Shown here in pieces: positions 1 through 64,000 of a DNA stretch of 64,000 nucleotides. How positions within the stretch are numbered: the first letter of the stretch is position 1; each line of letters starts with the position of its first letter. The notes under the pieces are model-generated. The model saw nothing but the letters and a program-made list of their open reading frames with translations. It had not been told where the DNA came from and did no database searches. Position numbers and translations under genes: made by a program. Origin of the DNA: Symmachiella dynata (lineage in GTDB: Bacteria; Planctomycetota; Planctomycetia; Planctomycetales; Planctomycetaceae). The stretch is from the NCBI RefSeq assembly GCF_007747995.1, contig NZ_CP036276.1:6624001-6688000 (forward strand), in the 5' to 3' direction.

Positions 1-2
1 AC

Positions 3-152
3 TACTTCCGCACGGTACTGGATTACCCAGGAACCTTGACGGTCACCGGGCGGCACACACAAAGCGGACGGCTCAAATTGCGGTTTCGCGGAAAGATTTC
101 CGATAGCGACCGCCAACTCGTCTCAGCCTTTCTGACCGCAATCACCTACTGA
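3..152 (+). CDS. C-terminal end of an unknown protein (cut by window edge)
   Basis: An open frame enters from the left edge and stops with TGA at 150-152, giving 49 residues that end FLTAITY. The composition (YFRTVLDYPGTLTV at the start of the visible part, then alternating charged and hydrophobic residues) looks like ordinary coding sequence of a soluble beta-rich domain. The upstream start is outside the window, so family and function cannot be assigned. It converges on the next gene, which lies on the minus strand 41 bases away. Confidence 0.5.
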   Translation, partial: YFRTVLDYPGTLTVTGRHTQSGRLKLRFRGKISDSDRQLVSAFLTAITY

Positions 153-193
153 CCGCCTTGCTAGCGCGGTCAGGTCTTCTCGAAAACGCCAGC

Positions 194-928
194 CTAGCTC
201 CGTCCCTCATAGGCGAGTCCGTCGATGAATTTTCGAGCGGCGATGTAGTCGGCGCTCGGCATGCTGGAAACTTGTTGCTTGAGCGTTTCTCGCATGGAAG
301 CCGTCGTCGACTTAATCTCATCGCTCGTCTGCGATCCCACGGCGCCACCTGTCAACGTGAGATGTTCAAAGAGGTCGTCAAGTTTGGCGCGGTCTGCTTC
401 AAAATCGGGCGTCTGCAAAACTTCTGGCCAGAGAATCTTACCGGTGACTGAATCAAAATCGTCAGGACCGAGCCCCTGATACCGGGGACCGGAATTGGAG
501 CTTTCGAGGTTCGAACGGTTCTTCGCGCGCCGTTCCGCATCGCGTTGATATTCCTCTTCCTTTTGCTGACGATACCGGTCCTTCATTGCCCAATAGGTAT
601 CGGCCGCCTTTTTATTGTTTTCGATATTCTTGGTGCGGGCCTCTTCGCGCGTCAATTGTGCTTGCGCGTTGTCTTTGTTCGCTTGGCCTTGGGCGCGAAT
701 CACTTGCGACATTCCCTCACCATAGCCGCCGGCAACAGTACTGGCGCCGGAATTCCAACCCCAGCCTCCATATCCGTAACCGCCATAACCGTAACCGTAG
801 GGCCGATACCACCGCGCACCTCTACCGACCCGCACTCGATATTGGGCTTCCGCGGAGTTTTCACTCCAGAGCATGGCAACGCTCGCAACACTGGTCGCGA
901 GCAGCAAAACGAATGAGGTACTTTTCAT
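194..928 (-). CDS. Secreted Gly/Tyr-rich hypothetical protein
   Basis: A 244-residue protein of unknown function. I chose the ATG at 928 because it begins a clear signal peptide (MKSTSFVLLLATSVASVAML, cleavage probably after SAEA) and a GGGAGAGG ribosome site lies just upstream. The open frame extends 32 codons further upstream, but those residues are Arg-rich and unlikely to be translated. After the signal comes a short Gly/Tyr/Trp-rich patch (YGYGGYGYGGWGW, about residues 43-60), then a long charged, Gln/Lys/Arg-rich stretch likely to form a coiled coil (about residues 75-145), then a globular C-terminal part. It is probably an exported structural protein. No enzymatic motif is visible. Confidence 0.75.
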   Translation of the reverse strand: MKSTSFVLLLATSVASVAMLWSENSAEAQYRVRVGRGARWYRPYGYGYGGYGYGGWGWNSGASTVAGGYGEGMSQVIRAQGQANKDNAQAQLTREEARTKNIENNKKAADTYWAMKDRYRQQKEEEYQRDAERRAKNRSNLESSNSGPRYQGLGPDDFDSVTGKILWPEVLQTPDFEADRAKLDDLFEHLTLTGGAVGSQTSDEIKSTTASMRETLKQQVSSMPSADYIAARKFIDGLAYEGRS

Positions 929-1211
929 TGGGCCTCTCCCAGAGCGATACGGTCCGAATTCTGTTTTCGAAATCCGCTGGCGAAGTCCCCGGCGAATGGA
1001 AAAAACAGGTTTCCTCCGACGCATCCCTGATTGTGAAAATCAGTAGATCGCCGTCAACTTAATTTTTCACAACACTGAAATACGTGAAAACAATACTGTA
1101 AATTGGCGCGTCGCTGAGTAGAATAAACACACACCGTTTACGTATACATATTATGGAACTTTGGCGGCCAAGGCAATCACCTTACTTCGGATTTGGCAAG
1201 CGGAGCGAATA

Positions 1212-3275
1212 ATGAGACGATTTTTGATGTTTGGCGTCGTGGCGATCCAATTGGCAGCCTGCAGCGTCTCGCACGCGGAAGAAGCCAGTATTGCCGACTT
1301 GTTACGCGATCTGAAATCACCAGAGCCCTCCGTGCGTGCGGCTGCGGCCATCGAACTCGGCCAAAGGCCCAACGTTCCGCCGGAAGTCGTTTTGCCCCTA
1401 GCGGCTGTGCTGCGGGATAAGGACCGCACGGTGGTCGAAGAAGCCCTGATTGCCATCCAACGCATCGGCCCCGAAGCGCGGGCCGCTGTTCCCACGCTCA
1501 TTAGTCTCCTCAACAAGGAAGATCCCGCCCTCAATCACGAAACCCTGCACGCCTTGGCGGCCATCGGACCGGCGGCGACAAAAGCGATACCGGGGATCCA
1601 AAAATTCCTGGATAGCCCCAACAAACGCTTGAAAATTGTCGCCTCCATCGCACTGTGGCGGATCAATCCCGAAGACACAGAACCGCTGCAAGCGATTCTT
1701 CCCGATGCCATCGCCGCATTGGGTTCGGGGGACGAACACCTATCCCGCCAAGCGGTGCGACTGTTATCAACCATGGGACCAGTCGCTGTTGCCGAACTGG
1801 TCAAAGCTGTGGAAGCGGGAGACCCCGCCGTCTGCTGGCGGGCGAGTGATGCGCTGGCCAACATCGGACCAGATGCCCAAAGCGGCGTGCCCGCTTTAGC
1901 AAAACTGGCTGCGGCTGAAGATGAACGAGCCTGTTGGCACGCCATTCGCGCCATCGGCGAAATCGGTGTCGCTTCGCCCGTGGCTGTAGAAAGCTTGACG
2001 ACGGCACTCACCAATGAATCACCCATGGTCCGCGCGCATGCCGCGACCGCTTTGGGAAAACTGGCCCCCGATTCCAGTTCAGCAGTGCCGGCACTCATCA
2101 AGGCTTTGTCCGACGACGAGTTGAGTGTTCAAATCAGTGTCGCCGATGCTTTGGGAATGCTGGGACCCGATGCCGCTGACAGCGCCGACGCATTGGTTGT
2201 CGCCGTGCAAACCGAGGAACCAGCCGTCGCTATTCACGCAGCCAATGCCCTCTCCCAGATCGGCGCACCGGCAGCACCGGCCGTCGCTAAATTATTAGCC
2301 GATGAAAACTCACGGCAGTTGGCCGCTATGATTCTCGGTGAAATGGGACCCGGCGCGAAACCGGCTGTTGACAACTTGATTCAAGCAATGGATGAGAAAA
2401 ACGAAATCGTCAAACGAGACGTGATCGTTGCCTTGGCACTCATCGGTCCCGATGCCAGCCCGGCCTCGGACAAACTCATTGCCCTGCTGGACGATCCCGA
2501 CGCCGCCGCGCGGCCGGCCGCCGCATTTGCTTTGGGAAAAATCGGTGCAAAACAAGCGATTCCCATTTTGGAACGGACCGCCATCGTCAAAGACAACGAC
2601 CGCCTCCGCCTGGCTAGCGCTCACGCACTGATCACATTGGATCCGAACAACGACAAGTACATTCAACTCGCCGTCCCCCGCTTGACCAAAGCTCTTTCCA
2701 GCGAAATGCCCAGGGTCCGACGGGAAGTGGCTGCTGCCTTGGGACGTATCGGCGCGAAAGCGAATTCAGCGGTTCCCAAACTGTCCGAACAATTGGCCAT
2801 CGAAGAAGACGAAATGGTCCGCGATCAACTGTTGGTCACGTTAGCCGAACTCGGCCCAGCAGCCGGTCAGGCTGTTCCCACGATTGTCGGTCTGCTAAAC
2901 GATGATAACACCGCCAATCGCTATACCGCTGCATTCGCTCTGGGTAAAATCGGCCCCGACGCCAAACAGGCCATTCCGGAATTGCGAAGAAACCTCCGGG
3001 AATCTGACCGCTTTCTGCGGTTGGTCAGCGCCTGGGCCTTGGTGCAAATCGAGCCGGACGATTCCGATATCGGTCGTGAGGCTGCTCCCATTCTGCGGAC
3101 CGGTCTCGATCACGCGAACGCGCAGGTCCGCGTGCAGGTGATCAATGCCCTGGCAGAAACCGGGAGAACCGATCCGTTGGTCATGCGGGCCCTTCGTAAA
3201 GCGGCCAAAAGCGACGACGAAAACGTCCGCAAAGCCGCTCAAGACGCTCTCAAAAAACTCAAAACCGAAAAATAG
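1212..3275 (+). CDS. HEAT-repeat lipoprotein
   Basis: A 687-residue solenoid protein. Repeats of about 37 residues run through the whole sequence with the recurrent pattern A-x-x-A-L-G-x-I-G-P-x-A and A-V-P-x-L-x-x-L-L, typical of HEAT/PBS-lyase-like repeats; about 15 can be counted. The start at 1212 is preferred over one 17 codons upstream because GGAG lies 7 bases before it and it begins a short signal sequence with a lipobox-like QLAAC (Cys at about residue 17). The mature protein would thus be lipid-anchored outside the inner membrane. HEAT solenoids are protein-binding scaffolds; the partner is unknown. It stands alone, 122 bases before the aminotransferase gene. Confidence 0.85.
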   Translation: MRRFLMFGVVAIQLAACSVSHAEEASIADLLRDLKSPEPSVRAAAAIELGQRPNVPPEVVLPLAAVLRDKDRTVVEEALIAIQRIGPEARAAVPTLISLLNKEDPALNHETLHALAAIGPAATKAIPGIQKFLDSPNKRLKIVASIALWRINPEDTEPLQAILPDAIAALGSGDEHLSRQAVRLLSTMGPVAVAELVKAVEAGDPAVCWRASDALANIGPDAQSGVPALAKLAAAEDERACWHAIRAIGEIGVASPVAVESLTTALTNESPMVRAHAATALGKLAPDSSSAVPALIKALSDDELSVQISVADALGMLGPDAADSADALVVAVQTEEPAVAIHAANALSQIGAPAAPAVAKLLADENSRQLAAMILGEMGPGAKPAVDNLIQAMDEKNEIVKRDVIVALALIGPDASPASDKLIALLDDPDAAARPAAAFALGKIGAKQAIPILERTAIVKDNDRLRLASAHALITLDPNNDKYIQLAVPRLTKALSSEMPRVRREVAAALGRIGAKANSAVPKLSEQLAIEEDEMVRDQLLVTLAELGPAAGQAVPTIVGLLNDDNTANRYTAAFALGKIGPDAKQAIPELRRNLRESDRFLRLVSAWALVQIEPDDSDIGREAAPILRTGLDHANAQVRVQVINALAETGRTDPLVMRALRKAAKSDDENVRKAAQDALKKLKTEK

Positions 3276-3397
3276 TACCGGCATCCGCCGCGTTCTGACA
3301 TGATTTGATTCCACCTCCGGCGCTGCCGGGGGGCGGACTCTTTTCTTTCCCCCCACCGTGCCCCGCCACATTCCACACAAGCCGAATTGTTGACACT

Positions 3398-4813
3398 ATG
3401 ACGACGTCCATCCAGTTCCCCGGTGAAGAACACTCCAACGAAAACCGCGCCACGGTCGATGCCTATCAACCAGCCGCGCTCAAGACATTCACCCCCAGCC
3501 AAGCCGTGCTCGCCAAATCGGCCGGTTGTTTTCACTGGACCCCCGAAGGCCGACGGCTGTACGACTACTCCTCCGGTGTGCTCGTCTCCAACCTGGGACA
3601 CAACCCGCTGCGTTGGCAACAAAGTTTCGCCCGGCATCTCGGCTGGTCGCCGGAACACCTCACTGCTCCCACAGCCAACGCCGACCAACCCGATACCTTC
3701 TTCGAAGCGCTGCCGCTGACCGCCTATAATGCATTGACTCCCGTCGAAGCGGCCGCTGCCCAGCGACTCGTGGCCAATGCGCACAATTGCCCCGGCGGAG
3801 AGCGGATCAATGCCGTCATGTGGGCCGCCTCGGGTTCCGAAGCAATTCAAAAAGCACTCTGGGCCTGCCTGCACCGCGATGAAAACCGCGATCTCATCAT
3901 CGCCACCCGCTACGGCTTCCACGGCAAAAAAGGTCTGGCCGGAGCGGTCACCGGTTGCGAATCCGACGCCGACCGCGATCCCCGCGTGAAGTTCATCAGC
4001 TTTCCCATGCACGAAATCGACGACGTCAGCAAATACGGCGACGACATCGAACTCGACACCTACCGCGATGAGCTGGAAGCGCTCTGGAATGAGTACGGCA
4101 CACGGCTAAATTGCTTGGTCACCGAGCCTTACTTGGGAGGCGGCGGCAGCTACCATCCCCCCGCGGCCTATCACCATCTGTTGGAAGAATTCTGCCGCGC
4201 ACACGACATTCTGTTGATCTTCGACGAAGTCCAAGCCAACTTCGGCCGCACCAAGTGCATGTACGCCTTCGAAGCCTACGGCATCGAGCCGGACTTGGTT
4301 GCCCTCGGCAAAGGGCTGGGCAACGGCGTACCGGTCGCCGCTGTCGTCGGCCGCCGGGATGTGATGGACAGCTTGCACTACGGCGAAGCCTCGGACACCT
4401 GGAGCGCCAACCCACTATCCTGTGCAGCTGTATTGGCGACGCTGGATGAATTTGAAAACGCCGGCGTCTTGGAACATGCCGGTGGAATCTCCAAAATCAT
4501 GTTCGCCGAACTCGCCAAGCTCAAAGAGACCCCCGTGATCGCCAAAGTCCGCGGCGAAGGGATGGTATTCGGCATCGAATGCGCCGCCGTCGGAGACTTA
4601 ACCGCCGAGCAAGTCGCCAACGCCATCGTCGAAGCCGCCTATGTAGGAGACGGTGGCGACGGCATCCACCTATTAGGCCCACTAGCCGGCAAAGTCATCC
4701 GCATCAGCCCGCCACTGACCATCAGCGAGGCCGAAGCAACCACATCGCTGCGGCTGTTGCAAGACATCTGCGCCCAAGTCGCCGAACGACTACAAGGCGT
4801 CGCAGCAAACTAA
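3398..4813 (+). CDS. Class-III pyridoxal-phosphate aminotransferase
   Basis: A 471-residue fold-type I PLP enzyme of the class-III aminotransferase family (acetylornithine, GABA and DAPA aminotransferase relatives). Visible signatures are an ASGSEA segment (about residues 145-150) for phosphate binding, the ILLIFDEVQANFGR segment with the Asp that pairs with the pyridine nitrogen (about 270-283), and ALGKGLGNGVP containing the Schiff-base lysine (about 307). Length matches the family. The ATG at 3398 is taken because upstream in-frame residues are Pro-rich and non-homologous in character. It would transfer an amino group from an omega- or alpha-amino donor to a keto acid; the substrate cannot be read from sequence and there is no pathway neighbour. 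Confidence 0.9.
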   Translation: MTTSIQFPGEEHSNENRATVDAYQPAALKTFTPSQAVLAKSAGCFHWTPEGRRLYDYSSGVLVSNLGHNPLRWQQSFARHLGWSPEHLTAPTANADQPDTFFEALPLTAYNALTPVEAAAAQRLVANAHNCPGGERINAVMWAASGSEAIQKALWACLHRDENRDLIIATRYGFHGKKGLAGAVTGCESDADRDPRVKFISFPMHEIDDVSKYGDDIELDTYRDELEALWNEYGTRLNCLVTEPYLGGGGSYHPPAAYHHLLEEFCRAHDILLIFDEVQANFGRTKCMYAFEAYGIEPDLVALGKGLGNGVPVAAVVGRRDVMDSLHYGEASDTWSANPLSCAAVLATLDEFENAGVLEHAGGISKIMFAELAKLKETPVIAKVRGEGMVFGIECAAVGDLTAEQVANAIVEAAYVGDGGDGIHLLGPLAGKVIRISPPLTISEAEATTSLRLLQDICAQVAERLQGVAAN

Positions 4814-4913
4814 TCACGCCAGCGTAGGGTGAGTCGCGACGCACCTTACGATGCAGGACGAGTGATCCGCCCACCAATTCCGGCAAAGCACACGTGATCC
4901 CCCTGGTAGTCCT

Positions 4914-4963
4914 GGTTCCCAAACTCCGTTTGGGAACCCGATTTCTCGAAGCTCTGCTTCGAG
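4914..4963. repeat. Two adjacent perfect hairpins, REP-like
   Basis: GGTTCCCAAAC (4914-4924) pairs with GTTTGGGAACC (4928-4938) around a 3-base loop. CTCGAAGC (4945-4952) pairs with GCTTCGAG (4956-4963) around another 3-base loop. A decayed copy of the first arm (GGAGCTTGGGAACGAG) follows near 5008-5023. The block fills the gap between the aminotransferase and the next minus-strand gene. It may act as a transcription terminator between converging genes, but the paired-palindrome layout is that of a dispersed REP-type repeat. Confidence 0.7.
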
Positions 4964-5037
4964 TGATCAGGGCAATGGCAACCGTACTGTCATTTCAACC
5001 AGCGAAACGGAGCTTGGGAACGAGTTAAAACGAGTGT

Positions 5038-5616
5038 TCACGTAACTCGCTGTTTGACGACGTATCGGCCATTCGCTTTGAAGATCTCGACCCAAGGTTC
5101 TGAGTCGAGAAACGTGCATGCGATCAATTCAGCGTCGGCGAATTCATACCAATCTCCATCAGGCCATGGAATGTGCCAACCACCTGAAACTAACGAGATA
5201 CCCGGTCGATACAATGGGCATTTGGTTCGCCAATAGCGATCGTATTCGACGGGGATTGAATCAGGGAAATTGTCATTGAACGGCTCATCCCGTGGCCATT
5301 CGTAGTGCCTGAGATAGTCGTCGACTGCGTCTGTTCCGCGAAAAAAGATGGCGTCTACCGGAGGAAGCGATGTTTCGGGTTGGGCGTACAACCGAATATC
5401 AGATTCACTCGCTTGCGAACCAGTTTCAACCGTGCCGCCAGACGAGTCGTCACCCAAGACGACGTTGAGCCATTGCTTGTCATGCAAAATGGAAAGACAC
5501 AAGCCCGGCTCGACACCATGCCAGAAAGCTGAAGGTGTTCCCATTCCGTCTTGCTTATAGACAGTACAGGAACGTGACAAACTGGCAGCTTCTGCTAAGA
5601 ACGTTTGCGAGTCCAT
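5038..5616 (-). CDS. Hypothetical protein
   Basis: A 192-residue protein that I do not recognise. No signal peptide or membrane segment is present. It is rich in Trp, Asp and Tyr (for example WHIPWPDGDWYEF near residue 150), and looks like a compact cytosolic alpha/beta domain. There is no convincing ribosome site before the ATG at 5616. It could belong to the large class of bacterial toxin-immunity or SMI1-like proteins by general composition, but no diagnostic motif supports this. It shares orientation with the next gene but is 154 bases away, so co-transcription is uncertain. Confidence 0.65.
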   Translation of the reverse strand: MDSQTFLAEAASLSRSCTVYKQDGMGTPSAFWHGVEPGLCLSILHDKQWLNVVLGDDSSGGTVETGSQASESDIRLYAQPETSLPPVDAIFFRGTDAVDDYLRHYEWPRDEPFNDNFPDSIPVEYDRYWRTKCPLYRPGISLVSGGWHIPWPDGDWYEFADAELIACTFLDSEPWVEIFKANGRYVVKQRVT

Positions 5617-5770
5617 ATCACGCTATCAAAAGACAAAAAGTAGGTTGGCGACGTTTGCAGGAATGGGTACCTCTCTAGCCGCGTCATGCACAGCATGACC
5701 TACCGTCGATTGTCCATCTCAAAGACCGGCAATGCAAGCAGAATCATCAGACCAGCCCAACTGCCAAACC

Positions 5771-6160
5771 CTACTTCAGCGAAATCCGGCGACGTACCGT
5801 CACGCCGTATTCCAACTCACCAGCGGGTGAATCGTTACCAGCTCCGCTGTAGGACTTGATCGGAATCGCCGGTAGATTGAGGACCGGTTCGTCCCCTTCA
5901 GGAACGTCGATTACGATCCAATCGATATCGTCGATGTAGAATTCCCGTTCTTTGATCACGTCGCCATCGGCATCGCAGACCGACACCAGGATCTTGTCGA
6001 TCAGGCCATCTTCGTACAGGTACGTCAAATCAATCGTATCAAATGGATTCGTGCAGGTGATTTCCAAGACGCCGTCGATGAGTTCCACTTCGGCGGCCAT
6101 TAAGCGCGGGTCGTCCAGGCAATCAAATCGGATCTTTTGGTCCATGGTGGATGTCAACAT
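5771..6160 (-). CDS. Small acidic hypothetical protein
   Basis: A 129-residue acidic protein (many Asp/Glu, few Cys), unknown family. The start at 6160 is preferred over one 21 codons upstream because AAAGGA lies 7 bases before it. The sequence is predicted mostly beta strand (alternating patterns such as EVELIDGVLEITC) with a basic C-terminus. It stands between an unknown protein gene and the divergently transcribed sigma factor gene. No function is proposed. Confidence 0.65.
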   Translation of the reverse strand: MLTSTMDQKIRFDCLDDPRLMAAEVELIDGVLEITCTNPFDTIDLTYLYEDGLIDKILVSVCDADGDVIKEREFYIDDIDWIVIDVPEGDEPVLNLPAIPIKSYSGAGNDSPAGELEYGVTVRRRISLK

Positions 6161-6395
6161 TTTGCTATCCTTTGGAATGAGGAACAATTTCGTATTCGAT
6201 ATTTGAAAGTCATGAACAAACAAGGCTCTATTAGGAAATGCCCAACGGCTGAATCAAAAGGCCACAAATAAGTTCGAATTTCTGAAAAAACGCGATTTCC
6301 AAACCGAATTCCGGCAAACCCAGAAATAGGTTTGCGTCGCAAGTTGTTTCCGGATAGTGTGTTAAGGGCAATTTTCTGCCAAAGGAAATAGGTCC

Positions 6396-7031
6396 ATGAG
6401 CAACAATTTCTCGGCCGATGATTCCGTCGTAGGATGGATCGAGGGGCTGAAGCAAAAAGACGAACATTCCGCACAACAACTTTGGGAGCGGTACTTCTCG
6501 CGCTTGACCGCCTTAGCCGGTAGCAAACTTCCCGGGCATATTCGCCGTGACTTCGATGAGGAAGACGTGGCGCTCAGTGCGTTTCACAGCATGTGCCGCG
6601 GAGTGCGACAGGATCGGTTTCCCGACCTCAAGGACCGCGACAACCTCTGGTCCCTGCTGGTCGTGATCACCGCCCGCAAAGTGTCCCATCAATTGCGTGA
6701 ACGGTCGGCGAAAAAACGGGGCGAAGGCGCGACCCGCGGCGAATCGATCTTCGAGGTCGACGTCAATGCAATGATGGCGGGAATCGATCGCGTGATTGGC
6801 AACACCCCCACGCCGGACTTCGCCTTACAGGTCTCCGAGGAGTCCGAGCGATTGATGGGAATGCTGCCCGATGATTCGTTTCGCGAAGTCGCGCGGCTGA
6901 AATTCGAAGGCTATTCCAACGAAGAAATTGCGCAACTCAGCGGGCAAAGCCTACGAACGGTTGTCCGGCGGATGAGTTTGATCCGCAAACTGTGGAACAG
7001 CGAATTCGAAAGTGAAATGCCGGCCGAATGA
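6396..7031 (+). CDS. ECF-type sigma-70 factor
   Basis: A 211-residue extracytoplasmic-function sigma factor. The N-terminal half (residues 10-95) carries the region-2 pattern (AQQLWERYFSRLTALAG, then DEEDVALSAFHSMCRG). The C-terminal part (about 145-200) is region 4 with a helix-turn-helix (FREVARLKFEGYSNEEIAQL ending in LRTVVRRM). AAAGGA precedes the ATG by about 9 bases. Its stop overlaps the start of the kinase gene by 4 bases (ATGA), so the two proteins are translationally coupled. In planctomycetes this ECF type is typically encoded next to Hanks-type kinases, which suggests that the kinase controls the sigma factor or shares its signal. No anti-sigma factor is encoded nearby. Confidence 0.9.
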   Translation: MSNNFSADDSVVGWIEGLKQKDEHSAQQLWERYFSRLTALAGSKLPGHIRRDFDEEDVALSAFHSMCRGVRQDRFPDLKDRDNLWSLLVVITARKVSHQLRERSAKKRGEGATRGESIFEVDVNAMMAGIDRVIGNTPTPDFALQVSEESERLMGMLPDDSFREVARLKFEGYSNEEIAQLSGQSLRTVVRRMSLIRKLWNSEFESEMPAE

Positions 7032-10000
7032 CCGAACCTCTGCCGCAAAACGAACTCAGCCTCGAACACGAGTTGCAACTCGATACGCTGTGCGTTCAAT
7101 TCGAGAACGCTTGGCGACACGGCCACACCACGGCGATCGAGGAGTATTTGGAACAGTCCGACACGGTCCTCCGTCCCGCATTGCTCAAGGAACTGTTGTT
7201 GATCGAACTGGATCGACTGCGGCAAAAAGGCATCGCCACTGATCCGGGAGATTACCATCGACGTTTCCCACAGTGGGCCGGAATTGTCGATGCCGCTTTC
7301 CAAGAAGCCTCGGCGACGGACAACCCACCGGGCGAGAGCGCCACTCCCACCGAATACCAAATCATTTCCCAGCTCGGTACCAGCCGCGAGGGCTTGAGTT
7401 ATCGCGCGATTCGTTCCGGCGACGGCAGCGAGGTCGACATTGTCGTCCTCAATCAACTCGAACCGACTGAAGCGGACCGCGTTAAAAAACGTGTGCGGCT
7501 GGCGCGGCAATTGACGCATCCCTCGGTAGCACGCGTACTCGAATTGAACTTGGATGGCGACGAGTTCTCCGTGGTTCTCGAACCAGCAGCTCAAGAGCGC
7601 CTCTCCGACGTGGACTTGCCCTCGACCAATGGCGATTCGCACCAATTGATTGACTATAGCTGTCAAATCGTTTTAGCCATTTCGGCCGCACATCGCCTGG
7701 GTTTGGCACACGGCAATTTGACGCCTGCGTCGATTCGCGTTCGCTCCGACGGCAATCTGCAAATCGATTTTGTCCGTCCCTCGTCATTAGCGGATCGGGC
7801 CAACGACGAGACCGTGGATACACAAGCACTCACCAAGGAGGTCAGCCCTCCTGCTGAAGCGGACATCGCTGACGATGTTTACAGTCTTTCCGCCATGTTG
7901 GTCTGGCTATTCACTGGCGAGCAAGATCAACCCATCGAGCGTGTGGACCAATTCCGCGCCAAATTACAACAATGGATTCCCCAGTCCGCGCAGTCCGAAA
8001 CGTTGATCGACGGGCTGTGCGAAGCGGTCGAACACGCGTTGAATTCTGATCGCAGTGAGCGCGGGACCGCGTTGGACATCTGCCAACAACTGGAACTGGT
8101 GGCTCGCGCAGCCGGCATAGCGTGGCCGGTGGAAGTAGGCGAGAAGCCAACGTTCCTTGATGGTTCCGCTGGATTGTCTCCCCAACAGCAGGCAGAAGAA
8201 ACGCTGGACGACAATCGATCCTCAAGAGGTCGTGCTGAAAAACATCCTGAGCAAATTGGCCGGTTTCGCATTGTGCGAAAAATTGGCGCCGGCGGTATGG
8301 GCGATGTGTTTGAAGCCGAGGATTCGTCCGATGGAACGCGTGTGGCGATCAAACTCCTCAGCCAACGTATTCTCGATCATCCAGATGCCATTCGCCGATT
8401 CTATAAAGAAGGACGATTGCTCGGCGAAATTAACAGTCCCTACGTGACGAACCTCGTCGAAGTGAACGAAGACGTCGGGCATCATTACATCGCCATGGAA
8501 TACGTGGCTGGCACAGACCTGCGGCAACTGATTCGCTATCGTGCTCCGCTGGAAGAACGCGTTGCGCTCTCGCTGATCGCCGATGCCGCACGCGGACTGG
8601 TCGGCGCCCACGAACTGGGCATGATCCATCGCGACATCAAACCAGCCAACATCTTATTGGCTTTCGAGGGCGGCAATGAACATTTCGATGCCAGTTTGTT
8701 AAATCCAACTCCGCAGACGGTCAAGCAACTACGCGTCAAACTCTCCGACTTCGGTTTGGCGCGGCAGATCGACCAAAGCGAATCGATGCGGATGACGCAC
8801 ACCGGCGCGCTGCTGGGCACGCCGTCTTATATGTCGCCCGAACAATTCGCCAATCTCGGCGATGTGGGGCAGGCGACCGATATCTATGCGCTGGGCATCA
8901 CGCTGTTTGAAATGCTGGCCGGCAAACCCCCTTTCGAAGCGGGGGATGCCGCCAGTTTGATGAACATGCACTGCAACGAACCCGCTCCGCCACTGCAACG
9001 ATTCAACCCCGATGCCAGCGAAGCCACCTGCGCGATCATCAATCGCGCGTTGGCCAAGAAACCGCAAGACCGTTATGCCGATGCCGCGCAGTTTCTGCAC
9101 GAGGTCGACCGCCTCCTGCGGGGTGACGCGACTGCCATCGAAGTCCATCCGCACCTTCCGCCGCACGACCCGAAAAAAATCTTCGAAGAAGTCTTCGAAT
9201 GGGACCTGAAAGGCTCCGCGGAGGATCTGTGGCCGTACGTCTCCAATACCGACCGTATCAACTGTGCTGTCGGCGTGCCATCGGTCGTTTATCAAACCGG
9301 CCGGGACGAGCGAGGACGACTCCGCAAGTACGGCGAATTTCGCATGGCCGGTCTACAGATCGGTTGGGAGGAACATCCATTTGAATGGGTCGAGGGGCAA
9401 CGGCTGGGCATTCTCCGCGAATTCAGCAAAGGTCCTTTCGAGTGGTTTTTGAGCATCGTGGAACTGGTTCCACTGGCCTCGGGCGGCACAAAACTGCGGC
9501 ACACGGTGCGGATCAATCCACGAGGCTTGGTGGGTCGACTCGTGGCCACCATGGAGGTGACCGTCAAAGGTAAGCGAGCTTTAGATCGTGTCTACGGTCG
9601 CATCGATCAATCCGTCACTGGCCAATTGAGCAACGCGCCCACCACAGATCCATTCATCGAACCCCAGCGACTCAGCAAGTCAGGCCGACAACGTCTGGAG
9701 ACCCGCCTGGATGCCCTGGCAAAACATGGCATCGATCCGGTAACGATCGAGCACTTCACGGAGTTCCTCCGCGACGCCCCCGCCCAGGAACTCGGTAGGA
9801 TTCGACCGCTTGCCGTGGCCCGCAACTACGGATTGGATGGCCAGCAATTCGTTGTCAGTTGCCTGTATGCCGCACGGGAAGGCTTGTTGAATATCGGTTG
9901 GGACATCCTTTGTCCTACTTGCCGGATCTCCGCACGCGTCACCGACACGCTGAAAGAGATCCAGCAGCACGAGCGTTGCGAGGTATGTGATCTCGATTTT

Positions 10001-10990
10001 GAAGTCGACATGGCGAACTCATTGGAGTTGATCTTCCGCGCGCACCCGGAAATTCGTGCGGCCGACGTGGGGACGTATTGCATCGGCGGCCCGGAACATT
10101 CACCACACGTCGTCGTACAAATCCGTTTGGCGGCGGGCGAACGATCGGAACTGTCGCCGGTTTTATCCGAAGGAGAGTATGTCCTGCGCAGCGCGCAACT
10201 CGACTCAGTACATCGCTTGCGCGTCCTTCCGCTGAAAGGCCCCACCCATGGAGAAATTGGCTTGTCTCCTGAAGTGATCGGCCCCTCCGCGCACCACCTC
10301 CGTGCGGGGCGCATCGTGTTGGCAATCACCAACGACTATGACCACGAGATCGTTGTCCGCTTAGAACGCCGCATCCCCCTGATGGACGTTTTCACCGCCG
10401 CTCAGGCAGCCGCGCTCCCTGCGTTCCGCGATCTGTTCCCAGAAGAATCATTCCAATCGGGCCGGTTGTTGAACGTCGCAACGGTGACACTGTTAGCTGT
10501 CGACTTGGCCGAGGTGGACCGCTTGTTCGACGAACTGGGTGATGCGGAAGTTTATACGCGGGTCGAGCGGTTTCAACAACTGGTCGATCACAACGTCCGT
10601 TTACACTCTGGCGCTCTCGTACATTCACTCGGCACCGGAGCATTGTGCGCATTCGACGCGCCGCAAGATGCGATTTCTGCCGTGTTGAGTCTCGACAAAG
10701 ACCTCCATCGACCGACCAACCGTGACCTGCAACTGCAAGCTGGGATTCACCGGGGAACGGTGTTGGCAACGTCAGAGTCAGGACGCTTGGGATATTTCGG
10801 AGCGACCACTCGCATCAGCGAAGCACTGGCTCGACAGGCACAGCCGGGTGAAGTGTTGCTCACCGAAACCATCGCCGCTGACCCGCTAGCAGCTGCTTTG
10901 ATGGAGCAATCTCACCTTGTGAGTGAAATCCTTGATCTGCCATTGCCCACCGCTCAAGGGCACCGCTGCCGTAGGATTCGCTTGGACTGA
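7028..10990 (+). CDS. Multidomain Ser/Thr kinase with pseudokinase, SRPBCC, DUF5939-like and cyclase-like domains
   Basis: A 1320-residue cytosolic protein. Residues about 115-360 form a kinase fold that has lost catalysis: the HRD loop reads HGNLTPASI (about 226) and the DFG position reads DFVRP. Residues about 410-700 are a complete Hanks kinase: glycine loop IGAGGMGDVFEAED, VAIK lysine, HRDIKPANILL (about 534), DFGLAR (about 575), GTPSYMSPEQ. Residues about 715-860 look like an SRPBCC ligand-binding domain. About 875-1060 resembles DUF5939 with two CxxC pairs (CPTC, CEVC). About 1150-1310 is a class-III adenylate cyclase homology domain. In it the second metal-binding Asp is replaced (GTG instead of GDG) and the usual Asn and Arg of the VNxAAR motif are missing, so cyclisation is unlikely. 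No membrane helix is present. It is coupled to the sigma gene. Confidence 0.85.
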   Translation: MTEPLPQNELSLEHELQLDTLCVQFENAWRHGHTTAIEEYLEQSDTVLRPALLKELLLIELDRLRQKGIATDPGDYHRRFPQWAGIVDAAFQEASATDNPPGESATPTEYQIISQLGTSREGLSYRAIRSGDGSEVDIVVLNQLEPTEADRVKKRVRLARQLTHPSVARVLELNLDGDEFSVVLEPAAQERLSDVDLPSTNGDSHQLIDYSCQIVLAISAAHRLGLAHGNLTPASIRVRSDGNLQIDFVRPSSLADRANDETVDTQALTKEVSPPAEADIADDVYSLSAMLVWLFTGEQDQPIERVDQFRAKLQQWIPQSAQSETLIDGLCEAVEHALNSDRSERGTALDICQQLELVARAAGIAWPVEVGEKPTFLDGSAGLSPQQQAEETLDDNRSSRGRAEKHPEQIGRFRIVRKIGAGGMGDVFEAEDSSDGTRVAIKLLSQRILDHPDAIRRFYKEGRLLGEINSPYVTNLVEVNEDVGHHYIAMEYVAGTDLRQLIRYRAPLEERVALSLIADAARGLVGAHELGMIHRDIKPANILLAFEGGNEHFDASLLNPTPQTVKQLRVKLSDFGLARQIDQSESMRMTHTGALLGTPSYMSPEQFANLGDVGQATDIYALGITLFEMLAGKPPFEAGDAASLMNMHCNEPAPPLQRFNPDASEATCAIINRALAKKPQDRYADAAQFLHEVDRLLRGDATAIEVHPHLPPHDPKKIFEEVFEWDLKGSAEDLWPYVSNTDRINCAVGVPSVVYQTGRDERGRLRKYGEFRMAGLQIGWEEHPFEWVEGQRLGILREFSKGPFEWFLSIVELVPLASGGTKLRHTVRINPRGLVGRLVATMEVTVKGKRALDRVYGRIDQSVTGQLSNAPTTDPFIEPQRLSKSGRQRLETRLDALAKHGIDPVTIEHFTEFLRDAPAQELGRIRPLAVARNYGLDGQQFVVSCLYAAREGLLNIGWDILCPTCRISARVTDTLKEIQQHERCEVCDLDFEVDMANSLELIFRAHPEIRAADVGTYCIGGPEHSPHVVVQIRLAAGERSELSPVLSEGEYVLRSAQLDSVHRLRVLPLKGPTHGEIGLSPEVIGPSAHHLRAGRIVLAITNDYDHEIVVRLERRIPLMDVFTAAQAAALPAFRDLFPEESFQSGRLLNVATVTLLAVDLAEVDRLFDELGDAEVYTRVERFQQLVDHNVRLHSGALVHSLGTGALCAFDAPQDAISAVLSLDKDLHRPTNRDLQLQAGIHRGTVLATSESGRLGYFGATTRISEALARQAQPGEVLLTETIAADPLAAALMEQSHLVSEILDLPLPTAQGHRCRRIRLD

Positions 10991-11197
10991 CCGTCATCTC
11001 AAATCCTGATTTCGCGTGCACGGTCCTCCTCCCCGAATACGCCTAGGTAATTGCCCTGCACATTCCGCAAAATCCGCAAAGTCGACAAAAACAACCCAAG
11101 CCACCCAACCAACACAGCCGATACTTGGTAAGTCGGTAAACATATCTCACATCCACAGCAGAGATTCTATCTGCTCAGCCTGGCATGGGGCGCGAAG

Positions 11198-12301
11198 ATG
11201 AAATTAGCTGTTCCTCACACGCACAATTCGGCGTGCATCAGCAGCATTGCCATGGTTGCGGCCGTTATCCTATGCGGTCGGGCAGCGATTGCCGGGGACG
11301 CGGATTACGGAAATCCCTCACCGGCGCTGACGTTTGGAGTTCACTCATACGGAACGACAGACGAGACCCAGGCGAAAACCAATGAATCTTCGACCACAAG
11401 TGCTGAATACTATCGCACCCAGGACAAGGCGAATTCCATACAAACCGTCTCGCACGAGGTAAGTTGCGACACCTGCGATTCCGGCCAACCGTGCGAATGC
11501 GACTCCGCGTGGTATGACAACCTCTCGATATTCGGCGGGTTGGATGGCTCCAAACAGCCACAAGATTTCGGCGTGAACGCCCAATTCGGCGGCCGCTTCC
11601 ACATCAACTTGGGACTTCCACTGTGGGAAGAACAAGGACTCGGCGTGCAAATCGGAACGGCATTGAACTACACGGACAACGCCGTGCAAGTCTTTGAACG
11701 CGTCGACGGTACCAAAGATCGATTTCAAAACTATACGACGGTTGGATTATTTCAACGGACCGAGTCGGGATTTATGTGGGCCATCGGGTATGACTTTCTA
11801 TACCAGGATTACTACGACGACTTCAATCTGGGCCAATGGCGCGGCGACGTCGGCTACACCTGGGACGATGAGAATGAATTCGGCACCTGGTTCACCATTT
11901 CCAACCAAAAAGACAGCGGTCACTACCTCACGATCCCGTTAACGCTAGATCCGATCACCCAAGGCAACCTCTATTGGCGACGCACTTGGGAAAATGACGC
12001 GCAGACCACCTTTTGGTTGGGCATCGCCGAGGGCCATGGCGAAGTCAATCTTGCGTTGGGCGACCTGCGTCCGACGAAGGAACGGTTGGTGTTCGGAGCG
12101 GACGTATTCGTCCCGCTCAGCCCCTACTTGGCACTGTTCGGACAAGCGAACTTCATCACACCGGCTGATTCGGGAACCGTCGACGCGTTTTTGGGAATCG
12201 CCTTCTATCCCGGCGGATCACACGGCGCCCGCAACCGCCGCTTCGCCCCGCGACTTCCCGTCGCCAACAACACAACGTTTGCCACGGACCTGTCTCGGTA
12301 A
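11198..12301 (+). CDS. Secreted beta-barrel-like protein, DUF6666-like
   Basis: A 367-residue exported protein. Residues 1-32 form a signal peptide (hydrophobic core ISSIAMVAAVILCG, cleavage near AIAG). A Cys pair motif CDTCDSGQPCECD follows (about residues 90-102), then an aromatic, Gly-rich region from about 105 to the end with amphipathic strands (FGGRFHINLGLPLW, GFMWAIGYDFLYQDYYDD) as in outer-membrane barrel proteins. The pattern matches what I know as DUF6666, common in planctomycetes, but this is from memory. The gene is monocistronic. Function is probably structural or transport-related in the outer membrane. Confidence 0.7.
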   Translation: MKLAVPHTHNSACISSIAMVAAVILCGRAAIAGDADYGNPSPALTFGVHSYGTTDETQAKTNESSTTSAEYYRTQDKANSIQTVSHEVSCDTCDSGQPCECDSAWYDNLSIFGGLDGSKQPQDFGVNAQFGGRFHINLGLPLWEEQGLGVQIGTALNYTDNAVQVFERVDGTKDRFQNYTTVGLFQRTESGFMWAIGYDFLYQDYYDDFNLGQWRGDVGYTWDDENEFGTWFTISNQKDSGHYLTIPLTLDPITQGNLYWRRTWENDAQTTFWLGIAEGHGEVNLALGDLRPTKERLVFGADVFVPLSPYLALFGQANFITPADSGTVDAFLGIAFYPGGSHGARNRRFAPRLPVANNTTFATDLSR

Positions 12302-12346
12302 CGCATTCGTAGCGGTCGTTCTAACGATAACTGTCAGACCACGGTT

Positions 12347-12433
12347 GGCCGGGGACGGACGAAGTCCGCCCCCAGTGAGTTGGGCGCAAGTTTGTCAAAC
12401 GACCTGGGGGCGAGTTAGCACTCGTCCCCAGCC
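12347..12433. repeat. Imperfect inverted repeat, dispersed palindrome type
   Basis: The left arm 12347-12375 (starts GGCCGGGGACGG, ends CCGCCCCCAG) pairs with the right arm 12404-12433 (starts CTGGGGGCGAG, ends GTCCCCAGCC). There are a few mismatches and a 28-base spacer. It lies between converging genes and could terminate both. No T-run follows, so a REP-like element is as likely. Confidence 0.6.
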
Positions 12434-12473
12434 ACCCAGCGCTGTCACGGACCAGAGTCGCCGTCAGTAGCGG

Positions 12474-13850
12474 TCAGTCCCAGTCCAGGTTGCCGTCCGA
12501 CACGGCACTTTCCGGTGGGGCCGATATATTGTCGCCCACCGCGCCGCCGACGGTATTGTTCCGCACGAGATTGTTTTTGCCACCGCGAATGCGAATCGCT
12601 TGTTGCATGCTCGGTTCTTCACGGCGATCGATGATGTGATTGCCCGTCACGCGGCAGCGTGTGCAATTCTCCAACTCGATTCCGCGATGCCGCGGATCGA
12701 CGATGTTGCAATCGCTCACGGCAAAGTCGCTGCAATCGACAAGCGTCACAGCGGCGTCTGCTTCCGGCGATCCACTGCTCAAACCGTGCGTCACCAACCC
12801 GGACAGCACACCGTTGTCGCACTCTTCGATACGAATGCCATCGCGGGGCGGGTCTTTGGGCAAACCTTGCCAAGCAACCGTATTGCCTGACATCGACAGC
12901 CCCGAACAATGTTTCGCAAACAACGACAAATCGGGAGCCCCATAAATCGTGTTACCCGCAATGGTGACGCGTTGCGCTGAGAACAGTTCAATCCCGCGCG
13001 TCTGGCTGCCCAGGATATTGCCGGTGATCGCCAACAGCCGCGCACCATACGGAGCTTGCTGTCCGGAACCATGAATGCGAATATTCGCGCCACCCGGTTG
13101 CACGGTCGCTTGAATCGTGTTGCTGGCAATCGTGACCTCGCTGATCACGCCATCGGGCGCTTCGAACCAAATCTCCGCACCGGTCGGTTCACCGTTCGGT
13201 GATTTGTCGACGCCGGGATGATTGTTGTACTCGATGTCATTGCCGGTGATTTGCAGATTGTGTACGTCGCCATCGAGCGACTTGATCCCGGCACGCTTGT
13301 TGTAGCTGATGTGATTTCCCGTAACGTTGATCTGATGCAGATTACAACGATCGAGAAACAGCCCGTATTCGGCATTGTCATAAATATGGGAATCGCACAG
13401 CAAAAAGTTGCGGTTGCGTTCGACCAAATGCACCCCGTATTTGCAATTCCGCACGAGCACTTTCGAAACGGTCATTTGCATCGTTTTGCGCAACTGAATA
13501 CCGATCGCCTCGGGATGTTCGCCGAGAATTTCGATTCCGCTCACAATCGGAAACCGCTCGTTTTCCCAAGTGTGCTGTTGAACCGTATCCGGCAGAGCGG
13601 TGCCGCGATGATCCCCCAAGACTTGAATCGCCGGTCCCGGTCCCGCCATGACGATCCGCGCTGTTCCGCCATCGCCGAGAATGGCGGCGTACCCTTGTTT
13701 CGTGAGGTCAAACACTAACGGTTTTGTAATGCGATACGTTCCCTTGCTCAGCTTGAGCACGCCACTTCCTTCTTCGATGGCATGCTTGAGGGCATCAGTA
13801 TCGTCGGTCACTCCGTCAGCAGCGGCGCCGAAATTGTAGGCGTAAGGCAT
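12474..13850 (-). CDS. Right-handed parallel beta-helix protein (pectate-lyase fold)
   Basis: A 458-residue protein. The N-terminus (YNFGAAADGVTDDTDALKHA) is the signature start of pectate-lyase/GH28-like and phage tailspike beta-helices. Repeats of the type ITGNxIxYNxxxGI run from about residue 130 to 440 (NVTGNHISYN, ITGNDIEYN, ITGNILGS, IAGNTIYG, VTGNHIIDR). There is no signal peptide at the chosen start (13850), so export, if any, is not by a classical signal. Proteins of this fold bind or cleave polysaccharides; no catalytic residues can be pinned down. It may be a carbohydrate-active or epimerase-like protein. It is convergent with the preceding DUF6666-like gene. Confidence 0.85.
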   Translation of the reverse strand: MPYAYNFGAAADGVTDDTDALKHAIEEGSGVLKLSKGTYRITKPLVFDLTKQGYAAILGDGGTARIVMAGPGPAIQVLGDHRGTALPDTVQQHTWENERFPIVSGIEILGEHPEAIGIQLRKTMQMTVSKVLVRNCKYGVHLVERNRNFLLCDSHIYDNAEYGLFLDRCNLHQINVTGNHISYNKRAGIKSLDGDVHNLQITGNDIEYNNHPGVDKSPNGEPTGAEIWFEAPDGVISEVTIASNTIQATVQPGGANIRIHGSGQQAPYGARLLAITGNILGSQTRGIELFSAQRVTIAGNTIYGAPDLSLFAKHCSGLSMSGNTVAWQGLPKDPPRDGIRIEECDNGVLSGLVTHGLSSGSPEADAAVTLVDCSDFAVSDCNIVDPRHRGIELENCTRCRVTGNHIIDRREEPSMQQAIRIRGGKNNLVRNNTVGGAVGDNISAPPESAVSDGNLDWD

Positions 13851-14043
13851 GGTTTACCGTTTCTTAGTTGTGGTCATTCAATGTTGATTGTCTTCCTCAA
13901 TACTAATGAAATGACGGCATAATTAAAATCACCCCCAGCTGAAGTTGACTAACCCCAACTTGACCCTCGCCCCGGACCCGATACACTCAAGCCAACGGAA
14001 TGCCACCCCACACGGAAACGCCACGGACTGAAAGGCCCGACCA

Positions 14044-14820
14044 GTGAGTGAGACACAATTTGTTGATGCCGCCGTCCGGGCTGCGCGATTGGCCGGGGCT
14101 GTCTTGCAGGAGTGGGCTGACAAATTCACGGTCAAGCACAAATCCCACGCCGCCGACTTGGTGACGGAAGCCGATTTGGCTGCGCAAAACGTGATTTACG
14201 ACGCGCTGCACGGTCAATTCGCCGATCATGGCTTTCTGGGCGAAGAAGGTTTGCAACACGACGGAGGGGCCTCAGCCTATCGCTGGGTCATCGATCCACT
14301 GGATGGCACCTCCAACTACGTACACGGTTATCCCGCCTATGCGGTTTCCATCGGCTTAGAACACCAAGACGAACTGATCGCCGGTGTCATTTTTGATCCG
14401 AATCAGGACGAAATGTTCACCGCCGCGAAAGGGCAGGGGGCAGCCCTAAACGGCAAGCCGCTGCAAGTTAGCGACACCGATCAACTGTCAAAATCGATGT
14501 TGGTGGCGAGTTTTCCCCCCGGTGTGCAGCGAGACGGACCAGAGATCGCTCGGTTTTTGAACGTTTTACCGCAGGCGCAAACCATCCATCGCACCGGTTC
14601 AGCGGCTCTCAATTTGGCGTACATCGCCGCTGGGCGGATGGAGGGATATTGGTCAACCAGTTTGAAGCCGTGGGACATGGCAGCTGGTGTACTGATTGTC
14701 CGAGAAGCAGGGGGACAAGTGACCGCCTGCAACGGTCAACCTTGGGTGTTAGAAGATGCTGACCTGCTGGTAACGAATGGCACGGCAATTCATGCGGAAT
14801 TGATTGAATTGCTAACGTGA
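14044..14820 (+). CDS. Inositol monophosphatase family phosphatase
   Basis: A 258-residue Mg-dependent, Li-sensitive phosphatase family member. Motifs seen: DLVTEADLAAQ (about residues 37-47), GEEG (about 65) for metal binding, IDPLDGTSNYVHG (about 83-95) with the catalytic Asp pair, and KPWDMAAG (about 205-212) with the last metal-binding Asp. These are all expected residues, and the length is normal. It starts with GTG at 14044, with no good ATG nearby. It may act on inositol-1-phosphate, histidinol phosphate (HisN type) or 3'-phosphoadenosine-5'-phosphate; sequence alone does not separate these. Confidence 0.9.
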   Translation: MSETQFVDAAVRAARLAGAVLQEWADKFTVKHKSHAADLVTEADLAAQNVIYDALHGQFADHGFLGEEGLQHDGGASAYRWVIDPLDGTSNYVHGYPAYAVSIGLEHQDELIAGVIFDPNQDEMFTAAKGQGAALNGKPLQVSDTDQLSKSMLVASFPPGVQRDGPEIARFLNVLPQAQTIHRTGSAALNLAYIAAGRMEGYWSTSLKPWDMAAGVLIVREAGGQVTACNGQPWVLEDADLLVTNGTAIHAELIELLT

Positions 14821-15070
14821 TGCGGAATTCGGTCGTGTTATCAATTTGGTGCTTTCCCCACCCCAATTTGAGGGGTAGAATGAGGGAAAAGATATTGATC
14901 GTGCACGTAGCGCAGGTGCGTCTAGGTGCATTTTGGGTCTAATTCTATAGGTCTTACCGGTTTTCCGGCATTTTTGACGCAAGAGTGCAGTCTGGGTCAA
15001 CTCTCGTCAGTGTCGATCACCGCCAAGAACGCGCTGTCGGAAGGACAATTTTCTCCGGCAGGCACAAGTT
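14821..15070. other. Gene-free stretch upstream of the giant-protein operon
   Basis: No ORF with coding character is seen between 14821 and 15070. The stretch is AT-richer than its neighbours in places (14930-14960). It probably holds the promoter of the two large genes that follow, but I cannot assign -35/-10 boxes. Confidence 0.4.
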
Positions 15071-15099
15071 TCGTTGAAAAAACGGAGTTTTCTCAACGA
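15071..15099. promoter_or_regulatory. Perfect-armed hairpin before the giant-protein operon
   Basis: TCGTTGA and TCAACGA arms, extended inward by AAAAC/GTTTT with one offset base, enclose a GGA loop. It lies 88 bases before the start of the 1147-residue gene and more than 250 bases after the previous stop. A leader hairpin or operator is therefore more likely than a terminator of the upstream gene. Confidence 0.45.
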
Positions 15100-15186
15100 A
15101 CGGCTGAAAGTCAATTTCCGCCGCATTTTCGATAGCATTTCTATTCTGGGTCCCCGTCCGAATTCGCTTTCAATAAGAAAAGTCTC

Positions 15187-18100
15187 GTGGTCAACGCTAC
15201 CGCGCATCGTCGCTGGAGAATTGGACCGATTCGTTTCCTTCGAATGCGGATACTTTGCGCGCTTGGTTTGGCAATCTTCTGGGGTTTCACGTCGCAATCT
15301 GTCAGCGCACAGCCACCGACTGATGGAAACAAGACGCCCTCCACAGCCACGCAGCCCCAATCACGCTCCACCTCGACGGCCCCCAACGAATCGTCTCGCA
15401 GGGTCATTTATTGGATCGACGAAACGGGAAAACGAATCCCCGTACTGCGGGCCGAACCGGGTGAGACTTTAGAGCAGGCGCTCGACCGATTAAAGACAGA
15501 CGAAACCGCAACGAAACCTCCAGCGCCGCAAACAGCGACGATTACTCGCATTGATCTTTCCGGAAAAGTCATCGGCGAACGCGCCGCATTGACTGCCGAA
15601 TACACGGTACAGGTCCTGGCTGAGGATGCGTTCGTGCCGATCCCACTACGAATCCCCGAAGCAACGATCACCGGCGACGCAAAACATACAGGCCCCGGCG
15701 AGTCAATCCCCGGTGGCTTGAATGGCAATGACGGATACACGTGGTGGCTCCGCGGGAAAGGCGAACATCAGCTGACGCTCGATCTGAGCTTGCCTGTTGA
15801 AGCTCGCTCTCCGAAGTTGCGGCTCAAACTCACGCTGCCACCGACAGCGGTCAGCAAGTTCAGTTTGCAAGTCCCACAGCCGCAGGTCTCGGCGACGGCT
15901 CAAAACAAAGATTCCCGTTCGCAGCCGGTGATTTCGGAGATCGACGGATCGCAAATTGTTGTTCTCGGATTGGGAACAGCATTTGAATTGACCTGGCAAC
16001 CCACCAGCGCTGCCGAGCCGGGCAATTCTGTGCTTGAAGTTGATAACACGATATCCGTCGATGTCGACAACGAGGCGGTTTTTGTCAAAGCGCAACAAGA
16101 CCTGAAAGCCATCGTCGGCACAGCCACGTTTGATGTCGTGCGAGTCGATTTGCCAGCAAATGCCAAACTGCAAAGTTTGCATGGTCCGAATGTGGTCGGA
16201 CACGCTGCCGATCCCGCTGCACCACAAACCATCATCATTCAACTGGCCAAACCGACACTCGGCCCAGTGAAATTGAATTGGCTTGTGGAACTCGACCATC
16301 CGCAAAGTACGTCATCGCTGTTGGTGGAAGGCTTCAACGTGCACGAAGCGGTCCGTCAAAGCGGGCTGATCGGAATGCGCAGCGACGCCGATCATCGCCT
16401 GGATATCGACGCCGATGCCTCTAAATTCGTCAGACGAATTGATGTCGCCACTGTCAAGAATTACTTCGACTTCGAAGCAGCTCCCGATTCGGCGTTTCGT
16501 TTTAGCAAACAGCCGTTTCGATTGGACACAAAGATCCGCAAGGTGGAACCGCAATTGACGGTCACACCGCAGATCTTGCTTTCTTGCTCGGGTAGTTCGA
16601 TTGACCTGGAGGGCACTTTTCAGTTTCGAGTCACCGGCGGCGAAATTGAAACGGTGGATATCAACTGGCCCGACTGGCAACGGAATGGGTGGACGCTACA
16701 ACCCTTTGAACCTCAGGGGCAAGTCGCGGAGCGGTCCGAAGAAGGAAATCGGATCACGTTTCGATTGAAAAAGCGGACCGGTACGGCGTTCACGGTCCAA
16801 CTCAAAGCCCAGCGGGCGATTCCCGATGAGAAGGAACCGCTTGATTTTGATTTGCCTGCGGCCGAGGCCTCAAGGCACCAGACAGCTGTTGTGATTGTTG
16901 CTATGAACGACAATGTGCAAATGCAGTTTGAACCCGAGGGAGGAGAAACTGTCGCGCGTCTGCTTTTAGAACCGCTGCCCGTTGCCTTACGGCTTCCTGA
17001 AACGGTGCGTGATCGACGGCATATTATTTACGAAGTGGAATCGATCTCGCGACGATTTACTGGACGGTTATCGACACACAAGAAAATTGTGCAGACCAGC
17101 ACGATTGTTAAGTTGATTCCCACAGCACCACAAATGACCGTGCGGCAGACCATCTCCTACACGGTCGCCTGGGGCCGACAAGCCACGGTATCGTTGCTGG
17201 TTCCCAATTCCCTCAAAGGCCGCGTGCGGTTTACTTCAGATACCGATGACGAATTACTGCCCACTCCGTCACAGGCCCCGTCGAAATCCGATTATCACCA
17301 AATCAATCTTCCGCTCAAAGCGCCCGGCACGCGGCGATTTCATGTGATCGCTGAATATAATATCGACGACGTTGCGGTCGCAAAGCCAAGCGACCAAGCG
17401 ACAGTCATGCTGCCGTTTATTAAATCGCTCGACGGCGCTTTTGCCGAAACGACATTCGAGACCGAACAATCGCCCAACGTCCAAGTGCAATTTGAGCAGG
17501 AAGGCTGGCGACTGCAAACCGACGCAGCCGGGAAATCTACCTGGAGGACCAACCGCGACGTCATATCGATTCCGGTCTCAACGCGCCGCATTGGTGGGCC
17601 GCTGGATCAACCAGGGGTCGTGATCACAAAAGCATTAGCCCGCACTGAGATCGATGCCACTGGCACCGCTGAGACGCAACTGGTCTATGAGCTACAACAG
17701 ACACCCGACCGAATTGAAATCACATTGCCGACTGGGCAAACACTCGTCGAAGTCCTCTGGAACGGTCAAAAGCTACAACGTGAGTCGGTGGATTCAAATT
17801 CTGAAGCACTGGATCGTTATGGATACAAAATCCAACCGACCACTGACCGCGATGAACGACGGCTGTTGATTCGCTATCGGGCTTTGACCAGCCAACCGTT
17901 GGCATTCACTGGATCGTACCGGCTATCGATTCCCCGCATCACCGGCGAGGTGTGGGCAGGGCAATCGGTTTGGGATGTCCAATTGCCACGCGAGCAGATC
18001 CTGTTTATTGATCCCGTCGGTTTCACATCACAAAACCAGTGGACCCGCAGTGCGCTAGGAGGACTGCTCTGGCAGCGGACGCCGCAACAGACACCGGCGG

Positions 18101-18630
18101 AATTGCGGCAGTGGCTCAACTTTAGCGAACCATCCGATGCCCCGTCCCCTTCGGGCGGAGGACACCGTTATCAGTTCGCGCGGTTGGCGCCGCTACGGCA
18201 GTTGAGTGTGCAGACCATCAGTTGGCCCATGCTGATCGGCATCGGGTCCGGCCTTTCGTTGATCCTGGGTTTGATGTTTCAATACGTCCCCGCCTCTAGA
18301 AACGTATTGGCCTTACTCGTTATTGGCTGTGCTTTAGCAGTCGTGGGAATCTGGTATATGACGCCCGTGATTCTGTTATTGCAGGCTTCGGTCTTGGGAA
18401 TGGTCTTGGCATTCGTCAGCGCTATGATCCAAGCCTCCATCCGTCGCCGCCGCTCAACAGTGGTTACGATGTCCTCGGGAAGCGGTATCGGATCGATTAC
18501 GGGATCCTCATTCGAGCAGGATGTGATTGGTACTTCCGGATCCCAAACGCTGATTCGCCCCCCCTCGGCATCGGGTAGTTCTCCCGGCCAATCGATTCCC
18601 TCCTCGACCATTTCAGGAGCCTCCGAATGA
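15187..18630 (+). CDS. Large exported membrane-anchored protein, unknown function
   Basis: A 1147-residue protein. The N-terminus has a signal sequence (ILCALGLAIFWGFTSQSVSA). The frame opens with GTG at 15187; an ATG at 15244 would give the same signal with a shorter n-region. After a Pro/Thr/Ser-rich linker, residues about 110-1000 are beta-rich, with repeating strand patterns and many Ile/Val-Thr-Leu stretches. Near the C-terminus (about 1015-1090) there are about three hydrophobic helices followed by an Arg cluster (IRRRRS) and a Ser/Gly-rich tail. The predicted topology is a big extracytoplasmic domain tethered by C-terminal helices. Its stop overlaps the next start (ATGA). The next protein repeats this architecture twice. 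It is probably envelope-associated; no enzyme motif was found. Confidence 0.8.
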   Translation: MVNATAHRRWRIGPIRFLRMRILCALGLAIFWGFTSQSVSAQPPTDGNKTPSTATQPQSRSTSTAPNESSRRVIYWIDETGKRIPVLRAEPGETLEQALDRLKTDETATKPPAPQTATITRIDLSGKVIGERAALTAEYTVQVLAEDAFVPIPLRIPEATITGDAKHTGPGESIPGGLNGNDGYTWWLRGKGEHQLTLDLSLPVEARSPKLRLKLTLPPTAVSKFSLQVPQPQVSATAQNKDSRSQPVISEIDGSQIVVLGLGTAFELTWQPTSAAEPGNSVLEVDNTISVDVDNEAVFVKAQQDLKAIVGTATFDVVRVDLPANAKLQSLHGPNVVGHAADPAAPQTIIIQLAKPTLGPVKLNWLVELDHPQSTSSLLVEGFNVHEAVRQSGLIGMRSDADHRLDIDADASKFVRRIDVATVKNYFDFEAAPDSAFRFSKQPFRLDTKIRKVEPQLTVTPQILLSCSGSSIDLEGTFQFRVTGGEIETVDINWPDWQRNGWTLQPFEPQGQVAERSEEGNRITFRLKKRTGTAFTVQLKAQRAIPDEKEPLDFDLPAAEASRHQTAVVIVAMNDNVQMQFEPEGGETVARLLLEPLPVALRLPETVRDRRHIIYEVESISRRFTGRLSTHKKIVQTSTIVKLIPTAPQMTVRQTISYTVAWGRQATVSLLVPNSLKGRVRFTSDTDDELLPTPSQAPSKSDYHQINLPLKAPGTRRFHVIAEYNIDDVAVAKPSDQATVMLPFIKSLDGAFAETTFETEQSPNVQVQFEQEGWRLQTDAAGKSTWRTNRDVISIPVSTRRIGGPLDQPGVVITKALARTEIDATGTAETQLVYELQQTPDRIEITLPTGQTLVEVLWNGQKLQRESVDSNSEALDRYGYKIQPTTDRDERRLLIRYRALTSQPLAFTGSYRLSIPRITGEVWAGQSVWDVQLPREQILFIDPVGFTSQNQWTRSALGGLLWQRTPQQTPAELRQWLNFSEPSDAPSPSGGGHRYQFARLAPLRQLSVQTISWPMLIGIGSGLSLILGLMFQYVPASRNVLALLVIGCALAVVGIWYMTPVILLLQASVLGMVLAFVSAMIQASIRRRRSTVVTMSSGSGIGSITGSSFEQDVIGTSGSQTLIRPPSASGSSPGQSIPSSTISGASE

Positions 18631-21600
18631 CAACGCCGCGATATTCTGGCGTTGTCTGCAGCTTGCTCGGCCTGGGAATGCTGTTGCTCGCCGGTCGTTG
18701 GGAAAATAGCTCACGCCTATTCGGCCAAGAGGGCGAAGTGGCGGTTCCCAATATTCAATGGAATTTAGTTCCGCTGAACAAACGCAGCGTCTGGCCGCCG
18801 GGCGATTGGCAACCCATTCGGCGGGATCGTCTCGAAAAACAACAAACCAAGGACGGCAATCCAGTTGCTCAAATGCCGCGCGAATTCCCCATTCGCCACG
18901 CGGTTTATTCCGCCAAGCTCACCTCAGACAACGCCCTGGATGGCGGACTCGTCTTGACGGTCGATCAACCGCAAGATGGCCCGGCAATGATCCCCTTGGA
19001 TCCGCTTACGCTGCCGGTGCATAAATTATCTTGGCCCGACAGAGAAGCAGTCTGGGGTTCAACGCCGCAGGGGCAACTTGTCGTGAAGTCCCGTCCCGAT
19101 CAGAAAACGTTAACCGGACGTTGGAAACTCCGCGGAGAAAAACGACCCGGGGGCTTGCTATTCGACGTGCACGTTGCGAAGGCAGCCGCATCGCAGCTTA
19201 TGTTGACATTGCCAGAAACCTACGACGTGCAGTGTGAAACCGCCGTCGTCGATGCACCGGTCGCAGCCGATGTGCCCGGCTGGCGAAACTGGAAAATAGA
19301 ACTCGGTCGCCAGACACGCTGCCGTGTGGTGCTGTATGAAACCGCGCCGGATGAAACTCCTCTGCCGCTGATTGTGCTGAGCGATAACCGCATTAAATAC
19401 ACGTCGGCCCCCGAACAATTTCGAATCCAAAATCGGATGCAGCTCGACATCTTAAAAGCTCCGGTGTCCGATTTGGAGTTTGTCACCGATTCCGATGTGC
19501 AAATTCACGCCGTCCTCGCTGGCGCTGCCGCGTTGCCGATGGAGCAAAAAACCACCGAGGGCCATCGGACCGTGCGTGTGCATTTCGACCCTCCGATCTC
19601 CGGTCCGGGGCACGTGCTGCAATTGCAGGCAACGGCTCCGCTGACCATGGAACGCCAAATTCAATTGCCGCGCATTTTGGTTCCCGGTGCCGTTACCGGC
19701 GGGGGGCGGATCGACGTCATCGTCCCCGCTCCGTTTGAGCTTCAAAAAATCACCACACCCCCAGGGTATCGACAAGAAGACGCTTCAAGCGGCGGAAATG
19801 CAGTCGCCTTTCATTACTATGGAGCTGCGGGCAATGTCACTGCGGTCTTCGGTTGGCCCCGTGCAGAAGTCAGCTGCCGCATCTTCAGCCACCTGCGATC
19901 TACGCGTGACCAATGGGAAGCGCAAACGCAAATGCAGTGGCAATGCCAGTCGGGACAGCGGTTTACTTTGAAATGTGAGTTTCCTTCGGAATGGGACATC
20001 ACGGTTGTCTCACTGCGAAACAGTTCGGGAAGATTCGCTACGGCCGAAGATTGGACCATCGTACCGGGCGCGCGTGATACGCGGACTTTGGTCGTCAAAT
20101 TGAGCGAATCCCTATCGGCCACCAACCCGGTGACCATGGAATTCATCGCAACGCGGCCAATGACCGCGCATCATGAACCCTTGGCAATTCCGGCCCCTGT
20201 ACCGTTGAATACCGAAGATGTGGAAACGTTGGTTTCGATTGCCGAAACTTCCAATGCGCAGCCTACGCTCCAACTCGGTACGACGTTTTCACCAATGTCG
20301 CAGTCCCGCGTTTCCCCAGACTGGCAACAGTTTTCTCTTTGGGAGACAGCCAAGCAGACCGATCGGTCCTCACAAGTCTTCCTCTCAACCGCCGTACGTC
20401 CCCAGGGACAATTCCTATTTCAGTCGGACCAAACTCCACTGAATATCACTGCCAATGTGCAAATGGAATTGTTCGACGACCGTGTCAAAGAAGATCTGAA
20501 AATCTTCGGCCGCGCCACCGGGCCCGCAGTCTCACAAGTTCTCGTTTTCGTCAACGAGCCGGGACCTAAAATCTCCTGGGAGTTACTCGAAGACAAAGAC
20601 ACAAAAGTCACCTCCCGCAGACTCACCACTTCGCGGCAGCTTGCCCTAGGCCTGCCCCGTTTCGGCGAGTTGTGGGAAATTGAATTCACTCCCCCGGCGA
20701 CGACATTTACGCTGGTCGGCAACCGAACACGGACTTTCTCCGCCTCGGGACAGGCACCATTGGTTTTTGTACCGCGCGCAAAAAGTTTTCAAGGAACAGT
20801 CGAAGTCCAGTCCCCGCCGGAAATTCAACCACGGTTCGTCCCGCAGGACATGATTGAACTGCAAGAGGTCGACGCATCACCCAGCAACAATCCAACCGCT
20901 GCGAAATTGCACCGCTGGAGCTATCGTGCGGTGGATGCCGGATTGCGCATTGAAACACAAGTTCGCTCCAGTGGATCGCCGGCAGCCGCCATTTCCTCCG
21001 TCGACATTCATTCGCACCTCTCATCCACTGCCGAGGGTGAAAATCGTCACTGGGCGGTGGTCGACCTGACCGCACTTTCCGAGACCGCTGAACTCGAATG
21101 GACCCTCCCCGAGTCCGCATTACCAGGCTCGGTCCAGTTGGGAGATCAAACCGTCGAGCCGTTCCGCGTGGGAGAATCGTTTCGTTTACAGCGGGGCTCA
21201 CGCGATCAGACCGCCATGGCTGTCATCCACTACCGGACACCTTCGGTTCCGCAGTTCGGTCCTGGGGTCGTTCAGACTCCCGTGCCAAAATTTAACGTCC
21301 CTGTCCTACGGTTTTCCTGGACCGTTGTTCGTCCGCCCCGAACGCAAATCCAGATACTCAACTTGAACGCCCGCCCCTACGGAGCCGCCGTCGGCGATTC
21401 GTGGAGCCGACGTTATTTAGGACCGCTGGCCCAGAAACCGGCATCGTCGCCCAGCCAAACCGCAGAAGAAAAACTGCCGCTCAACAATCCCCTCGATGAA
21501 GGGAACACGGGAACGGGAGCGGCGATTCCAGACGCTCCCCCCGGTTGGCAGTCGCAAACGTTTGAATTCGCAATGTCTCCCGTCGCCATCTCAGCAGCCA

Positions 21601-24600
21601 TGTGGGATGTCGATCGCAACCGATTCATTTCAGTAGCCTTCCTCATGAGCTGCTTGGTCATCGCCGCCGGCATCCGAGCCTGCGGTCTGAATTTCAGCCA
21701 CCGTTTTGTGATTGTCTGGCTTGTACTCTGTGTGGTCATCGCCACCTGGGTACCGACCGCCTATGCAGAAATCGCCGGTGGAATTGTCATCGGCTCATTT
21801 CTCGCCTGCCTGATTCCGCTGGTAGAAAAAATCATCGTCCGCGATTCTCCACGGACGGAAGAGCCGGTCTCGATAGGCAGTACGCGTAAATACATTCCAG
21901 TCGCGACGGCAATCCTCATGGCGGCGCTCTGCCTCACCCGGGCGATGGCACAGGAAACGACGACGACAGGCCGCGGCACTCAACCAGCACAGCACCGTGT
22001 GCTCATTCCCTATGAAGCCGGAGACCCGTTGGGTCGCAATGCCAAATGGGTCTATGTCGAGCCGCATACGCTCGCCGCATTAACCGGCGGTCAGTCGGAC
22101 GAGCCTGCCGTTCCTCCCTATTTGTTCCGCTCGGCGCGCTACGAGCTGGCCGTCACTCAACAGGGGGGAAGCCAGTGCGACATGCGTTTCGAGGTCGATG
22201 TCCTAGCGACTTCCGACGATGTGACAATCCAACTGCCGTTGGAAAATGTGAATCTCCTGGCTGATGACCCCTGCCGCGTGAACGGCAAACCGCACCCGAT
22301 TTGGCGGGACGCCGTGACCGGAAATTTGAATCTACAACTCAGCGGCCTCAAGCCGTTGGCGGAAAAAACGCCTCCAAACGATGCTGCCAATCCAGACGGT
22401 GAATCCGCGCCCTCCTCCCCGCAACATGTGCGATACCGGATCGACTTGTCGACCACAATTGCCAACGCTCCGGTAGAGAAACACATCAACCTGAATTGGA
22501 ACATTCCGCGCGTCGCCAATAGCGTCTTGTCGGTCCAGCTCCCCACAGGCCAAGAGTTTGCACGCATCGAGTTGGATCAGCGACCGCCGTTCCTGCTCCA
22601 GCTGAAAGACAAAACAAAGCCGGAAGTCATCTCGGTGGGCAACACCGAACATGTGGACGTCATTTCGTCCGCTACGGTGGTCCCCAACACAGATCGCATC
22701 ACCGTGGCCGCTGTCTGCCTTGCTGATGTGACCCCATCACTGATTCAATATCAAGCGCAAATCTCCTACCGTGTGCGGCAGGGATTCGTCAATCATCTCC
22801 TATGGAAGCTGCCTTCCGATATCGCTGTCCGTTCGATCCACGGCAAAAATGTGGCCGGGTTTCACGTGTTGCCCAGGCAACAGGGAGAACAGACCTTCGT
22901 CGTCGAGTTGGATTCACTAAACTCCGATCAAATTGAAATTCTAGCCGATTTCGTGCTGCCGGTTGCGGAAGAATCGCACGATCCGATTGTGCCTGTCTTG
23001 GATTTCGCACCGCAAGGCTATTTGGTCGAGGACTCCATGTCCCCCAATCAAATATTTGCCGTAACAGCGCCGTCGGAATTCGAACTGGAAATCAAACCGG
23101 CTGCCCCCAACAAGGTCATGCCGCTTGAGAAAATGGAGTTTTTGCGGCGTTGGAAAGGCAGCGCCGCGCAACCACGTGCTGTCTACGCCATCGAAGGCCC
23201 GGTTGATTTCGAGACGCACCTCCAAACCCTGGCCCCCAAACGCACCGTGAAGACTGTTTTTCACGGACGGATTTCGCGGCATCATCTCGATTGGGAACTC
23301 ATCGCCGAAATGGACGTGCGCACCGCACTGGCATTTCAGCACCGTATGCAAATTGACCCGCGACTTCGCATCGAATCGATCTCGATACAACAAGCCGATG
23401 CCGAACGTCTACGCCGCGCGACTCGCACCCGCGATCAACTCGTGTTGTTTTTAAAAACCGGTGCCACGGGTAATCAAACCATCCGTATCAAAGGAGCCAT
23501 GTCGCTAAAATTTCCCGGCGAATTCACGCTCCCCGCGATTGGGTTTTTTGACGCCAATCTGACGGATGCCGAAGTTGTCCTGTGGCAAGAAAATGATTTG
23601 GCGGTCCAATTGACCGGAATCGATGCCAATCTTCCCGTCCCCGACCGCGCTGCCTGGGAACAGGTGAACGATAGCGACCTGTTGGTCGGTCGATATCAAA
23701 TCCCTGTCGGTACCGACATGGAACAAGTTGTGGTCAAGATCGACAAGAACTCCCCCGACATCGTGATGGATGCGGTCAATCTTCTCGATATGCGGGTGGT
23801 CGGCGTCCAAAAAATGACGACCGTTTTGCGGTTCAAAGTCGCCTCGGGCCACGCTTCGGAATTCTCTGTCAGACTGCCCAAGCAATTCGCTGATACCTGC
23901 GAAGTCATTTCGCCGGCGTCCACTCGTAAGGAACTTCGTGACGACGGATTAGAATTGACCTTTCTCCCCGACGACCCACGCCAACAGGAGATGGTTGCGC
24001 GCCTCAGCTTTCCTATCGAACTCGATGAAAGCGGGGAACTGGTGATTGATGAAATTTTTCCTATCAACGCCACCGTGGGAGAGGTTTTTGTACAAACTCT
24101 CACTGACGAAGAATCGTTTGGACCGGCGGCGGAATACTCGGGCTTGACCGAAGAGGAATTACCGGCGCAATTCGCTGATTGGATTCCTGTCGAGACCCCC
24201 GCAGCTTATACCAAATCTTACCGCGGCGGCGCCGGGCCATGGCGATTTCGTAACCGCAACAATCCCTCACAGGACGCGCTGACAATCGAATTGGCCGACA
24301 CGCGACTGTGGCTTGACCACGCGCGGGGACTCGTCGGCCACACCAGTTATCTGATTTTACCCGGCAACAAAGAGCAGTTGGACGTGACGTTACCCGCCGG
24401 CGCGGAATTGCGGGCTGTGCTCACCGATCACGGGTTGGCCACCGTGTCGCAAGTCAGCGGCCAGAACATCACGATGACGTTGGATTCCGCGCAGGTCGGT
24501 CAAGAGATCATGCTCTATTGGACGCGACCCGCCGCCGGCCACAACCTGTTCACCGATTTCTATCGCCGCATGGATGTCCCCACTCCACAACCACAACAGT

Positions 24601-25349
24601 TCGTCGTCAAACAAAACGCGATGACCCTGATTCCCGCAGCTCATACTGGCCTAGAAGGCGCCGGGAATAATCTCGCGCCATTGAAATATGCACTGTTGCG
24701 ACTGGATGCGGAATTCACGTTGTGCCGTGCACAAACCAACGCCGGCCACCCGCGTCTGAAATTCTTGTGGAACCGGCTGGAAGCACACTACGAACAAGTC
24801 GCACAACTCTTTGACCAAGACGCCGGTGAATTATCCGGCAACGATGCGGCACAACTACGAACAGAATTCGCTAAACTCCAACAGCGGATCACTAACCAAT
24901 TGAGACAATTGCCCTCATTGGAGATCCCCGTTCTCGCCATGGACGACACGCCGATTAGCGAACCTACGCTATCGGACATCGTATCCCCCAACGGCAGTCT
25001 GCATGATTTCGATGCACTGAAAACTCAGCAGGCGACAAATTTCTCAACATCGGTATTTGACGAACGGCTCGCTCCTGCCATCGCGACCGTTTTGGGAATT
25101 CTTTTGGTCGCCATGGTTCGTTACATTTTGCGGCGACATATCGAACTCGATACCATCGCATGGCTGATCGACCATCCCCGCATCGCCTGGACCGCAGTCG
25201 GCCTTTTCTGGTGGCAGTTCATGAACCCCAGTTGGCTGGGACCGGCGATTATCGTGATCGCGGTGATCTCAAGATTCTATCCCCGGCAACAAGCGGCCAA
25301 TGCAAGCACAGAACTAGACTTTGTCGTCGGCACATCCAGCAGCGCCTAG
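18627..25349 (+). CDS. Giant (2240 aa) membrane-anchored protein made of two tandem modules
   Basis: Translation is coupled to the previous gene by a 4-base overlap. Residues 1-35 contain a signal-like hydrophobic segment (GLGMLLLAGRW). Residues about 40-970 are beta-rich extracytoplasmic sequence. About 990-1070 has several hydrophobic helices. Then a second signal-like segment (VATAILMAALCLTRAMAQE, about 1090-1110) opens a second beta-rich module. It ends with hydrophobic helices at about 2150-2230 (ATVLGILLVAMVRYIL, then LGPAIIVIAVISRF). The layout signal - beta region - helices is thus present twice, as if two genes like the upstream one had fused. No catalytic motif was seen. It is likely an envelope scaffold or surface complex together with the 1147-residue partner. 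Confidence 0.8.
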   Translation: MTTPRYSGVVCSLLGLGMLLLAGRWENSSRLFGQEGEVAVPNIQWNLVPLNKRSVWPPGDWQPIRRDRLEKQQTKDGNPVAQMPREFPIRHAVYSAKLTSDNALDGGLVLTVDQPQDGPAMIPLDPLTLPVHKLSWPDREAVWGSTPQGQLVVKSRPDQKTLTGRWKLRGEKRPGGLLFDVHVAKAAASQLMLTLPETYDVQCETAVVDAPVAADVPGWRNWKIELGRQTRCRVVLYETAPDETPLPLIVLSDNRIKYTSAPEQFRIQNRMQLDILKAPVSDLEFVTDSDVQIHAVLAGAAALPMEQKTTEGHRTVRVHFDPPISGPGHVLQLQATAPLTMERQIQLPRILVPGAVTGGGRIDVIVPAPFELQKITTPPGYRQEDASSGGNAVAFHYYGAAGNVTAVFGWPRAEVSCRIFSHLRSTRDQWEAQTQMQWQCQSGQRFTLKCEFPSEWDITVVSLRNSSGRFATAEDWTIVPGARDTRTLVVKLSESLSATNPVTMEFIATRPMTAHHEPLAIPAPVPLNTEDVETLVSIAETSNAQPTLQLGTTFSPMSQSRVSPDWQQFSLWETAKQTDRSSQVFLSTAVRPQGQFLFQSDQTPLNITANVQMELFDDRVKEDLKIFGRATGPAVSQVLVFVNEPGPKISWELLEDKDTKVTSRRLTTSRQLALGLPRFGELWEIEFTPPATTFTLVGNRTRTFSASGQAPLVFVPRAKSFQGTVEVQSPPEIQPRFVPQDMIELQEVDASPSNNPTAAKLHRWSYRAVDAGLRIETQVRSSGSPAAAISSVDIHSHLSSTAEGENRHWAVVDLTALSETAELEWTLPESALPGSVQLGDQTVEPFRVGESFRLQRGSRDQTAMAVIHYRTPSVPQFGPGVVQTPVPKFNVPVLRFSWTVVRPPRTQIQILNLNARPYGAAVGDSWSRRYLGPLAQKPASSPSQTAEEKLPLNNPLDEGNTGTGAAIPDAPPGWQSQTFEFAMSPVAISAAMWDVDRNRFISVAFLMSCLVIAAGIRACGLNFSHRFVIVWLVLCVVIATWVPTAYAEIAGGIVIGSFLACLIPLVEKIIVRDSPRTEEPVSIGSTRKYIPVATAILMAALCLTRAMAQETTTTGRGTQPAQHRVLIPYEAGDPLGRNAKWVYVEPHTLAALTGGQSDEPAVPPYLFRSARYELAVTQQGGSQCDMRFEVDVLATSDDVTIQLPLENVNLLADDPCRVNGKPHPIWRDAVTGNLNLQLSGLKPLAEKTPPNDAANPDGESAPSSPQHVRYRIDLSTTIANAPVEKHINLNWNIPRVANSVLSVQLPTGQEFARIELDQRPPFLLQLKDKTKPEVISVGNTEHVDVISSATVVPNTDRITVAAVCLADVTPSLIQYQAQISYRVRQGFVNHLLWKLPSDIAVRSIHGKNVAGFHVLPRQQGEQTFVVELDSLNSDQIEILADFVLPVAEESHDPIVPVLDFAPQGYLVEDSMSPNQIFAVTAPSEFELEIKPAAPNKVMPLEKMEFLRRWKGSAAQPRAVYAIEGPVDFETHLQTLAPKRTVKTVFHGRISRHHLDWELIAEMDVRTALAFQHRMQIDPRLRIESISIQQADAERLRRATRTRDQLVLFLKTGATGNQTIRIKGAMSLKFPGEFTLPAIGFFDANLTDAEVVLWQENDLAVQLTGIDANLPVPDRAAWEQVNDSDLLVGRYQIPVGTDMEQVVVKIDKNSPDIVMDAVNLLDMRVVGVQKMTTVLRFKVASGHASEFSVRLPKQFADTCEVISPASTRKELRDDGLELTFLPDDPRQQEMVARLSFPIELDESGELVIDEIFPINATVGEVFVQTLTDEESFGPAAEYSGLTEEELPAQFADWIPVETPAAYTKSYRGGAGPWRFRNRNNPSQDALTIELADTRLWLDHARGLVGHTSYLILPGNKEQLDVTLPAGAELRAVLTDHGLATVSQVSGQNITMTLDSAQVGQEIMLYWTRPAAGHNLFTDFYRRMDVPTPQPQQFVVKQNAMTLIPAAHTGLEGAGNNLAPLKYALLRLDAEFTLCRAQTNAGHPRLKFLWNRLEAHYEQVAQLFDQDAGELSGNDAAQLRTEFAKLQQRITNQLRQLPSLEIPVLAMDDTPISEPTLSDIVSPNGSLHDFDALKTQQATNFSTSVFDERLAPAIATVLGILLVAMVRYILRRHIELDTIAWLIDHPRIAWTAVGLFWWQFMNPSWLGPAIIVIAVISRFYPRQQAANASTELDFVVGTSSSA

Positions 25350-25400
25350 CGCGGAGGTACCAACTCGCTTCAGGCGGACGTGTGAATTTGAAAATACGCT

Positions 25401-25811
25401 CTAGCTTACCGCTGGAAGCTGCCCGGTGCCGGTTTCCTGTCGGCTATCGGCTGTTGGCTGTTTTCGAGAAGAATTGTTCACGTGGTAAATCGACAGACAG
25501 TACAAGATAACGGCGAATATAGTCGGATTCAACGAGGTGTTTTCACCGATGGGGCTGGAAATTAAGTTGGCGAGTATTTTCGCAACAACTGCAAGAGAGG
25601 CGCATGCCTGGAGAACAAAACGGTAATTGTAAACCTTTAAAGAGGCTGAATAGAAAAGCAACGTCAAGACAATGGTAACTTCAAACAAGCAGGCTGCCCT
25701 GAATTCCATTGTCTTGTCAAATACAAAGCTGGAGACGGCTAGGACCAACAACATTGTGATCAGAATATTCCAAGCAAATCCACCGGATCGTGACGTTTTG
25801 GAAGAGTTCAT
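25401..25811 (-). CDS. Small membrane protein with repeat-derived C-terminus
   Basis: A 136-residue protein with about four hydrophobic segments (ILITMLLVLAVSSFVF, ACLFEVTIVLTLLFYSA, VLQACASLAVVAKILANLI, IFAVILYCLSIYHV). AGGAAGGA precedes the ATG at 25811 by 7 bases, supporting translation. The last about 20 residues (start KQPTADSRQ) are encoded by a stretch that looks like intergenic repeat DNA. The insertion sequence begins 61 bases upstream of the start and could have separated the gene from its original promoter. Function unknown. Confidence 0.6.
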   Translation of the reverse strand: MNSSKTSRSGGFAWNILITMLLVLAVSSFVFDKTMEFRAACLFEVTIVLTLLFYSASLKVYNYRFVLQACASLAVVAKILANLISSPIGENTSLNPTIFAVILYCLSIYHVNNSSRKQPTADSRQETGTGQLPAVS

Positions 25812-25872
25812 TACGTATCCTTCCTGCTAAACAAGCAGACGAATCAGGCTGACGGTGGTGTAGCGCGCGGGT

Positions 25873-25905
25873 GCCACTGGCTTCGGCCAATACTGTCCGG
25901 GAAAT
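25873..25905 (+). repeat. IS left terminal inverted repeat
   Basis: It begins GCCACTGGC and ends TACTGTCCGGGAAAT. It pairs with 27386-27418 with a run of at least 18 identical bases on the inner side. Confidence 0.75.
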
Positions 25906-25959
25906 TATTAACGAGATCTTAACTTGCGCCAAGTGTGATGATTTGTTATTTGTTTTCGT

Positions 25960-27240
25960 ATGGCAAACGAGCGAAGCAATCATCAATCGGCGGTGGACCG
26001 GGAATGGCCGGTGCAGGTGATTGGTGGAAAGTACGTCCGATTGCTCGCTCGGTACCTGCAAAAATTGCGAGATGAAGACGCACACGGGAATCGACGATTG
26101 TATCTGGACGATGTGTTTGTCGCCTACCTGTTGGCCTTTTTCAATCCGTCTATCCGTTCGCTTCGAACCGTGGAAGATTTTAGTCAGACGCGGCAAGCCC
26201 AACAGCACTTGTCGGTCCGGAAAATCTGCAAAAGCACTCTATCCGATTTCAACAAAATCGCTGACCCGCAGCGGCTGGAGCCAATTTTACAAGCACTGCG
26301 TTGTCAGCTGACTCGCAAGCACCACAGTCGCTCGAATTCCGCGGACGGTCTTTCCGAGATGCTTGAGCGGACGGTCGCGGTTGACGGAACATTTATTCCC
26401 GCAGTCGCTGAGGTCGCCTGGGCGATTGCCAACTCGAACAATCATGGAACAACACGTCATCGAGCGCGGTTGGATGCTCGTTTGAACGTAGCAACCTGGC
26501 TTCCCGAAGCACTTGTGGTTCCCGCTGTGGGCCAAAGTGAATCGGACTCGGCGATTGAGCATTTACAGGAAGGTTGCATTTATCTCTACGATCGCGGCTA
26601 CATGAGTTTTGCGTTGCTTGCGGCGCATTATCACAAGCCGCATACCGAAAAGGCCGTAGTGAAATCCTCGTTCGTTGTGCGTTTCAAACCAGCGGCAGGT
26701 AATTCTCCGGACTTGAAAGACGCGACCGATTGTCCGCTCAGCGATGCCGACCGTGCTGCGGGAGTCGTCAGCGATCGTGTCGGCAATTTCATCTCGGCCA
26801 CTGCGCGTCGCACCGGTATCTCGCGACTCAGGCTGCGCGAAGTGATCGTTACCTATGAAGAACAAGGACAGCCAAAAACACTGCGTTTGATCACCAATTT
26901 GCACGACGTTTCTGCAAAGACCATTGGACTTCTCTACCGGCATCGCTGGCAAGTGGAATTATTTTTCCGCTGGTTCAAATCGTTCGGCAACTTCGGCCAC
27001 TTGATCAGCCACCAGCGCGAAGGCGTCTTGGCTCACCTGTACGTGACGATCATCGCTGTGCTGCTGATGTATCTGCACACAGGGTATCGCCCTAGCAAAT
27101 ACCTATTCGCATTGGTCAGCCAAGTGGCGGTCGGCGGCGCCACACTCGAAGAAATCCTGCCGATTCTCCAAGAGCGCGAACGCCAAAATGAACTGGCTCG
27201 CCAATCAGCCGCACGAAGGCGTGCGAAAAAAGGGCGGTGA
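25960..27240 (+). CDS. IS4-family DDE transposase
   Basis: A 426-residue transposase. The DDE triad is visible: the first Asp in TVAVDGTFI (about residue 142), the second in YLYDRGYMSF (about 210), and Glu in YRHRWQVELFFRWFK (about 330), which is the Y(2)R(3)E(6)K signature of IS4 transposases. The N-terminal region (about 1-90) is helical and probably binds the inverted repeats. The C-terminus is Arg/Lys-rich. Length and motif spacing are normal and there is no frameshift, so the enzyme should be functional. It catalyses cut-and-paste movement of the flanking inverted-repeat-bounded segment. Confidence 0.9.
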   Translation: MANERSNHQSAVDREWPVQVIGGKYVRLLARYLQKLRDEDAHGNRRLYLDDVFVAYLLAFFNPSIRSLRTVEDFSQTRQAQQHLSVRKICKSTLSDFNKIADPQRLEPILQALRCQLTRKHHSRSNSADGLSEMLERTVAVDGTFIPAVAEVAWAIANSNNHGTTRHRARLDARLNVATWLPEALVVPAVGQSESDSAIEHLQEGCIYLYDRGYMSFALLAAHYHKPHTEKAVVKSSFVVRFKPAAGNSPDLKDATDCPLSDADRAAGVVSDRVGNFISATARRTGISRLRLREVIVTYEEQGQPKTLRLITNLHDVSAKTIGLLYRHRWQVELFFRWFKSFGNFGHLISHQREGVLAHLYVTIIAVLLMYLHTGYRPSKYLFALVSQVAVGGATLEEILPILQERERQNELARQSAARRRAKKGR

Positions 27241-27385
27241 TTAAATCCAGGGCCGCAGTGCAAGCATTGCGACGCCCGCGCCCCCACATGCGCCGGCAAC
27301 CCCCCCGAGTAGCCGGTAAAGCCGCGCCCCCCTATCCCAGCCCCCCCGCCAACACAAACACATATCAACAACTTGCCCCCAACCC

Positions 27386-27418
27386 ATTTCCCGGACAGTA
27401 TTGGGCTTCGGCAGTGCC
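27386..27418 (-). repeat. IS right terminal inverted repeat
   Basis: Reads ATTTCCCGGACAGTATTGGG then CTTCGGCAGTGCC on the plus strand. It is the complement of the left end with mismatches in the outer half. The 145 bases between transposase stop and this repeat are C-rich and non-coding. Confidence 0.75.
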
Positions 27419-27471
27419 CCTTAGGAACAACGGTATCGCCACCCAACCGCTTCCTCAAGACCATTATCCAA

Positions 27472-28314
27472 TCAGCCCGCAGCCGACCATGGTCCGAGTT
27501 GCCAGATCAGTGTCCCGGTGGCCATTGCCAAGCAATAGTAGGCGAACCAATGCAACCGCATTGTCGCCACTGCTTTGAGAAGCAGTTTGAGCGCCACCAC
27601 ACCGACGACGAACGACGTCAGCGCGCCGGCGAGCAGTGCCGGCCATTGTGTGACCAGCATGGAAACGGCGGATTGGTCGGCCGACTCGAGCGACACCGCA
27701 TCCATCAGCACTTTTAGCGCCGCTGCGGAGATGGCGGGAATGGCGATGAAAAATGAAAACGTGGCGGCGTCATTCCGCCGCAGCCCGCAGAGCATGCCCC
27801 CGGAGATTGTACTGCCTGACCGCGAGATGCCCGGCACCAGCGCCACCGCTTGAAACAGGCCGATCATGATCGCCTGCCAGGCGGTCATTTCTGCCAGTGG
27901 CTTTGCATCGGGCCGGTTGGCTGATTTTTGGCCGACCAACAACATCCCCGCTGTGGCGATCCATCCGATTGCCACCACCATGGGCGTCTCAAAAGCGCGG
28001 TCTAAGAGCGGCTTGAGCGTCAGCCCGGCAATCCCCAAGGGAATCGTTGCCAGCACGATGTACAGGCACAGGCGAAAGTCCTTCAGCAGGTTCCAGATCG
28101 CGCGGCGATAGACCACTAGAATGGAGAGCAGCGTGCCAAGGTGCAGCACCACATTGAGCACCAGATTCTCGTCGCTATGAGCAGTCGTCCCCATCCAGCG
28201 TCCGACGGGCGGACCAAGCACCACCAAATGCCCGGAGGAGCTAATCGGCAGAAACTCGGCAATCCCTTGCACGACGCCCAAAAGGACCGCTTGCCAAAAT
28301 TCCGGACTGAACAT
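27472..28314 (-). CDS. uppP: Undecaprenyl-diphosphatase
   Basis: A 280-residue integral membrane phosphatase of the BacA/UppP family. It removes one phosphate from undecaprenyl diphosphate to recycle the lipid carrier for peptidoglycan and other polysaccharides. Both family signatures are present: the Glu-rich/PISSSGH motif in EFLPISSSGHLVVLG (about residues 20-34) and the Gly/Arg motif VPGISRSGSTISGG (about 165-178). About eight hydrophobic helices and the length agree with the family. The gene ends 54 bases beyond the right IS end, so the insertion lies just downstream of its stop. Bacitracin tolerance is a known effect of this enzyme's dosage. Confidence 0.95.
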   Translation of the reverse strand: MFSPEFWQAVLLGVVQGIAEFLPISSSGHLVVLGPPVGRWMGTTAHSDENLVLNVVLHLGTLLSILVVYRRAIWNLLKDFRLCLYIVLATIPLGIAGLTLKPLLDRAFETPMVVAIGWIATAGMLLVGQKSANRPDAKPLAEMTAWQAIMIGLFQAVALVPGISRSGSTISGGMLCGLRRNDAATFSFFIAIPAISAAALKVLMDAVSLESADQSAVSMLVTQWPALLAGALTSFVVGVVALKLLLKAVATMRLHWFAYYCLAMATGTLIWQLGPWSAAG

Positions 28315-28606
28315 GGGGTATCAATACATCTCGTGAATGCGCGTGGGCCGGCGGGCGACGACTTCCCACAGGCCGGACGAAAGCTAACTCACCACAGTAT
28401 AACCGGTTTTTGTGACTGCGGCGGCGGTCAGCCACCAAAGGCAGCCACTGGCACACCCAGCCGCCGCTGGTCGGAACGATTACGCGGGCAAGTCACAGGC
28501 GGCGCGGAATGTAACAATTGTACCGAGCCAGTACCATTGGAATCGCCGGTACAGCTTCCGCTGAGTGAGATGCCTGCAAATCACTGGCACCCCATTTCAC
28601 GGGCTG

Positions 28607-28906
28607 TTAAAAGATTCCCAGATGGTCGCGGGCATCATCGGTCATACGCTCTGGACTCCAGGGCGGTGCCATGACCAGTTTGATCTCGGCTTCGCTGACA
28701 TCTTCCAGCTTTTCCAGCGCCATTTTCGCCTGTTGCATCAATTGCGGACCAGCGGGGCAAGCGGGGCTGGTCAACGTCATATCAACGGAAACTTTGCCCT
28801 CATCATCCTCGATGGCATAAATCAATCCCAGGTCAACAATATTGATCATCAACTCCGGATCAATAACATCTTTGAGTGCTTCAAGCAGCGCGGCTTCATC
28901 AGCCAT
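28607..28906 (-). CDS. MIP18/SufT-like iron-sulfur assembly protein (DUF59)
   Basis: A 99-residue single-domain protein of the MIP18/PaaD/SufT family, which helps to mature Fe-S proteins. Signatures: DPELMINIVDLGLIY (about residues 16-30), the conserved Cys in TLTSPACPAGP (about 44-54), and the C-terminal PPWSPERMTDDARDHLG typical of the SufT-like subgroup. GGAGAAT lies 5 bases before the ATG at 28906. It is not clustered with suf/isc genes here. The nearest genes are uppP downstream and a HEAT protein upstream, both separated by over 250 bases. Confidence 0.9.
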   Translation of the reverse strand: MADEAALLEALKDVIDPELMINIVDLGLIYAIEDDEGKVSVDMTLTSPACPAGPQLMQQAKMALEKLEDVSEAEIKLVMAPPWSPERMTDDARDHLGIF

Positions 28907-29180
28907 GGTTTATTCTCCAAAAGTGTTCGTTGTAACTGTTTGGGCCGAAATAGAGAGATAATGCGGCAATGCCGCTTCCGCAAGTGACAGCGACCAAGAA
29001 CGCCGCCCATGCCAACCGCCATTTCCGATTCCAGACTCCTCCGGCCATGCCCTACCTAGTAGCACCCCACGTCAACGATAACGCACAACAGAGCAGATTC
29101 AAGGGGGTTCTCGCCAGCCCGCTGCGAAAGATTCCCGCTTCAGGGCGGATGCGCTCGGTGCAGGTGTTTCCGCACTTAGC

Positions 29181-30059
29181 TCATAACTGCTCAGCCTCTT
29201 TCTCGCGGAGTTCTTCCAGGGCCTGGTCGATCCGCGAAATTTCTCCCGGCTCGGTTGCTTCCTCCCGCCGCGCCTCGAGTCGCGATCTCAACTCATCCGG
29301 GTCAATCTCCAAAATTGCCAGACCGTGCAGTGCGTTCGTCTGGTCCGTCCGAACCGAACTTCCCAGCCCGCTGAGCAGCACATCGACATACTCGTCGCGC
29401 AGTGAGGGATCGCTGTCCACCATTTCCTGCAGCACGAGATACTTGTAAAAGAAAACTCCCTTCTTCAAGTATGCAACCAGCGGTCCCCGCAACGACGGGT
29501 CGCGATTCACGAATGCCGCCAATGCCCAAGCCGCCGTGCCACTCTGGTCGACTTTGTTTGAATTCAGCCTAGGTTTCAGCCAGGCAATCATCCGCTGATC
29601 CGTCTCCGTCAGCGGCCCTGTGGCGTTTTCGGCATGCCTGAAGAAGAGCTTCGGTGCAGAATCACCAATCTCGGCGACGTGTTGCTTGTTTTCCAATGCG
29701 ATGAGAAAAGCTTCGATGATGTTGTCCGACACTCGAGTCTTGTGAGCCAGCTCGGATGCCGCAAAAAGGCGAACATTTGCATCTGAGTGATGCAACAGCG
29801 CAATAAGATGGCTCTCCGTTTCCTCGCCAAGGCTCCGCAGCCGGCGAATCGCATCGTCCTGCTCATTGGGGTCCGTACTCGACAAATTCCGGTATGCCGA
29901 CGACACTTCCAACCACGAATCCACGTGCGGTCGCAAGAAGACGATCACTGCCAGACTGACCACAACCGCCAGTCCCACCAGCAGAACCGCGTATAAGTTC
30001 CGCGATAGTCGACCGGTGTGAACGACCTCGCGCTGGGAGCTTGACTGGTCTGCATTCAT
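29181..30059 (-). CDS. Membrane-anchored HEAT-repeat protein
   Basis: A 292-residue protein with one N-terminal transmembrane helix (YAVLLVGLAVVVSLAVIVFL, about residues 24-43) followed by HEAT-like repeats (EQDDAIRRLRSLGEETESHL, NVRLFAASELAHKT and others) and a strongly charged C-terminal coil (RREEATEPGEISRIDQALEE). A GTG two codons upstream (30065) is possible, but GGAGGG sits only 3 bases before it and 9 before the ATG at 30059, which I prefer. Probably a type II membrane protein with an extracytoplasmic protein-binding solenoid; partner unknown. Confidence 0.75.
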   Translation of the reverse strand: MNADQSSSQREVVHTGRLSRNLYAVLLVGLAVVVSLAVIVFLRPHVDSWLEVSSAYRNLSSTDPNEQDDAIRRLRSLGEETESHLIALLHHSDANVRLFAASELAHKTRVSDNIIEAFLIALENKQHVAEIGDSAPKLFFRHAENATGPLTETDQRMIAWLKPRLNSNKVDQSGTAAWALAAFVNRDPSLRGPLVAYLKKGVFFYKYLVLQEMVDSDPSLRDEYVDVLLSGLGSSVRTDQTNALHGLAILEIDPDELRSRLEARREEATEPGEISRIDQALEELREKEAEQL

Positions 30060-30214
30060 CGACACTCGCCCTCCATCGCTGCTGGGGACAGGATCACGAA
30101 ATCAAGTTGACGCCGTTCGTCGCTCTCTCGGTAGGAACTCTTATTGATGCAGCTTCTGTGGCGATTGAAAAATAGGTTGCGGCCAGAAATCGTTCGCCCA
30201 TCCGCATCGTCATC

Positions 30215-31327
30215 TCACGACGAGTGCCCTCGCAATGAATGAGCAAGCTGGAGCAGAAAGTCGCGGTTGTCGGCGGTCAGATACCGCATGTGGCCGCCCA
30301 TGCGGTTGAAGCTCTTGTTGTAGCGCAGGTAGTAGTCGGGGTTGTCGACCGGCGGCTCGCCTTGGGTCCAGTCCCAGTGAGACTTAGCCAGATCGACGAC
30401 GTAGATCGAATGATCTTTGATCAAATCGTCGTGCTGGATGGCGACATTTTGGGAGATCGACAGCGATTTTTCGAACACCATCGGAGACATCACCGCCGAG
30501 CCGATCGAAAGGTAGACGCCCCCATCGAGCCGGCTCACACTCTCGGCGAAGGTGAGGAAGTCGCGTTCGGCAACGCGGCCCACGCTGGCGCCGTGATTCA
30601 TGGGGTGGTTGTAAATAATGTCGTGGCCAAACATCGGATGCCCCGTGGATGGCACACCCAGCCGATAGGCGGCGGCTTGTACGCTGAAACGCTTCCAGGC
30701 ATGCGGCACCTCCATCCGTCCCGCTGGCAGATCGAACGTCTTGATGATCGACAGCAGGTCGGCGGCCGCTGCCGCGCGGGCCGGGTTGTCGGCGGCGTGG
30801 GTGTTGATTTCTTCGACCAGCGAAGCAGCGTCGGGAATGTCGCCCCCTTCATTCTCGATGAAGGCGCCGACCGACTCGCCGTAACCTTTGCCTTCGTAAG
30901 CGCCGAGGTTCAAGGCGAGGTTGATGTTCCGGCCGGTTTCCTCCCAGTTGCCAAACTGGCCTTTTTTGACATAACCTTCAACATCTTCACTGGATTGCCC
31001 CTGAAAGGCGAACTCCCAGTCGTGGATGATGCCGGCGCCGTTTGTGGCCAAGTGCGTTACCCAGCCCGCCTCCATCAGTTCGATCATCACCAGCGCTAGA
31101 CCGTTTTTGATCGAGTGGGCACCAAAGGTGAGCATCACCGGCGCGTCCTTTTGACGGGCTTCGACGATCCGCTCGACAGCTTCGGCAATCACCTTTTGCG
31201 CGACGTCGGTAAGTTGTTGCGGTGCAGCGTCGACGGGAACGTGGTCGCGCTCGATTTGATTTTTGTTGATGCGCGTGGAGAGCGGCAACATCTTGATCTT
31301 ATGGCGGTCAAACTGCGGGTAGGGCAT
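30215..31327 (-). CDS. Conserved protein, possibly deoxyhypusine-synthase-like
   Basis: A 370-residue soluble protein. The segment VMLTFGAHSIKNGLALVMIE followed by THLATNGAGIIHDWEFA (about residues 60-100) recalls the NAD-binding region of deoxyhypusine synthase-like enzymes, where a T-x-x-G-G-x-x-x-D pattern occurs. Bacterial members of that family act in polyamine metabolism (for example homospermidine synthesis). I cannot find the catalytic lysine with certainty, so this is a tentative call. The start at 31327 (MPYPQFDRHKIK) was chosen over a longer frame. It lies upstream of no obvious partner; the HAD gene ends 164 bases before its start and reads in the same direction. Confidence 0.55.
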   Translation of the reverse strand: MPYPQFDRHKIKMLPLSTRINKNQIERDHVPVDAAPQQLTDVAQKVIAEAVERIVEARQKDAPVMLTFGAHSIKNGLALVMIELMEAGWVTHLATNGAGIIHDWEFAFQGQSSEDVEGYVKKGQFGNWEETGRNINLALNLGAYEGKGYGESVGAFIENEGGDIPDAASLVEEINTHAADNPARAAAAADLLSIIKTFDLPAGRMEVPHAWKRFSVQAAAYRLGVPSTGHPMFGHDIIYNHPMNHGASVGRVAERDFLTFAESVSRLDGGVYLSIGSAVMSPMVFEKSLSISQNVAIQHDDLIKDHSIYVVDLAKSHWDWTQGEPPVDNPDYYLRYNKSFNRMGGHMRYLTADNRDFLLQLAHSLRGHSS

Positions 31328-31427
31328 AGCTGTGTCACAATTTCCATGTACGTCAAACCAGGACAATCAACTTTGGGTGCCACTGCTGGCTTGTCTAGAA
31401 GTGCAAGTTGGGTCACCGGTAAAAAAA

Positions 31428-31450
31428 CACTGGCGGGCAAGCCGCCAGTG
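31428..31450. repeat. Palindrome CACTGGCGG/CCGCCAGTG, copy 1
   Basis: Nine-base perfect arms around the loop GCAAG. An inverted-orientation copy lies at 43010-43032 with the loop CTTGC. A third, decayed copy (GTGCCACTGCTGGCTTG) lies at 31376-31392. Dispersed REP-type element between the HAD and deoxyhypusine-synthase-like genes. Confidence 0.7.
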
Positions 31451-31490
31451 GCCCCCTTACTGGATGGTCTGTTCTCTCAACCAAGCGGCA

Positions 31491-32348
31491 TCAAACATCT
31501 GCGCCGTTCGTCAAATACGCCAACAACGCATCTCGTTCGCGGTAGTCGGGGATAATAATATCCGCGCCGGCTCGCATCAGGCGGTTCCGTTTCCACTCGT
31601 TGATTCCCTCGCGATATTTTTCATCGCTCGCGACGCCAACGGCGATGCCTCCCACGCGTTTGATCTCTTCGATTTCCACGTAACCGTCGCCGAATCCCAA
31701 CAGTCCGCCATCGCCGAGGCTATTCTCCGCCATCAGTTTTTCGATGATCATTTTCTTGGAAAAGCTTTTGTACTCATCCTGTGCCCCGTAAACGTGCGGA
31801 CCGAAATACGCATCCAGTTTCAATGCAGCCAACTCGTCGGCGACGAATTGGTGATCGGTTCCACTGGCCAAATACAGATCGCAGCCAGCCGCTTGCAGTT
31901 TTTCTAGCAGTTCACGCGATCCCGGTACGGTCAGGATTTCCGGTTCGACGCTGCCGTCTTTGAGGCCTGAAACACGCCCTGAAACCCGTTCCCACAACAG
32001 GTCGTGGTATTGCTGTTTGTATTCGAGCGGTTCCTTGGCCGTGCCGCCCCGTTTGCCGACCTCTTCGGCCAGATGAATCATCTGGTAAATGGTCTGCTTG
32101 CCGTTGAGCCGCATAACGAACTCTTCGACATGCTCGGACAATGCTTCGCGCGGTTCCGCCTGTGGAGTTTCAGCGAGAATGTCGACCATCATCGGGATCA
32201 TGACTTCCGGCCAACCTTCGCGGACCAGCGACAACGTCCCGTCAAAATCAAATAACACAGCCGAAAACTGCCCACGCGGCAGATCAGGATTCACAATTTC
32301 AATACGGGTCCCAGGCAGGAACATAGGTGTGACTTTTTTCTGGAGCAT
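31491..32348 (-). CDS. HAD-superfamily hydrolase (phosphatase-like)
   Basis: A 285-residue HAD phosphatase with all four motifs: motif I LFDFDGTLS (nucleophile Asp, about residue 34), motif II YLASGTD (about 162-168), motif III Lys in KSFSKKMI (about 200), and motif IV LLGFGDGYVEIEE (about 215-227). A helical cap of about 90 residues sits between motifs I and II, as in phosphoglycolate phosphatase-like enzymes. An ATG at codon 9 (32324) is an alternative start. Substrate unknown. It reads in the same direction as purA, 146 bases downstream of it. Confidence 0.85.
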   Translation of the reverse strand: MLQKKVTPMFLPGTRIEIVNPDLPRGQFSAVLFDFDGTLSLVREGWPEVMIPMMVDILAETPQAEPREALSEHVEEFVMRLNGKQTIYQMIHLAEEVGKRGGTAKEPLEYKQQYHDLLWERVSGRVSGLKDGSVEPEILTVPGSRELLEKLQAAGCDLYLASGTDHQFVADELAALKLDAYFGPHVYGAQDEYKSFSKKMIIEKLMAENSLGDGGLLGFGDGYVEIEEIKRVGGIAVGVASDEKYREGINEWKRNRLMRAGADIIIPDYRERDALLAYLTNGADV

Positions 32349-32494
32349 TGTTTGTGTGATTGATTCACCACGGAGAGAGAAGCAGGCTTCAGGCTAGAGA
32401 CTTTGGACTGTAGGTTTGGGAAATGAAGCGCCATTTCCTAAGGCCTACGGTCTACAGCCTACGGTCTAATACATCCGTGGTGAACTTCGTAATG

Positions 32495-33775
32495 TCAAAT
32501 AATAATCGTCTGTTCGCGGTCAGGACCGATGGAGATGAATTCGACCGGGACGCCGACCAACTCGGCGACGTTGTCCAGATACTTGCGAGCGTTGGCCGGC
32601 AAGTCTTCGAGCGTTCGTGCCCCGGTGATGTCGGTTTTCCAACCTGGCAGTGTGCGGAAGATCGGCTTGACGACCGCTAAGTCTTCGACGTGCGAGGGGA
32701 CATCGGTCGTTCGTTGGCCGTTGATTTCATAGGCCTCGCAAATCTGGATTTCATCCAGTTCGCTGAGCACGTCCAACAGCGTGACGGCAATGCAATCCAC
32801 GCCGCAGACTCGCGCGCTGTAACCGGTCGCCACGGCATCCAACCAGCCGCAACGTCGTGGACGTCCGGTGACCGTGCCGTATTCGTTGCCGGTGTCGCGA
32901 ATCAACTGGCCGATCTCGTTGTCCAGTTCTGTCGGAAACGGTCCACCGCCGACGCGTGTGGTATACGCCTTGACGATACCGATCATGCGATCGATATGCC
33001 GTTGCGGCACGCCGCTGCCGTTGTGAATACCAGCTGAGGAACTATTCGACGACGTAACAAACGGAAACGTGCCGTGATCCACATCCAGCAAACTGCCTTG
33101 GGCCCCTTCGAACAACAACCGTTTGCCGGCGGCGATCTCACGATGCAGTCGTGCCGTTGTATCGGTCACGTGCGGCTTGAGGATGCGAGCGTATTCCAAA
33201 TACTCTTCCGCCACAGCCGCGTGGTCAATTGTCTCAGAGCCAGGCGCCAGGGCCTGGATGATCGTATTTTTCTGTTCGACGATGCTTTCCAGCCGACTGC
33301 GGAAAGAAGCTTCGTGGTACAAATCGCCCACCCGAATCGCATGGGTGCGTCCCGCTTTATCACGATAGCAGGTGCCAATGCCCCGCATCGTCGTACCGAT
33401 CGCGTCATCTTTACGGCTGGCTTCGAGCACGGCTTCTTCGGCCATGTGGTGCGGAAAAATGACATGGGCGCGATCGCTGATGATCAGGTTCTCGCCGATC
33501 TCGATCCCTTGTTGGCGAATCGCCTCCATTTCGCTGAGCAGGGCTTTGGGATTGACGACCAAACCCGGCCCGATCACCGACAATTTCTCCGAGCGCAAAA
33601 TGCCCGTCGGTAAAAGCGACAGCTTGTAGGTCTTGCCGTTAAAGACGACAGTATGGCCAGCGTTATTGCCCCCTTGATAGCGCACGACAATATCGTGCTC
33701 GAGGGTCAAAATATCGACGAGCTTCCCCTTGGCCTCGTCACCCCACTGTAATCCAACGACTGAAGTTGCCGACAC
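32495..33775 (-). CDS. purA: Adenylosuccinate synthetase
   Basis: A 426-residue enzyme that joins IMP and aspartate with GTP hydrolysis, the first step from IMP to AMP. The N-terminal P-loop-like motif [22 protein letters not shown] (GTP/IMP site), [17 protein letters not shown] and [21 protein letters not shown] are all present and in order. I place the start at a GTG (33775), because the family begins directly before VVGLQWGDE; the frame is open 29 codons further upstream without coding character. GAGG is found 11 bases before this GTG. Length matches the usual about 430 residues. Confidence 0.95.
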
Positions 33776-34412
33776 GAGATTCAATTCCTCAATAGATTTC
33801 CCGCATTCCCATCCGGACACTTGCGCCGAGTCGGAATGTTGTTTAGTGATATACGGGCGCATACTCTGCCCGAAAACAGGCCTGTTGTTTCAATGACCGA
33901 AGATTCTGGACTCAGCATTCCGCTCGCGCGTGTCCGGTCATCCCAGCGGTACCATGTGATTTCTTACCCGGTTGCGGTAGAGCCAGTGGTGGACCAAATT
34001 TCGTCCGATCAGTCCTGCTCCCTGCATCAATGAGTCCGTCCGCAGGTCGCTTCACGATCAACAACGATTCACCGGAATCGGCAGTCGCCGGGACGTGGAT
34101 TGCCCCGTACGGACATCAGATTGTGAAGGAGTTGCACCCTGTTTGCAAGGCTCGCGAAAGGGGCCAGCAGAGATAAAGCCAGCTGGCACCTCCAATTCGC
34201 CGGAACCTGCTTGTCAGTAGGAACTTGCGAGCACGCATCATCAAAACCGGAGGAAGAGCGATTTTTGCAGGGAATCTTGAAGACTTTTTACGGATTCCGC
34301 CGACAACGAGTACTGGTCCGTTGTATGTTTAAAACAGGCATTGGAACACGACAGTGAAAAATGCCCGAGCACAGCGGTTACCTTCCTCCCCACGTTTGTT
34401 GCCGGTGCTTTG
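33776..34412. other. Long intergenic region between purA and the response regulator gene
   Basis: About 640 bases with no convincing gene. Short ORFs here lack ribosome sites and have no recognisable composition. A small palindrome GCCAGCTGGC occurs near 34175. The region should contain the divergent promoters of purA and of the response regulator, but I cannot assign them. Confidence 0.4.
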
Positions 34413-34790
34413 ATGAGCGACAGTAAAAAACGCGTCCTTGTCGTTGACGACGACAACGAAATCCTCGACTCCCTAGAGTTGGCGCTCGGGTCGCGCGGTT
34501 ATGACGTGGTGCTCGCACACGACGGCAACGAAGGTCTCGCCCGCGTCGAACGGGATTCCCCGGATTTGGTGATCCTCGATATTGTGATGCCGCGCCGCAA
34601 CGGTTTTAACGTACTGAAGTGCCTCAACCTCATGTCGACACTCAATCCGCGGGTGATCATGGTCTCCGGGAATGAGGACCCGCGGCATCGAGCCTTCGCC
34701 GAATCGAGCGGCGTCGATGCCTTTGTCAGCAAGCCGTTCGATGTCGACTACGTGCTCGATTTGGTCGATCAACTGCTCACGTTCAAATAG
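34413..34790 (+). CDS. Single-domain response regulator (CheY-like receiver)
   Basis: A 125-residue receiver domain with no output domain. Expected residues: the acidic pocket VVDDDNE (residues 9-15), phospho-acceptor Asp in LVILDIVMPRRNG (about residue 55), Ser/Thr switch in VIMVSGNE (about 84), and the conserved Lys in FVSKPFD (about 106). The ATG at 34413 begins directly before the first strand; a longer open frame upstream is not credible. The cognate histidine kinase is not in the window. It converges on the DUF1501 gene. Confidence 0.93.
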   Translation: MSDSKKRVLVVDDDNEILDSLELALGSRGYDVVLAHDGNEGLARVERDSPDLVILDIVMPRRNGFNVLKCLNLMSTLNPRVIMVSGNEDPRHRAFAESSGVDAFVSKPFDVDYVLDLVDQLLTFK

Positions 34791-34835
34791 CGTGACAGTC
34801 TTTCACCAATCGTCGACAGCACCGCGTTTGCGCGA

Positions 34836-36200
34836 CTAGAGCATTTCACGGGGGACGTTGCCCCCTTCCAATAGGTGCACAGGGCGACCGGTGGGATCGG
34901 TGATCGTGTCGTCTGGATGTAAGCCCAAAGCGTGATAGATGATGGCACAAAAATCATTGACGCCGATTTTGCGCGACGTGGGATGCTCGGCATTCCCGTT
35001 CGTACTGCCAATGACCTGACCGTGGCGATAGCCTCCGCCGGCAAACAGAATGCTCTGCGCCTGTGGCCAGTGATCGCGACCAGCGTTGGCGTTGATCTTG
35101 GGAGTCCGGCCAAATTCTCCAGCTGTGACCACCAACGTATCGTCCAACATGCCGCGCTGTGCAAGATCCTCGATCAGTACCCCCACCGCACGGTCGTGTC
35201 GCGGCATTTTGCTGTTCAATGCGTTATTGATGTTACTGTGATCGTCCCAGTATCCGGTATTCAGCGAGACAAACCGCACCCCGGTTTCGATCAGTCGCCG
35301 TGCCAGTAACGCTTGTTCTCCCCAGCCTGGTCCATAACGTTCGCGGGTCCGCGGGTCTTCTTGATCCAATTCAAACGCCTGTCGCGTGCGGCCGGAAAGC
35401 ACGATGTCCAACGCCTTTTGATCGATCTGATCTAGGTTTTGAAAATCGGAGTTCGTCTCCACCCGGCGGCGCAGGCCGTCAAATTGCTCCTGCAAGGCAA
35501 CGCGATTCATCAAACGGTCGCGGCTCAGACCGTCAACGAGTTGAAAACTTTTGTGATCGCCGGTCGGCAAGCGGCCCGCTTCGTTTCCGTAGCTGTATTC
35601 TCCATAACGGAACGGGTTATGCGCGACTCCCATCCAAGCGGCACCGTGGTAGCCAAAGCCGCCGTCGTTCATGTTCACCGTCGCCAGCGTATCTTTTTTT
35701 CGCGGCCCGAGCAGGTGAGACGCCACCGCCCCCATCGATGGTTGCCGTGCCGGGCGATCTGAACCGGTTGCCCCCAGACGTCCCGTTAACATCCAGTGCG
35801 CCGCAGCCCAGTGATCGCCGTTGCCATGCGAGAAACTGCGGATGACCGTGCACTTGTCCATCACCCGGGCATGATAGGGCAACAATTCACCGACATCCAA
35901 ACCGGGCAGATTGGACTGGATCGACGAATATGGCCCACGCACCTCGGCCGGAGCGTCGGGCTTCATGTCGAAAGTATCGAGTTGCGAGGGGCCACCATGT
36001 TGCCAAATGAGAATCACTGAGCGGGGCGAGGTTGAGCTTGTCGCAGTTCCACCAACGTTGGCCGCGCTCGCCGTTCGTCGCAACAAATTCGGCAGCGATA
36101 ATCCGAGGAGTCCCAGCGAACCAATTTCCAGGAAACGTCGTCGGCGAATTCCGTCACAAAATTGACCGGCCGGTCTTGAAGTCTCTGCGATGCGAAACAC
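34836..36200 (-). CDS. DUF1501 family protein, Tat-exported
   Basis: A 454-residue protein of the DUF1501 family, abundant in planctomycetes and structurally related to sulfatases/alkaline phosphatases. The N-terminus has a twin-arginine signal (RRRRFLEIGSLGLLGLSLPNLL, Arg cluster at about residues 20-23). Family signatures: SVILIWQHGGPSQLDTFDMK (about 62-80), CTVIRSFSHGNGDHWAAAHW, and near the C-terminus VVTAGEFGRTPKIN with GRDHWP (about 370-390). Exported folded, probably with a bound metal. In planctomycetes such proteins are frequently encoded beside DUF1549/DUF1553 cytochrome-type proteins; none is present here, so this copy is isolated. Confidence 0.9.
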   Translation of the reverse strand: MFRIAETSRPAGQFCDGIRRRRFLEIGSLGLLGLSLPNLLRRTASAANVGGTATSSTSPRSVILIWQHGGPSQLDTFDMKPDAPAEVRGPYSSIQSNLPGLDVGELLPYHARVMDKCTVIRSFSHGNGDHWAAAHWMLTGRLGATGSDRPARQPSMGAVASHLLGPRKKDTLATVNMNDGGFGYHGAAWMGVAHNPFRYGEYSYGNEAGRLPTGDHKSFQLVDGLSRDRLMNRVALQEQFDGLRRRVETNSDFQNLDQIDQKALDIVLSGRTRQAFELDQEDPRTRERYGPGWGEQALLARRLIETGVRFVSLNTGYWDDHSNINNALNSKMPRHDRAVGVLIEDLAQRGMLDDTLVVTAGEFGRTPKINANAGRDHWPQAQSILFAGGGYRHGQVIGSTNGNAEHPTSRKIGVNDFCAIIYHALGLHPDDTITDPTGRPVHLLEGGNVPREML

Positions 36201-36489
36201 AATGAATCCCTACCGAGGAAAGCGTCAAATGAGGCGTGATAACGAATGGGGGCGTGGAATCAATCAAGCGGCAATCTCGCCGTTTGACCTGACAAATTAT
36301 AGCACGCTTGCACTGCTAAGGGCAGTCTTCTTGGCCCGCTTAGCGACAACCGTGAACTCGGCAGTTCCCGAGGTGCATTGAAGTTTCGCCCCTGGGACCG
36401 TTCAATGGGAAACAACCCCAGCCTACGAGCGGCGCGCGTCGTTGCCCTCAGCAAATTGGGGGTCTGCATTCACTTCCCGGGAAACGGCC

Positions 36490-37236
36490 ATGCGAGACTT
36501 GTCTTTCAACAAACTCCTCCGCACCGCACAGCGCGGACGGTTTCAAACGCTTTTTGTTAGTTTGATTCTATTTTCATTGATGACGCCCTTCATCAAATAC
36601 TCAACATTTGAGGGCCTATTTTTCTACGGCTTGCTCGCTTTGAGTCTGGCAGCGGCTGTTCTGGCCGTCAGCGATCAACGCAGCCTCGCCTATCTAGCCA
36701 GCGTGCTACTAGGGATTGCCTTTTTGACCACGACTTGGTCGACGTTTTTCGAGAGCTCTCTGATCTCAAAAGTCGCGGCGAACACCATTGCTGATGGGAC
36801 AGCTTTCATAGCCTTCGCATTTACCGCCACATTGATTCTGGGGACTGTCGTTAAGCCGGGACCGGTCACGACGGACAAAATCTTCGCCGCCGTGTGCGTC
36901 TATTTGTTATCGGGCATCGCCTGGGGTCTATTGTACGTGCTGGTGTATCTCAACGATCCCAGTTCGTTCATGTTTTCCTATGGGGAGCCTTGGCGCGAGA
37001 ACGCACCCAACGAGACATCCTCGGTCTTTTCAGTGTTTTGCTATTTCAGCTTCGTCACCATGACCACGCTGGGCTATGGCGACATCTCACCGGCGTCAGA
37101 TCTCTCGCGGACGTTGGCCTGGCTGCAAGCTGTGCTGGGGCAATTGTACATCGCGATTTTGATCGCCCGCTTGGTCGGCATGCATGCACAAACAGTGCAC
37201 GAACAAATGCAAAGAGATCCATCCACCAAGAAATAG
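36490..37236 (+). CDS. Potassium channel family protein
   Basis: A 248-residue membrane protein with about five or six hydrophobic helices. The last two flank a pore loop with the potassium selectivity filter TMTTLGYGDISP (about residues 188-199), followed by a C-terminal helix (LAWLQAVLGQLYIAILIARL). The first four helices (about residues 15-145) form a voltage-sensor-like or unrelated bundle without the regular Arg ladder. The ATG at 36490 is chosen; the open frame starts 16 codons earlier at a TTG without a clear ribosome site. No RCK/TrkA ligand domain follows. Expected to pass K+ across the inner membrane. Confidence 0.88.
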   Translation: MRDLSFNKLLRTAQRGRFQTLFVSLILFSLMTPFIKYSTFEGLFFYGLLALSLAAAVLAVSDQRSLAYLASVLLGIAFLTTTWSTFFESSLISKVAANTIADGTAFIAFAFTATLILGTVVKPGPVTTDKIFAAVCVYLLSGIAWGLLYVLVYLNDPSSFMFSYGEPWRENAPNETSSVFSVFCYFSFVTMTTLGYGDISPASDLSRTLAWLQAVLGQLYIAILIARLVGMHAQTVHEQMQRDPSTKK

Positions 37237-37275
37237 ACACCGGGCACGAGGCAGCCGCAGCGTCCGTTTGTTGCA

Positions 37276-38313
37276 TTAAGGCGCGGGTTTTCGGGGATTC
37301 CAACCGTTACTCTTCGTCTTGTTGAGCAACGTATTGTTTGTCGGCCGCGCCGATTTGGCGGGTGGCTTCGCTTCCGGCGGAACAGTGGTCGTTGCCGGTT
37401 CGCTCTTAACAGGCACGGTTTTGAGCAATTCCGGCGGCGCGGGAACCGTTTTCTCTGTAGGTGCTGTCGGAGTGGGCGGCGATTTGGGAGATTCTCCGGC
37501 CACTTGTTCGACTTCAGGGGGCGTTGCCGGCTTTTCGGAATCAGCCACCTTCAATGTGGATTGCGCACTGGCGAAATGAGCTTCCTCCTCGAAGGGAGTC
37601 ACAGGCGATTTCTTTTCTTCGACTTCTTCGCCTAGCAATGGCAAAGCAATCTTGGAACCGGCGAATTCCGTTCCTTTGTGAATTGTGCCAGATTGAAACG
37701 GGCCGATGCCAAACACCGTGGTACTCCGTGCGGTGCTCTTCGATTGATTGGTCCCCGATTGCCAAATCGGTTGTCCCGTTTCGCGGTGATAGGCAAACAC
37801 ACCAATCTTGGCGACCGCCAATTCGTCTCCCTTTTTGGCAAACGCAATTTCCGGAATTGTCGGCGGCGCCGCCGCCGGGGCATTGGGAACCGCTGAGGCG
37901 ACTGTCCCTAACAGATTGTTGGCGGGGATGCCCCACACGATTTCGTGGCGATCTGCTCCCAACGCACCCACGCGGGCCTCGATCACAAAGTCCGCTTGTT
38001 CACGGGTTTCCCGCAACCGACAGTCGGCCGCCATCATTTGCTGACGCAGAGAGCTGATGATGTAATCAGAGTTCACAAAACCGACCGAAGCCACATTTTT
38101 GATATACGTTGTGTCAAAAAACACGTTTTGGCCCCGCAAGTCCCGAAAATCGATTTCGCGAACGGAGCGATCCACCGCATCGGAGGCTAACAATTGCTCC
38201 GTCGCATTCCGGCTGATCGTGGTCCCACAGCCACAAAGGAACAGACTGGCAGCCGCAAACAACAAATAGAGTCCAAGAGTAGCGTTCAGCATCCGCATGG
38301 TTGTTGGTTTCAT
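37276..38313 (-). CDS. Lipoprotein, DUF6655-like
   Basis: A 345-residue lipoprotein. The N-terminus has a hydrophobic core and lipobox (LLFAAASLFLCGCG, Cys at about residue 22). A folded domain follows to about residue 210 (VREIDFRDLRGQNVFFDTTY, DFVIEARVGALGADRHE, GVFAYHRETGQPIWQSG), matching what I recall as DUF6655 of planctomycetes. The last about 130 residues are Pro/Thr/Glu-rich and probably disordered (start near SPVTPFEEE). ATGs at 38313 and 38298 are both plausible starts. Envelope location likely; molecular role unknown. Confidence 0.7.
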   Translation of the reverse strand: MKPTTMRMLNATLGLYLLFAAASLFLCGCGTTISRNATEQLLASDAVDRSVREIDFRDLRGQNVFFDTTYIKNVASVGFVNSDYIISSLRQQMMAADCRLRETREQADFVIEARVGALGADRHEIVWGIPANNLLGTVASAVPNAPAAAPPTIPEIAFAKKGDELAVAKIGVFAYHRETGQPIWQSGTNQSKSTARSTTVFGIGPFQSGTIHKGTEFAGSKIALPLLGEEVEEKKSPVTPFEEEAHFASAQSTLKVADSEKPATPPEVEQVAGESPKSPPTPTAPTEKTVPAPPELLKTVPVKSEPATTTVPPEAKPPAKSARPTNNTLLNKTKSNGWNPRKPAP

Positions 38314-38703
38314 GCCGGCAAGGGCAACGTGAATGAGAGGGCGGGCATTCGATTGTTGGACAGCCCCCCCGGTGAGGGGAGTCCGCATTCAAGAGGGGCG
38401 GGAGTATAACGGATCGCCGTTGATCTCCAAACGGGAGTTTTCGCGTGAAATTCGCATCTCAAATCGACTTGCGCCGACCGCAAGACTGGCTTCGGACATT
38501 CTCATTTTTGATAATTTCACGCTGAAGTCGAAAAACTGCATGAGCCACGATTGGCCAGTCCCACGTGAGCCGACTATAATTTGAGTACGCACTTGTGCGC
38601 ATGACGGCCGGCCGCCGTGTCGCTGAATCGAAAAAATCGATCGCCTCACGGATCACTCGCACGGCAGCCATTTCGGATTTGACGATTGGAGAAACTTTCA
38701 ACG

Positions 38704-39321
38704 ATGACGATTTCAGTCACCGACTATTTCGAAACCCGCAAAGCGGACCGCAAAAAAGAGACCCGCTACTTGGCGGTCATCAATAAGGACTCCTGCACGT
38801 CATGCAATTCCTGCGCGACGCAATGCCCGGTGGACTGCATCTACGAAGTTGTCAGTAACATTCCGTCGGAAAGCTACCACCAGATCGACACATCCCGCTG
38901 CATTGGCTGCCAGATGTGTTACCGAATTCCAGCGGAAAGCAACGACCACTACAACTTGGAAATCTGCCCCTGGAACGCGATCGACATGCTTCACAATCCC
39001 AACGTGAAGCCCGATGAAGTCTCCGCGCTCGAACCGTACTATCGCGGCACAGAAAGCGATCTGCCTTGGCCCAAACTCGAAGAATACGCCTACCAGTTCT
39101 TCCTCGACGGCGAAGTCTTCCTGCCGGTTGGCGAAGAGGATTTAATTGCATTCATGCAACCGCTGGCAGCTGAGGTTTGGTTTCTGACACCCGACGAAAA
39201 CGCGCCCCTGATCGTCGAAGTCCCCGGCGGAAACGACTTTGTCCGTTATCGCGCCACCGAAGAAGGCCGGGCGATTTTGGATGCGATGTTCGAAGATTAC
39301 GACCGCATCTTTTTGGACTGA
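38704..39321 (+). CDS. Ferredoxin-type 2x[4Fe-4S] protein
   Basis: A 205-residue protein. Two cluster motifs are seen: CTSCNSCATQCPVDC (about residues 32-46) is a full CxxCxxCxxxCP motif, and CIGCQMC (about 68-74) with a distant Cys in EICPW gives the second cluster with atypical spacing. The C-terminal about 110 residues are unlike ordinary ferredoxins (LPVGEEDLIAFMQPLAAEVW) and may bind a partner. GGAGAAA lies 9 bases upstream. The role is electron transfer, with an unknown redox partner. Confidence 0.85.
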   Translation: MTISVTDYFETRKADRKKETRYLAVINKDSCTSCNSCATQCPVDCIYEVVSNIPSESYHQIDTSRCIGCQMCYRIPAESNDHYNLEICPWNAIDMLHNPNVKPDEVSALEPYYRGTESDLPWPKLEEYAYQFFLDGEVFLPVGEEDLIAFMQPLAAEVWFLTPDENAPLIVEVPGGNDFVRYRATEEGRAILDAMFEDYDRIFLD

Positions 39322-39421
39322 GGAATCGGCCGTAGGCTTTGGGCCTTGAAACGCAATCTCAAAGCTGAGCACTGGTTTGGAGTCGCGGTGGCTGAGAACG
39401 ACACAAAACAAAGGCGGTTCC

Positions 39422-39955
39422 GTGAAAGTTCTCGTCCCCGAAACAGAAATCCAAGCAGCCATCGCGAAACTGGCCGGAGAGATCCACGCCCAATACCAGG
39501 ACCGTCCGCTGACCGTCTTGGGTGTTTTGACCGGTAGTGTGATCCTTCTGGCCGATCTGATTCGCCAAATTGAATTGCCGCTCCGCGTCGGTTTACTGCA
39601 AGCCTCAAGTTATCGCGGCGCCACAACGACTGCGGGGGACTTTGTGATCAATCCCGATTTCATTCCCGATATCGCTAACCGCGACGTGCTGCTGCTGGAT
39701 GATATTCTGGACACTGGGCAGACACTCACGCGAATCTTAGAGCAGGTCCAAACGCTCAAGCCGCGCAGCATTCGCACCGCTGTGCTTTTGTGGAAACATG
39801 AGCGGACCACGTTCGAAGTGCAGCCGGATTACCATTGTTTTCGGATCCCCGATGAATTCGTCGTCGGCTATGGATTGGATTACGACGACCATTATCGCAA
39901 TCTCCCTTACATCGCCACGCTGGACGACGAAGACATCGCCGCCACGGGCAATTGA
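39422..39955 (+). CDS. hpt: Hypoxanthine phosphoribosyltransferase
   Basis: A 177-residue purine salvage enzyme that makes IMP or GMP from hypoxanthine or guanine and PRPP. The PRPP-binding motif VLLLDDILDTGQTL (about residues 85-98) is diagnostic. LTVLGVLTGSVILLADLIRQ (about 30-49) and the C-terminal VVGYGLDYDDHYRNLPYI (about 140-157) fit the HGPRT family. The start is set at GTG 39422 because AAAGGCGG precedes it by 4-5 bases; the frame is open 15 codons further upstream. The next gene begins 10 bases after the stop, suggesting one transcript. Confidence 0.93.
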   Translation: MKVLVPETEIQAAIAKLAGEIHAQYQDRPLTVLGVLTGSVILLADLIRQIELPLRVGLLQASSYRGATTTAGDFVINPDFIPDIANRDVLLLDDILDTGQTLTRILEQVQTLKPRSIRTAVLLWKHERTTFEVQPDYHCFRIPDEFVVGYGLDYDDHYRNLPYIATLDDEDIAATGN

Positions 39956-39965
39956 GTTTTTTTCA

Positions 39966-41111
39966 ATGCCCTATGCCGTTTTCACTGCTGAAGTCATCAC
40001 CCCCCGCGGGCGTGGCGCCGTGGCGACGCTTATACTCACCGGCGATGCCGACCTGTTGGATCAGGCCCAGCTATTTCGCGCCGCCAACGGTCAGTCGGTG
40101 AGCAGTCAATCGCCGCAACGCATCATCTTCGGAGACTGGGGCAGCCAGCCGAGTGAAAAAGTCGTCCTCTGCCGGACCGCGGACGACCAACTCGAAATCC
40201 ACTGCCACGGCGGAGACGCCGCCGTCCGCAGAATCCTCGCCGACCTGCGGCAGGCCGGATATACGACAACCGACTGGGAAAACAAAACATCGCGTGCGGC
40301 CAGCGGTTTCGCTGAGGAATGCGCCACAGCCATCGCAAACGCCAGTACCCTGCGCACAGCGGCCATTGCCCTCGACCAACAAAACGGCATCTTGCGCGCC
40401 GCCTACGAACAATTGCAAATCACCGACTGGAATGCTGCAACGCGTGCCGCAGCCACGGATCAACTCGATGCGCTGCTGCGTTGGGCCGACATCGGTCGTC
40501 ACCTCACCCGGCCTTGGAGTGTGGTCCTCGCCGGGCAACCGAATGTCGGCAAGTCGAGCCTGATCAATGCATTGGTCGGATTTTCCAGAGCTGTGGTGCA
40601 TGACCGCCCCGGGACGACACGGGATGTGGTCACCGCTGAAACGGCACTGGAAGGTTGGCCGATTCAATTCGCCGATACGGCAGGAATTCGCGCAGCGGCG
40701 GAACGCATCGAGGCGGCCGGTATCGAACTGGCGCAAACGAAATTCGCCGCCGCCGATTGTCGCATCCTCGTCCTCGACAGCGCAGCTCCACCCAACGACG
40801 AGACCCGCGCTCTACTGGCCGCTTGGCCCGATGCGATTGTCGTGGCCAACAAATGCGATCTCCCCAACGTCTGGAACGACGCCTTACCGGCCGACGCGTT
40901 GTTGACATCCGTGACAGCCCCGCAAGGCATCGACCAATTGGCCCGCGCCGTCATCAAGCGTTTGATCCCCGCTCTCCCCCCCGACGGCACTCCCGTTCCC
41001 TTGTCACATCGGCAAATCGACTTACTACAAATCGCCCGCTCCGCTCTCGTTGAGGACAACCAAAATGAATATGCCTCAGCCACTGAGGCAATTCTTGCGG
41101 GAAGCGTCTAA
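39966..41111 (+). CDS. Short MnmE/TrmE-like GTPase
   Basis: A 381-residue protein with the architecture of the tRNA-modification GTPase MnmE but shorter than its usual about 450 residues. The N-terminal part (ITPRGRGAVATLILTG) resembles the formyl-THF-binding TrmE N domain. The G domain is complete: G1 GQPNVGKSSL (about 193), G2 GTTRD, G3 DTAG, G4 NKCD (about 298). The C-terminus ends in a helix (SATEAILAGSV) and lacks the C-x-G-K motif expected at the MnmE end, whose Cys is implicated in catalysis. It may be a divergent MnmE or an unrelated-function paralogue. Ten bases after hpt. Confidence 0.8.
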   Translation: MPYAVFTAEVITPRGRGAVATLILTGDADLLDQAQLFRAANGQSVSSQSPQRIIFGDWGSQPSEKVVLCRTADDQLEIHCHGGDAAVRRILADLRQAGYTTTDWENKTSRAASGFAEECATAIANASTLRTAAIALDQQNGILRAAYEQLQITDWNAATRAAATDQLDALLRWADIGRHLTRPWSVVLAGQPNVGKSSLINALVGFSRAVVHDRPGTTRDVVTAETALEGWPIQFADTAGIRAAAERIEAAGIELAQTKFAAADCRILVLDSAAPPNDETRALLAAWPDAIVVANKCDLPNVWNDALPADALLTSVTAPQGIDQLARAVIKRLIPALPPDGTPVPLSHRQIDLLQIARSALVEDNQNEYASATEAILAGSV

Positions 41112-41129
41112 TGGAAAGACGCGTCTGAC

Positions 41130-42272
41130 CTAAAACGGTTCCTTCATGCTCTTGATAATGCTGCCAATGAAGGCGCTCGCCGAGACGTGTTTGAGCAGTT
41201 GATCACGCCCCCACCCCAGAGCGGCCGAATCAACGAACATCATGCGGCCGGCGGTGCGGGAATCGTTTTGGTTGGCTTTGACGATCTTGTAGCACCGCTT
41301 TTCATACAGCTCCAATGCCAGTGGCACGAGCTGAGCATCGGCGCGGGAGAGTTCATCGGCCAGGGCAGCGGCGGAGCGCATGGCGTTGGAGGCGCCGACA
41401 CCGGCGGTGGGCAGAAAGGCCATACCGGAATCGCCGCACAGCACCACGCGGCCTTGGGTCCAATGCTCCATACGAACGTCATACATCGGCCAATCAAATA
41501 GTTTCGGAGCATCCTTGAGCGCCTGTGCGACGGCTTCGTCGTTGTCTATCAGTTCGGCCAGATGCGTGGTCAGTGCGTCATGCACAACGTCGTCAGGAGC
41601 ATACTGATCTCCGACGACTTTAGTAGGCAGCCCGGCGCAATACATGCGGCGGTCTGGGGCCGGGTACCCGCCGAAGAACCAGCCGCGGCCCCAATACTCG
41701 CGAACTAGTTCCGGCGGAAACAAATCGCCGCTGCCCCACCAAGTCCAACAGGTCCACTCAGAATCAAATTTCTCCCCCGCACCAAAGACCTGCTTGCGCA
41801 TGTCGGAGTGAATGCCGTCGCAGGATACGACTACGTCGAACTCGCCTTGAGTCCCGTCGCTGAATGTGGTGTGAACCGTTTCGCCAGTTTGTTCGACTTT
41901 GGAAACCGTCGTCCCCATCCGAATCGGCAAGTCGCCGCACGCCTTGCGTAACAGATCAATCAATGCCGTGCGTGAGAGCATGTACATCGGGCCGATTTCG
42001 TTGGTCAGGACCGACATGTCGAGGCTTTGCAGGATCTCGCCCGTGTGATCGGCGATTTCGTAGCGCTGCACTTCCAAGCCACAGTCGACCAGATCGTCGT
42101 AGACCCCCAATCCGTGGAGCACACAACTTCCTAGGGGATACAGACCAATGCCGTAGCCGATGTCGGTGTACTCATGCGCTTTTTCGATAACGACCGGTGT
42201 GCGACCCTGTTGTCGCAATTTCGCTGCGAGCGTCAACCCGGCAATGCCGCCTCCCACGATCAAGATACGCAT
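41130..42272 (-). CDS. FAD-dependent monooxygenase (PHBH-type)
   Basis: A 380-residue flavoprotein of the p-hydroxybenzoate-hydroxylase fold. The dinucleotide-binding GGGIAGLTLA (residues 7-16), the DG motif VVSCDGIHSDMR (about 148-159) and the GD motif VVLCGDSGMAFLPTAG (about 278-293) are all present. Length is normal for FAD-dependent aromatic hydroxylases and zeaxanthin-epoxidase-like enzymes. The substrate cannot be inferred. It is convergent with the MnmE-like gene, 18 bases between stops. Confidence 0.9.
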   Translation of the reverse strand: MRILIVGGGIAGLTLAAKLRQQGRTPVVIEKAHEYTDIGYGIGLYPLGSCVLHGLGVYDDLVDCGLEVQRYEIADHTGEILQSLDMSVLTNEIGPMYMLSRTALIDLLRKACGDLPIRMGTTVSKVEQTGETVHTTFSDGTQGEFDVVVSCDGIHSDMRKQVFGAGEKFDSEWTCWTWWGSGDLFPPELVREYWGRGWFFGGYPAPDRRMYCAGLPTKVVGDQYAPDDVVHDALTTHLAELIDNDEAVAQALKDAPKLFDWPMYDVRMEHWTQGRVVLCGDSGMAFLPTAGVGASNAMRSAAALADELSRADAQLVPLALELYEKRCYKIVKANQNDSRTAGRMMFVDSAALGWGRDQLLKHVSASAFIGSIIKSMKEPF

Positions 42273-42593
42273 CCGTGGTCTCTCCTTTTGCTGGAATGAG
42301 GCCTCTCAGAGGCACTTAGATCCTCACCCACGCTTTAATTTGGTGGTGATTGCTCCCCAGGCGACAGCGGCCGTCCGCTGGGAAATGTTACTATGTCTAC
42401 TCTCCCATGGCGACCCTTGGATTTCCCCATTCACTTTTTAACCATCGATTCAGGAGTAAGGGATTACCAGGAAGAGGACAGAGAACATTATCTCACAATC
42501 GTAAATCTGTCGAAATCAGCAACATCGGTGTCTCGATATGCGATGCGTTCACTATCGGCTGCTTGCTGCTCTGCTGGAAAGAACACCTGATCT
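42273..42593. other. Intergenic region between the monooxygenase and the PilZ gene
   Basis: About 320 bases. A small frame on the plus strand (42393-42590) has no ribosome site and a composition unlike neighbours, so I do not call it. The divergent promoters of the two flanking genes should lie here. Confidence 0.4.
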
Positions 42594-42992
42594 ATGAAAG
42601 ACTCAAGCCCTCATACAAGTTGGGGTGGGCAAGACTGCCTAACGTCAACGAACGACTTAACCACGTTTGTCAAAGGCCTGATTCCGCGTCAATCCCACAC
42701 CGGGCGTGAAATGCGAATCAATCTGCGTCGCCCTTTTGTGGCTGAAATCCGTGTGCAAAAAGTCGACAAGGATTACCAACCGGTCGGGCTTGAATTTGCG
42801 ACAGTGACGCGCGACATTTCCGTCGGCGGCCTGTGCTTTATTGCGCAGATGTTCATCGAAACCCCGCTGGTGATCGTGCAAATTGACCACCCTGCGGGCG
42901 TGGCAAAGCGACTGCTCATGGAAGTCCGCCGCTGTCGTCCGTTTCGCAAATATTTCGAAGTAGGCGGCCCGTTCGTAACGGATATGTCCTGA
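42594..42992 (+). CDS. PilZ-domain protein
   Basis: A 132-residue protein. The c-di-GMP-binding pattern of PilZ domains is seen: an Arg-rich RINLRRP segment (about residues 41-47) followed about 27 residues later by the D-x-S-x-x-G motif in TRDISVGGL (about 70-78). The rest forms the beta-barrel expected (LVIVQIDHPAG, RLLMEVRRCRPF). No other domain is attached. The first about 40 residues may not be translated; an ATG at 42711 (MRINLRRP) would still keep the motif. Likely a c-di-GMP effector. Confidence 0.75.
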   Translation: MKDSSPHTSWGGQDCLTSTNDLTTFVKGLIPRQSHTGREMRINLRRPFVAEIRVQKVDKDYQPVGLEFATVTRDISVGGLCFIAQMFIETPLVIVQIDHPAGVAKRLLMEVRRCRPFRKYFEVGGPFVTDMS

Positions 42993-43009
42993 AGGGACAA
43001 CGCGGGTGC

Positions 43010-43032
43010 CACTGGCGGCTTGCCCGCCAGTG
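43010..43032. repeat. Palindrome CACTGGCGG/CCGCCAGTG, copy 2
   Basis: Same nine-base arms as the copy at 31428-31450, but with the loop CTTGC, that is, in opposite orientation. It lies 18 bases after the PilZ gene stop and may terminate it. Confidence 0.7.
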
Positions 43033-43169
43033 CCGTGTCAGACTGGGTTTTCCTTGTCCAGGGACGTCGGTCCACGTGCGCACTAGCCCCTCACTTGGGA
43101 CGACGTAAAACTTCATGGAGCACTGTCGTACCAAGAATGTGCACCAAACATAATTCCTGGCGAGGCCGG

Positions 43170-43388
43170 CTAGGGCTGCGTCTTGTCCTCGGCGGTCGGT
43201 TTATCGCCCGGCAAGCGGCCGGCCTCCTTGAGGGCTTGTCGCAACAGATATTCGATCTGCCCATTGATGCTGCGCAATTCGTCATCGGCCCAACGTCGGA
43301 CAGCATCCAACACTTGGGGATCAGCTCTCAACAAAAACGAATCACGCTTAGCCAATGAACTGGCTCCTCTTCTGCTAGTTATCAACAT
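43170..43388 (-). CDS. Small ribbon-helix-helix (Arc-like) DNA-binding protein
   Basis: A 72-residue protein. The core [20 protein letters not shown], then [18 protein letters not shown], has the strand-helix-helix pattern of Arc/MetJ-type ribbon-helix-helix proteins, with the polar strand F-L-L-R that contacts DNA. A short charged C-terminal tail follows. It is encoded 123 bases downstream of the SPFH gene region and 62 bases from the heptamer repeat. It probably autoregulates or regulates a neighbour; no toxin partner is seen. Confidence 0.75.
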
Positions 43389-43450
43389 GGAGTTTGAGGG
43401 ACTGTAGGCTACAGACTGTAGACTTTAGGTTTGTAACAACAACGCGTTTC

Positions 43451-43561
<111 letters not shown>

Positions 43562-43572
43562 ATACATTCACC

Positions 43573-44511
43573 TCAATGATACAACGACCCCGTATTGACC
43601 ACCGGTTGCGTGTGGCGGTCGCTGCAGAGGACGACTAAGAGATTGGAGACCATAGCGGCGCGGCGTTCGTCGTCCAACTCTACGATTTTGTCTTTGGCCA
43701 AATGCTCCAGCGCCATTTGTACCATGCCAACGGCCCCTTCGACGATTTTTGTACGTGCGGCGACGACCGCTTGGGCTTGTTGTCGCTGCAACATGGCAGC
43801 GGCAATTTCCGGCGCATAGGCGAGTTGGCTGATGCGGGCTTCGATGACATGCACGCCTGCTTTGTCGAGCCGTTCTTGAATGTCGTGCCGGAGTTGGTCG
43901 CTAATTTCGGTCGTGCTACCGCGGAGAGAAATCTCGTGGTCCTCGCTGTCATAAGGATGCCGACTGGCCAAATTGCGCAAAGCCGCTTCGCTTTGGATGG
44001 CGACAAAGTCCTCGTAGTCATCGACTTCAAACATAGCCTCGGCGGTATTGACGACCTTCCAGACCACAATAGCGGAAATGTCAATCGGATTGCCGTCGCG
44101 GTCATTGACCTTGGAAGGACTCCCGGCGGAGCGTGATTTTTTCTGCGTCACGCGGCCTTGTTCGTTTTTGATTTCCGGAGTGGTTGTGGAACCGGTTTCA
44201 AAATTGTGGACCCGCAACGACACCTTCTTTTTGGAGAGAAAAGGATTCACCCAATAAAAGCCGGAGGTGACGACCGAGCCTTTATAGATCCCAAACAACA
44301 GCAGGACCCGCGCCTCGTTTGGCGCGACCGGCATGCAACCAAACAGACTAATGAAACCGCACAACCCCGCCCCCACCCCGATCAGCACCGGTTGAAGTTC
44401 CTCTTTATTCGCCCCCACCCCGATCAGGACGGGCGCCGCAACGACCAGTGCCAGACAAATCACCAGGGGAATCCAACCGGTCAGCGGCCGGACTTTACGT
44501 TCTTCGTGCAT
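43573..44511 (-). CDS. SPFH/Band 7 membrane protein
   Basis: A 312-residue protein. Two hydrophobic stretches at the N-terminus ([38 protein letters not shown], about residues 10-60) anchor it. An SPFH domain follows ([17 protein letters not shown], then [20 protein letters not shown], then [20 protein letters not shown]). A helical C-terminus contains the [20 protein letters not shown] segment typical of stomatin/flotillin-like proteins. I chose the ATG at 44511 (MHEERK) because AGGAGA lies about 6 bases upstream; an ATG six bases earlier is too close to it. Likely forms membrane microdomain assemblies. Confidence 0.88.
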
Positions 44512-44804
44512 GAGCATTCTCCTCAAGAGTTGCACAGGGATGGGATACCATAATGATATCACTTTGGTATCTTTGCGTCTAGCCAGAAATCACCAAAGTG
44601 GCATGCATGTGCTGTTCCACCAAGCGGACTGAATCGCGGTTCACTCAACTCATGGAACGTCAGCACAGCCACCTTGGATCACAAAGCTCGCCACTACCGG
44701 CGCAAAGAGAGCAGCAAAACCTGCGGACTCAATTTCAGCCCAATCGACAGCAACCAACGATTGACGCCCGCCGCCGCGCGGCTTAGACTTATCGCTCACA
44801 GTCG

Positions 44805-44879
44805 CGGGACGTAGCTCAGCTTGGCTAGAGCACCGGCTTTGGGAGCCGGGGGTCGCAGGTTCGAATCCTGTCGTCCCGA
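44805..44879 (+). tRNA. tRNA-Pro (anticodon TGG)
   Basis: Acceptor arms CGGGACG (44805-44811) and CGTCCCG (44872-44878) pair perfectly. The D arm GCTC/GAGC, anticodon stem CCGGC/GCCGG with loop TTTGGGA (anticodon TGG), and the T arm with GGTTCGAATCC are all visible. CCA is not encoded. The gene is overlapped on the opposite strand by the last codons of the serine recombinase gene, so it is the integration site of the element to its right. Confidence 0.95.
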
Positions 44880-46360
44880 CTATTCTCTAAATCCGGCCTT
44901 TCGGCGAGTTCGTCGAAGGGCTTTCTCTTTTCCAGGACTAGGTTTACGTCGCTCACAACCCGGTTCAAACAAACCGCGTCGAGTATATCGCGCCTGACCG
45001 TATTGTTTGAACCGCGCCAGATTTCTGCCGCCTTTTGCGTCCAATCGAAGAGCGTGACCGCTAGTTCGCCACGGGCCGGATCGACGTCGCCTAGTTTGTC
45101 CAACGACTCGTCCGCGCTGGCTGCTTCGGCCTTCAGCTCGTTGGATTTGGCCTTATATGCGTCATCGTCGATCGTCCCCGCCAGGTACGCGTTGAGGAGG
45201 CGGTCCTGCATGTTCGCCAATTCCGTCTTCCGCTTGGCAAATGAAGCGGCTTGTTGACGCCGGTAGCCCGTCAAGTCGTGCACAGCGGCACCAAGTTCCT
45301 TGCGGAACCATTCGGCGACCTCGAGCGTGGGCATCCGCATCTTCTCTAGGTCAGCGGCAATCGCCTCTTCGAGATCCTGTGCTTTCCAGCGAACCTTGGG
45401 GTGATCGGGGCCACGATTGTTGTTGCAGCACCGGTAATAGATGTGTTCGCGGATTCCACCCCCTTTGAGCTTTCGGCGAATGCGTTCTCCGGTAATCGAT
45501 TGTCCGCAGTATTCACAGCGGAACAAACCACCGGCTAGCGGCAGGTGATAGGTTCCTGTTCGCCGCTTTCGACCACACAAGATCTCCTGACATGCATCGA
45601 ACGTTGCGCGATGGATGACTCGCTGATAGCGCCCCTCGAACACATGGCCGTTCCGGTGCAGTTCACCGATGTAGAAACGGTTATTAAGAATGTGCGACAA
45701 AGCTGTACGGTTAAAGCGGGACTGGCTGTCGCGGAAAACATGACCTTCGCTGGCGAGTCGGTCGGCAAGGCTTTTGAAGGTATGGCTGCCTGACGAATAG
45801 AGGTCGAATATACGAATGAGCGACTTGGCCTTTTCCGGATGTGGTACGACTGGCTCTTCGCGGTCATCAACATTGAGGTACCCGTAAGGGGCCAATCCCG
45901 TGGGCCAGCCCTGGCGCACTTTTTCATCGAGCCCCTTGATCACCTCTTCGCGCAGATTATCGCTGTAGTACTGAGCAACGGCTGCCATCACATTAAACGA
46001 AAACGTTCCGGCAGCGCCTGGACCGAATTCGTTTTCCACAAAGGAAAGTTGCACGCCGCATGCGTCCTCCAGTTCCTGCAGGCGGACCGCGTCGCGCATA
46101 TTGCGACAAGCTCGATCTAACTTGTGGCAGAGGATCGCTTTGATCTTTTCCCGCTTGGCGTTCTTTGCCAGCCACCGCAGCATCTCATTGAAGATCTTTC
46201 GTTCGGCACCGCGCTTGGCTGACTCGTCGAGTTCAAATTCCCGGACGACATTCCACCCCAACCGCTGTGCCTTCTCTCGCGTCACTCTCAACTGGGCGTC
46301 GATCGAGTATCCCTCTTTTTGTTCGCGGGATGAGACCCGCGTCCAAATCACCACATTCAT
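44825..46360 (-). CDS. Large serine recombinase (integrase/excisionase)
   Basis: A 511-residue site-specific recombinase. The N-terminal resolvase domain has the catalytic Ser in WTRVSSREQ (Ser10). The recombinase domain follows (APYGYLNVDD, ALSHILNNRFYIGELHRNG, about residues 160-270). A zinc ribbon (RCEYCGQ then YYRCCNN, about 280-325) and a coiled-coil C-terminus complete the large-serine-integrase layout. The ATG at 46360 is chosen because the resolvase domain begins there. The last residues (DRIRTCDPRLPKPVL) are the antisense translation of tRNA-Pro, and the stop codon (44825-44827) lies in the tRNA D-loop region. After excision the C-terminus would therefore change. It likely integrates and excises this element. 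Confidence 0.93.
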   Translation of the reverse strand: MNVVIWTRVSSREQKEGYSIDAQLRVTREKAQRLGWNVVREFELDESAKRGAERKIFNEMLRWLAKNAKREKIKAILCHKLDRACRNMRDAVRLQELEDACGVQLSFVENEFGPGAAGTFSFNVMAAVAQYYSDNLREEVIKGLDEKVRQGWPTGLAPYGYLNVDDREEPVVPHPEKAKSLIRIFDLYSSGSHTFKSLADRLASEGHVFRDSQSRFNRTALSHILNNRFYIGELHRNGHVFEGRYQRVIHRATFDACQEILCGRKRRTGTYHLPLAGGLFRCEYCGQSITGERIRRKLKGGGIREHIYYRCCNNNRGPDHPKVRWKAQDLEEAIAADLEKMRMPTLEVAEWFRKELGAAVHDLTGYRRQQAASFAKRKTELANMQDRLLNAYLAGTIDDDAYKAKSNELKAEAASADESLDKLGDVDPARGELAVTLFDWTQKAAEIWRGSNNTVRRDILDAVCLNRVVSDVNLVLEKRKPFDELAERPDLENSRDDRIRTCDPRLPKPVL

Positions 46361-46362
46361 GA

Positions 46363-46605
46363 TTACGGCTCCTCTTCGGCACTCAAAAACACTTCTGCCA
46401 ACCGTCGGACGCTCATCAGAATTTCCACCGCTTCGTCTTGACTGATCACTCGGCCATAGGCTTTTGACCAGACGCGACGGGCCTCGGCGATCCGTTCGTC
46501 CGACAACCACTGCGTCGACAACGGGCGCACGCCGCCCGAGTCGGACTCGGGTCCAGTGTGCCGGTTTGGCGGTGGAAATCCAGGCATGTGAGGCGAAGAG
46601 GGCAC
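46363..46605 (-). CDS. Small protein encoded just before the recombinase
   Basis: An 80-residue protein whose stop codon lies 2 bases before the recombinase ATG, so the two are probably co-translated. The C-terminal half (WLSDERIAEARRVWSKAYGR, then SQDEAVEILMSVRRLAEVFL) is amphipathic helix. The first about 30 residues are Pro/Ser-rich. The frame starts with GTG at 46605; an ATG at 46587 is an alternative, and neither has a strong ribosome site. It may be a recombination directionality factor or recombinase cofactor by position; that is inference only. Confidence 0.6.
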   Translation of the reverse strand: MPSSPHMPGFPPPNRHTGPESDSGGVRPLSTQWLSDERIAEARRVWSKAYGRVISQDEAVEILMSVRRLAEVFLSAEEEP

Positions 46606-46716
46606 GAAATCTATTCTTGGAAAGCCATCATGTGGTGCCGGCCCACGGACTCGGCATCTGCACCCATTCTTCGCTTCATTTCGTCTGAAGACCGCCCCCT
46701 AAAGGCAAAAACGGCG

Positions 46717-46796
46717 AAACTCATATGTGGCGCATGTCCCCGTAAATTCGCGCATGTGTGGCGCATGTCCCGCGCATATGCGGCGCATATGAGTTT
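46717..46796. promoter_or_regulatory. Inverted and direct repeat cluster in divergent control region
   Basis: AAACTCATATG (46717-46727) and CATATGAGTTT (46786-46796) are perfect inverted arms 58 bases apart. Between them TGTGGCGCATGTCCC occurs twice (46726-46740, 46757-46771) with a 16-base spacing, and GCGCAT(A/G)TG variants recur. The cluster lies midway between the leftward recombinase operon and the rightward replication operon. It looks like a set of operator or iteron sites that could bind a repressor or replication initiator. Confidence 0.65.
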
Positions 46797-46903
46797 GCAA
46801 TAGCGACTTATCCAAACGCACCTTTCTGCGTAGCATTCGGGCGAACGGAAACAGCCCCGAATGAATCGGGGGTGGCAATTGCAATCTTGGAGAGAGGTAC
46901 GAC

Positions 46904-47989
46904 GTGGTAAGTCCCGCCGACAACTGGATGCGCGTATCGCACAGTGACCCCTGCCCCGTTTGCGGCAAACCGGACAACTGTTCGGTTTCCAACGACCGTA
47001 AGGTGGTGTGGTGCGGGCGCGTCTCCGACGGTGCGCTGCGCGTGAATGCCGGTGGGCAATATCTACACCGCTTGGATGACGATCCGTATGACCGGAATCC
47101 GCCACCTCCGGTGCGTATACGGCCATCGACTCGTTCGACTTCGCCGACACAAGACTGGCCCGCGCTGGCGGAGCGGTTTGCTAATGGTGCTGAAGAACAT
47201 CGTCATCGATTGTCCAGGCAATTGGGCGTTTCCGCTACGGCACTTGCTGCCCTCGGCGTCGGTTGGAACGTCGAACGTTTCTGTTGGACGTTTCCCGAGC
47301 GGGATGCGATCGGTCAAATTATTGGGATCGCCACGCGGCGACGGGACGGCTCGAAAATTCGCATGAAGGGTGGACGCACGGGGCTGACGTACGCGTCCGA
47401 CTGGGATGCCGGTGCAGGCTCGATTCTGTTGGTTGAAGGCGGAAGCGACACTGCAGCGCTTTTGACGATTGGGCTTAGCACCTTGGGGCGGCCGTCCAAT
47501 TGTGGTGGTGTGGATCATCTGGTTGGCATGTTGTCCGGGGTTGATCACAACCGTGAGATCATCGTCATCGGAGAACGGGATGAGAAACCCGATGGCAAAT
47601 GGCCAGGCCGTGACGGTGCGGTTCGCACTGCCAAACGCTTGGCCGAAGTACTCGAACGTCCCATTGCCTGGGCACTGCCGCCGGACAACGCCAAGGATGC
47701 CCGTGGTTGGCTCAATGTGATGCCTGAACTTCCTGCAGATCGATTGGCGGATCTATTCGTTTCCGGTTTGGAAACCGCGGTGATCAATCCGCCAGTCGTA
47801 ATCCACCCACCGAAGCCAACTGGGGAGGCGGTTGCGGTCGACGATTGGCGAGATCAGATGCTGCAAGTCCGACTCCGCTCGCTCGGTTGTCCGGGCGTGT
47901 ACATCGACGCCAGTACGACCGGTGCGGGAAAGTCGCACGTCGACCTAGCAGTGATTCTCTGGGCTCTGGGCCGGAGGAACGCCGCATGA
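46904..47989 (+). CDS. Primase-like protein with zinc finger, Toprim domain and terminal Walker A
   Basis: A 361-residue protein starting with GTG (46904; GAGAGAGG 7 bases upstream). Residues 17-37 form a Zn site CPVCGKPDNC plus a later Cys. The central part carries a Toprim domain: ILLVEGGSDTAALL (about 171-184) has the catalytic Glu, and IVIGERDEKPDG (about 221-232) the acidic pair. The last about 25 residues contain a Walker A motif, STTGAGKSHVDLA (about 337-349). Then the frame stops, with a 4-base overlap to the next gene, which continues like the remainder of the helicase. It is therefore the front half of a primase-helicase that has been split in two. Likely starts replication of the element. 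Confidence 0.8.
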   Translation: MVSPADNWMRVSHSDPCPVCGKPDNCSVSNDRKVVWCGRVSDGALRVNAGGQYLHRLDDDPYDRNPPPPVRIRPSTRSTSPTQDWPALAERFANGAEEHRHRLSRQLGVSATALAALGVGWNVERFCWTFPERDAIGQIIGIATRRRDGSKIRMKGGRTGLTYASDWDAGAGSILLVEGGSDTAALLTIGLSTLGRPSNCGGVDHLVGMLSGVDHNREIIVIGERDEKPDGKWPGRDGAVRTAKRLAEVLERPIAWALPPDNAKDARGWLNVMPELPADRLADLFVSGLETAVINPPVVIHPPKPTGEAVAVDDWRDQMLQVRLRSLGCPGVYIDASTTGAGKSHVDLAVILWALGRRNAA

Positions 47990-49773
47990 GGTCGCTACTT
48001 ATTTATCCAACCCACGAAAATTGTGACGAGGTGCGCGAGCAATACGAGGGAAACGACATCATTGCCGCCTGTTATCCGCCGCGTATGACCGAAGACACGG
48101 GCGAGCGCCCACAGAATTGCTGGAACGACAACGCCAACATTGCCGAGGGGATGGGCCTGTCGGTCGTCCAAGCCGTCTGCCCGGCTTGCGAGTTTCGCAA
48201 AAAATGCCGCGAGTCGGGTTATTTGGGCCAGTTATCTACGGTGGCAGATGCCCACGTGGCAATTGCGACGCACAAGCGAGCCGAATACACCGGCCTCGCG
48301 GAATTATCGCAAAGCCGTGAGTACCTATCGATTCATGAAGATGCAATCAGCTTGCTGAGGCCGCCGGCCGAGATCAGTCTCGGTGACATCGTTCAGGCTC
48401 GGCTGTTGGTTCAAGACTACATTCTCAATGATCCGGCATCCCTCAATTGGTTTGGCGATGCGACCCGTGTCGACGACGAGGGCAATCGGTACCAGGATGA
48501 GGAACTGGCCATCCGCCGTGAACGCCAATACGTGTATTTCCGACTGATGTCAGGGCTTTTAGAGCATTTATTTCAGGCGATTGAAGCTGCTGACCAGACG
48601 GACGAATGGTCGCCTCCGGAGACAGCCAGAGTTCCCGCCGGTTTCGAACGCACCCTGTTCTTTAGCATCCGCCGCGCGAACATCGATTTCCGGGATCAGC
48701 CATGGCGGTTCTTGCTGACGGCCGCCTCGGGCAAACTCCATTTGGCGGCAATCATTGTTGAGCGGCGATTTCACAAGGGAGGCGGACAGGGGAATGCGTA
48801 TCTGAAGAAATCGGTCGTCGGCGTGATCGATAATCCGCCGCCGACGAACTGCGTGGTATGGATCAATGACGCTACGGCCGACACCGAACACGTCGAAGCG
48901 ATCGTTGGCCACGCGGTTCACCAAGCCACACCAGACGGACACATCGAACTCCGCAAGAAGGCGGTACAAATCCCGCGCGACATTACCCGGCGGACCTCCG
49001 CCAAGACCGTTCGCGGCCTGATTCGCGGAGTAATGGCCGACCGACCGCAGTTCCGCCGCATTGGCATAATTGGCCACAGTACACACATGTCGGTCCTGAA
49101 GAAGTTGGGGGCCGGTTTCGATGAGCGGATTGTCAAAACCAGTTATTTCGGCAGCGGTGAGGAAAGATCATCAAACGACTGGCACCACAAGTGTGATCTG
49201 ATCATCGTTGCCGGCACGCCGCGGATTCCGCCTGCAGCGATTGCCAAACATCTCGTGCAAATCGGCGAAATGAGCGCCGCAACCTGCGAACCGGAATGGG
49301 GTGTTATCTACTGGCACGGCGAGACCGAGTCGCATGAACCCACGAAAGTGAATTCGCGCGGCTACAAGAATGAGGCGTGGCGACGCGCCCACCAAGATCT
49401 CGTCCGCGCTCAGATCGTGCAGGCCACCGGTCGGGGCCGCGGCATCCTGGAGACCGGGTGTGAAGTCCTAGTCCTCTCCGATGAGGAGTGTGGTCTGCCC
49501 CTTTCGGATTCCGGGGTTGAAATCCTCAACGATGCCAGTGTTGCGATATTGAACGCGCTCAGTGAATTAACGACGGAAAATCCTAATAAGTATATATTAG
49601 GAAAACCCGTCGTTAGCACCGGTCAGCTTGCCGAGACGACAGGCCTGTCCCGTTCGCGCTGCCGGGATCTGCTTCGTGACCTCGAACGCCGCGGGCTCGT
49701 TCAAAAGATCGGCGAACGCTCCGGTTGGCGTCTTGTGTTGAGTTCCGCCGAGGAGGTCGCGCCATGTCCGTGA
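47986..49773 (+). CDS. SF2-like helicase lacking its own Walker A
   Basis: A 595-residue protein; GGAGGA lies 7 bases upstream of its ATG (47986), which overlaps the previous stop. It starts directly with a motif-Ia-like segment (LLIYPTHENCDEV). Cys45, Cys65, Cys68 and Cys74 (QNCWND, then CPACEFRKKC) have the look of an Fe-S or Zn cluster between helicase motifs, as in XPD/DinG-type enzymes. A motif-II-like IHEDA follows (about 117). The C-terminal helicase half holds RRIGIIGHSTH and the motif-VI-like QATGRGRG (about 480). The end (STGQLAETTGLSRSRCRDLL) is a winged helix. The Walker A it needs is at the end of the preceding protein. Confidence 0.75.
   Translation: MRSLLIYPTHENCDEVREQYEGNDIIAACYPPRMTEDTGERPQNCWNDNANIAEGMGLSVVQAVCPACEFRKKCRESGYLGQLSTVADAHVAIATHKRAEYTGLAELSQSREYLSIHEDAISLLRPPAEISLGDIVQARLLVQDYILNDPASLNWFGDATRVDDEGNRYQDEELAIRRERQYVYFRLMSGLLEHLFQAIEAADQTDEWSPPETARVPAGFERTLFFSIRRANIDFRDQPWRFLLTAASGKLHLAAIIVERRFHKGGGQGNAYLKKSVVGVIDNPPPTNCVVWINDATADTEHVEAIVGHAVHQATPDGHIELRKKAVQIPRDITRRTSAKTVRGLIRGVMADRPQFRRIGIIGHSTHMSVLKKLGAGFDERIVKTSYFGSGEERSSNDWHHKCDLIIVAGTPRIPPAAIAKHLVQIGEMSAATCEPEWGVIYWHGETESHEPTKVNSRGYKNEAWRRAHQDLVRAQIVQATGRGRGILETGCEVLVLSDEECGLPLSDSGVEILNDASVAILNALSELTTENPNKYILGKPVVSTGQLAETTGLSRSRCRDLLRDLERRGLVQKIGERSGWRLVLSSAEEVAPCP
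49568..49615. repeat. 48-bp two-tiered palindrome inside the helicase gene
   Basis: TAACGACGG (49568-49576) pairs with CCGTCGTTA (49607-49615). Inside, TCCTAATA (49581-49588) pairs with TATTAGGA (49595-49602) around AGTATA. The 4- base spacers AAAA/AAAC do not pair. The AT-rich centre stands out from the GC-rich gene. It encodes the linker between helicase core and winged helix. It could be a protein-binding dyad, a replication or recombination site, or an mRNA hairpin. Confidence 0.8.
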
Positions 49774-49919
49774 CTTCACCGCTGAATATGCTTTCCGCCA
49801 ATGACGTTGTTCGGCTGGTTGCTCCAGTGACACCTAGGTGGGGCTGCCACAGAAATGCCAATAGGTACTTCCGGGCGATCCTGGCAAGGTGCCCCCCGCG
49901 AAAACAGTCGCGCTATTGA
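49764..49919 (+). CDS. Small hypothetical protein after the helicase
   Basis: A 51-residue protein. AGGAGG lies 8 bases before the ATG at 49764, and the gene overlaps the helicase stop by 10 bases, which supports coupled translation. LSANDVVRLVAPVTPRWGC resembles the start of an excisionase-like helix-turn-helix, but the protein is too short to hold a full domain. It may be a truncated gene. Unknown function. Confidence 0.45.
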   Translation: MSVTSPLNMLSANDVVRLVAPVTPRWGCHRNANRYFRAILARCPPRKQSRY

Positions 49920-49997
49920 TGACAGTTTGTTTTGGTTGTCCGAATCACCTTAACCCCTTGGCATGACACATGATGCTGACTGAAACATGGAAGGCCA

Positions 49998-51578
49998 ATG
50001 ATGAAATCCGCGACAGGCATGACGAAACGAAAACGAAAGTCGCAGCGTGTGCGGCAGGCGATCATGGAGCATTGGCGGTCACTGAGCGATCGCGAGATTG
50101 CTCTTGGGCTGCAGGTCAGCAACAGGACTGTCTCCCAACATCGGAAACGACTGGAAGATGAGGGGCGGATTCTTCCCCGGTCCGAAAGTACACAGGCTGT
50201 CGGGGCATGCCAGTTCGAGGTGTGTACTTCCGCGATTTCGCCGGCCCCGCTCAACGACCAGCTCTACGATCCGGTCGATGAATCCGAACCATCATTCTGT
50301 GCGCTGGTTGAGAACGTCCGTGAAAATGGAATCTTGGAACCGATCGTGGCCAGCGGCGATGGCTACATCCTCTCGGGGCATCGTCGCCACGCGGCGGCAC
50401 GATGTGTGGGGTTGGAACGCATTCCGGTCCGCATCCGGCACGACGTGTCGTACGTCGGCGACCGGGATGAGTTTCTACGGTTGCTCGCAAGCTACAACCG
50501 CCAGCGGGTTAAGACGACTGCCGAACAGGTGCGTGAGGAGGTCGCGTTGATGTCAGAGCGTTCCTGTTCGCGGGTTCGCCGGTTTCGGCGCGATTCAGCA
50601 GTTGTCGACGGCAATTGCACGGTTGCACTTCGAAAACGCAAACGCCGGTCGGCAATTCGGGACAAGATGGCACTGCGGGAGGCGATCATAAAGGTCGTCC
50701 AAGACGAGCAACGCAATTGGCCGTTGAGCGATCGGTCTGTTTTTTATCGGCTGCTCAATATCCCCGGACTGGTCCGCAACGACCGTACGCGCGTGCCCTT
50801 TACCAATACGCCAGCCGCTTATGACGATGTGACCAATATGCTCACTCGGTTGCGACTGGACGGCTCGGTGCAGTTTGAGGCGATCTCCGACGAAACGCGG
50901 CCGGTCATGATGTGGGACACACATCGCGCCGCCGGGGATTTCGTCCGCCGGGAATGCGATCAGTTCCTGACCGGCTATTGGCGCGATCTGTTGCAAAGTC
51001 AGCCGAATTGGATCGAACTCCTGGTCGAGAAGAACACGGTCGCCAGCCAACTCCGCGCCGTCGCCGGTAAATACACGATCCCGATGACGAGCGGTCGCGG
51101 TTATTCGTCGCTGCCACCCCGCAAAGAGATGGTTGATCGCTTCAACAAAAGCGGTCGTGAGAATCTCGTAGTGATTGTGGTCAGCGACTTCGATCCTGAA
51201 GGGGAGGACATTCCGGCGAGTTTCGGTATATCGCTACGGGACGACTTCGGTGTGGCCGCCGATCAGCTGCGAATCGTCAAAGCTGCGCTTACGGCCGATC
51301 AAGTCGAGACGATGGATCTGCACGAGGGGCAGCTCTCCAAGGAATCCTCGTCGCGGTACCGCCGGTTCGTTGAGGCCCACGGCGACCGGGCCTGGGAATT
51401 GGAATCGCTCACGTCAGAGCAATTGCGGGAAGTGGTAGAGGCCTCCATTCGCGATGTGTTGGATCTAAATGCATTTGAGGCGGAAGTAGATCGCGAGCAA
51501 CAGGAACAGAGTGAGTTGGAAACGAAGCGCCGGCAACTGCGCCGGTCGCTGATCGACGATGTGAACGACCTCGACTAA
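49998..51578 (+). CDS. HTH-ParB-Toprim protein, Spo11/topoisomerase VI A-like
   Basis: A 526-residue fusion. Residues about 15-60 are a helix-turn-helix (LSDREIALGLQVSNRTVSQH). About 95-150 is a ParB N-terminal domain (LVENVRENGILEPIVASG then LSGHRRHAAARCVGL). About 235-300 is a winged-helix stretch with SDRSVFYRLLN (Tyr250), like the catalytic-tyrosine region of Spo11/TopoVI-A. About 340-420 is a Toprim domain: LLVEKNTVASQL holds the Glu, TSGRGYSS follows, and VVSDFDPEGEDI (Asp397, Asp399) provides the metal-binding pair. ATG at 49998 or 50001 fits the ribosome site GGAAGG. No B-subunit (ATPase) gene is visible. It may cut, relax or partition element DNA; the combined domain set is unusual. 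Confidence 0.7.
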   Translation: MMKSATGMTKRKRKSQRVRQAIMEHWRSLSDREIALGLQVSNRTVSQHRKRLEDEGRILPRSESTQAVGACQFEVCTSAISPAPLNDQLYDPVDESEPSFCALVENVRENGILEPIVASGDGYILSGHRRHAAARCVGLERIPVRIRHDVSYVGDRDEFLRLLASYNRQRVKTTAEQVREEVALMSERSCSRVRRFRRDSAVVDGNCTVALRKRKRRSAIRDKMALREAIIKVVQDEQRNWPLSDRSVFYRLLNIPGLVRNDRTRVPFTNTPAAYDDVTNMLTRLRLDGSVQFEAISDETRPVMMWDTHRAAGDFVRRECDQFLTGYWRDLLQSQPNWIELLVEKNTVASQLRAVAGKYTIPMTSGRGYSSLPPRKEMVDRFNKSGRENLVVIVVSDFDPEGEDIPASFGISLRDDFGVAADQLRIVKAALTADQVETMDLHEGQLSKESSSRYRRFVEAHGDRAWELESLTSEQLREVVEASIRDVLDLNAFEAEVDREQQEQSELETKRRQLRRSLIDDVNDLD

Positions 51579-51616
51579 GGTTTCAACTATATCAACATCC
51601 CACGGAGTCCGTGACT

Positions 51617-52936
51617 ATGAAGATTGAACAATGGCCCATCGATCGGGTCAAACCATACGACAAAAACCCTCGCGTAAATGATCAGGCCGTCGATGCCGTG
51701 GCCAAGTCAATCAAGGAATTTGGCTTCCGCCAACCACTTGTCGTCGACGCGGACGGCGTGCTGATCGTCGGCCATACGCGCTGGAAGTCCGCCCAGAAGC
51801 TGGGGCTCTCAAAAGTTCCGGTCCACGTTACAAAGGATCTGACCCCCGAACAAATCAAAGCGTATAGGATCGCAGACAACAAGTCCGGTGAATTAGCTGA
51901 ATGGGATTTCGATCTGTTGGCAATCGAACTCGGCGAATTGCTGGCATGTGACTACGACTTGAGCCTGATTGCGTTCGACGAAGACGAACTCGCCAAGCTA
52001 CTCGGGGATGATGTGCAGGCAGGCATGACCGATCCGGACGACGTGCCCGAGCCCCCCGATGAAGCGATCACACAGCCGGGCGACCTGTGGCTCCTTGGTG
52101 ACCATCGCTTGCTGTGCGGCGACAGCAGCAAGCCACAGGATGTGGATCGATTGCTCGACGGTGCGGCTATTCATCTTCTGAATACTGACCCGCCCTACAA
52201 TGTCAAAGTTGAACCGAGGTCGAATAATGCGATCGCCGCTGGCAACAGCAGCTTTGCAAAAACCAACAAGCACCATCAGAAATTCGACCTGGAACGTCAC
52301 CCGGAGAAGGCGAAGGCGACGCACAAAAAAATGCGAGCCAAGGATCGACCGCTGGAAAACGACTTCGTATCCGACGAAGAATTCGACCGACTGCTCGATG
52401 CGTGGTTTGGTAATGCGGCCCGCGTGTTGGTACCGGGTCGCGGGTTTTACATTTGGGGCGGCTATGCCAACTGCGCGAACTATCCGCCATTTCTCAAGAA
52501 ACACGGGTTGTATTTCTCGCAGGCCATCATTTGGGACAAACAGCACCCCGTGCTCACAAGAAAAGATTTTATGGGGGCTCATGAATGGTGTTTCTACGGT
52601 TGGAAGGAGGGCGCGGCACACAAGTTCTTCGGCCCCAACAATGCGACCGATCTGTGGGCTGTCAAGAAGGTCAATCCGCAGAGCATGATACATTTGACGG
52701 AGAAGCCGGTCGAACTTGCCGTGCGGGCGATCCAGTACTCGTCGCGAACGGGCGAGAACGTGCTCGATCTGTTCGGCGGAAGCGGCTCGATGTTGATCGG
52801 GTGTGAGCAGACCGGTCGCAAGGCTTTCTTGATGGAACTCGATGCTCCGTATTGCGACGTGGTTGTCGAGCGCTGGGAGAAATTTACCGGGCGGAAGGCG
52901 GAGCGGGTGGCGAACTCAGAAGTCGTACACACTTGA
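51617..52936 (+). CDS. ParB-domain site-specific DNA methyltransferase
   Basis: A 439-residue protein. Residues 1-90 are a ParB/sulfiredoxin-type domain (IDRVKPYDKNPRVNDQAVD, then GVLIVGHTRWKSAQKLG). A DNA methyltransferase follows: motif IV LNTDPPYNV (about 188-196) comes before motif I DLFGGSGSMLIG (about 381-392), the beta-class order typical of N6-adenine or N4-cytosine enzymes. GGAG lies 9 bases before ATG 51617; a GTG two codons earlier is possible. No restriction endonuclease gene is adjacent, so it is likely an orphan methylase that protects or marks element DNA. Such ParB-methylase fusions are common in phages and islands. Confidence 0.92.
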   Translation: MKIEQWPIDRVKPYDKNPRVNDQAVDAVAKSIKEFGFRQPLVVDADGVLIVGHTRWKSAQKLGLSKVPVHVTKDLTPEQIKAYRIADNKSGELAEWDFDLLAIELGELLACDYDLSLIAFDEDELAKLLGDDVQAGMTDPDDVPEPPDEAITQPGDLWLLGDHRLLCGDSSKPQDVDRLLDGAAIHLLNTDPPYNVKVEPRSNNAIAAGNSSFAKTNKHHQKFDLERHPEKAKATHKKMRAKDRPLENDFVSDEEFDRLLDAWFGNAARVLVPGRGFYIWGGYANCANYPPFLKKHGLYFSQAIIWDKQHPVLTRKDFMGAHEWCFYGWKEGAAHKFFGPNNATDLWAVKKVNPQSMIHLTEKPVELAVRAIQYSSRTGENVLDLFGGSGSMLIGCEQTGRKAFLMELDAPYCDVVVERWEKFTGRKAERVANSEVVHT

Positions 52937-52938
52937 GG

Positions 52939-53865
52939 TCATCTTGCATCTTGCCAACTCCACACCTCAACACGGCACTCGCGGGACAGAGATGGTTCAT
53001 AGAGCACGGTACATGCTTCGCAGAGGTCGTCGGCAGGATTCCATTTGACAAAATCACGATATGCGTCGAGCAGGCGACGCGGACCAAGAACAGGACATTG
53101 GGGAGATTGCAATCTGTGAATTATTTCTTCGCTTTTCCATCCAGTCTTTGCGGCGAGACGTGTCACCGCATCCGGACTAGGCTGCGGGTCCGAATGAAGC
53201 GCACTGATTACGCCATCCAGCAGTGGTTTAATAACAGATGTCATATTGCGAACAGCGTTTGGGAGTTTGACGATAACGCGCATCTCAAACAGACCATTGA
53301 CGGCACGGGACGGACCTGTACTTGCAACACTAGCTGGCCACCAGATCTGATGGGGTTTCGTAGCGGACGTCAGCGAGCAAATTTCGAAATTCAGGCTACA
53401 GCACGGATCACGTGGCGGAGAATGAGATGGTTCGATCAATCGGTATTCATGGTAGTGGTTGAAACTTCCGCCACAGGGACTCGACGGTGGTTGTGTGCGG
53501 TTTCGTTCGAATCGAAGTCCCTCCATCGCCACTGCAGCAAAGGCAGCTGCGCCAACGTTGTACAAGAGCACGTTCTCGACATCGCAAAATCTGCAGTCAA
53601 GAGAGCGATACGTGGCGGCGAGGATATGACCGGATTTCGGCTCAAGAGACAAAAGCGCTTTCCGCAGTGCATCCCGCGCTTCCCGCATATTTCCCTTTGG
53701 CTCGAACGGCAGTCTGGTATCGACCCAGAACTGCACCGAGCTTCGATCGGCTTCCAGATAAAATCGAGCTTCATTTTTCATACGTCGAACATTACACCAC
53801 TCCACGGCAGCGAATTCCAGCACTCCATCGAAATGGGTGTGCATCTCGAGCCGATCCATCGCCAA
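52939..53865 (-). CDS. Hypothetical protein
   Basis: A 308-residue protein on the minus strand, convergent with the methyltransferase (2 bases between stops). I do not recognise the family. The first about 100 residues (FYLEADRSSVQFWVDTRLPF, then REARDALRKALLSLEP) look like one alpha/beta domain. The segment FEMRVIVKLPNAVRN with SVIKPLLDGVISALHSDP (about 205-240) faintly recalls RusA-type Holliday junction resolvases (K-x-x-L-D-x-L pattern), but the diagnostic Asp residues are not clear. Coding character is far better than the 359-residue open frame on the opposite strand. Its start diverges from the DUF1937 gene 62 bases away. Confidence 0.7.
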   Translation of the reverse strand: MAMDRLEMHTHFDGVLEFAAVEWCNVRRMKNEARFYLEADRSSVQFWVDTRLPFEPKGNMREARDALRKALLSLEPKSGHILAATYRSLDCRFCDVENVLLYNVGAAAFAAVAMEGLRFERNRTQPPSSPCGGSFNHYHEYRLIEPSHSPPRDPCCSLNFEICSLTSATKPHQIWWPASVASTGPSRAVNGLFEMRVIVKLPNAVRNMTSVIKPLLDGVISALHSDPQPSPDAVTRLAAKTGWKSEEIIHRLQSPQCPVLGPRRLLDAYRDFVKWNPADDLCEACTVLYEPSLSRECRVEVWSWQDAR

Positions 53866-53927
53866 TCCGCGAAGTCACTTATTGCACGCTGGGTACGTTT
53901 GTTAGGGCATCACATGGAGGTGGCAAC

Positions 53928-54299
53928 GTGATTTATTTGGCCAGCCCCTATTCACACACCGATGCGATTGTCCGCGAGCGCCGGTTCCGTGCGGCGTGCC
54001 GTGTTGCGGCGCGTTTGATCCGCTCTGGTGAGGTCGTGTTCTCGCCGGTGGCGCATGGGCATGCGATTTCGCTCTACGGTGTCCCGACGGATTGGCAATT
54101 TTGGGAGCCACATGACCGACGGTTCTTGGAACAGTGCCATGAGGTCGTTGTGCTCATGCTTGACGGTTGGCAAGAGAGCGTTGGCGTGCAGGCTGAGATC
54201 CAAATCGCAGGGGAACTGGGCAAGCCGGTGCGGTATCTGGCACCGGCCGGAAACGGGGCGACGACGTTGGCCCACGTCGCCGAGGAGGCGGAGCGTTGA
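53928..54299 (+). CDS. DUF1937 family protein (nucleoside deoxyribosyltransferase-like)
   Basis: A 123-residue protein starting with GTG (53928) with GGAGG 7 bases upstream. The N-terminal IYLASPYSHTDAIVRERR, the central FSPVAHGHAISLYGVPTDWQ and the C-terminal VVVLMLDGWQESVGVQAEI match the DUF1937 family, which shares the fold of nucleoside 2-deoxyribosyltransferases (the last motif carries the catalytic-type Glu). These genes are frequent in phage genomes. May act on nucleotides or modified nucleosides. Confidence 0.88.
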   Translation: MIYLASPYSHTDAIVRERRFRAACRVAARLIRSGEVVFSPVAHGHAISLYGVPTDWQFWEPHDRRFLEQCHEVVVLMLDGWQESVGVQAEIQIAGELGKPVRYLAPAGNGATTLAHVAEEAER

Positions 54300-54319
54300 A
54301 CAAACCTACCCCCAACAAG

Positions 54320-54352
54320 AAAACGCCCCGACGTTGGCAACGTGGGGCGTTT
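54320..54352. terminator. Bidirectional hairpin terminator
   Basis: AACGCCCC-G-ACGTTG (54322-54336) pairs with CAACGTGGGGCGTT (54338-54351), a stem of 14 base pairs with a single bulge and a one-base (or melted) loop. It is preceded by an A-run and followed by TTTG. It sits 20 bases after the DUF1937 stop and before the end of the convergent HARE-HTH gene, so it can serve both. Confidence 0.75.
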
Positions 54353-54376
54353 GTCGCGGACAGGGCCGGGAACTCG

Positions 54377-54754
54377 CTACTTATTGAGCGTGAACTGGCC
54401 CCGATCCGCCTTCAGGAACCGCGATTCCTTGCCCTTCGTTTGGATCTCGCGAATGATTGCCGCGTAGAGCGTAGCGTGCGGTGTCCGGCCGCCGGGGCTA
54501 GTCCAATATCCCTTCGCCGCCATCCGCTCGATCATCGTCTTGGCGTTGAGCGGTTCCTTGGATTCGCCGAGAACCTTCGCGGCCGCGTCGAGGGCACTCA
54601 TTTTCTTATCGCCCGACTTCGCTGTGGTCTTTTTCGCCGCTGGTTTCTTCTGGGCGGCTGGTTTGGCGGGCGTTTTCTTTGCCGTCGCCGCTTTGCTCGT
54701 GGCAGTTTTCTTGGTCGTGGTTTTCTTCGCAGCGGTCTTTGTCTTCGTAGCCAT
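54377..54754 (-). CDS. HARE-HTH protein with histone-like Lys/Ala tail
   Basis: A 125-residue basic protein. Residues 1-48 are a Lys/Ala/Thr repeat tail (KKTTTKKTATSKAATAKKT and similar), as in bacterial histone H1-like proteins. Residues about 52-125 are a HARE-HTH (HB1/ASXL) winged-helix domain: SALDAAAKVLGESKEPLNAK, then MIERMAAKGYW, ending ESRFLKADRGQFTLNK. This domain is found in RpoE-delta, chromatin and restriction-associated proteins. GAGGGAAAA precedes the ATG. Probably a DNA-compacting or modified-DNA-sensing protein of the element. Confidence 0.88.
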   Translation of the reverse strand: MATKTKTAAKKTTTKKTATSKAATAKKTPAKPAAQKKPAAKKTTAKSGDKKMSALDAAAKVLGESKEPLNAKTMIERMAAKGYWTSPGGRTPHATLYAAIIREIQTKGKESRFLKADRGQFTLNK

Positions 54755-54897
54755 GGTCGTTTTCCCTCATCGAAACTGGTTTGCGGTTTGCCCGGCGACC
54801 GACGCGGTCGCCGTCGACTGGACACCAGTTACCTCACCTTTCCGAAGACATCCAGCACTGTTTGGCAAGATTCTCCAGAATTCCGAAAGGTCGCCTG

Positions 54898-55116
54898 ATG
54901 ATCGAGAATCACCCCGAATCGATGAATCCGAACGCACTACCGATCGAAGTAGCGGTGCGTCTATTGACTAAGGCGGGCGGACGTATTGTCACTGAAGAAA
55001 TGCTTCGCGCGGACATCGACGCTGGTGCACCGACAAACCTCGATGGCACGATTAATCTCGTGCACTATGCCGCTTGGAACGTGCAGCAAATAGCAGGGAT
55101 GACCGATGGCAATTGA
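54898..55116 (+). CDS. Small protein before the terminase
   Basis: A 72-residue protein. GAAAGG lies 8 bases before the ATG at 54898, and the gene overlaps the terminase start by 11 bases. The segment PIEVAVRLLTKAGGRIVTEE followed by IDAGAPTNLDGTINLVHY is a compact helical domain like a DNA-binding head domain. By position it could be a terminase small-subunit-type partner, but this is not supported by any motif. Unknown function. Confidence 0.6.
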   Translation: MIENHPESMNPNALPIEVAVRLLTKAGGRIVTEEMLRADIDAGAPTNLDGTINLVHYAAWNVQQIAGMTDGN

Positions 55117-57370
55117 CCCGCGCAACTTGCGACCGTCCGAACTTGTGCGGCTGATGAACTCCACGCCGTTGGGTGAGGTGATCAACGAACGGCAGTTGTA
55201 TCGCCATCGTTCGCGCGCGGGGTTTCGGATTGGCGATGGGAAATCGGTGGACCTACTACGGTATGTCGCTTGGCTCGTCATCGAGCGGCACACTCCGAAG
55301 CCGGAAGCCGATGGTGACCCGTACGAAACACTCAAAGACCGAGCGCGGGCCCGTAACGCGGCGCTGTCCCTCGCCGGTCGCGACATCGGCGAAATGCCGG
55401 CCGTCATCGATCCGTCCAGAAAGGCAAAAGCGGAAACTGATTTCTGTTATTTCTGCGAAGCCTACTTTCCGCTGACGTTCTACTTAGAGTGGTCCGCCGA
55501 TCATCAAAAGGTGATGGCCAAAATCGAACAGGCCGTTTTGCATGGTGGATTGTTCGCGATGGCCATGCCCCGCGGTTCGGGTAAAACGACGATTTGTGAA
55601 TGCGCCTGCATCTGGGCCGTGCTGTTCGGACATCGCGAGTTCGTCTGCCTGATCGGATCGGACGAGGGGCATGCGATGGACATGCTTGACTCAATCAAAA
55701 TGGAACTCGATGGCAATGAATTGCTGTTGGCTGATTTTCCGGAAGTCGTGTTCCCGATCCAAAGCCTGGAAGGGATCGCCAATCGGTGCAGTGGTCAGCT
55801 CTACAACGGCGAAAGGACACACATCGGTTGGACCGCGAAGGAAGTCGTGTTACCTACGATTCCCGATTCCAAGGCGAGTGGAGCCATTATCAAGGTGGGT
55901 GGGATCACCGGACGGATTCGCGGGATGAAGTTCAAACGACCCGACGGGCACACGGTGCGTCCATCGCTCGTTGTTTTGGACGACCCGCAGACGGACGAGT
56001 CGGCCCGTAGTCTTTCACAATGTGCGAATCGCGAAAGCATTCTGGCCGGAGCGGTATTGGGTTTGGCAGGTCCCGGTAAAAAGATTTCAGGCATCATGCC
56101 CTGCACCGTGATCCGGCCGGGCGATATGGCCGACAACATTCTCGATCGCGACAAACATCCCGAGTGGAACGGTGAGCGGACGCGGATGGTGTATGCGTTC
56201 CCCACGAACGAGAGTCTCTGGGCACGGTATGCGGAATTACGGGCCGAAGGGTTGCGCAACGGTGACGGCGGGAAAGCAGCCACTGAATTCTACGGCGAGC
56301 ATCGCGCTGAGATGGATGCCGGTGCGATCGTGGCGTGGCCCGAGCGTTTCAATCCCGACGAATTGTCGGCGATCCAACACGCGATGAACCTCAAATTGCA
56401 GGACGAGGCGGCGTTCTTCGCGGAGTATCAGAACGAGCCGCTGCCCGAGGAGAAAATCGATGACGATCTGCTCACGCCGGACCAAGTGGCCGCGAAAACC
56501 AATGGCATGCGGCGTGGTGAAATCCCTCTCCCCTGTAACCACTTGACGATGTTTATCGACGTGCAGCAGAAATTGTTGTTCTACCTCGTGGCCGCCTGGG
56601 AGGACGATTTCACCGGCTACGTTGTCGACTACGGAAGTTACCCAGATCAGAAACGGCAATACTACACATTGCGGGACGCGCGGCAGACACTGGCGGCGGT
56701 TGCGGAGGGGACAGGACTAGAAGGGTCCATCTACGCTGGACTGGAAGTGCTAACAAATGATTTACTCGGTCGCGAATGGCGTCGGGACGATGGTGCGGCG
56801 ATGCGGGTTGAACGCTGTTTAATCGATGCTAACTGGGGGCACTCGACCGACGTCGTCTATCAATTTTGCCGGCAGAGTTCTCATTCCACGATATTGACGC
56901 CCTCGCACGGCCGGTTTGTCGGCGCATCGACCATTCCCTTCTCAGAGTACAAGCGCAAACAGGGTGAACGCGTGGGATTGAATTGGCGGATTCCCAACGT
57001 GCGTGGCAAGCGCGCCGTGCGACACGTGGTGTTCGATACGAACTGGTGGAAATCGTTCGTACACGCGCGACTGGCTGTTGCCATGGGCGACCGCGGCTGC
57101 TTGTCGCTGTTCGGTTTCAAAGCCGAGACACACCGGTTGATAGCGGAACACATCACGGCTGAATACTTCGTCAAAACAGAAGGGCGAGGCCGCAAAGTCG
57201 ATGAATGGAAGATGCGCCCCGAGCAGAGCGACAATCACTGGTTGGATTGCTTGGTGGGCAGCGCGGTTGCGGCTTCGATCCAGGGGGCGGTCTTATTCGG
57301 GACCGGCGCAGCACCGCCCAAAGAAAAGAAGCGGCTCAAGCTTTCGGAATTGCAGCGGAGCAAGCGGTAG
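55106..57370 (+). CDS. Phage-type terminase large subunit
   Basis: A 754-residue DNA-packaging motor protein. After an N-terminal DNA-binding region (residues 1-110) comes an ATPase: Walker A AMPRGSGKTT (about 154-163), adenine region, and Walker B LVVLDDPQTDES (about 289-300). The C-terminal nuclease has an Asp in MFIDVQQKLLF (about 485), and EQSDNHWLDCLVGSAVAA (about 708-725) with another Asp, as in GpA-type terminases. Length and order fit the family. No portal, capsid or tail gene follows; the next gene is a convergent helicase. It thus may package the element into the particles of a helper phage. Confidence 0.9.
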   Translation: MAIDPRNLRPSELVRLMNSTPLGEVINERQLYRHRSRAGFRIGDGKSVDLLRYVAWLVIERHTPKPEADGDPYETLKDRARARNAALSLAGRDIGEMPAVIDPSRKAKAETDFCYFCEAYFPLTFYLEWSADHQKVMAKIEQAVLHGGLFAMAMPRGSGKTTICECACIWAVLFGHREFVCLIGSDEGHAMDMLDSIKMELDGNELLLADFPEVVFPIQSLEGIANRCSGQLYNGERTHIGWTAKEVVLPTIPDSKASGAIIKVGGITGRIRGMKFKRPDGHTVRPSLVVLDDPQTDESARSLSQCANRESILAGAVLGLAGPGKKISGIMPCTVIRPGDMADNILDRDKHPEWNGERTRMVYAFPTNESLWARYAELRAEGLRNGDGGKAATEFYGEHRAEMDAGAIVAWPERFNPDELSAIQHAMNLKLQDEAAFFAEYQNEPLPEEKIDDDLLTPDQVAAKTNGMRRGEIPLPCNHLTMFIDVQQKLLFYLVAAWEDDFTGYVVDYGSYPDQKRQYYTLRDARQTLAAVAEGTGLEGSIYAGLEVLTNDLLGREWRRDDGAAMRVERCLIDANWGHSTDVVYQFCRQSSHSTILTPSHGRFVGASTIPFSEYKRKQGERVGLNWRIPNVRGKRAVRHVVFDTNWWKSFVHARLAVAMGDRGCLSLFGFKAETHRLIAEHITAEYFVKTEGRGRKVDEWKMRPEQSDNHWLDCLVGSAVAASIQGAVLFGTGAAPPKEKKRLKLSELQRSKR

Positions 57371-57463
57371 GTGGAGGGAGGGAATAGAGATGCGGAAGAA
57401 CCTCTTGGTACTCCCTCTACAACCTCGAGTAGCCAAGCCGTTCGCTAGTCGCATCGAATGACA

Positions 57464-60400
57464 CTAGCAGGAACTGGTTGTCATACTTCTTTCGACGGTG
57501 GTGAGCGCAAGGGGAGGCGTCAGATCGATTCGCAGTTTTTGAAAGTGCTCAGCCAGTTGTTCAGCAGTGAACTGTTGGGACAAGTATTCAAGCAGGTCGT
57601 CTTGCCGAGGCTGACCGAACACCATGCGGTAAACGGCTAAGGAGCGTTTGAGGTCGGGGACCATCGATATTTCTTTACTCAAAGGCAGCATGGGAAGGTG
57701 CCTTTCGATCATGGCTCCATCTTCAATGCTGTATAGCCAATACGGAATAAGGTCGTGGTTTGTCACGCGACTCCGGCGGGCGGCCTCGAATAAATAAGTC
57801 CAAGGGTCTTCATCACGTCGAGAGTCCGAGATCGCGGTAACGTGCCGACTCGCCACATTCTTTCTGACAGCATGGCCTTTGTATCGGTGTACCCGGCCCT
57901 CGCGCTGTTCAAGGTCGACTGGATTAGCTGGCAGGTTCCAATGCACAACGGCGTGACAATACTGATGAAAGTCCAATCCCTCTTGGCCGATTGAGGTGGT
58001 GGCCAACACGAACGGCCAGAACGGCGAGTTGAAAGCCGCCCTGACATGTTCTTTTCGGAGTCGGGAACTCTCCTGCTCAGCATGGTCGTCGCCAAATCGC
58101 ATTGCGAAACGGGAACGGGTGACGTGAGACTGAACTTTGATCGCGCCGTCCTTGCTGGCTTGAATGTCGTCTATATGCGGCTGAGAAACACGAATCGTGA
58201 CAGCTTCTGTTAGAGATGTGGCTAGCGCTTTCACGGATACCTCCGGTGGTTTCCCGGCGAGCGACTGAGCGTCGTGCTGAACGTGCATGTACTCGTCAAG
58301 AACACTCTGCAAACAGCCGTCACAACAGTACTCGAGTACCCGCCGCCAATAAGGTTCGGCACGATTCAATCCGCGAATCATCGCGATGACTTCCGGTAGA
58401 TTGAACTGATACCGGAGCGCCCAGCCAATTGCCCCTGCGGCATCACGAACTTCCATGTTTGTCGTAAGCTGTTCACCCTGGCACATTCGCACGAGAGCGC
58501 GTAGCGCTGCCGTCGCTGGCCCGCCGATTGCGGCTAACGCCATTACATCACCTAAGTCGTCAGGCGGTCTGCCAAGTTCACCGGGGTTGTTGGCCAGTTC
58601 CACGGCACGTTTGACGTGATCAGTCCAGGCAGTATCAGCCGTACCTTCTCGTCTTGGGATGTACGGCCCGCGCCAATCCTCCGCCAATGAAGCGTATTCC
58701 AGCCATTCACCGATCTCATTCGGCCACGTTTCAAGATCGAGCAGAATGGGTGCTACCCAATACCAATCAGCGTCTGTTGGACCTGTGTTCGGTTGATTCC
58801 GCGTGAGTTTGCGTAGTGCTTTCTTAATAGTCGTGCGAGCCTTGCCCAGCACTTCGGACAGCGGAGGACGTCGGCCTTCTCGGAGTGCAGGCTTCGCCAA
58901 TTCCAGTGGGTCACAATAAGTCGCGAAGAAGCTACACGGGTAAACCAACCCCAGAACAGGCATGCCGCTCAGTCGCCCTTGCGAGCGAGCGAAATCCAAT
59001 AGTCTCGCGCGTCGCTCGCGATCGGCGGTCGTGTTTCGGGCTTCCGCATCAAATGACTGAAACATCTGCCGTTCTGCTTCATAGCTGAGAAGCACTGAAA
59101 TTGCTTTCGGCACGACTTTCCAGCTTGAGAATATCAATCGCTTCGTGAACTGTCCCAGACCCGTCGCCGCGAATGGCCCCGCCAGTTCGTGATAGGGCGC
59201 TGATGGCGGCAGCCAAAGGAGCTTCCATAATTCAGCACCGTCGCACTCCAGTGTCTCGCTTGCCAACTCTCTGAGTCGCGAATTCACAGGATCAATCGAC
59301 TCGTAATTCTCCATTACACCGGTGGAGAGCAGCGAGTGCTTGCACGCAAGAAGCTGCGCGGCGAGTTCTTTGGCGGCGCGTGAGCCTCGACGAAGCCAAT
59401 CAGCAGTGGTGTCGAACGACTGCTTCAGCTTGTATTGCTCCATGAAGTTCAGCAGGAAAGGCGCGGACTTCCAGTATTCCGTTTGGTCTGTCAACTGTCC
59501 GCCGTTGACTGATTCCAACCAATTGATAAGCCGCCCGGTCTCAAGGAAGGACTCAATGTCTTCTTTGGTAATCGGAACCGGAGATCGCACTTCCTTCAAC
59601 ATGGCATCACGAGTTGTCGAGACGGCCATGCGTTCCGTTCTCACCATGACATCTCGCAGCTGTGACTCCAGTGAGCATCGATGTTTTTCGGCTTGTTGTC
59701 CATCTCCTTCGGTCAACTGATACAGCGATCGTCGAAACTCGCGCAGAGTTTTGTCGATTCGTTCCGCTGCATTTGCATCCGACAACAGGAAGTTGATTGT
59801 CTTGAGGAAATCCCGGTAGTGATCATCGTCACCTGCATCGAGGCCGCGTGTGTACATCTTGTAGGGTGTTGCTGAAAGCAGAAGGACGCGAGCATCCTTC
59901 CATTCGAATAACTTCTCAGCCAGGAGGCCAGCATCGTCCTCGCCTTCCAGCAGGCTACGAAACCGTTGAAATTCGTCAAGGATGATCAGGTCCGGGCTCA
60001 ATGCACGGATACAGGTTTCCGCGAGCAAAGCTCGCAACTCACCAATCATCGAGCGTATTTCGGAACGAGTGTCTTCGGGTATCCGTTTCCATTCCCGTGA
60101 CCTTGGCAACTCGCGGCATACGCGATTGAACCGCACCTTGAGCGTTGACCGCCCTCGTTCTCGACATTCAGCATTATCGTCCGCAAGTGCTGCGCGAAAC
60201 GCTGATTTCAGACCACGTGAAATACTGCGGTCTCTGTCGAATCGCTTGATCTGTTCTCGGAAATTCTGTTTTTCGACGCCGACCTGCAAGACGTTTTTGG
60301 GAGCCGCCCCATCCAACTGCCAGATTGACTTCAACATCCAGTACAGCAGCACTCGTTCCTCTTTACGGCCCGTCGCATTCTTGAGATCGAACGACGTTCC

Positions 60401-60784
60401 GGGAGTCAGGGCAATGAAATTCAGTTTGTTCTTCTTCAAATCCTCGACATGCTGTGGCAACAATGTGATGCGATCCGGTGACTTGAACTCGACGTCGCTA
60501 CTGATGTTCAGCCTCTGCACGTTCTGCCGTGCAATATCTCCGCTGGAACAGATATAGATGATGTTGATACTGCGTTGTTGCCACAAATGCTCCACAACTT
60601 TGGCAATAACGCCACGTGCGACAAGCGTTTTACCGAGTCCAACCTCATCAGCAACGAGAAATCTTCGAGTTGGCTCATTTGCCTCGTACATGCGATCGAA
60701 CACATGTTCGACCGTGCACCGCTGGAAGTCTTTCAGCCGATTCAAAACCACTTCAGGGTTAGGTTTTGGGGTAGCCTGAGTCAT
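57464..60784 (-). CDS. SF2 helicase of putative defence operon
   Basis: A 1106-residue SNF2/DEAD-like helicase. Walker A VADEVGLGKTLVA (Lys52), motif II LIILDEFQRFRS (about 268-279), motif III LLLSATPYKM (about 300-309), and in the C-terminal half TTSIGQEGLDFHQYCHAVVH and motif VI QREGRVHRYKG (about 920-965) are present. The long middle (about 320-880) is helical and family-specific. It overlaps the PLD gene stop by 4 bases, so the two proteins are coupled. Together with the PLD and DUF6361-like proteins it resembles helicase-nuclease anti-phage systems. Convergent with the terminase gene. Confidence 0.9.
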   Translation of the reverse strand: MTQATPKPNPEVVLNRLKDFQRCTVEHVFDRMYEANEPTRRFLVADEVGLGKTLVARGVIAKVVEHLWQQRSINIIYICSSGDIARQNVQRLNISSDVEFKSPDRITLLPQHVEDLKKNKLNFIALTPGTSFDLKNATGRKEERVLLYWMLKSIWQLDGAAPKNVLQVGVEKQNFREQIKRFDRDRSISRGLKSAFRAALADDNAECRERGRSTLKVRFNRVCRELPRSREWKRIPEDTRSEIRSMIGELRALLAETCIRALSPDLIILDEFQRFRSLLEGEDDAGLLAEKLFEWKDARVLLLSATPYKMYTRGLDAGDDDHYRDFLKTINFLLSDANAAERIDKTLREFRRSLYQLTEGDGQQAEKHRCSLESQLRDVMVRTERMAVSTTRDAMLKEVRSPVPITKEDIESFLETGRLINWLESVNGGQLTDQTEYWKSAPFLLNFMEQYKLKQSFDTTADWLRRGSRAAKELAAQLLACKHSLLSTGVMENYESIDPVNSRLRELASETLECDGAELWKLLWLPPSAPYHELAGPFAATGLGQFTKRLIFSSWKVVPKAISVLLSYEAERQMFQSFDAEARNTTADRERRARLLDFARSQGRLSGMPVLGLVYPCSFFATYCDPLELAKPALREGRRPPLSEVLGKARTTIKKALRKLTRNQPNTGPTDADWYWVAPILLDLETWPNEIGEWLEYASLAEDWRGPYIPRREGTADTAWTDHVKRAVELANNPGELGRPPDDLGDVMALAAIGGPATAALRALVRMCQGEQLTTNMEVRDAAGAIGWALRYQFNLPEVIAMIRGLNRAEPYWRRVLEYCCDGCLQSVLDEYMHVQHDAQSLAGKPPEVSVKALATSLTEAVTIRVSQPHIDDIQASKDGAIKVQSHVTRSRFAMRFGDDHAEQESSRLRKEHVRAAFNSPFWPFVLATTSIGQEGLDFHQYCHAVVHWNLPANPVDLEQREGRVHRYKGHAVRKNVASRHVTAISDSRRDEDPWTYLFEAARRSRVTNHDLIPYWLYSIEDGAMIERHLPMLPLSKEISMVPDLKRSLAVYRMVFGQPRQDDLLEYLSQQFTAEQLAEHFQKLRIDLTPPLALTTVERSMTTSSC

Positions 60785-62709
60785 GGCTGCATCCCCCTTC
60801 GCACTTCCCAGATCGGCTTCCAGGTCTCTGCGAACTCCGGTGGAATGATCGCCCTTCCTTCAGGTGTTTTTTCCAAATCGGCAACCAATTGGGCGATCCG
60901 ATCCAGTTTCTCTGGTGCCTTGGCCAACGCCTTGAGCATGGGTTCGAGCAAAGGAAGGTCGAAGGCAGAGCTGCCGTCCTGTGATCCGCTCGTTGATCCG
61001 TCAATTCCCTCCAGCAGGTTGAGCGTATCGCGAGCATCCCAGCCGTCGTCGGCGAGCAGAAACAACAAGTAACGCATGAGCTGAGCGCTGTTTCGCAGCA
61101 GCGACAGGAGCAGGCGTTCGCGGCGGTTTTCTGGCAAACCCTCAATGGGTAGATTGACGACAAACTGCCGCTCCTGTGTTCGATCCTCGATGCCAACTCG
61201 AACACTAAACAAAATAAATGGAGTCAGTCGGTCAAAGTGCAGTTGCTGAAAGGTAACGCTACCCGCGTCGGTAAAAGTCTGTTTCCAAGATTCCCGCAGC
61301 GTGATTGGTCGACAACTCACGTCACGAGCAGAAAGCCACCTTTCCGGGAACGGCAGTACGGCATGGACCTTGAGGTCGAACAGTTCCTCCTCAGGGCTGG
61401 TGACGGCTTCAACCTGGACGCGCAGTTCGTGCTTCGCAATGGCCATCTGCGTGTCGTCCAGCAGGCGTTCCAGTTTCTCTGCAACTTCATCAACCTCGTT
61501 TTCCTGCGGACGAACAAAGGGTTGCAGAAGCGTGTGGAGTCCATTCTTGTTCTGTGGATCGAGCACAGCTTCTACTCCGTATTCCTCGTGCTTTCCGACC
61601 AACTCGACAAGGATTTCGACGTTCTTTCCGAAAGCTGCGTCCGTCGCGTTGGCGGAACCGGTCCAGATGTGCCCCTCACCCTCCTGATCAGCAATGTAAA
61701 CCTTGGCATGCAGACCAGATAGATTGTCTTGTCCTGCATCCTGTGCTGTTTCCTCGTTCGTTTGACCTTCTTCGGTAGCCTCGTTTGCAAACTCAACCGG
61801 TTCTTCACTGCCTGCCGAGTCTGGAACGTCTGATTCAGCGGCAGGATCGAGCGTGTATCTCGCCGTCAGTTGCTCAAGGGTTTCTGGCGTGAGTCGCATC
61901 AGTTCCTCAGCGCGTGAAATGATGGTTGTTTCAACATCTTGGGAAAGACGGTTGAGCAGTCCGTCCGACACGAATGGTGAAATCACCAGTAGGCGGTCCA
62001 TCGGCTCCTCGAACGGCCACTGGTCTCGGCTTTCAAGCCCCAAGGGCCAGAACCGGATCGAATTCGAACCTTCCGGTGGTTCAAAAGCGACACGCGGCAG
62101 TTCCTTCGCAATCAGTTCTGCATGCTGGCGATATGTCTCCGTAGTCGGCTGCCTCACAGCGAGGTCCGGCAATTGAGAAATCATTTGTGCGAGCGGAGCG
62201 TTCTCAGCAGATCGAGGCTCACGCGGCCAATAGGTTCCATCGATGGCGAGCATCGTGTCCCAGGAACGATCAAATGTAAGGTTTCGACTGGGGCAAAGAA
62301 CTCGGTACTCGATCGGCCATTCATCGTCAGGCTTTTGTCCCACGGGCTCGAACCGTAGGACCCACAGCTTTGGGTGAAACACCCCTCCCAGCGGCGCGGC
62401 GACTTCAACGACGCATTGCTCCAAATAGCCAAACAGCTGACGGGCTTTGGTCGGTGGTTGAATCTTTCCTGCTTGGCAGAACAGAGTCACATTGTCCGCA
62501 TAACGCCGCAGCGATTCCAATAGAGCCGTGGGAGTTGCAGTTAGTTTGCCTTCTTTGGTCTCACAATCAAATAAGGTGAATGCCAACGGCGTGACCAGCA
62601 ACGCAAGCAGATCAAGGCTGTAAGTCGTACCGACAGCACATGACAAACGGTAACCCGTTGGGGGCCTCAACAGCTCAAACAGTAGTCGGCGATCGGTTGG
62701 CTCCAGCAT
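60781..62709 (-). CDS. Bilobed phospholipase-D-like protein
   Basis: A 642-residue protein with two PLD half-sites. The first is FHPKLWVLRF (His112, Lys114) followed by LCPSRNLTFD, lacking the usual Asp. The second is complete: LHAKVYIADQEG (His334, Lys336, Asp341) followed by TGSANATDAAF. Many members of this fold are nucleases, as in other helicase-PLD defence modules. The N-terminal about 100 residues and the C-terminal about 250 are unassigned. Five bases separate the upstream DUF6361-like stop from its start, and it overlaps the helicase start by 4 bases, so the three genes form an operon. Confidence 0.88.
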   Translation of the reverse strand: MLEPTDRRLLFELLRPPTGYRLSCAVGTTYSLDLLALLVTPLAFTLFDCETKEGKLTATPTALLESLRRYADNVTLFCQAGKIQPPTKARQLFGYLEQCVVEVAAPLGGVFHPKLWVLRFEPVGQKPDDEWPIEYRVLCPSRNLTFDRSWDTMLAIDGTYWPREPRSAENAPLAQMISQLPDLAVRQPTTETYRQHAELIAKELPRVAFEPPEGSNSIRFWPLGLESRDQWPFEEPMDRLLVISPFVSDGLLNRLSQDVETTIISRAEELMRLTPETLEQLTARYTLDPAAESDVPDSAGSEEPVEFANEATEEGQTNEETAQDAGQDNLSGLHAKVYIADQEGEGHIWTGSANATDAAFGKNVEILVELVGKHEEYGVEAVLDPQNKNGLHTLLQPFVRPQENEVDEVAEKLERLLDDTQMAIAKHELRVQVEAVTSPEEELFDLKVHAVLPFPERWLSARDVSCRPITLRESWKQTFTDAGSVTFQQLHFDRLTPFILFSVRVGIEDRTQERQFVVNLPIEGLPENRRERLLLSLLRNSAQLMRYLLFLLADDGWDARDTLNLLEGIDGSTSGSQDGSSAFDLPLLEPMLKALAKAPEKLDRIAQLVADLEKTPEGRAIIPPEFAETWKPIWEVRRGMQP

Positions 62710-62714
62710 TTGCG

Positions 62715-63926
62715 TTAATCCTTTAGTGGCCGTACGATGTCTTCAATGATCTGTGAAGACGTTGGCCAACGATAATTCAGCTGGGTGGTTCCCGACTTGC
62801 CACCCCAGTCCTGTAACATCTGGTGATTTCCAATTCGTGCGCGACCTGTTTTGATTTTGCGTTCTCGATCTTTGACCAGAAATCTGGCGTCACTGTTGTC
62901 AACGATCGACGCCTCGCTTGCAGCCTCGACAACCATCTCATGCCAGCGATTGACAAACGTCTTGGTTGGCGGAGGAACCCGATGCGCTGTGTTGCTTTCA
63001 ACCAACGACCAAAAGGCATCGCGTTTGTCGGCGACCGGTGACGCCCTCATCATTGGAACGTCCTCCCACCATTCAGTCAGGCTGTCGCGGTATTGATCGC
63101 AGAGGTCAGAGAATCGAGGATGCGACTCAGCCAGCAGCAGGTTGTAGAGCAAAGCCGCACCGTGCATGACCTCTGAAAAGTGTTGGGCATGGTCCACCAG
63201 ATTGCGGATTTGCTCGGGCAATGCCTGGCACGCCTCATCCAGCCATGGCAATGGAGCTTCAGGAATGATTTCGTGGCTGACGTAGTGAGCCAACAAACTG
63301 CCAGCCGTCGTCTGCCTAATACGATCAGCAAGATAGTCCGCTTCCTCGATTGTCAGATCGAATGTCGTTCCGTCCGGGAATGTTTCCGGGGGTGACGGAA
63401 TATGAGGATGCCAGTTCGCCGAACCAATGCTCCCCGCGTCGTCCAATTCTTCAGCAGCAGGAGCACGGTAGAGTTTGTCGTAATAGAGATCAAGCCAGCG
63501 GTGATATTCGTCTTTTGATCTCGCGAGTTGGAGGATTCCCCACTTACGCAATCCCGCCCAATATGCGGTGCTTGGCAATCTCTGGAGTTTGCCTCGTGAA
63601 CGAGCCCCGATCACGCCTAAGTCCGCGCCGGCAGCCAATAGCTTGTCAATCAGGACCGTCTCCGCCTTGCGTGCTTCCATGGCAATGTTCGCGTAGCCGA
63701 TTTTGCGACGTTCGAGTTCGAGATAGACCCACGGGATAAAAAGAAAATACCGGGCACGCGTCTGGATCGTACTTGTACCGGGAAATAGCAGGTCCGCCAA
63801 TGAATCACGGACCGTGCCAATTCCCAGTTCGTCTCGCGTATCCTCATCGGAATACTGGTCAATCACCTCCATCGCCTGGCGACGTTCGCCTTCGGAGAAA
63901 TCGAGCCATGTGAAAGTTGAAGCCAT
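62715..63926 (-). CDS. DUF6361-like protein of putative defence operon
   Basis: A 403-residue protein, first gene of the three-gene operon. The N-terminus FTWLDFSEGERRQAMEVID, followed by TRDELGIGTVRDSLADLLFP and TIQTRARYFLFIPWVYLELE, matches what I recall as the DUF6361 family, often encoded beside PLD and helicase genes. No catalytic motif is seen, so it may recognise the target or regulate the pair. The 74 bases between its start and the right window edge should hold the operon's promoter region, of which only part is visible. Confidence 0.8.
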   Translation of the reverse strand: MASTFTWLDFSEGERRQAMEVIDQYSDEDTRDELGIGTVRDSLADLLFPGTSTIQTRARYFLFIPWVYLELERRKIGYANIAMEARKAETVLIDKLLAAGADLGVIGARSRGKLQRLPSTAYWAGLRKWGILQLARSKDEYHRWLDLYYDKLYRAPAAEELDDAGSIGSANWHPHIPSPPETFPDGTTFDLTIEEADYLADRIRQTTAGSLLAHYVSHEIIPEAPLPWLDEACQALPEQIRNLVDHAQHFSEVMHGAALLYNLLLAESHPRFSDLCDQYRDSLTEWWEDVPMMRASPVADKRDAFWSLVESNTAHRVPPPTKTFVNRWHEMVVEAASEASIVDNSDARFLVKDRERKIKTGRARIGNHQMLQDWGGKSGTTQLNYRWPTSSQIIEDIVRPLKD

Positions 63927-64000
63927 GGAAAGTACACTTGTTGCTCTGAATGTTTGTTTACTCTTGCCACATTGAATTCAACGTGTCCCTGATATTGTCA

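Follow-up and report, generated by a model that had tools for sequence, protein, structure and literature searches.

A protein joining a ParB-type domain to a Mini-A topoisomerase core in mobile elements of Planctomycetota

We describe a protein, P0001, in which a helix-turn-helix (HTH), a domain of the ParB/Srx fold and the core of Mini-A, a truncated homologue of the type IIB topoisomerase A subunit, follow one another in a single chain. We are highly confident of this domain architecture and of the Mini-A identity of the core. P0001 is encoded in the window, by which we mean the whole stretch of 64,000 nucleotides that was analysed (positions 6,624,001-6,688,000 of a single-contig genome of 7.77 Mb). 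Since the protein has 526 aa, with ParB and HTH added, it is a variant architecture containing a Mini-A core and not an ordinary Mini-A. The overall best explanation of the data, to which we give roughly an even chance, is that P0001 serves in a phage or satellite replication module, with a ParB clamp that positions and gates tyrosine-dependent DNA cleavage.

Mini-A proteins were reportedly presented by Takahashi et al. in 2020 as phage and plasmid proteins that resemble the A subunit of type IIB topoisomerases. Mini-A and ParB are each already known, and their fusion is undescribed in the literature that we searched, which did not include the primary Mini-A paper (PMC7671362). According to reviews, the function of Mini-A is unknown (PMC8084294) and no archaeal Mini-A has been characterised (PMC8185306).

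Table 1 Features of the window, with positions counted from its first letter and the basis of each assignment.
Feature	Position	Strand	Basis or remark
Large serine recombinase (integrase), borders the element	44825..46510	-	Pfam, PHROGs
Primase-like gene: Cys-rich finger, Toprim-like motif, C-terminal Walker A; no family match	46904..47989	+	inferred from motifs
Helicase-like gene, C-terminal HTH	47845..49773	+	inferred from motifs
Block upstream of the fusion, conserved in viral contig L049 as well; putative promoter/operator	49862..49945	+	
HTH-ParB-Mini-A fusion protein P0001	49998..51578	+	526 aa, uninterrupted ORF
N-terminal helix-turn-helix, aa 10-60	50025..50177	+	Pfam, AlphaFold2 model; missing from the L048, L155, L169 and L170 fusions
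ParB/Srx-fold domain, aa 66-190	50193..50567	+	Pfam, VIA-align (7bnr, Z 12.1), hhalign
Helical linker, aa 191-238	50568..50711	+	predicted model; conservation among the lowest in the protein
Winged-helix (CAP-like) region with catalytic Tyr250 and Arg246	50712..50987	+	conservation, alignments
Toprim domain: Glu344, Asp397, Asp399, Glu467	50988..51458	+	conservation, hhalign, VIA-align, MAFFT
C-terminal long helix, aa 488-526	51459..51575	+	AlphaFold2 models
ParB-N6/N4 DNA methyltransferase, next gene	51611..52936	+	Pfam, PHROGs; adjoins the fusion in copy B, L049 and L171 too
Phage terminase large subunit (gpA type), where the segment in common with copy B ends	55106..57370	+	Pfam, PHROGs

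Domain layout and the Mini-A core

A preliminary description of this DNA had placed an HTH, a ParB domain, a winged-helix tyrosine and a Toprim in one chain, and every element that it named is present. The HTH (aa 15-58) gives sub-threshold Pfam matches to HTH_23, HTH_24 and HTH_28 with E 0.002-0.01, reaching 1e-4 in the best homologue, and is modelled by AlphaFold2 as three helices with pLDDT above 90. ParB_N is matched at aa 99-148 with E 8.5e-6 and 26.2 bits, against a gathering cut-off of 26.3. The type IIB topoisomerase A-subunit core spans aa ~224-487. Pfam gives no significant match to TP6A_N or TOP6A-Spo11_Toprim in P0001, and its generic Toprim model reaches E 0.22. Because the core is not detected directly by Pfam, we argue its homology through phrog_6247, the Mini-A of phage NP1, profile alignment and fold.

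The PHROGs family phrog_6247, 'DNA topoisomerase', matches aa 269-512 of P0001 with E 1.7e-34. The same family is matched by the Mini-A of the Pseudomonas phage NP1 (E 1e-137), which a review shows as its example of Mini-A (PMC7614492, Figure 4), and by an archaeal plasmid protein annotated 'Topo Mini-A' (LC711082; E 6e-56). Both proteins also match P0001 directly, NP1 over aa 243-493 with E 3e-18 (tblastn, phage records) and the archaeal protein with E 2e-9. With these two matches and all three proteins in phrog_6247, the earlier lead to 'Mini-A' was correct.

The preliminary description had made its reading depend on the conservation of Tyr250 and the Toprim acids, and also on the fold of the core; it withstands both checks, the latter as judged from the Toprim part. 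In an alignment of 84 homologues, R246 and Y250 are kept in 83/83 of those spanning the site, E344, D397 and D399 in 84/84, and E467 in 83/84. On the DNA, the codons are read at 50733-50735 (Arg246), 50745-50747 (Tyr250), 51027-51029 (Glu344), 51186-51188 (Asp397) and 51192-51194 (Asp399). In Topo VI-A (Top6A), the residues are R102, Y106, E202, D254, D256 and the clasp partner E342 (PMC13040014). The spacing from Tyr to Glu is 94 in P0001 and 96 in Topo VI-A, and that from Glu to the first Asp is 53 and 52, respectively.

Comparison of the family with nine chromosomal planctomycete Topo VI-A proteins by hhalign gives E 1.9e-5. A stricter first run covered the Toprim alone (E 4e-5), and the wider alignment superposes R246-Y250, E344, the DxD motif and E467 on their Topo VI-A equivalents. 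When two fusions are aligned by MAFFT, unguided, with NP1, the archaeal Mini-A and a pair of chromosomal Topo VI-A proteins, R246, Y250, E344, K345, D397, D399, G402 and E467 remain invariant. Judged from the alignments, Glu467 is the counterpart of the clasp Glu of Topo VI-A.

As to the fold, AlphaFold2, supplied with an 84-row alignment, models the whole chain with a mean pLDDT of 87.2 and aa 205-526 alone with pLDDT 91.7 and pTM 0.79. The predicted core matches Topo VI-A in its Toprim part. For this part only, VIA-align finds Topo VI-A (1d3y) at Z 12.3, with 2.6 Å over 140 residues, and 9o0g at Z 12.1, followed by MksG (8b7f, Z 11.2), JetD (7til, Z 10.1) and Spo11 (Z 9.6). Since the match spans the Toprim only, we assign the winged helix with Tyr250 from conservation, profile alignment and predicted secondary structure. 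In a PDB profile search, 1d3y was the one sensible match (E 0.32-0.35), which is suggestive, not decisive. The named matches in a viral structure library are ParB and other non-topoisomerase proteins, with no topoisomerase among them.

The preliminary description had further proposed looking for a Topo VI-B or GHKL gene. PF04406 (Topo VI-A) and PF09239 (Topo VI-B transducer) have no match genome-wide, while four archaeal controls are positive, and Pfam finds no GHKL domain among the element ORFs scanned. We considered that a Topo VI-B partner might be hidden elsewhere in the genome and rejected this on the empty PF09239 search. In a sample of the phylum, PF04406 is matched in 133/294 genomes, but in 0/17 of the listed genomes of the window's own family.

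The ParB part and nucleotide binding

The ParB segment of the fusion aligns with chromosomal ParB at a probability of 99.3% and E 3e-20 (hhalign), and aa 70-190 superpose on CTP-bound ParB (7bnr) with Z 12.1 and 2.0 Å over 92 residues (VIA-align). D121, G127-H128-R129-R130 (GHRR), N167, Q169 and R170 (N167xQR170), K172 and E176 are invariant across eight fusions. CTP binding by Caulobacter ParB requires residues R60, G79, R103, R104, N136 and R139, hydrolysis implicates Q58, E102 and E135, and the E102A mutation locks the clamp closed (PMC8367383).

Mapping by hhalign shows that most CTP-binding positions are kept in P0001: G79 corresponds to G111, R103/R104 to R129/R130, N136 to N167 and R139 to R170. 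The position of R60 is Gln, Lys or Ala in the fusions, which makes CTP binding uncertain. All three hydrolysis positions are replaced, Q58 by N86, E102 by H128 and E135 by Tyr, Cys, Ala or His (residue 166), so a canonical ParB CTPase cycle in the fusion is doubtful. On this sequence evidence, the ParB part is a putative nucleotide-binding clamp that probably lacks canonical hydrolysis. A ParB with most of the CTP-binding residues but without those of hydrolysis would parallel, in nature, the 'clamp-locked' E102A mutant made in the laboratory.

Recurrence and gene neighbourhood

The same genome contains two further full-length copies of the fusion: copy B (3,705,603-3,707,180) is 94% identical to P0001, and copy C (232,506-234,056) is 55% identical. 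Full fusions are found at 12 loci, plus one broken, solely in Planctomycetota and IMG/VR contigs. Three of the loci are in the window's genome; the others are G385, G389 and G339, the MAG contigs L046 and L048, and the viral contigs L016/L049, L050/L052, L051/L156 (where the contig end cuts the gene) and L155. P0001 is no isolated chimera, since its genome has the two further copies and its architecture recurs in viral contigs and in other Planctomycetota. The ratio dN/dS (Nei-Gojobori) is 0.098 against the 94% copy, indicating purifying selection on the fusion gene, and 0.11 against a viral homologue of 70% identity. A chance or annotation artefact is ruled out by the recurrence in 12 loci (and the broken one) and by the dN/dS of about 0.1.

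The full fusion is rare, occurring in 4/392 genomes of the phylum sample. In a phage collection, 63/50,697 records match P0001 by tblastn, those among the matches listed with the C-terminal part only, and no phage or plasmid record of the annotated collections matches at least 80% of P0001. The HTH is absent in L048 and, from the N-termini read, in L155, L169 and L170, which leaves ParB plus Mini-A as the part that the fusions have in common. The broken locus is the MAG contig L047 (JAJDEG010000064.1), where a 79%-identical fusion is split across two ORFs, as an inactivated copy or an assembly error. At G087:C26:15777-16150 (L019), a disrupted relative of the core is divided into two pieces that overlap, 53% and 72% identical, and one of them contains a stop.

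In the window, the fusion gene belongs to a segment (46918-57387) that is repeated at 3,702,523-3,711,886 with ~89% identity and contains the primase-like, helicase-like, fusion, ParB-methyltransferase and gpA-type terminase genes. The methyltransferase diverges after 52122, and the segment is unmatched from there to 53915 (a gap at ~52.1-53.9 kb). The helicase-like ORF overlaps the primase-like ORF by ATGA, assuming a start at MRSLL. This overlap and the terminal Walker A of the primase-like ORF lie at 47960-48020, and the arrangement is the same in copy B; from these two observations, the pair may be a split or frameshifted helicase.

Similar surroundings are found at other loci. In G339, the fusion (L171) has a Prim-Pol gene on one side and a ParB-methyltransferase gene on the other, after which come HNH-like, small terminase and large terminase genes; the methyltransferase and the large terminase are confirmed by PHROGs, and the HNH-like and small terminase genes were read from the sequence. 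The G389 fusion and copy C each lie in an apparent small element that also carries Prim-Pol and a gene resembling tyrosine integrases. A primase or Prim-Pol gene adjoins the fusion, or is a few genes off, in L049, copy C, L048, L051, L155, G389 and G339; in G385, the stretch read around the fusion showed no recognisable primase gene. Stand-alone Mini-A genes of annotated phages have primase, ligase, ThyX, Sak4, polymerase and exonuclease genes as neighbours. This primase and replication neighbourhood points to replication or recombination, and not to partition or defence.

Between the Prim-Pol and fusion genes of L049, 11 YTTTTGGCCA sites (at most one mismatch, both strands) are located at 7284-7902. 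The locus contains 12 in total, a number reached by 0/200 shuffles, and the sites form a possible origin or loading-site array. Such an array was seen in this one viral contig only, and the DNA upstream of the window gene, when searched, gave neither parS-like nor iteron arrays. A protein of 101-128 aa with an 'ESLHG' motif recurs upstream of the replication genes (L132:8191-8496, L171:6269-6655, L049:1858-2208), and its L171 copy has no family match. Right after the shared segment of the window, three genes on the minus strand (57464-63926) match ZacC (1116 bits), ZacB and ZacA of PADLOC, and may form an anti-phage defence module next to the element.

Proposed role, alternatives and related systems

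We propose that a Mini-A gained an N-terminal ParB clamp, and usually an HTH too, and that the resulting fusion works in the replication module that temperate phages and small integrative elements carry in Planctomycetota. The chain would dimerise via its Mini-A core, and the HTH/ParB part would load it onto the element DNA near the origin. The clamp would close upon binding of a nucleotide, probably CTP, and since the Glu and Gln implicated in CTP hydrolysis are replaced, the nucleotide would act as a slow or one-way latch. Tyr250 of one subunit and the Toprim acids of the other would then form a transient 5'-phosphotyrosyl break. This break would serve the replication of the element (initiation, relaxation or resolution) and not a partition of the chromosomal type.

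That Tyr-dependent cleavage is targeted and gated in this way for replication is a tentative part of the proposal, and we place it somewhat short of an even chance. The preliminary description had suggested a coupling of cleavage or passage to segregation or site recognition. Site recognition or gating is plausible, as the gene context points to a phage replication module, whereas segregation of the chromosomal type is unsupported, with no ParA among the element ORFs scanned. A natural fusion to a ParB clamp offers a concrete idea of how a type IIB enzyme lacking a B subunit could reach DNA and be switched. If nucleotide-driven closure of ParB controls cleavage by Tyr250, the fusion would provide a second, GHKL-independent gate for an active site of the Topo VI type.

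The strongest alternative to a replication-module protein is a conflict nuclease, although we regard it as unlikely. The ParB/Srx domain would itself have nuclease or NTPase activity and would act together with the Mini-A core to destroy host or competitor DNA, in the manner of polyvalent phage proteins. ParB/Srx domains fused to other enzymes have been reported as non-specific nucleases or NTPases (PMC5512222), and the gene next to the fusion is likewise a ParB fusion. However, the fusion gene is grouped with primases and replication genes and not with late genes, P0001 has no defence-family match except in its ParB segment, and the topoisomerase Tyr and clasp, neither of which a simple hydrolytic nuclease needs, are kept in essentially all homologues. 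The invariant Tyr also speaks against a hydrolytic Toprim endonuclease of the Wadjet/MksG/GajA type, acting in defence or superinfection exclusion. The Toprim fold is common to MksG and JetD, at the Z scores of 11.2 (8b7f) and 10.1 (7til) given above, but the sequence family is Mini-A and not JetD/MksG, and no SMC/Muk-like neighbour was noticed on reading the nearby ORFs. This reading is very unlikely.

A role in partition or decatenation, in which ParB marks a centromere-like site of the element and Mini-A unlinks the replicated copies, would agree with the ParB fold and its conserved GHRR and NxQR motifs, and some carriers (copy C, G389) do resemble small integrative elements with few genes. 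We nevertheless find it improbable, as Pfam detects no ParA among the element ORFs scanned (small ORFs being partly covered), no repeat array lies upstream of the window gene, and there is no Topo VI-B partner to pass strands. Real strand passage would also be expected if P0001 were a type IIB topoisomerase with a ParB N-gate where Topo VI-B/VIII have their GHKL gate. CTP-driven closure around DNA would then bring the winged-helix tyrosines of the Mini-A dimer onto the G-segment. In fused Topo VIII, the nucleotide-gate domain precedes the A core in one chain, and the gate domain of P0001 is likewise N-terminal to its A core. To our knowledge there is no equivalent of the transducer, and the replaced hydrolysis residues make cycling doubtful, which leaves this reading quite improbable even though ParB-CTP and GHKL-ATP gates both dimerise nucleotide-binding domains around DNA (PMC8367383, PMC13040014). 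If true, it would mean a topoisomerase or programmed break enzyme driven by a pyrimidine nucleotide.

Compared with known systems, P0001 shares with Mini-A the PHROG family, the core of winged-helix Tyr and Toprim, all catalytic residues, the lack of a B partner and a neighbourhood of replication and recombination genes. The two named Mini-A proteins compared have ~300 aa and no added domains, whereas P0001 adds ParB in the chain (the fusions usually HTH as well) and has a short insert, IPGLVRNDRTR, after the Tyr motif. The Toprim fold, the R-x3-Y motif, the E/DxD acids and the R-E clasp are common to P0001 and Topo VI-A/Spo11; identity over the core is ~21-22%, and the genome of P0001 has no Topo VI-B. 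Topo VIII, the fused B-A type IIB topoisomerase of mobile elements, resembles the fusion in having an N-terminal domain of the nucleotide-gate type before the A core, but the gate of the fusion has the ParB/Srx and not the GHKL fold, and no transducer domain was detected.

MksG and JetD of Wadjet, which are defence nucleases acting with SMC complexes (PMC13040014, PMC10123090), have the same Topo VI-A-like Toprim fold as the fusion and belong to a different sequence family. On the ParB side, no ParB HTH or C-terminal dimer domain was found in the fusion and GERR is changed to GHRR, while the fold of the ParB N-domain and the GxRR and NxQR motifs are common to the CTP clamps ParB, Spo0J, Noc and KorB. 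Finally, the ParB-methyltransferase fusions of phages (phrog_498) have a ParB segment of different sequence and, unlike P0001, a methylase as partner; they too carry ParB N-terminal to a DNA enzyme.
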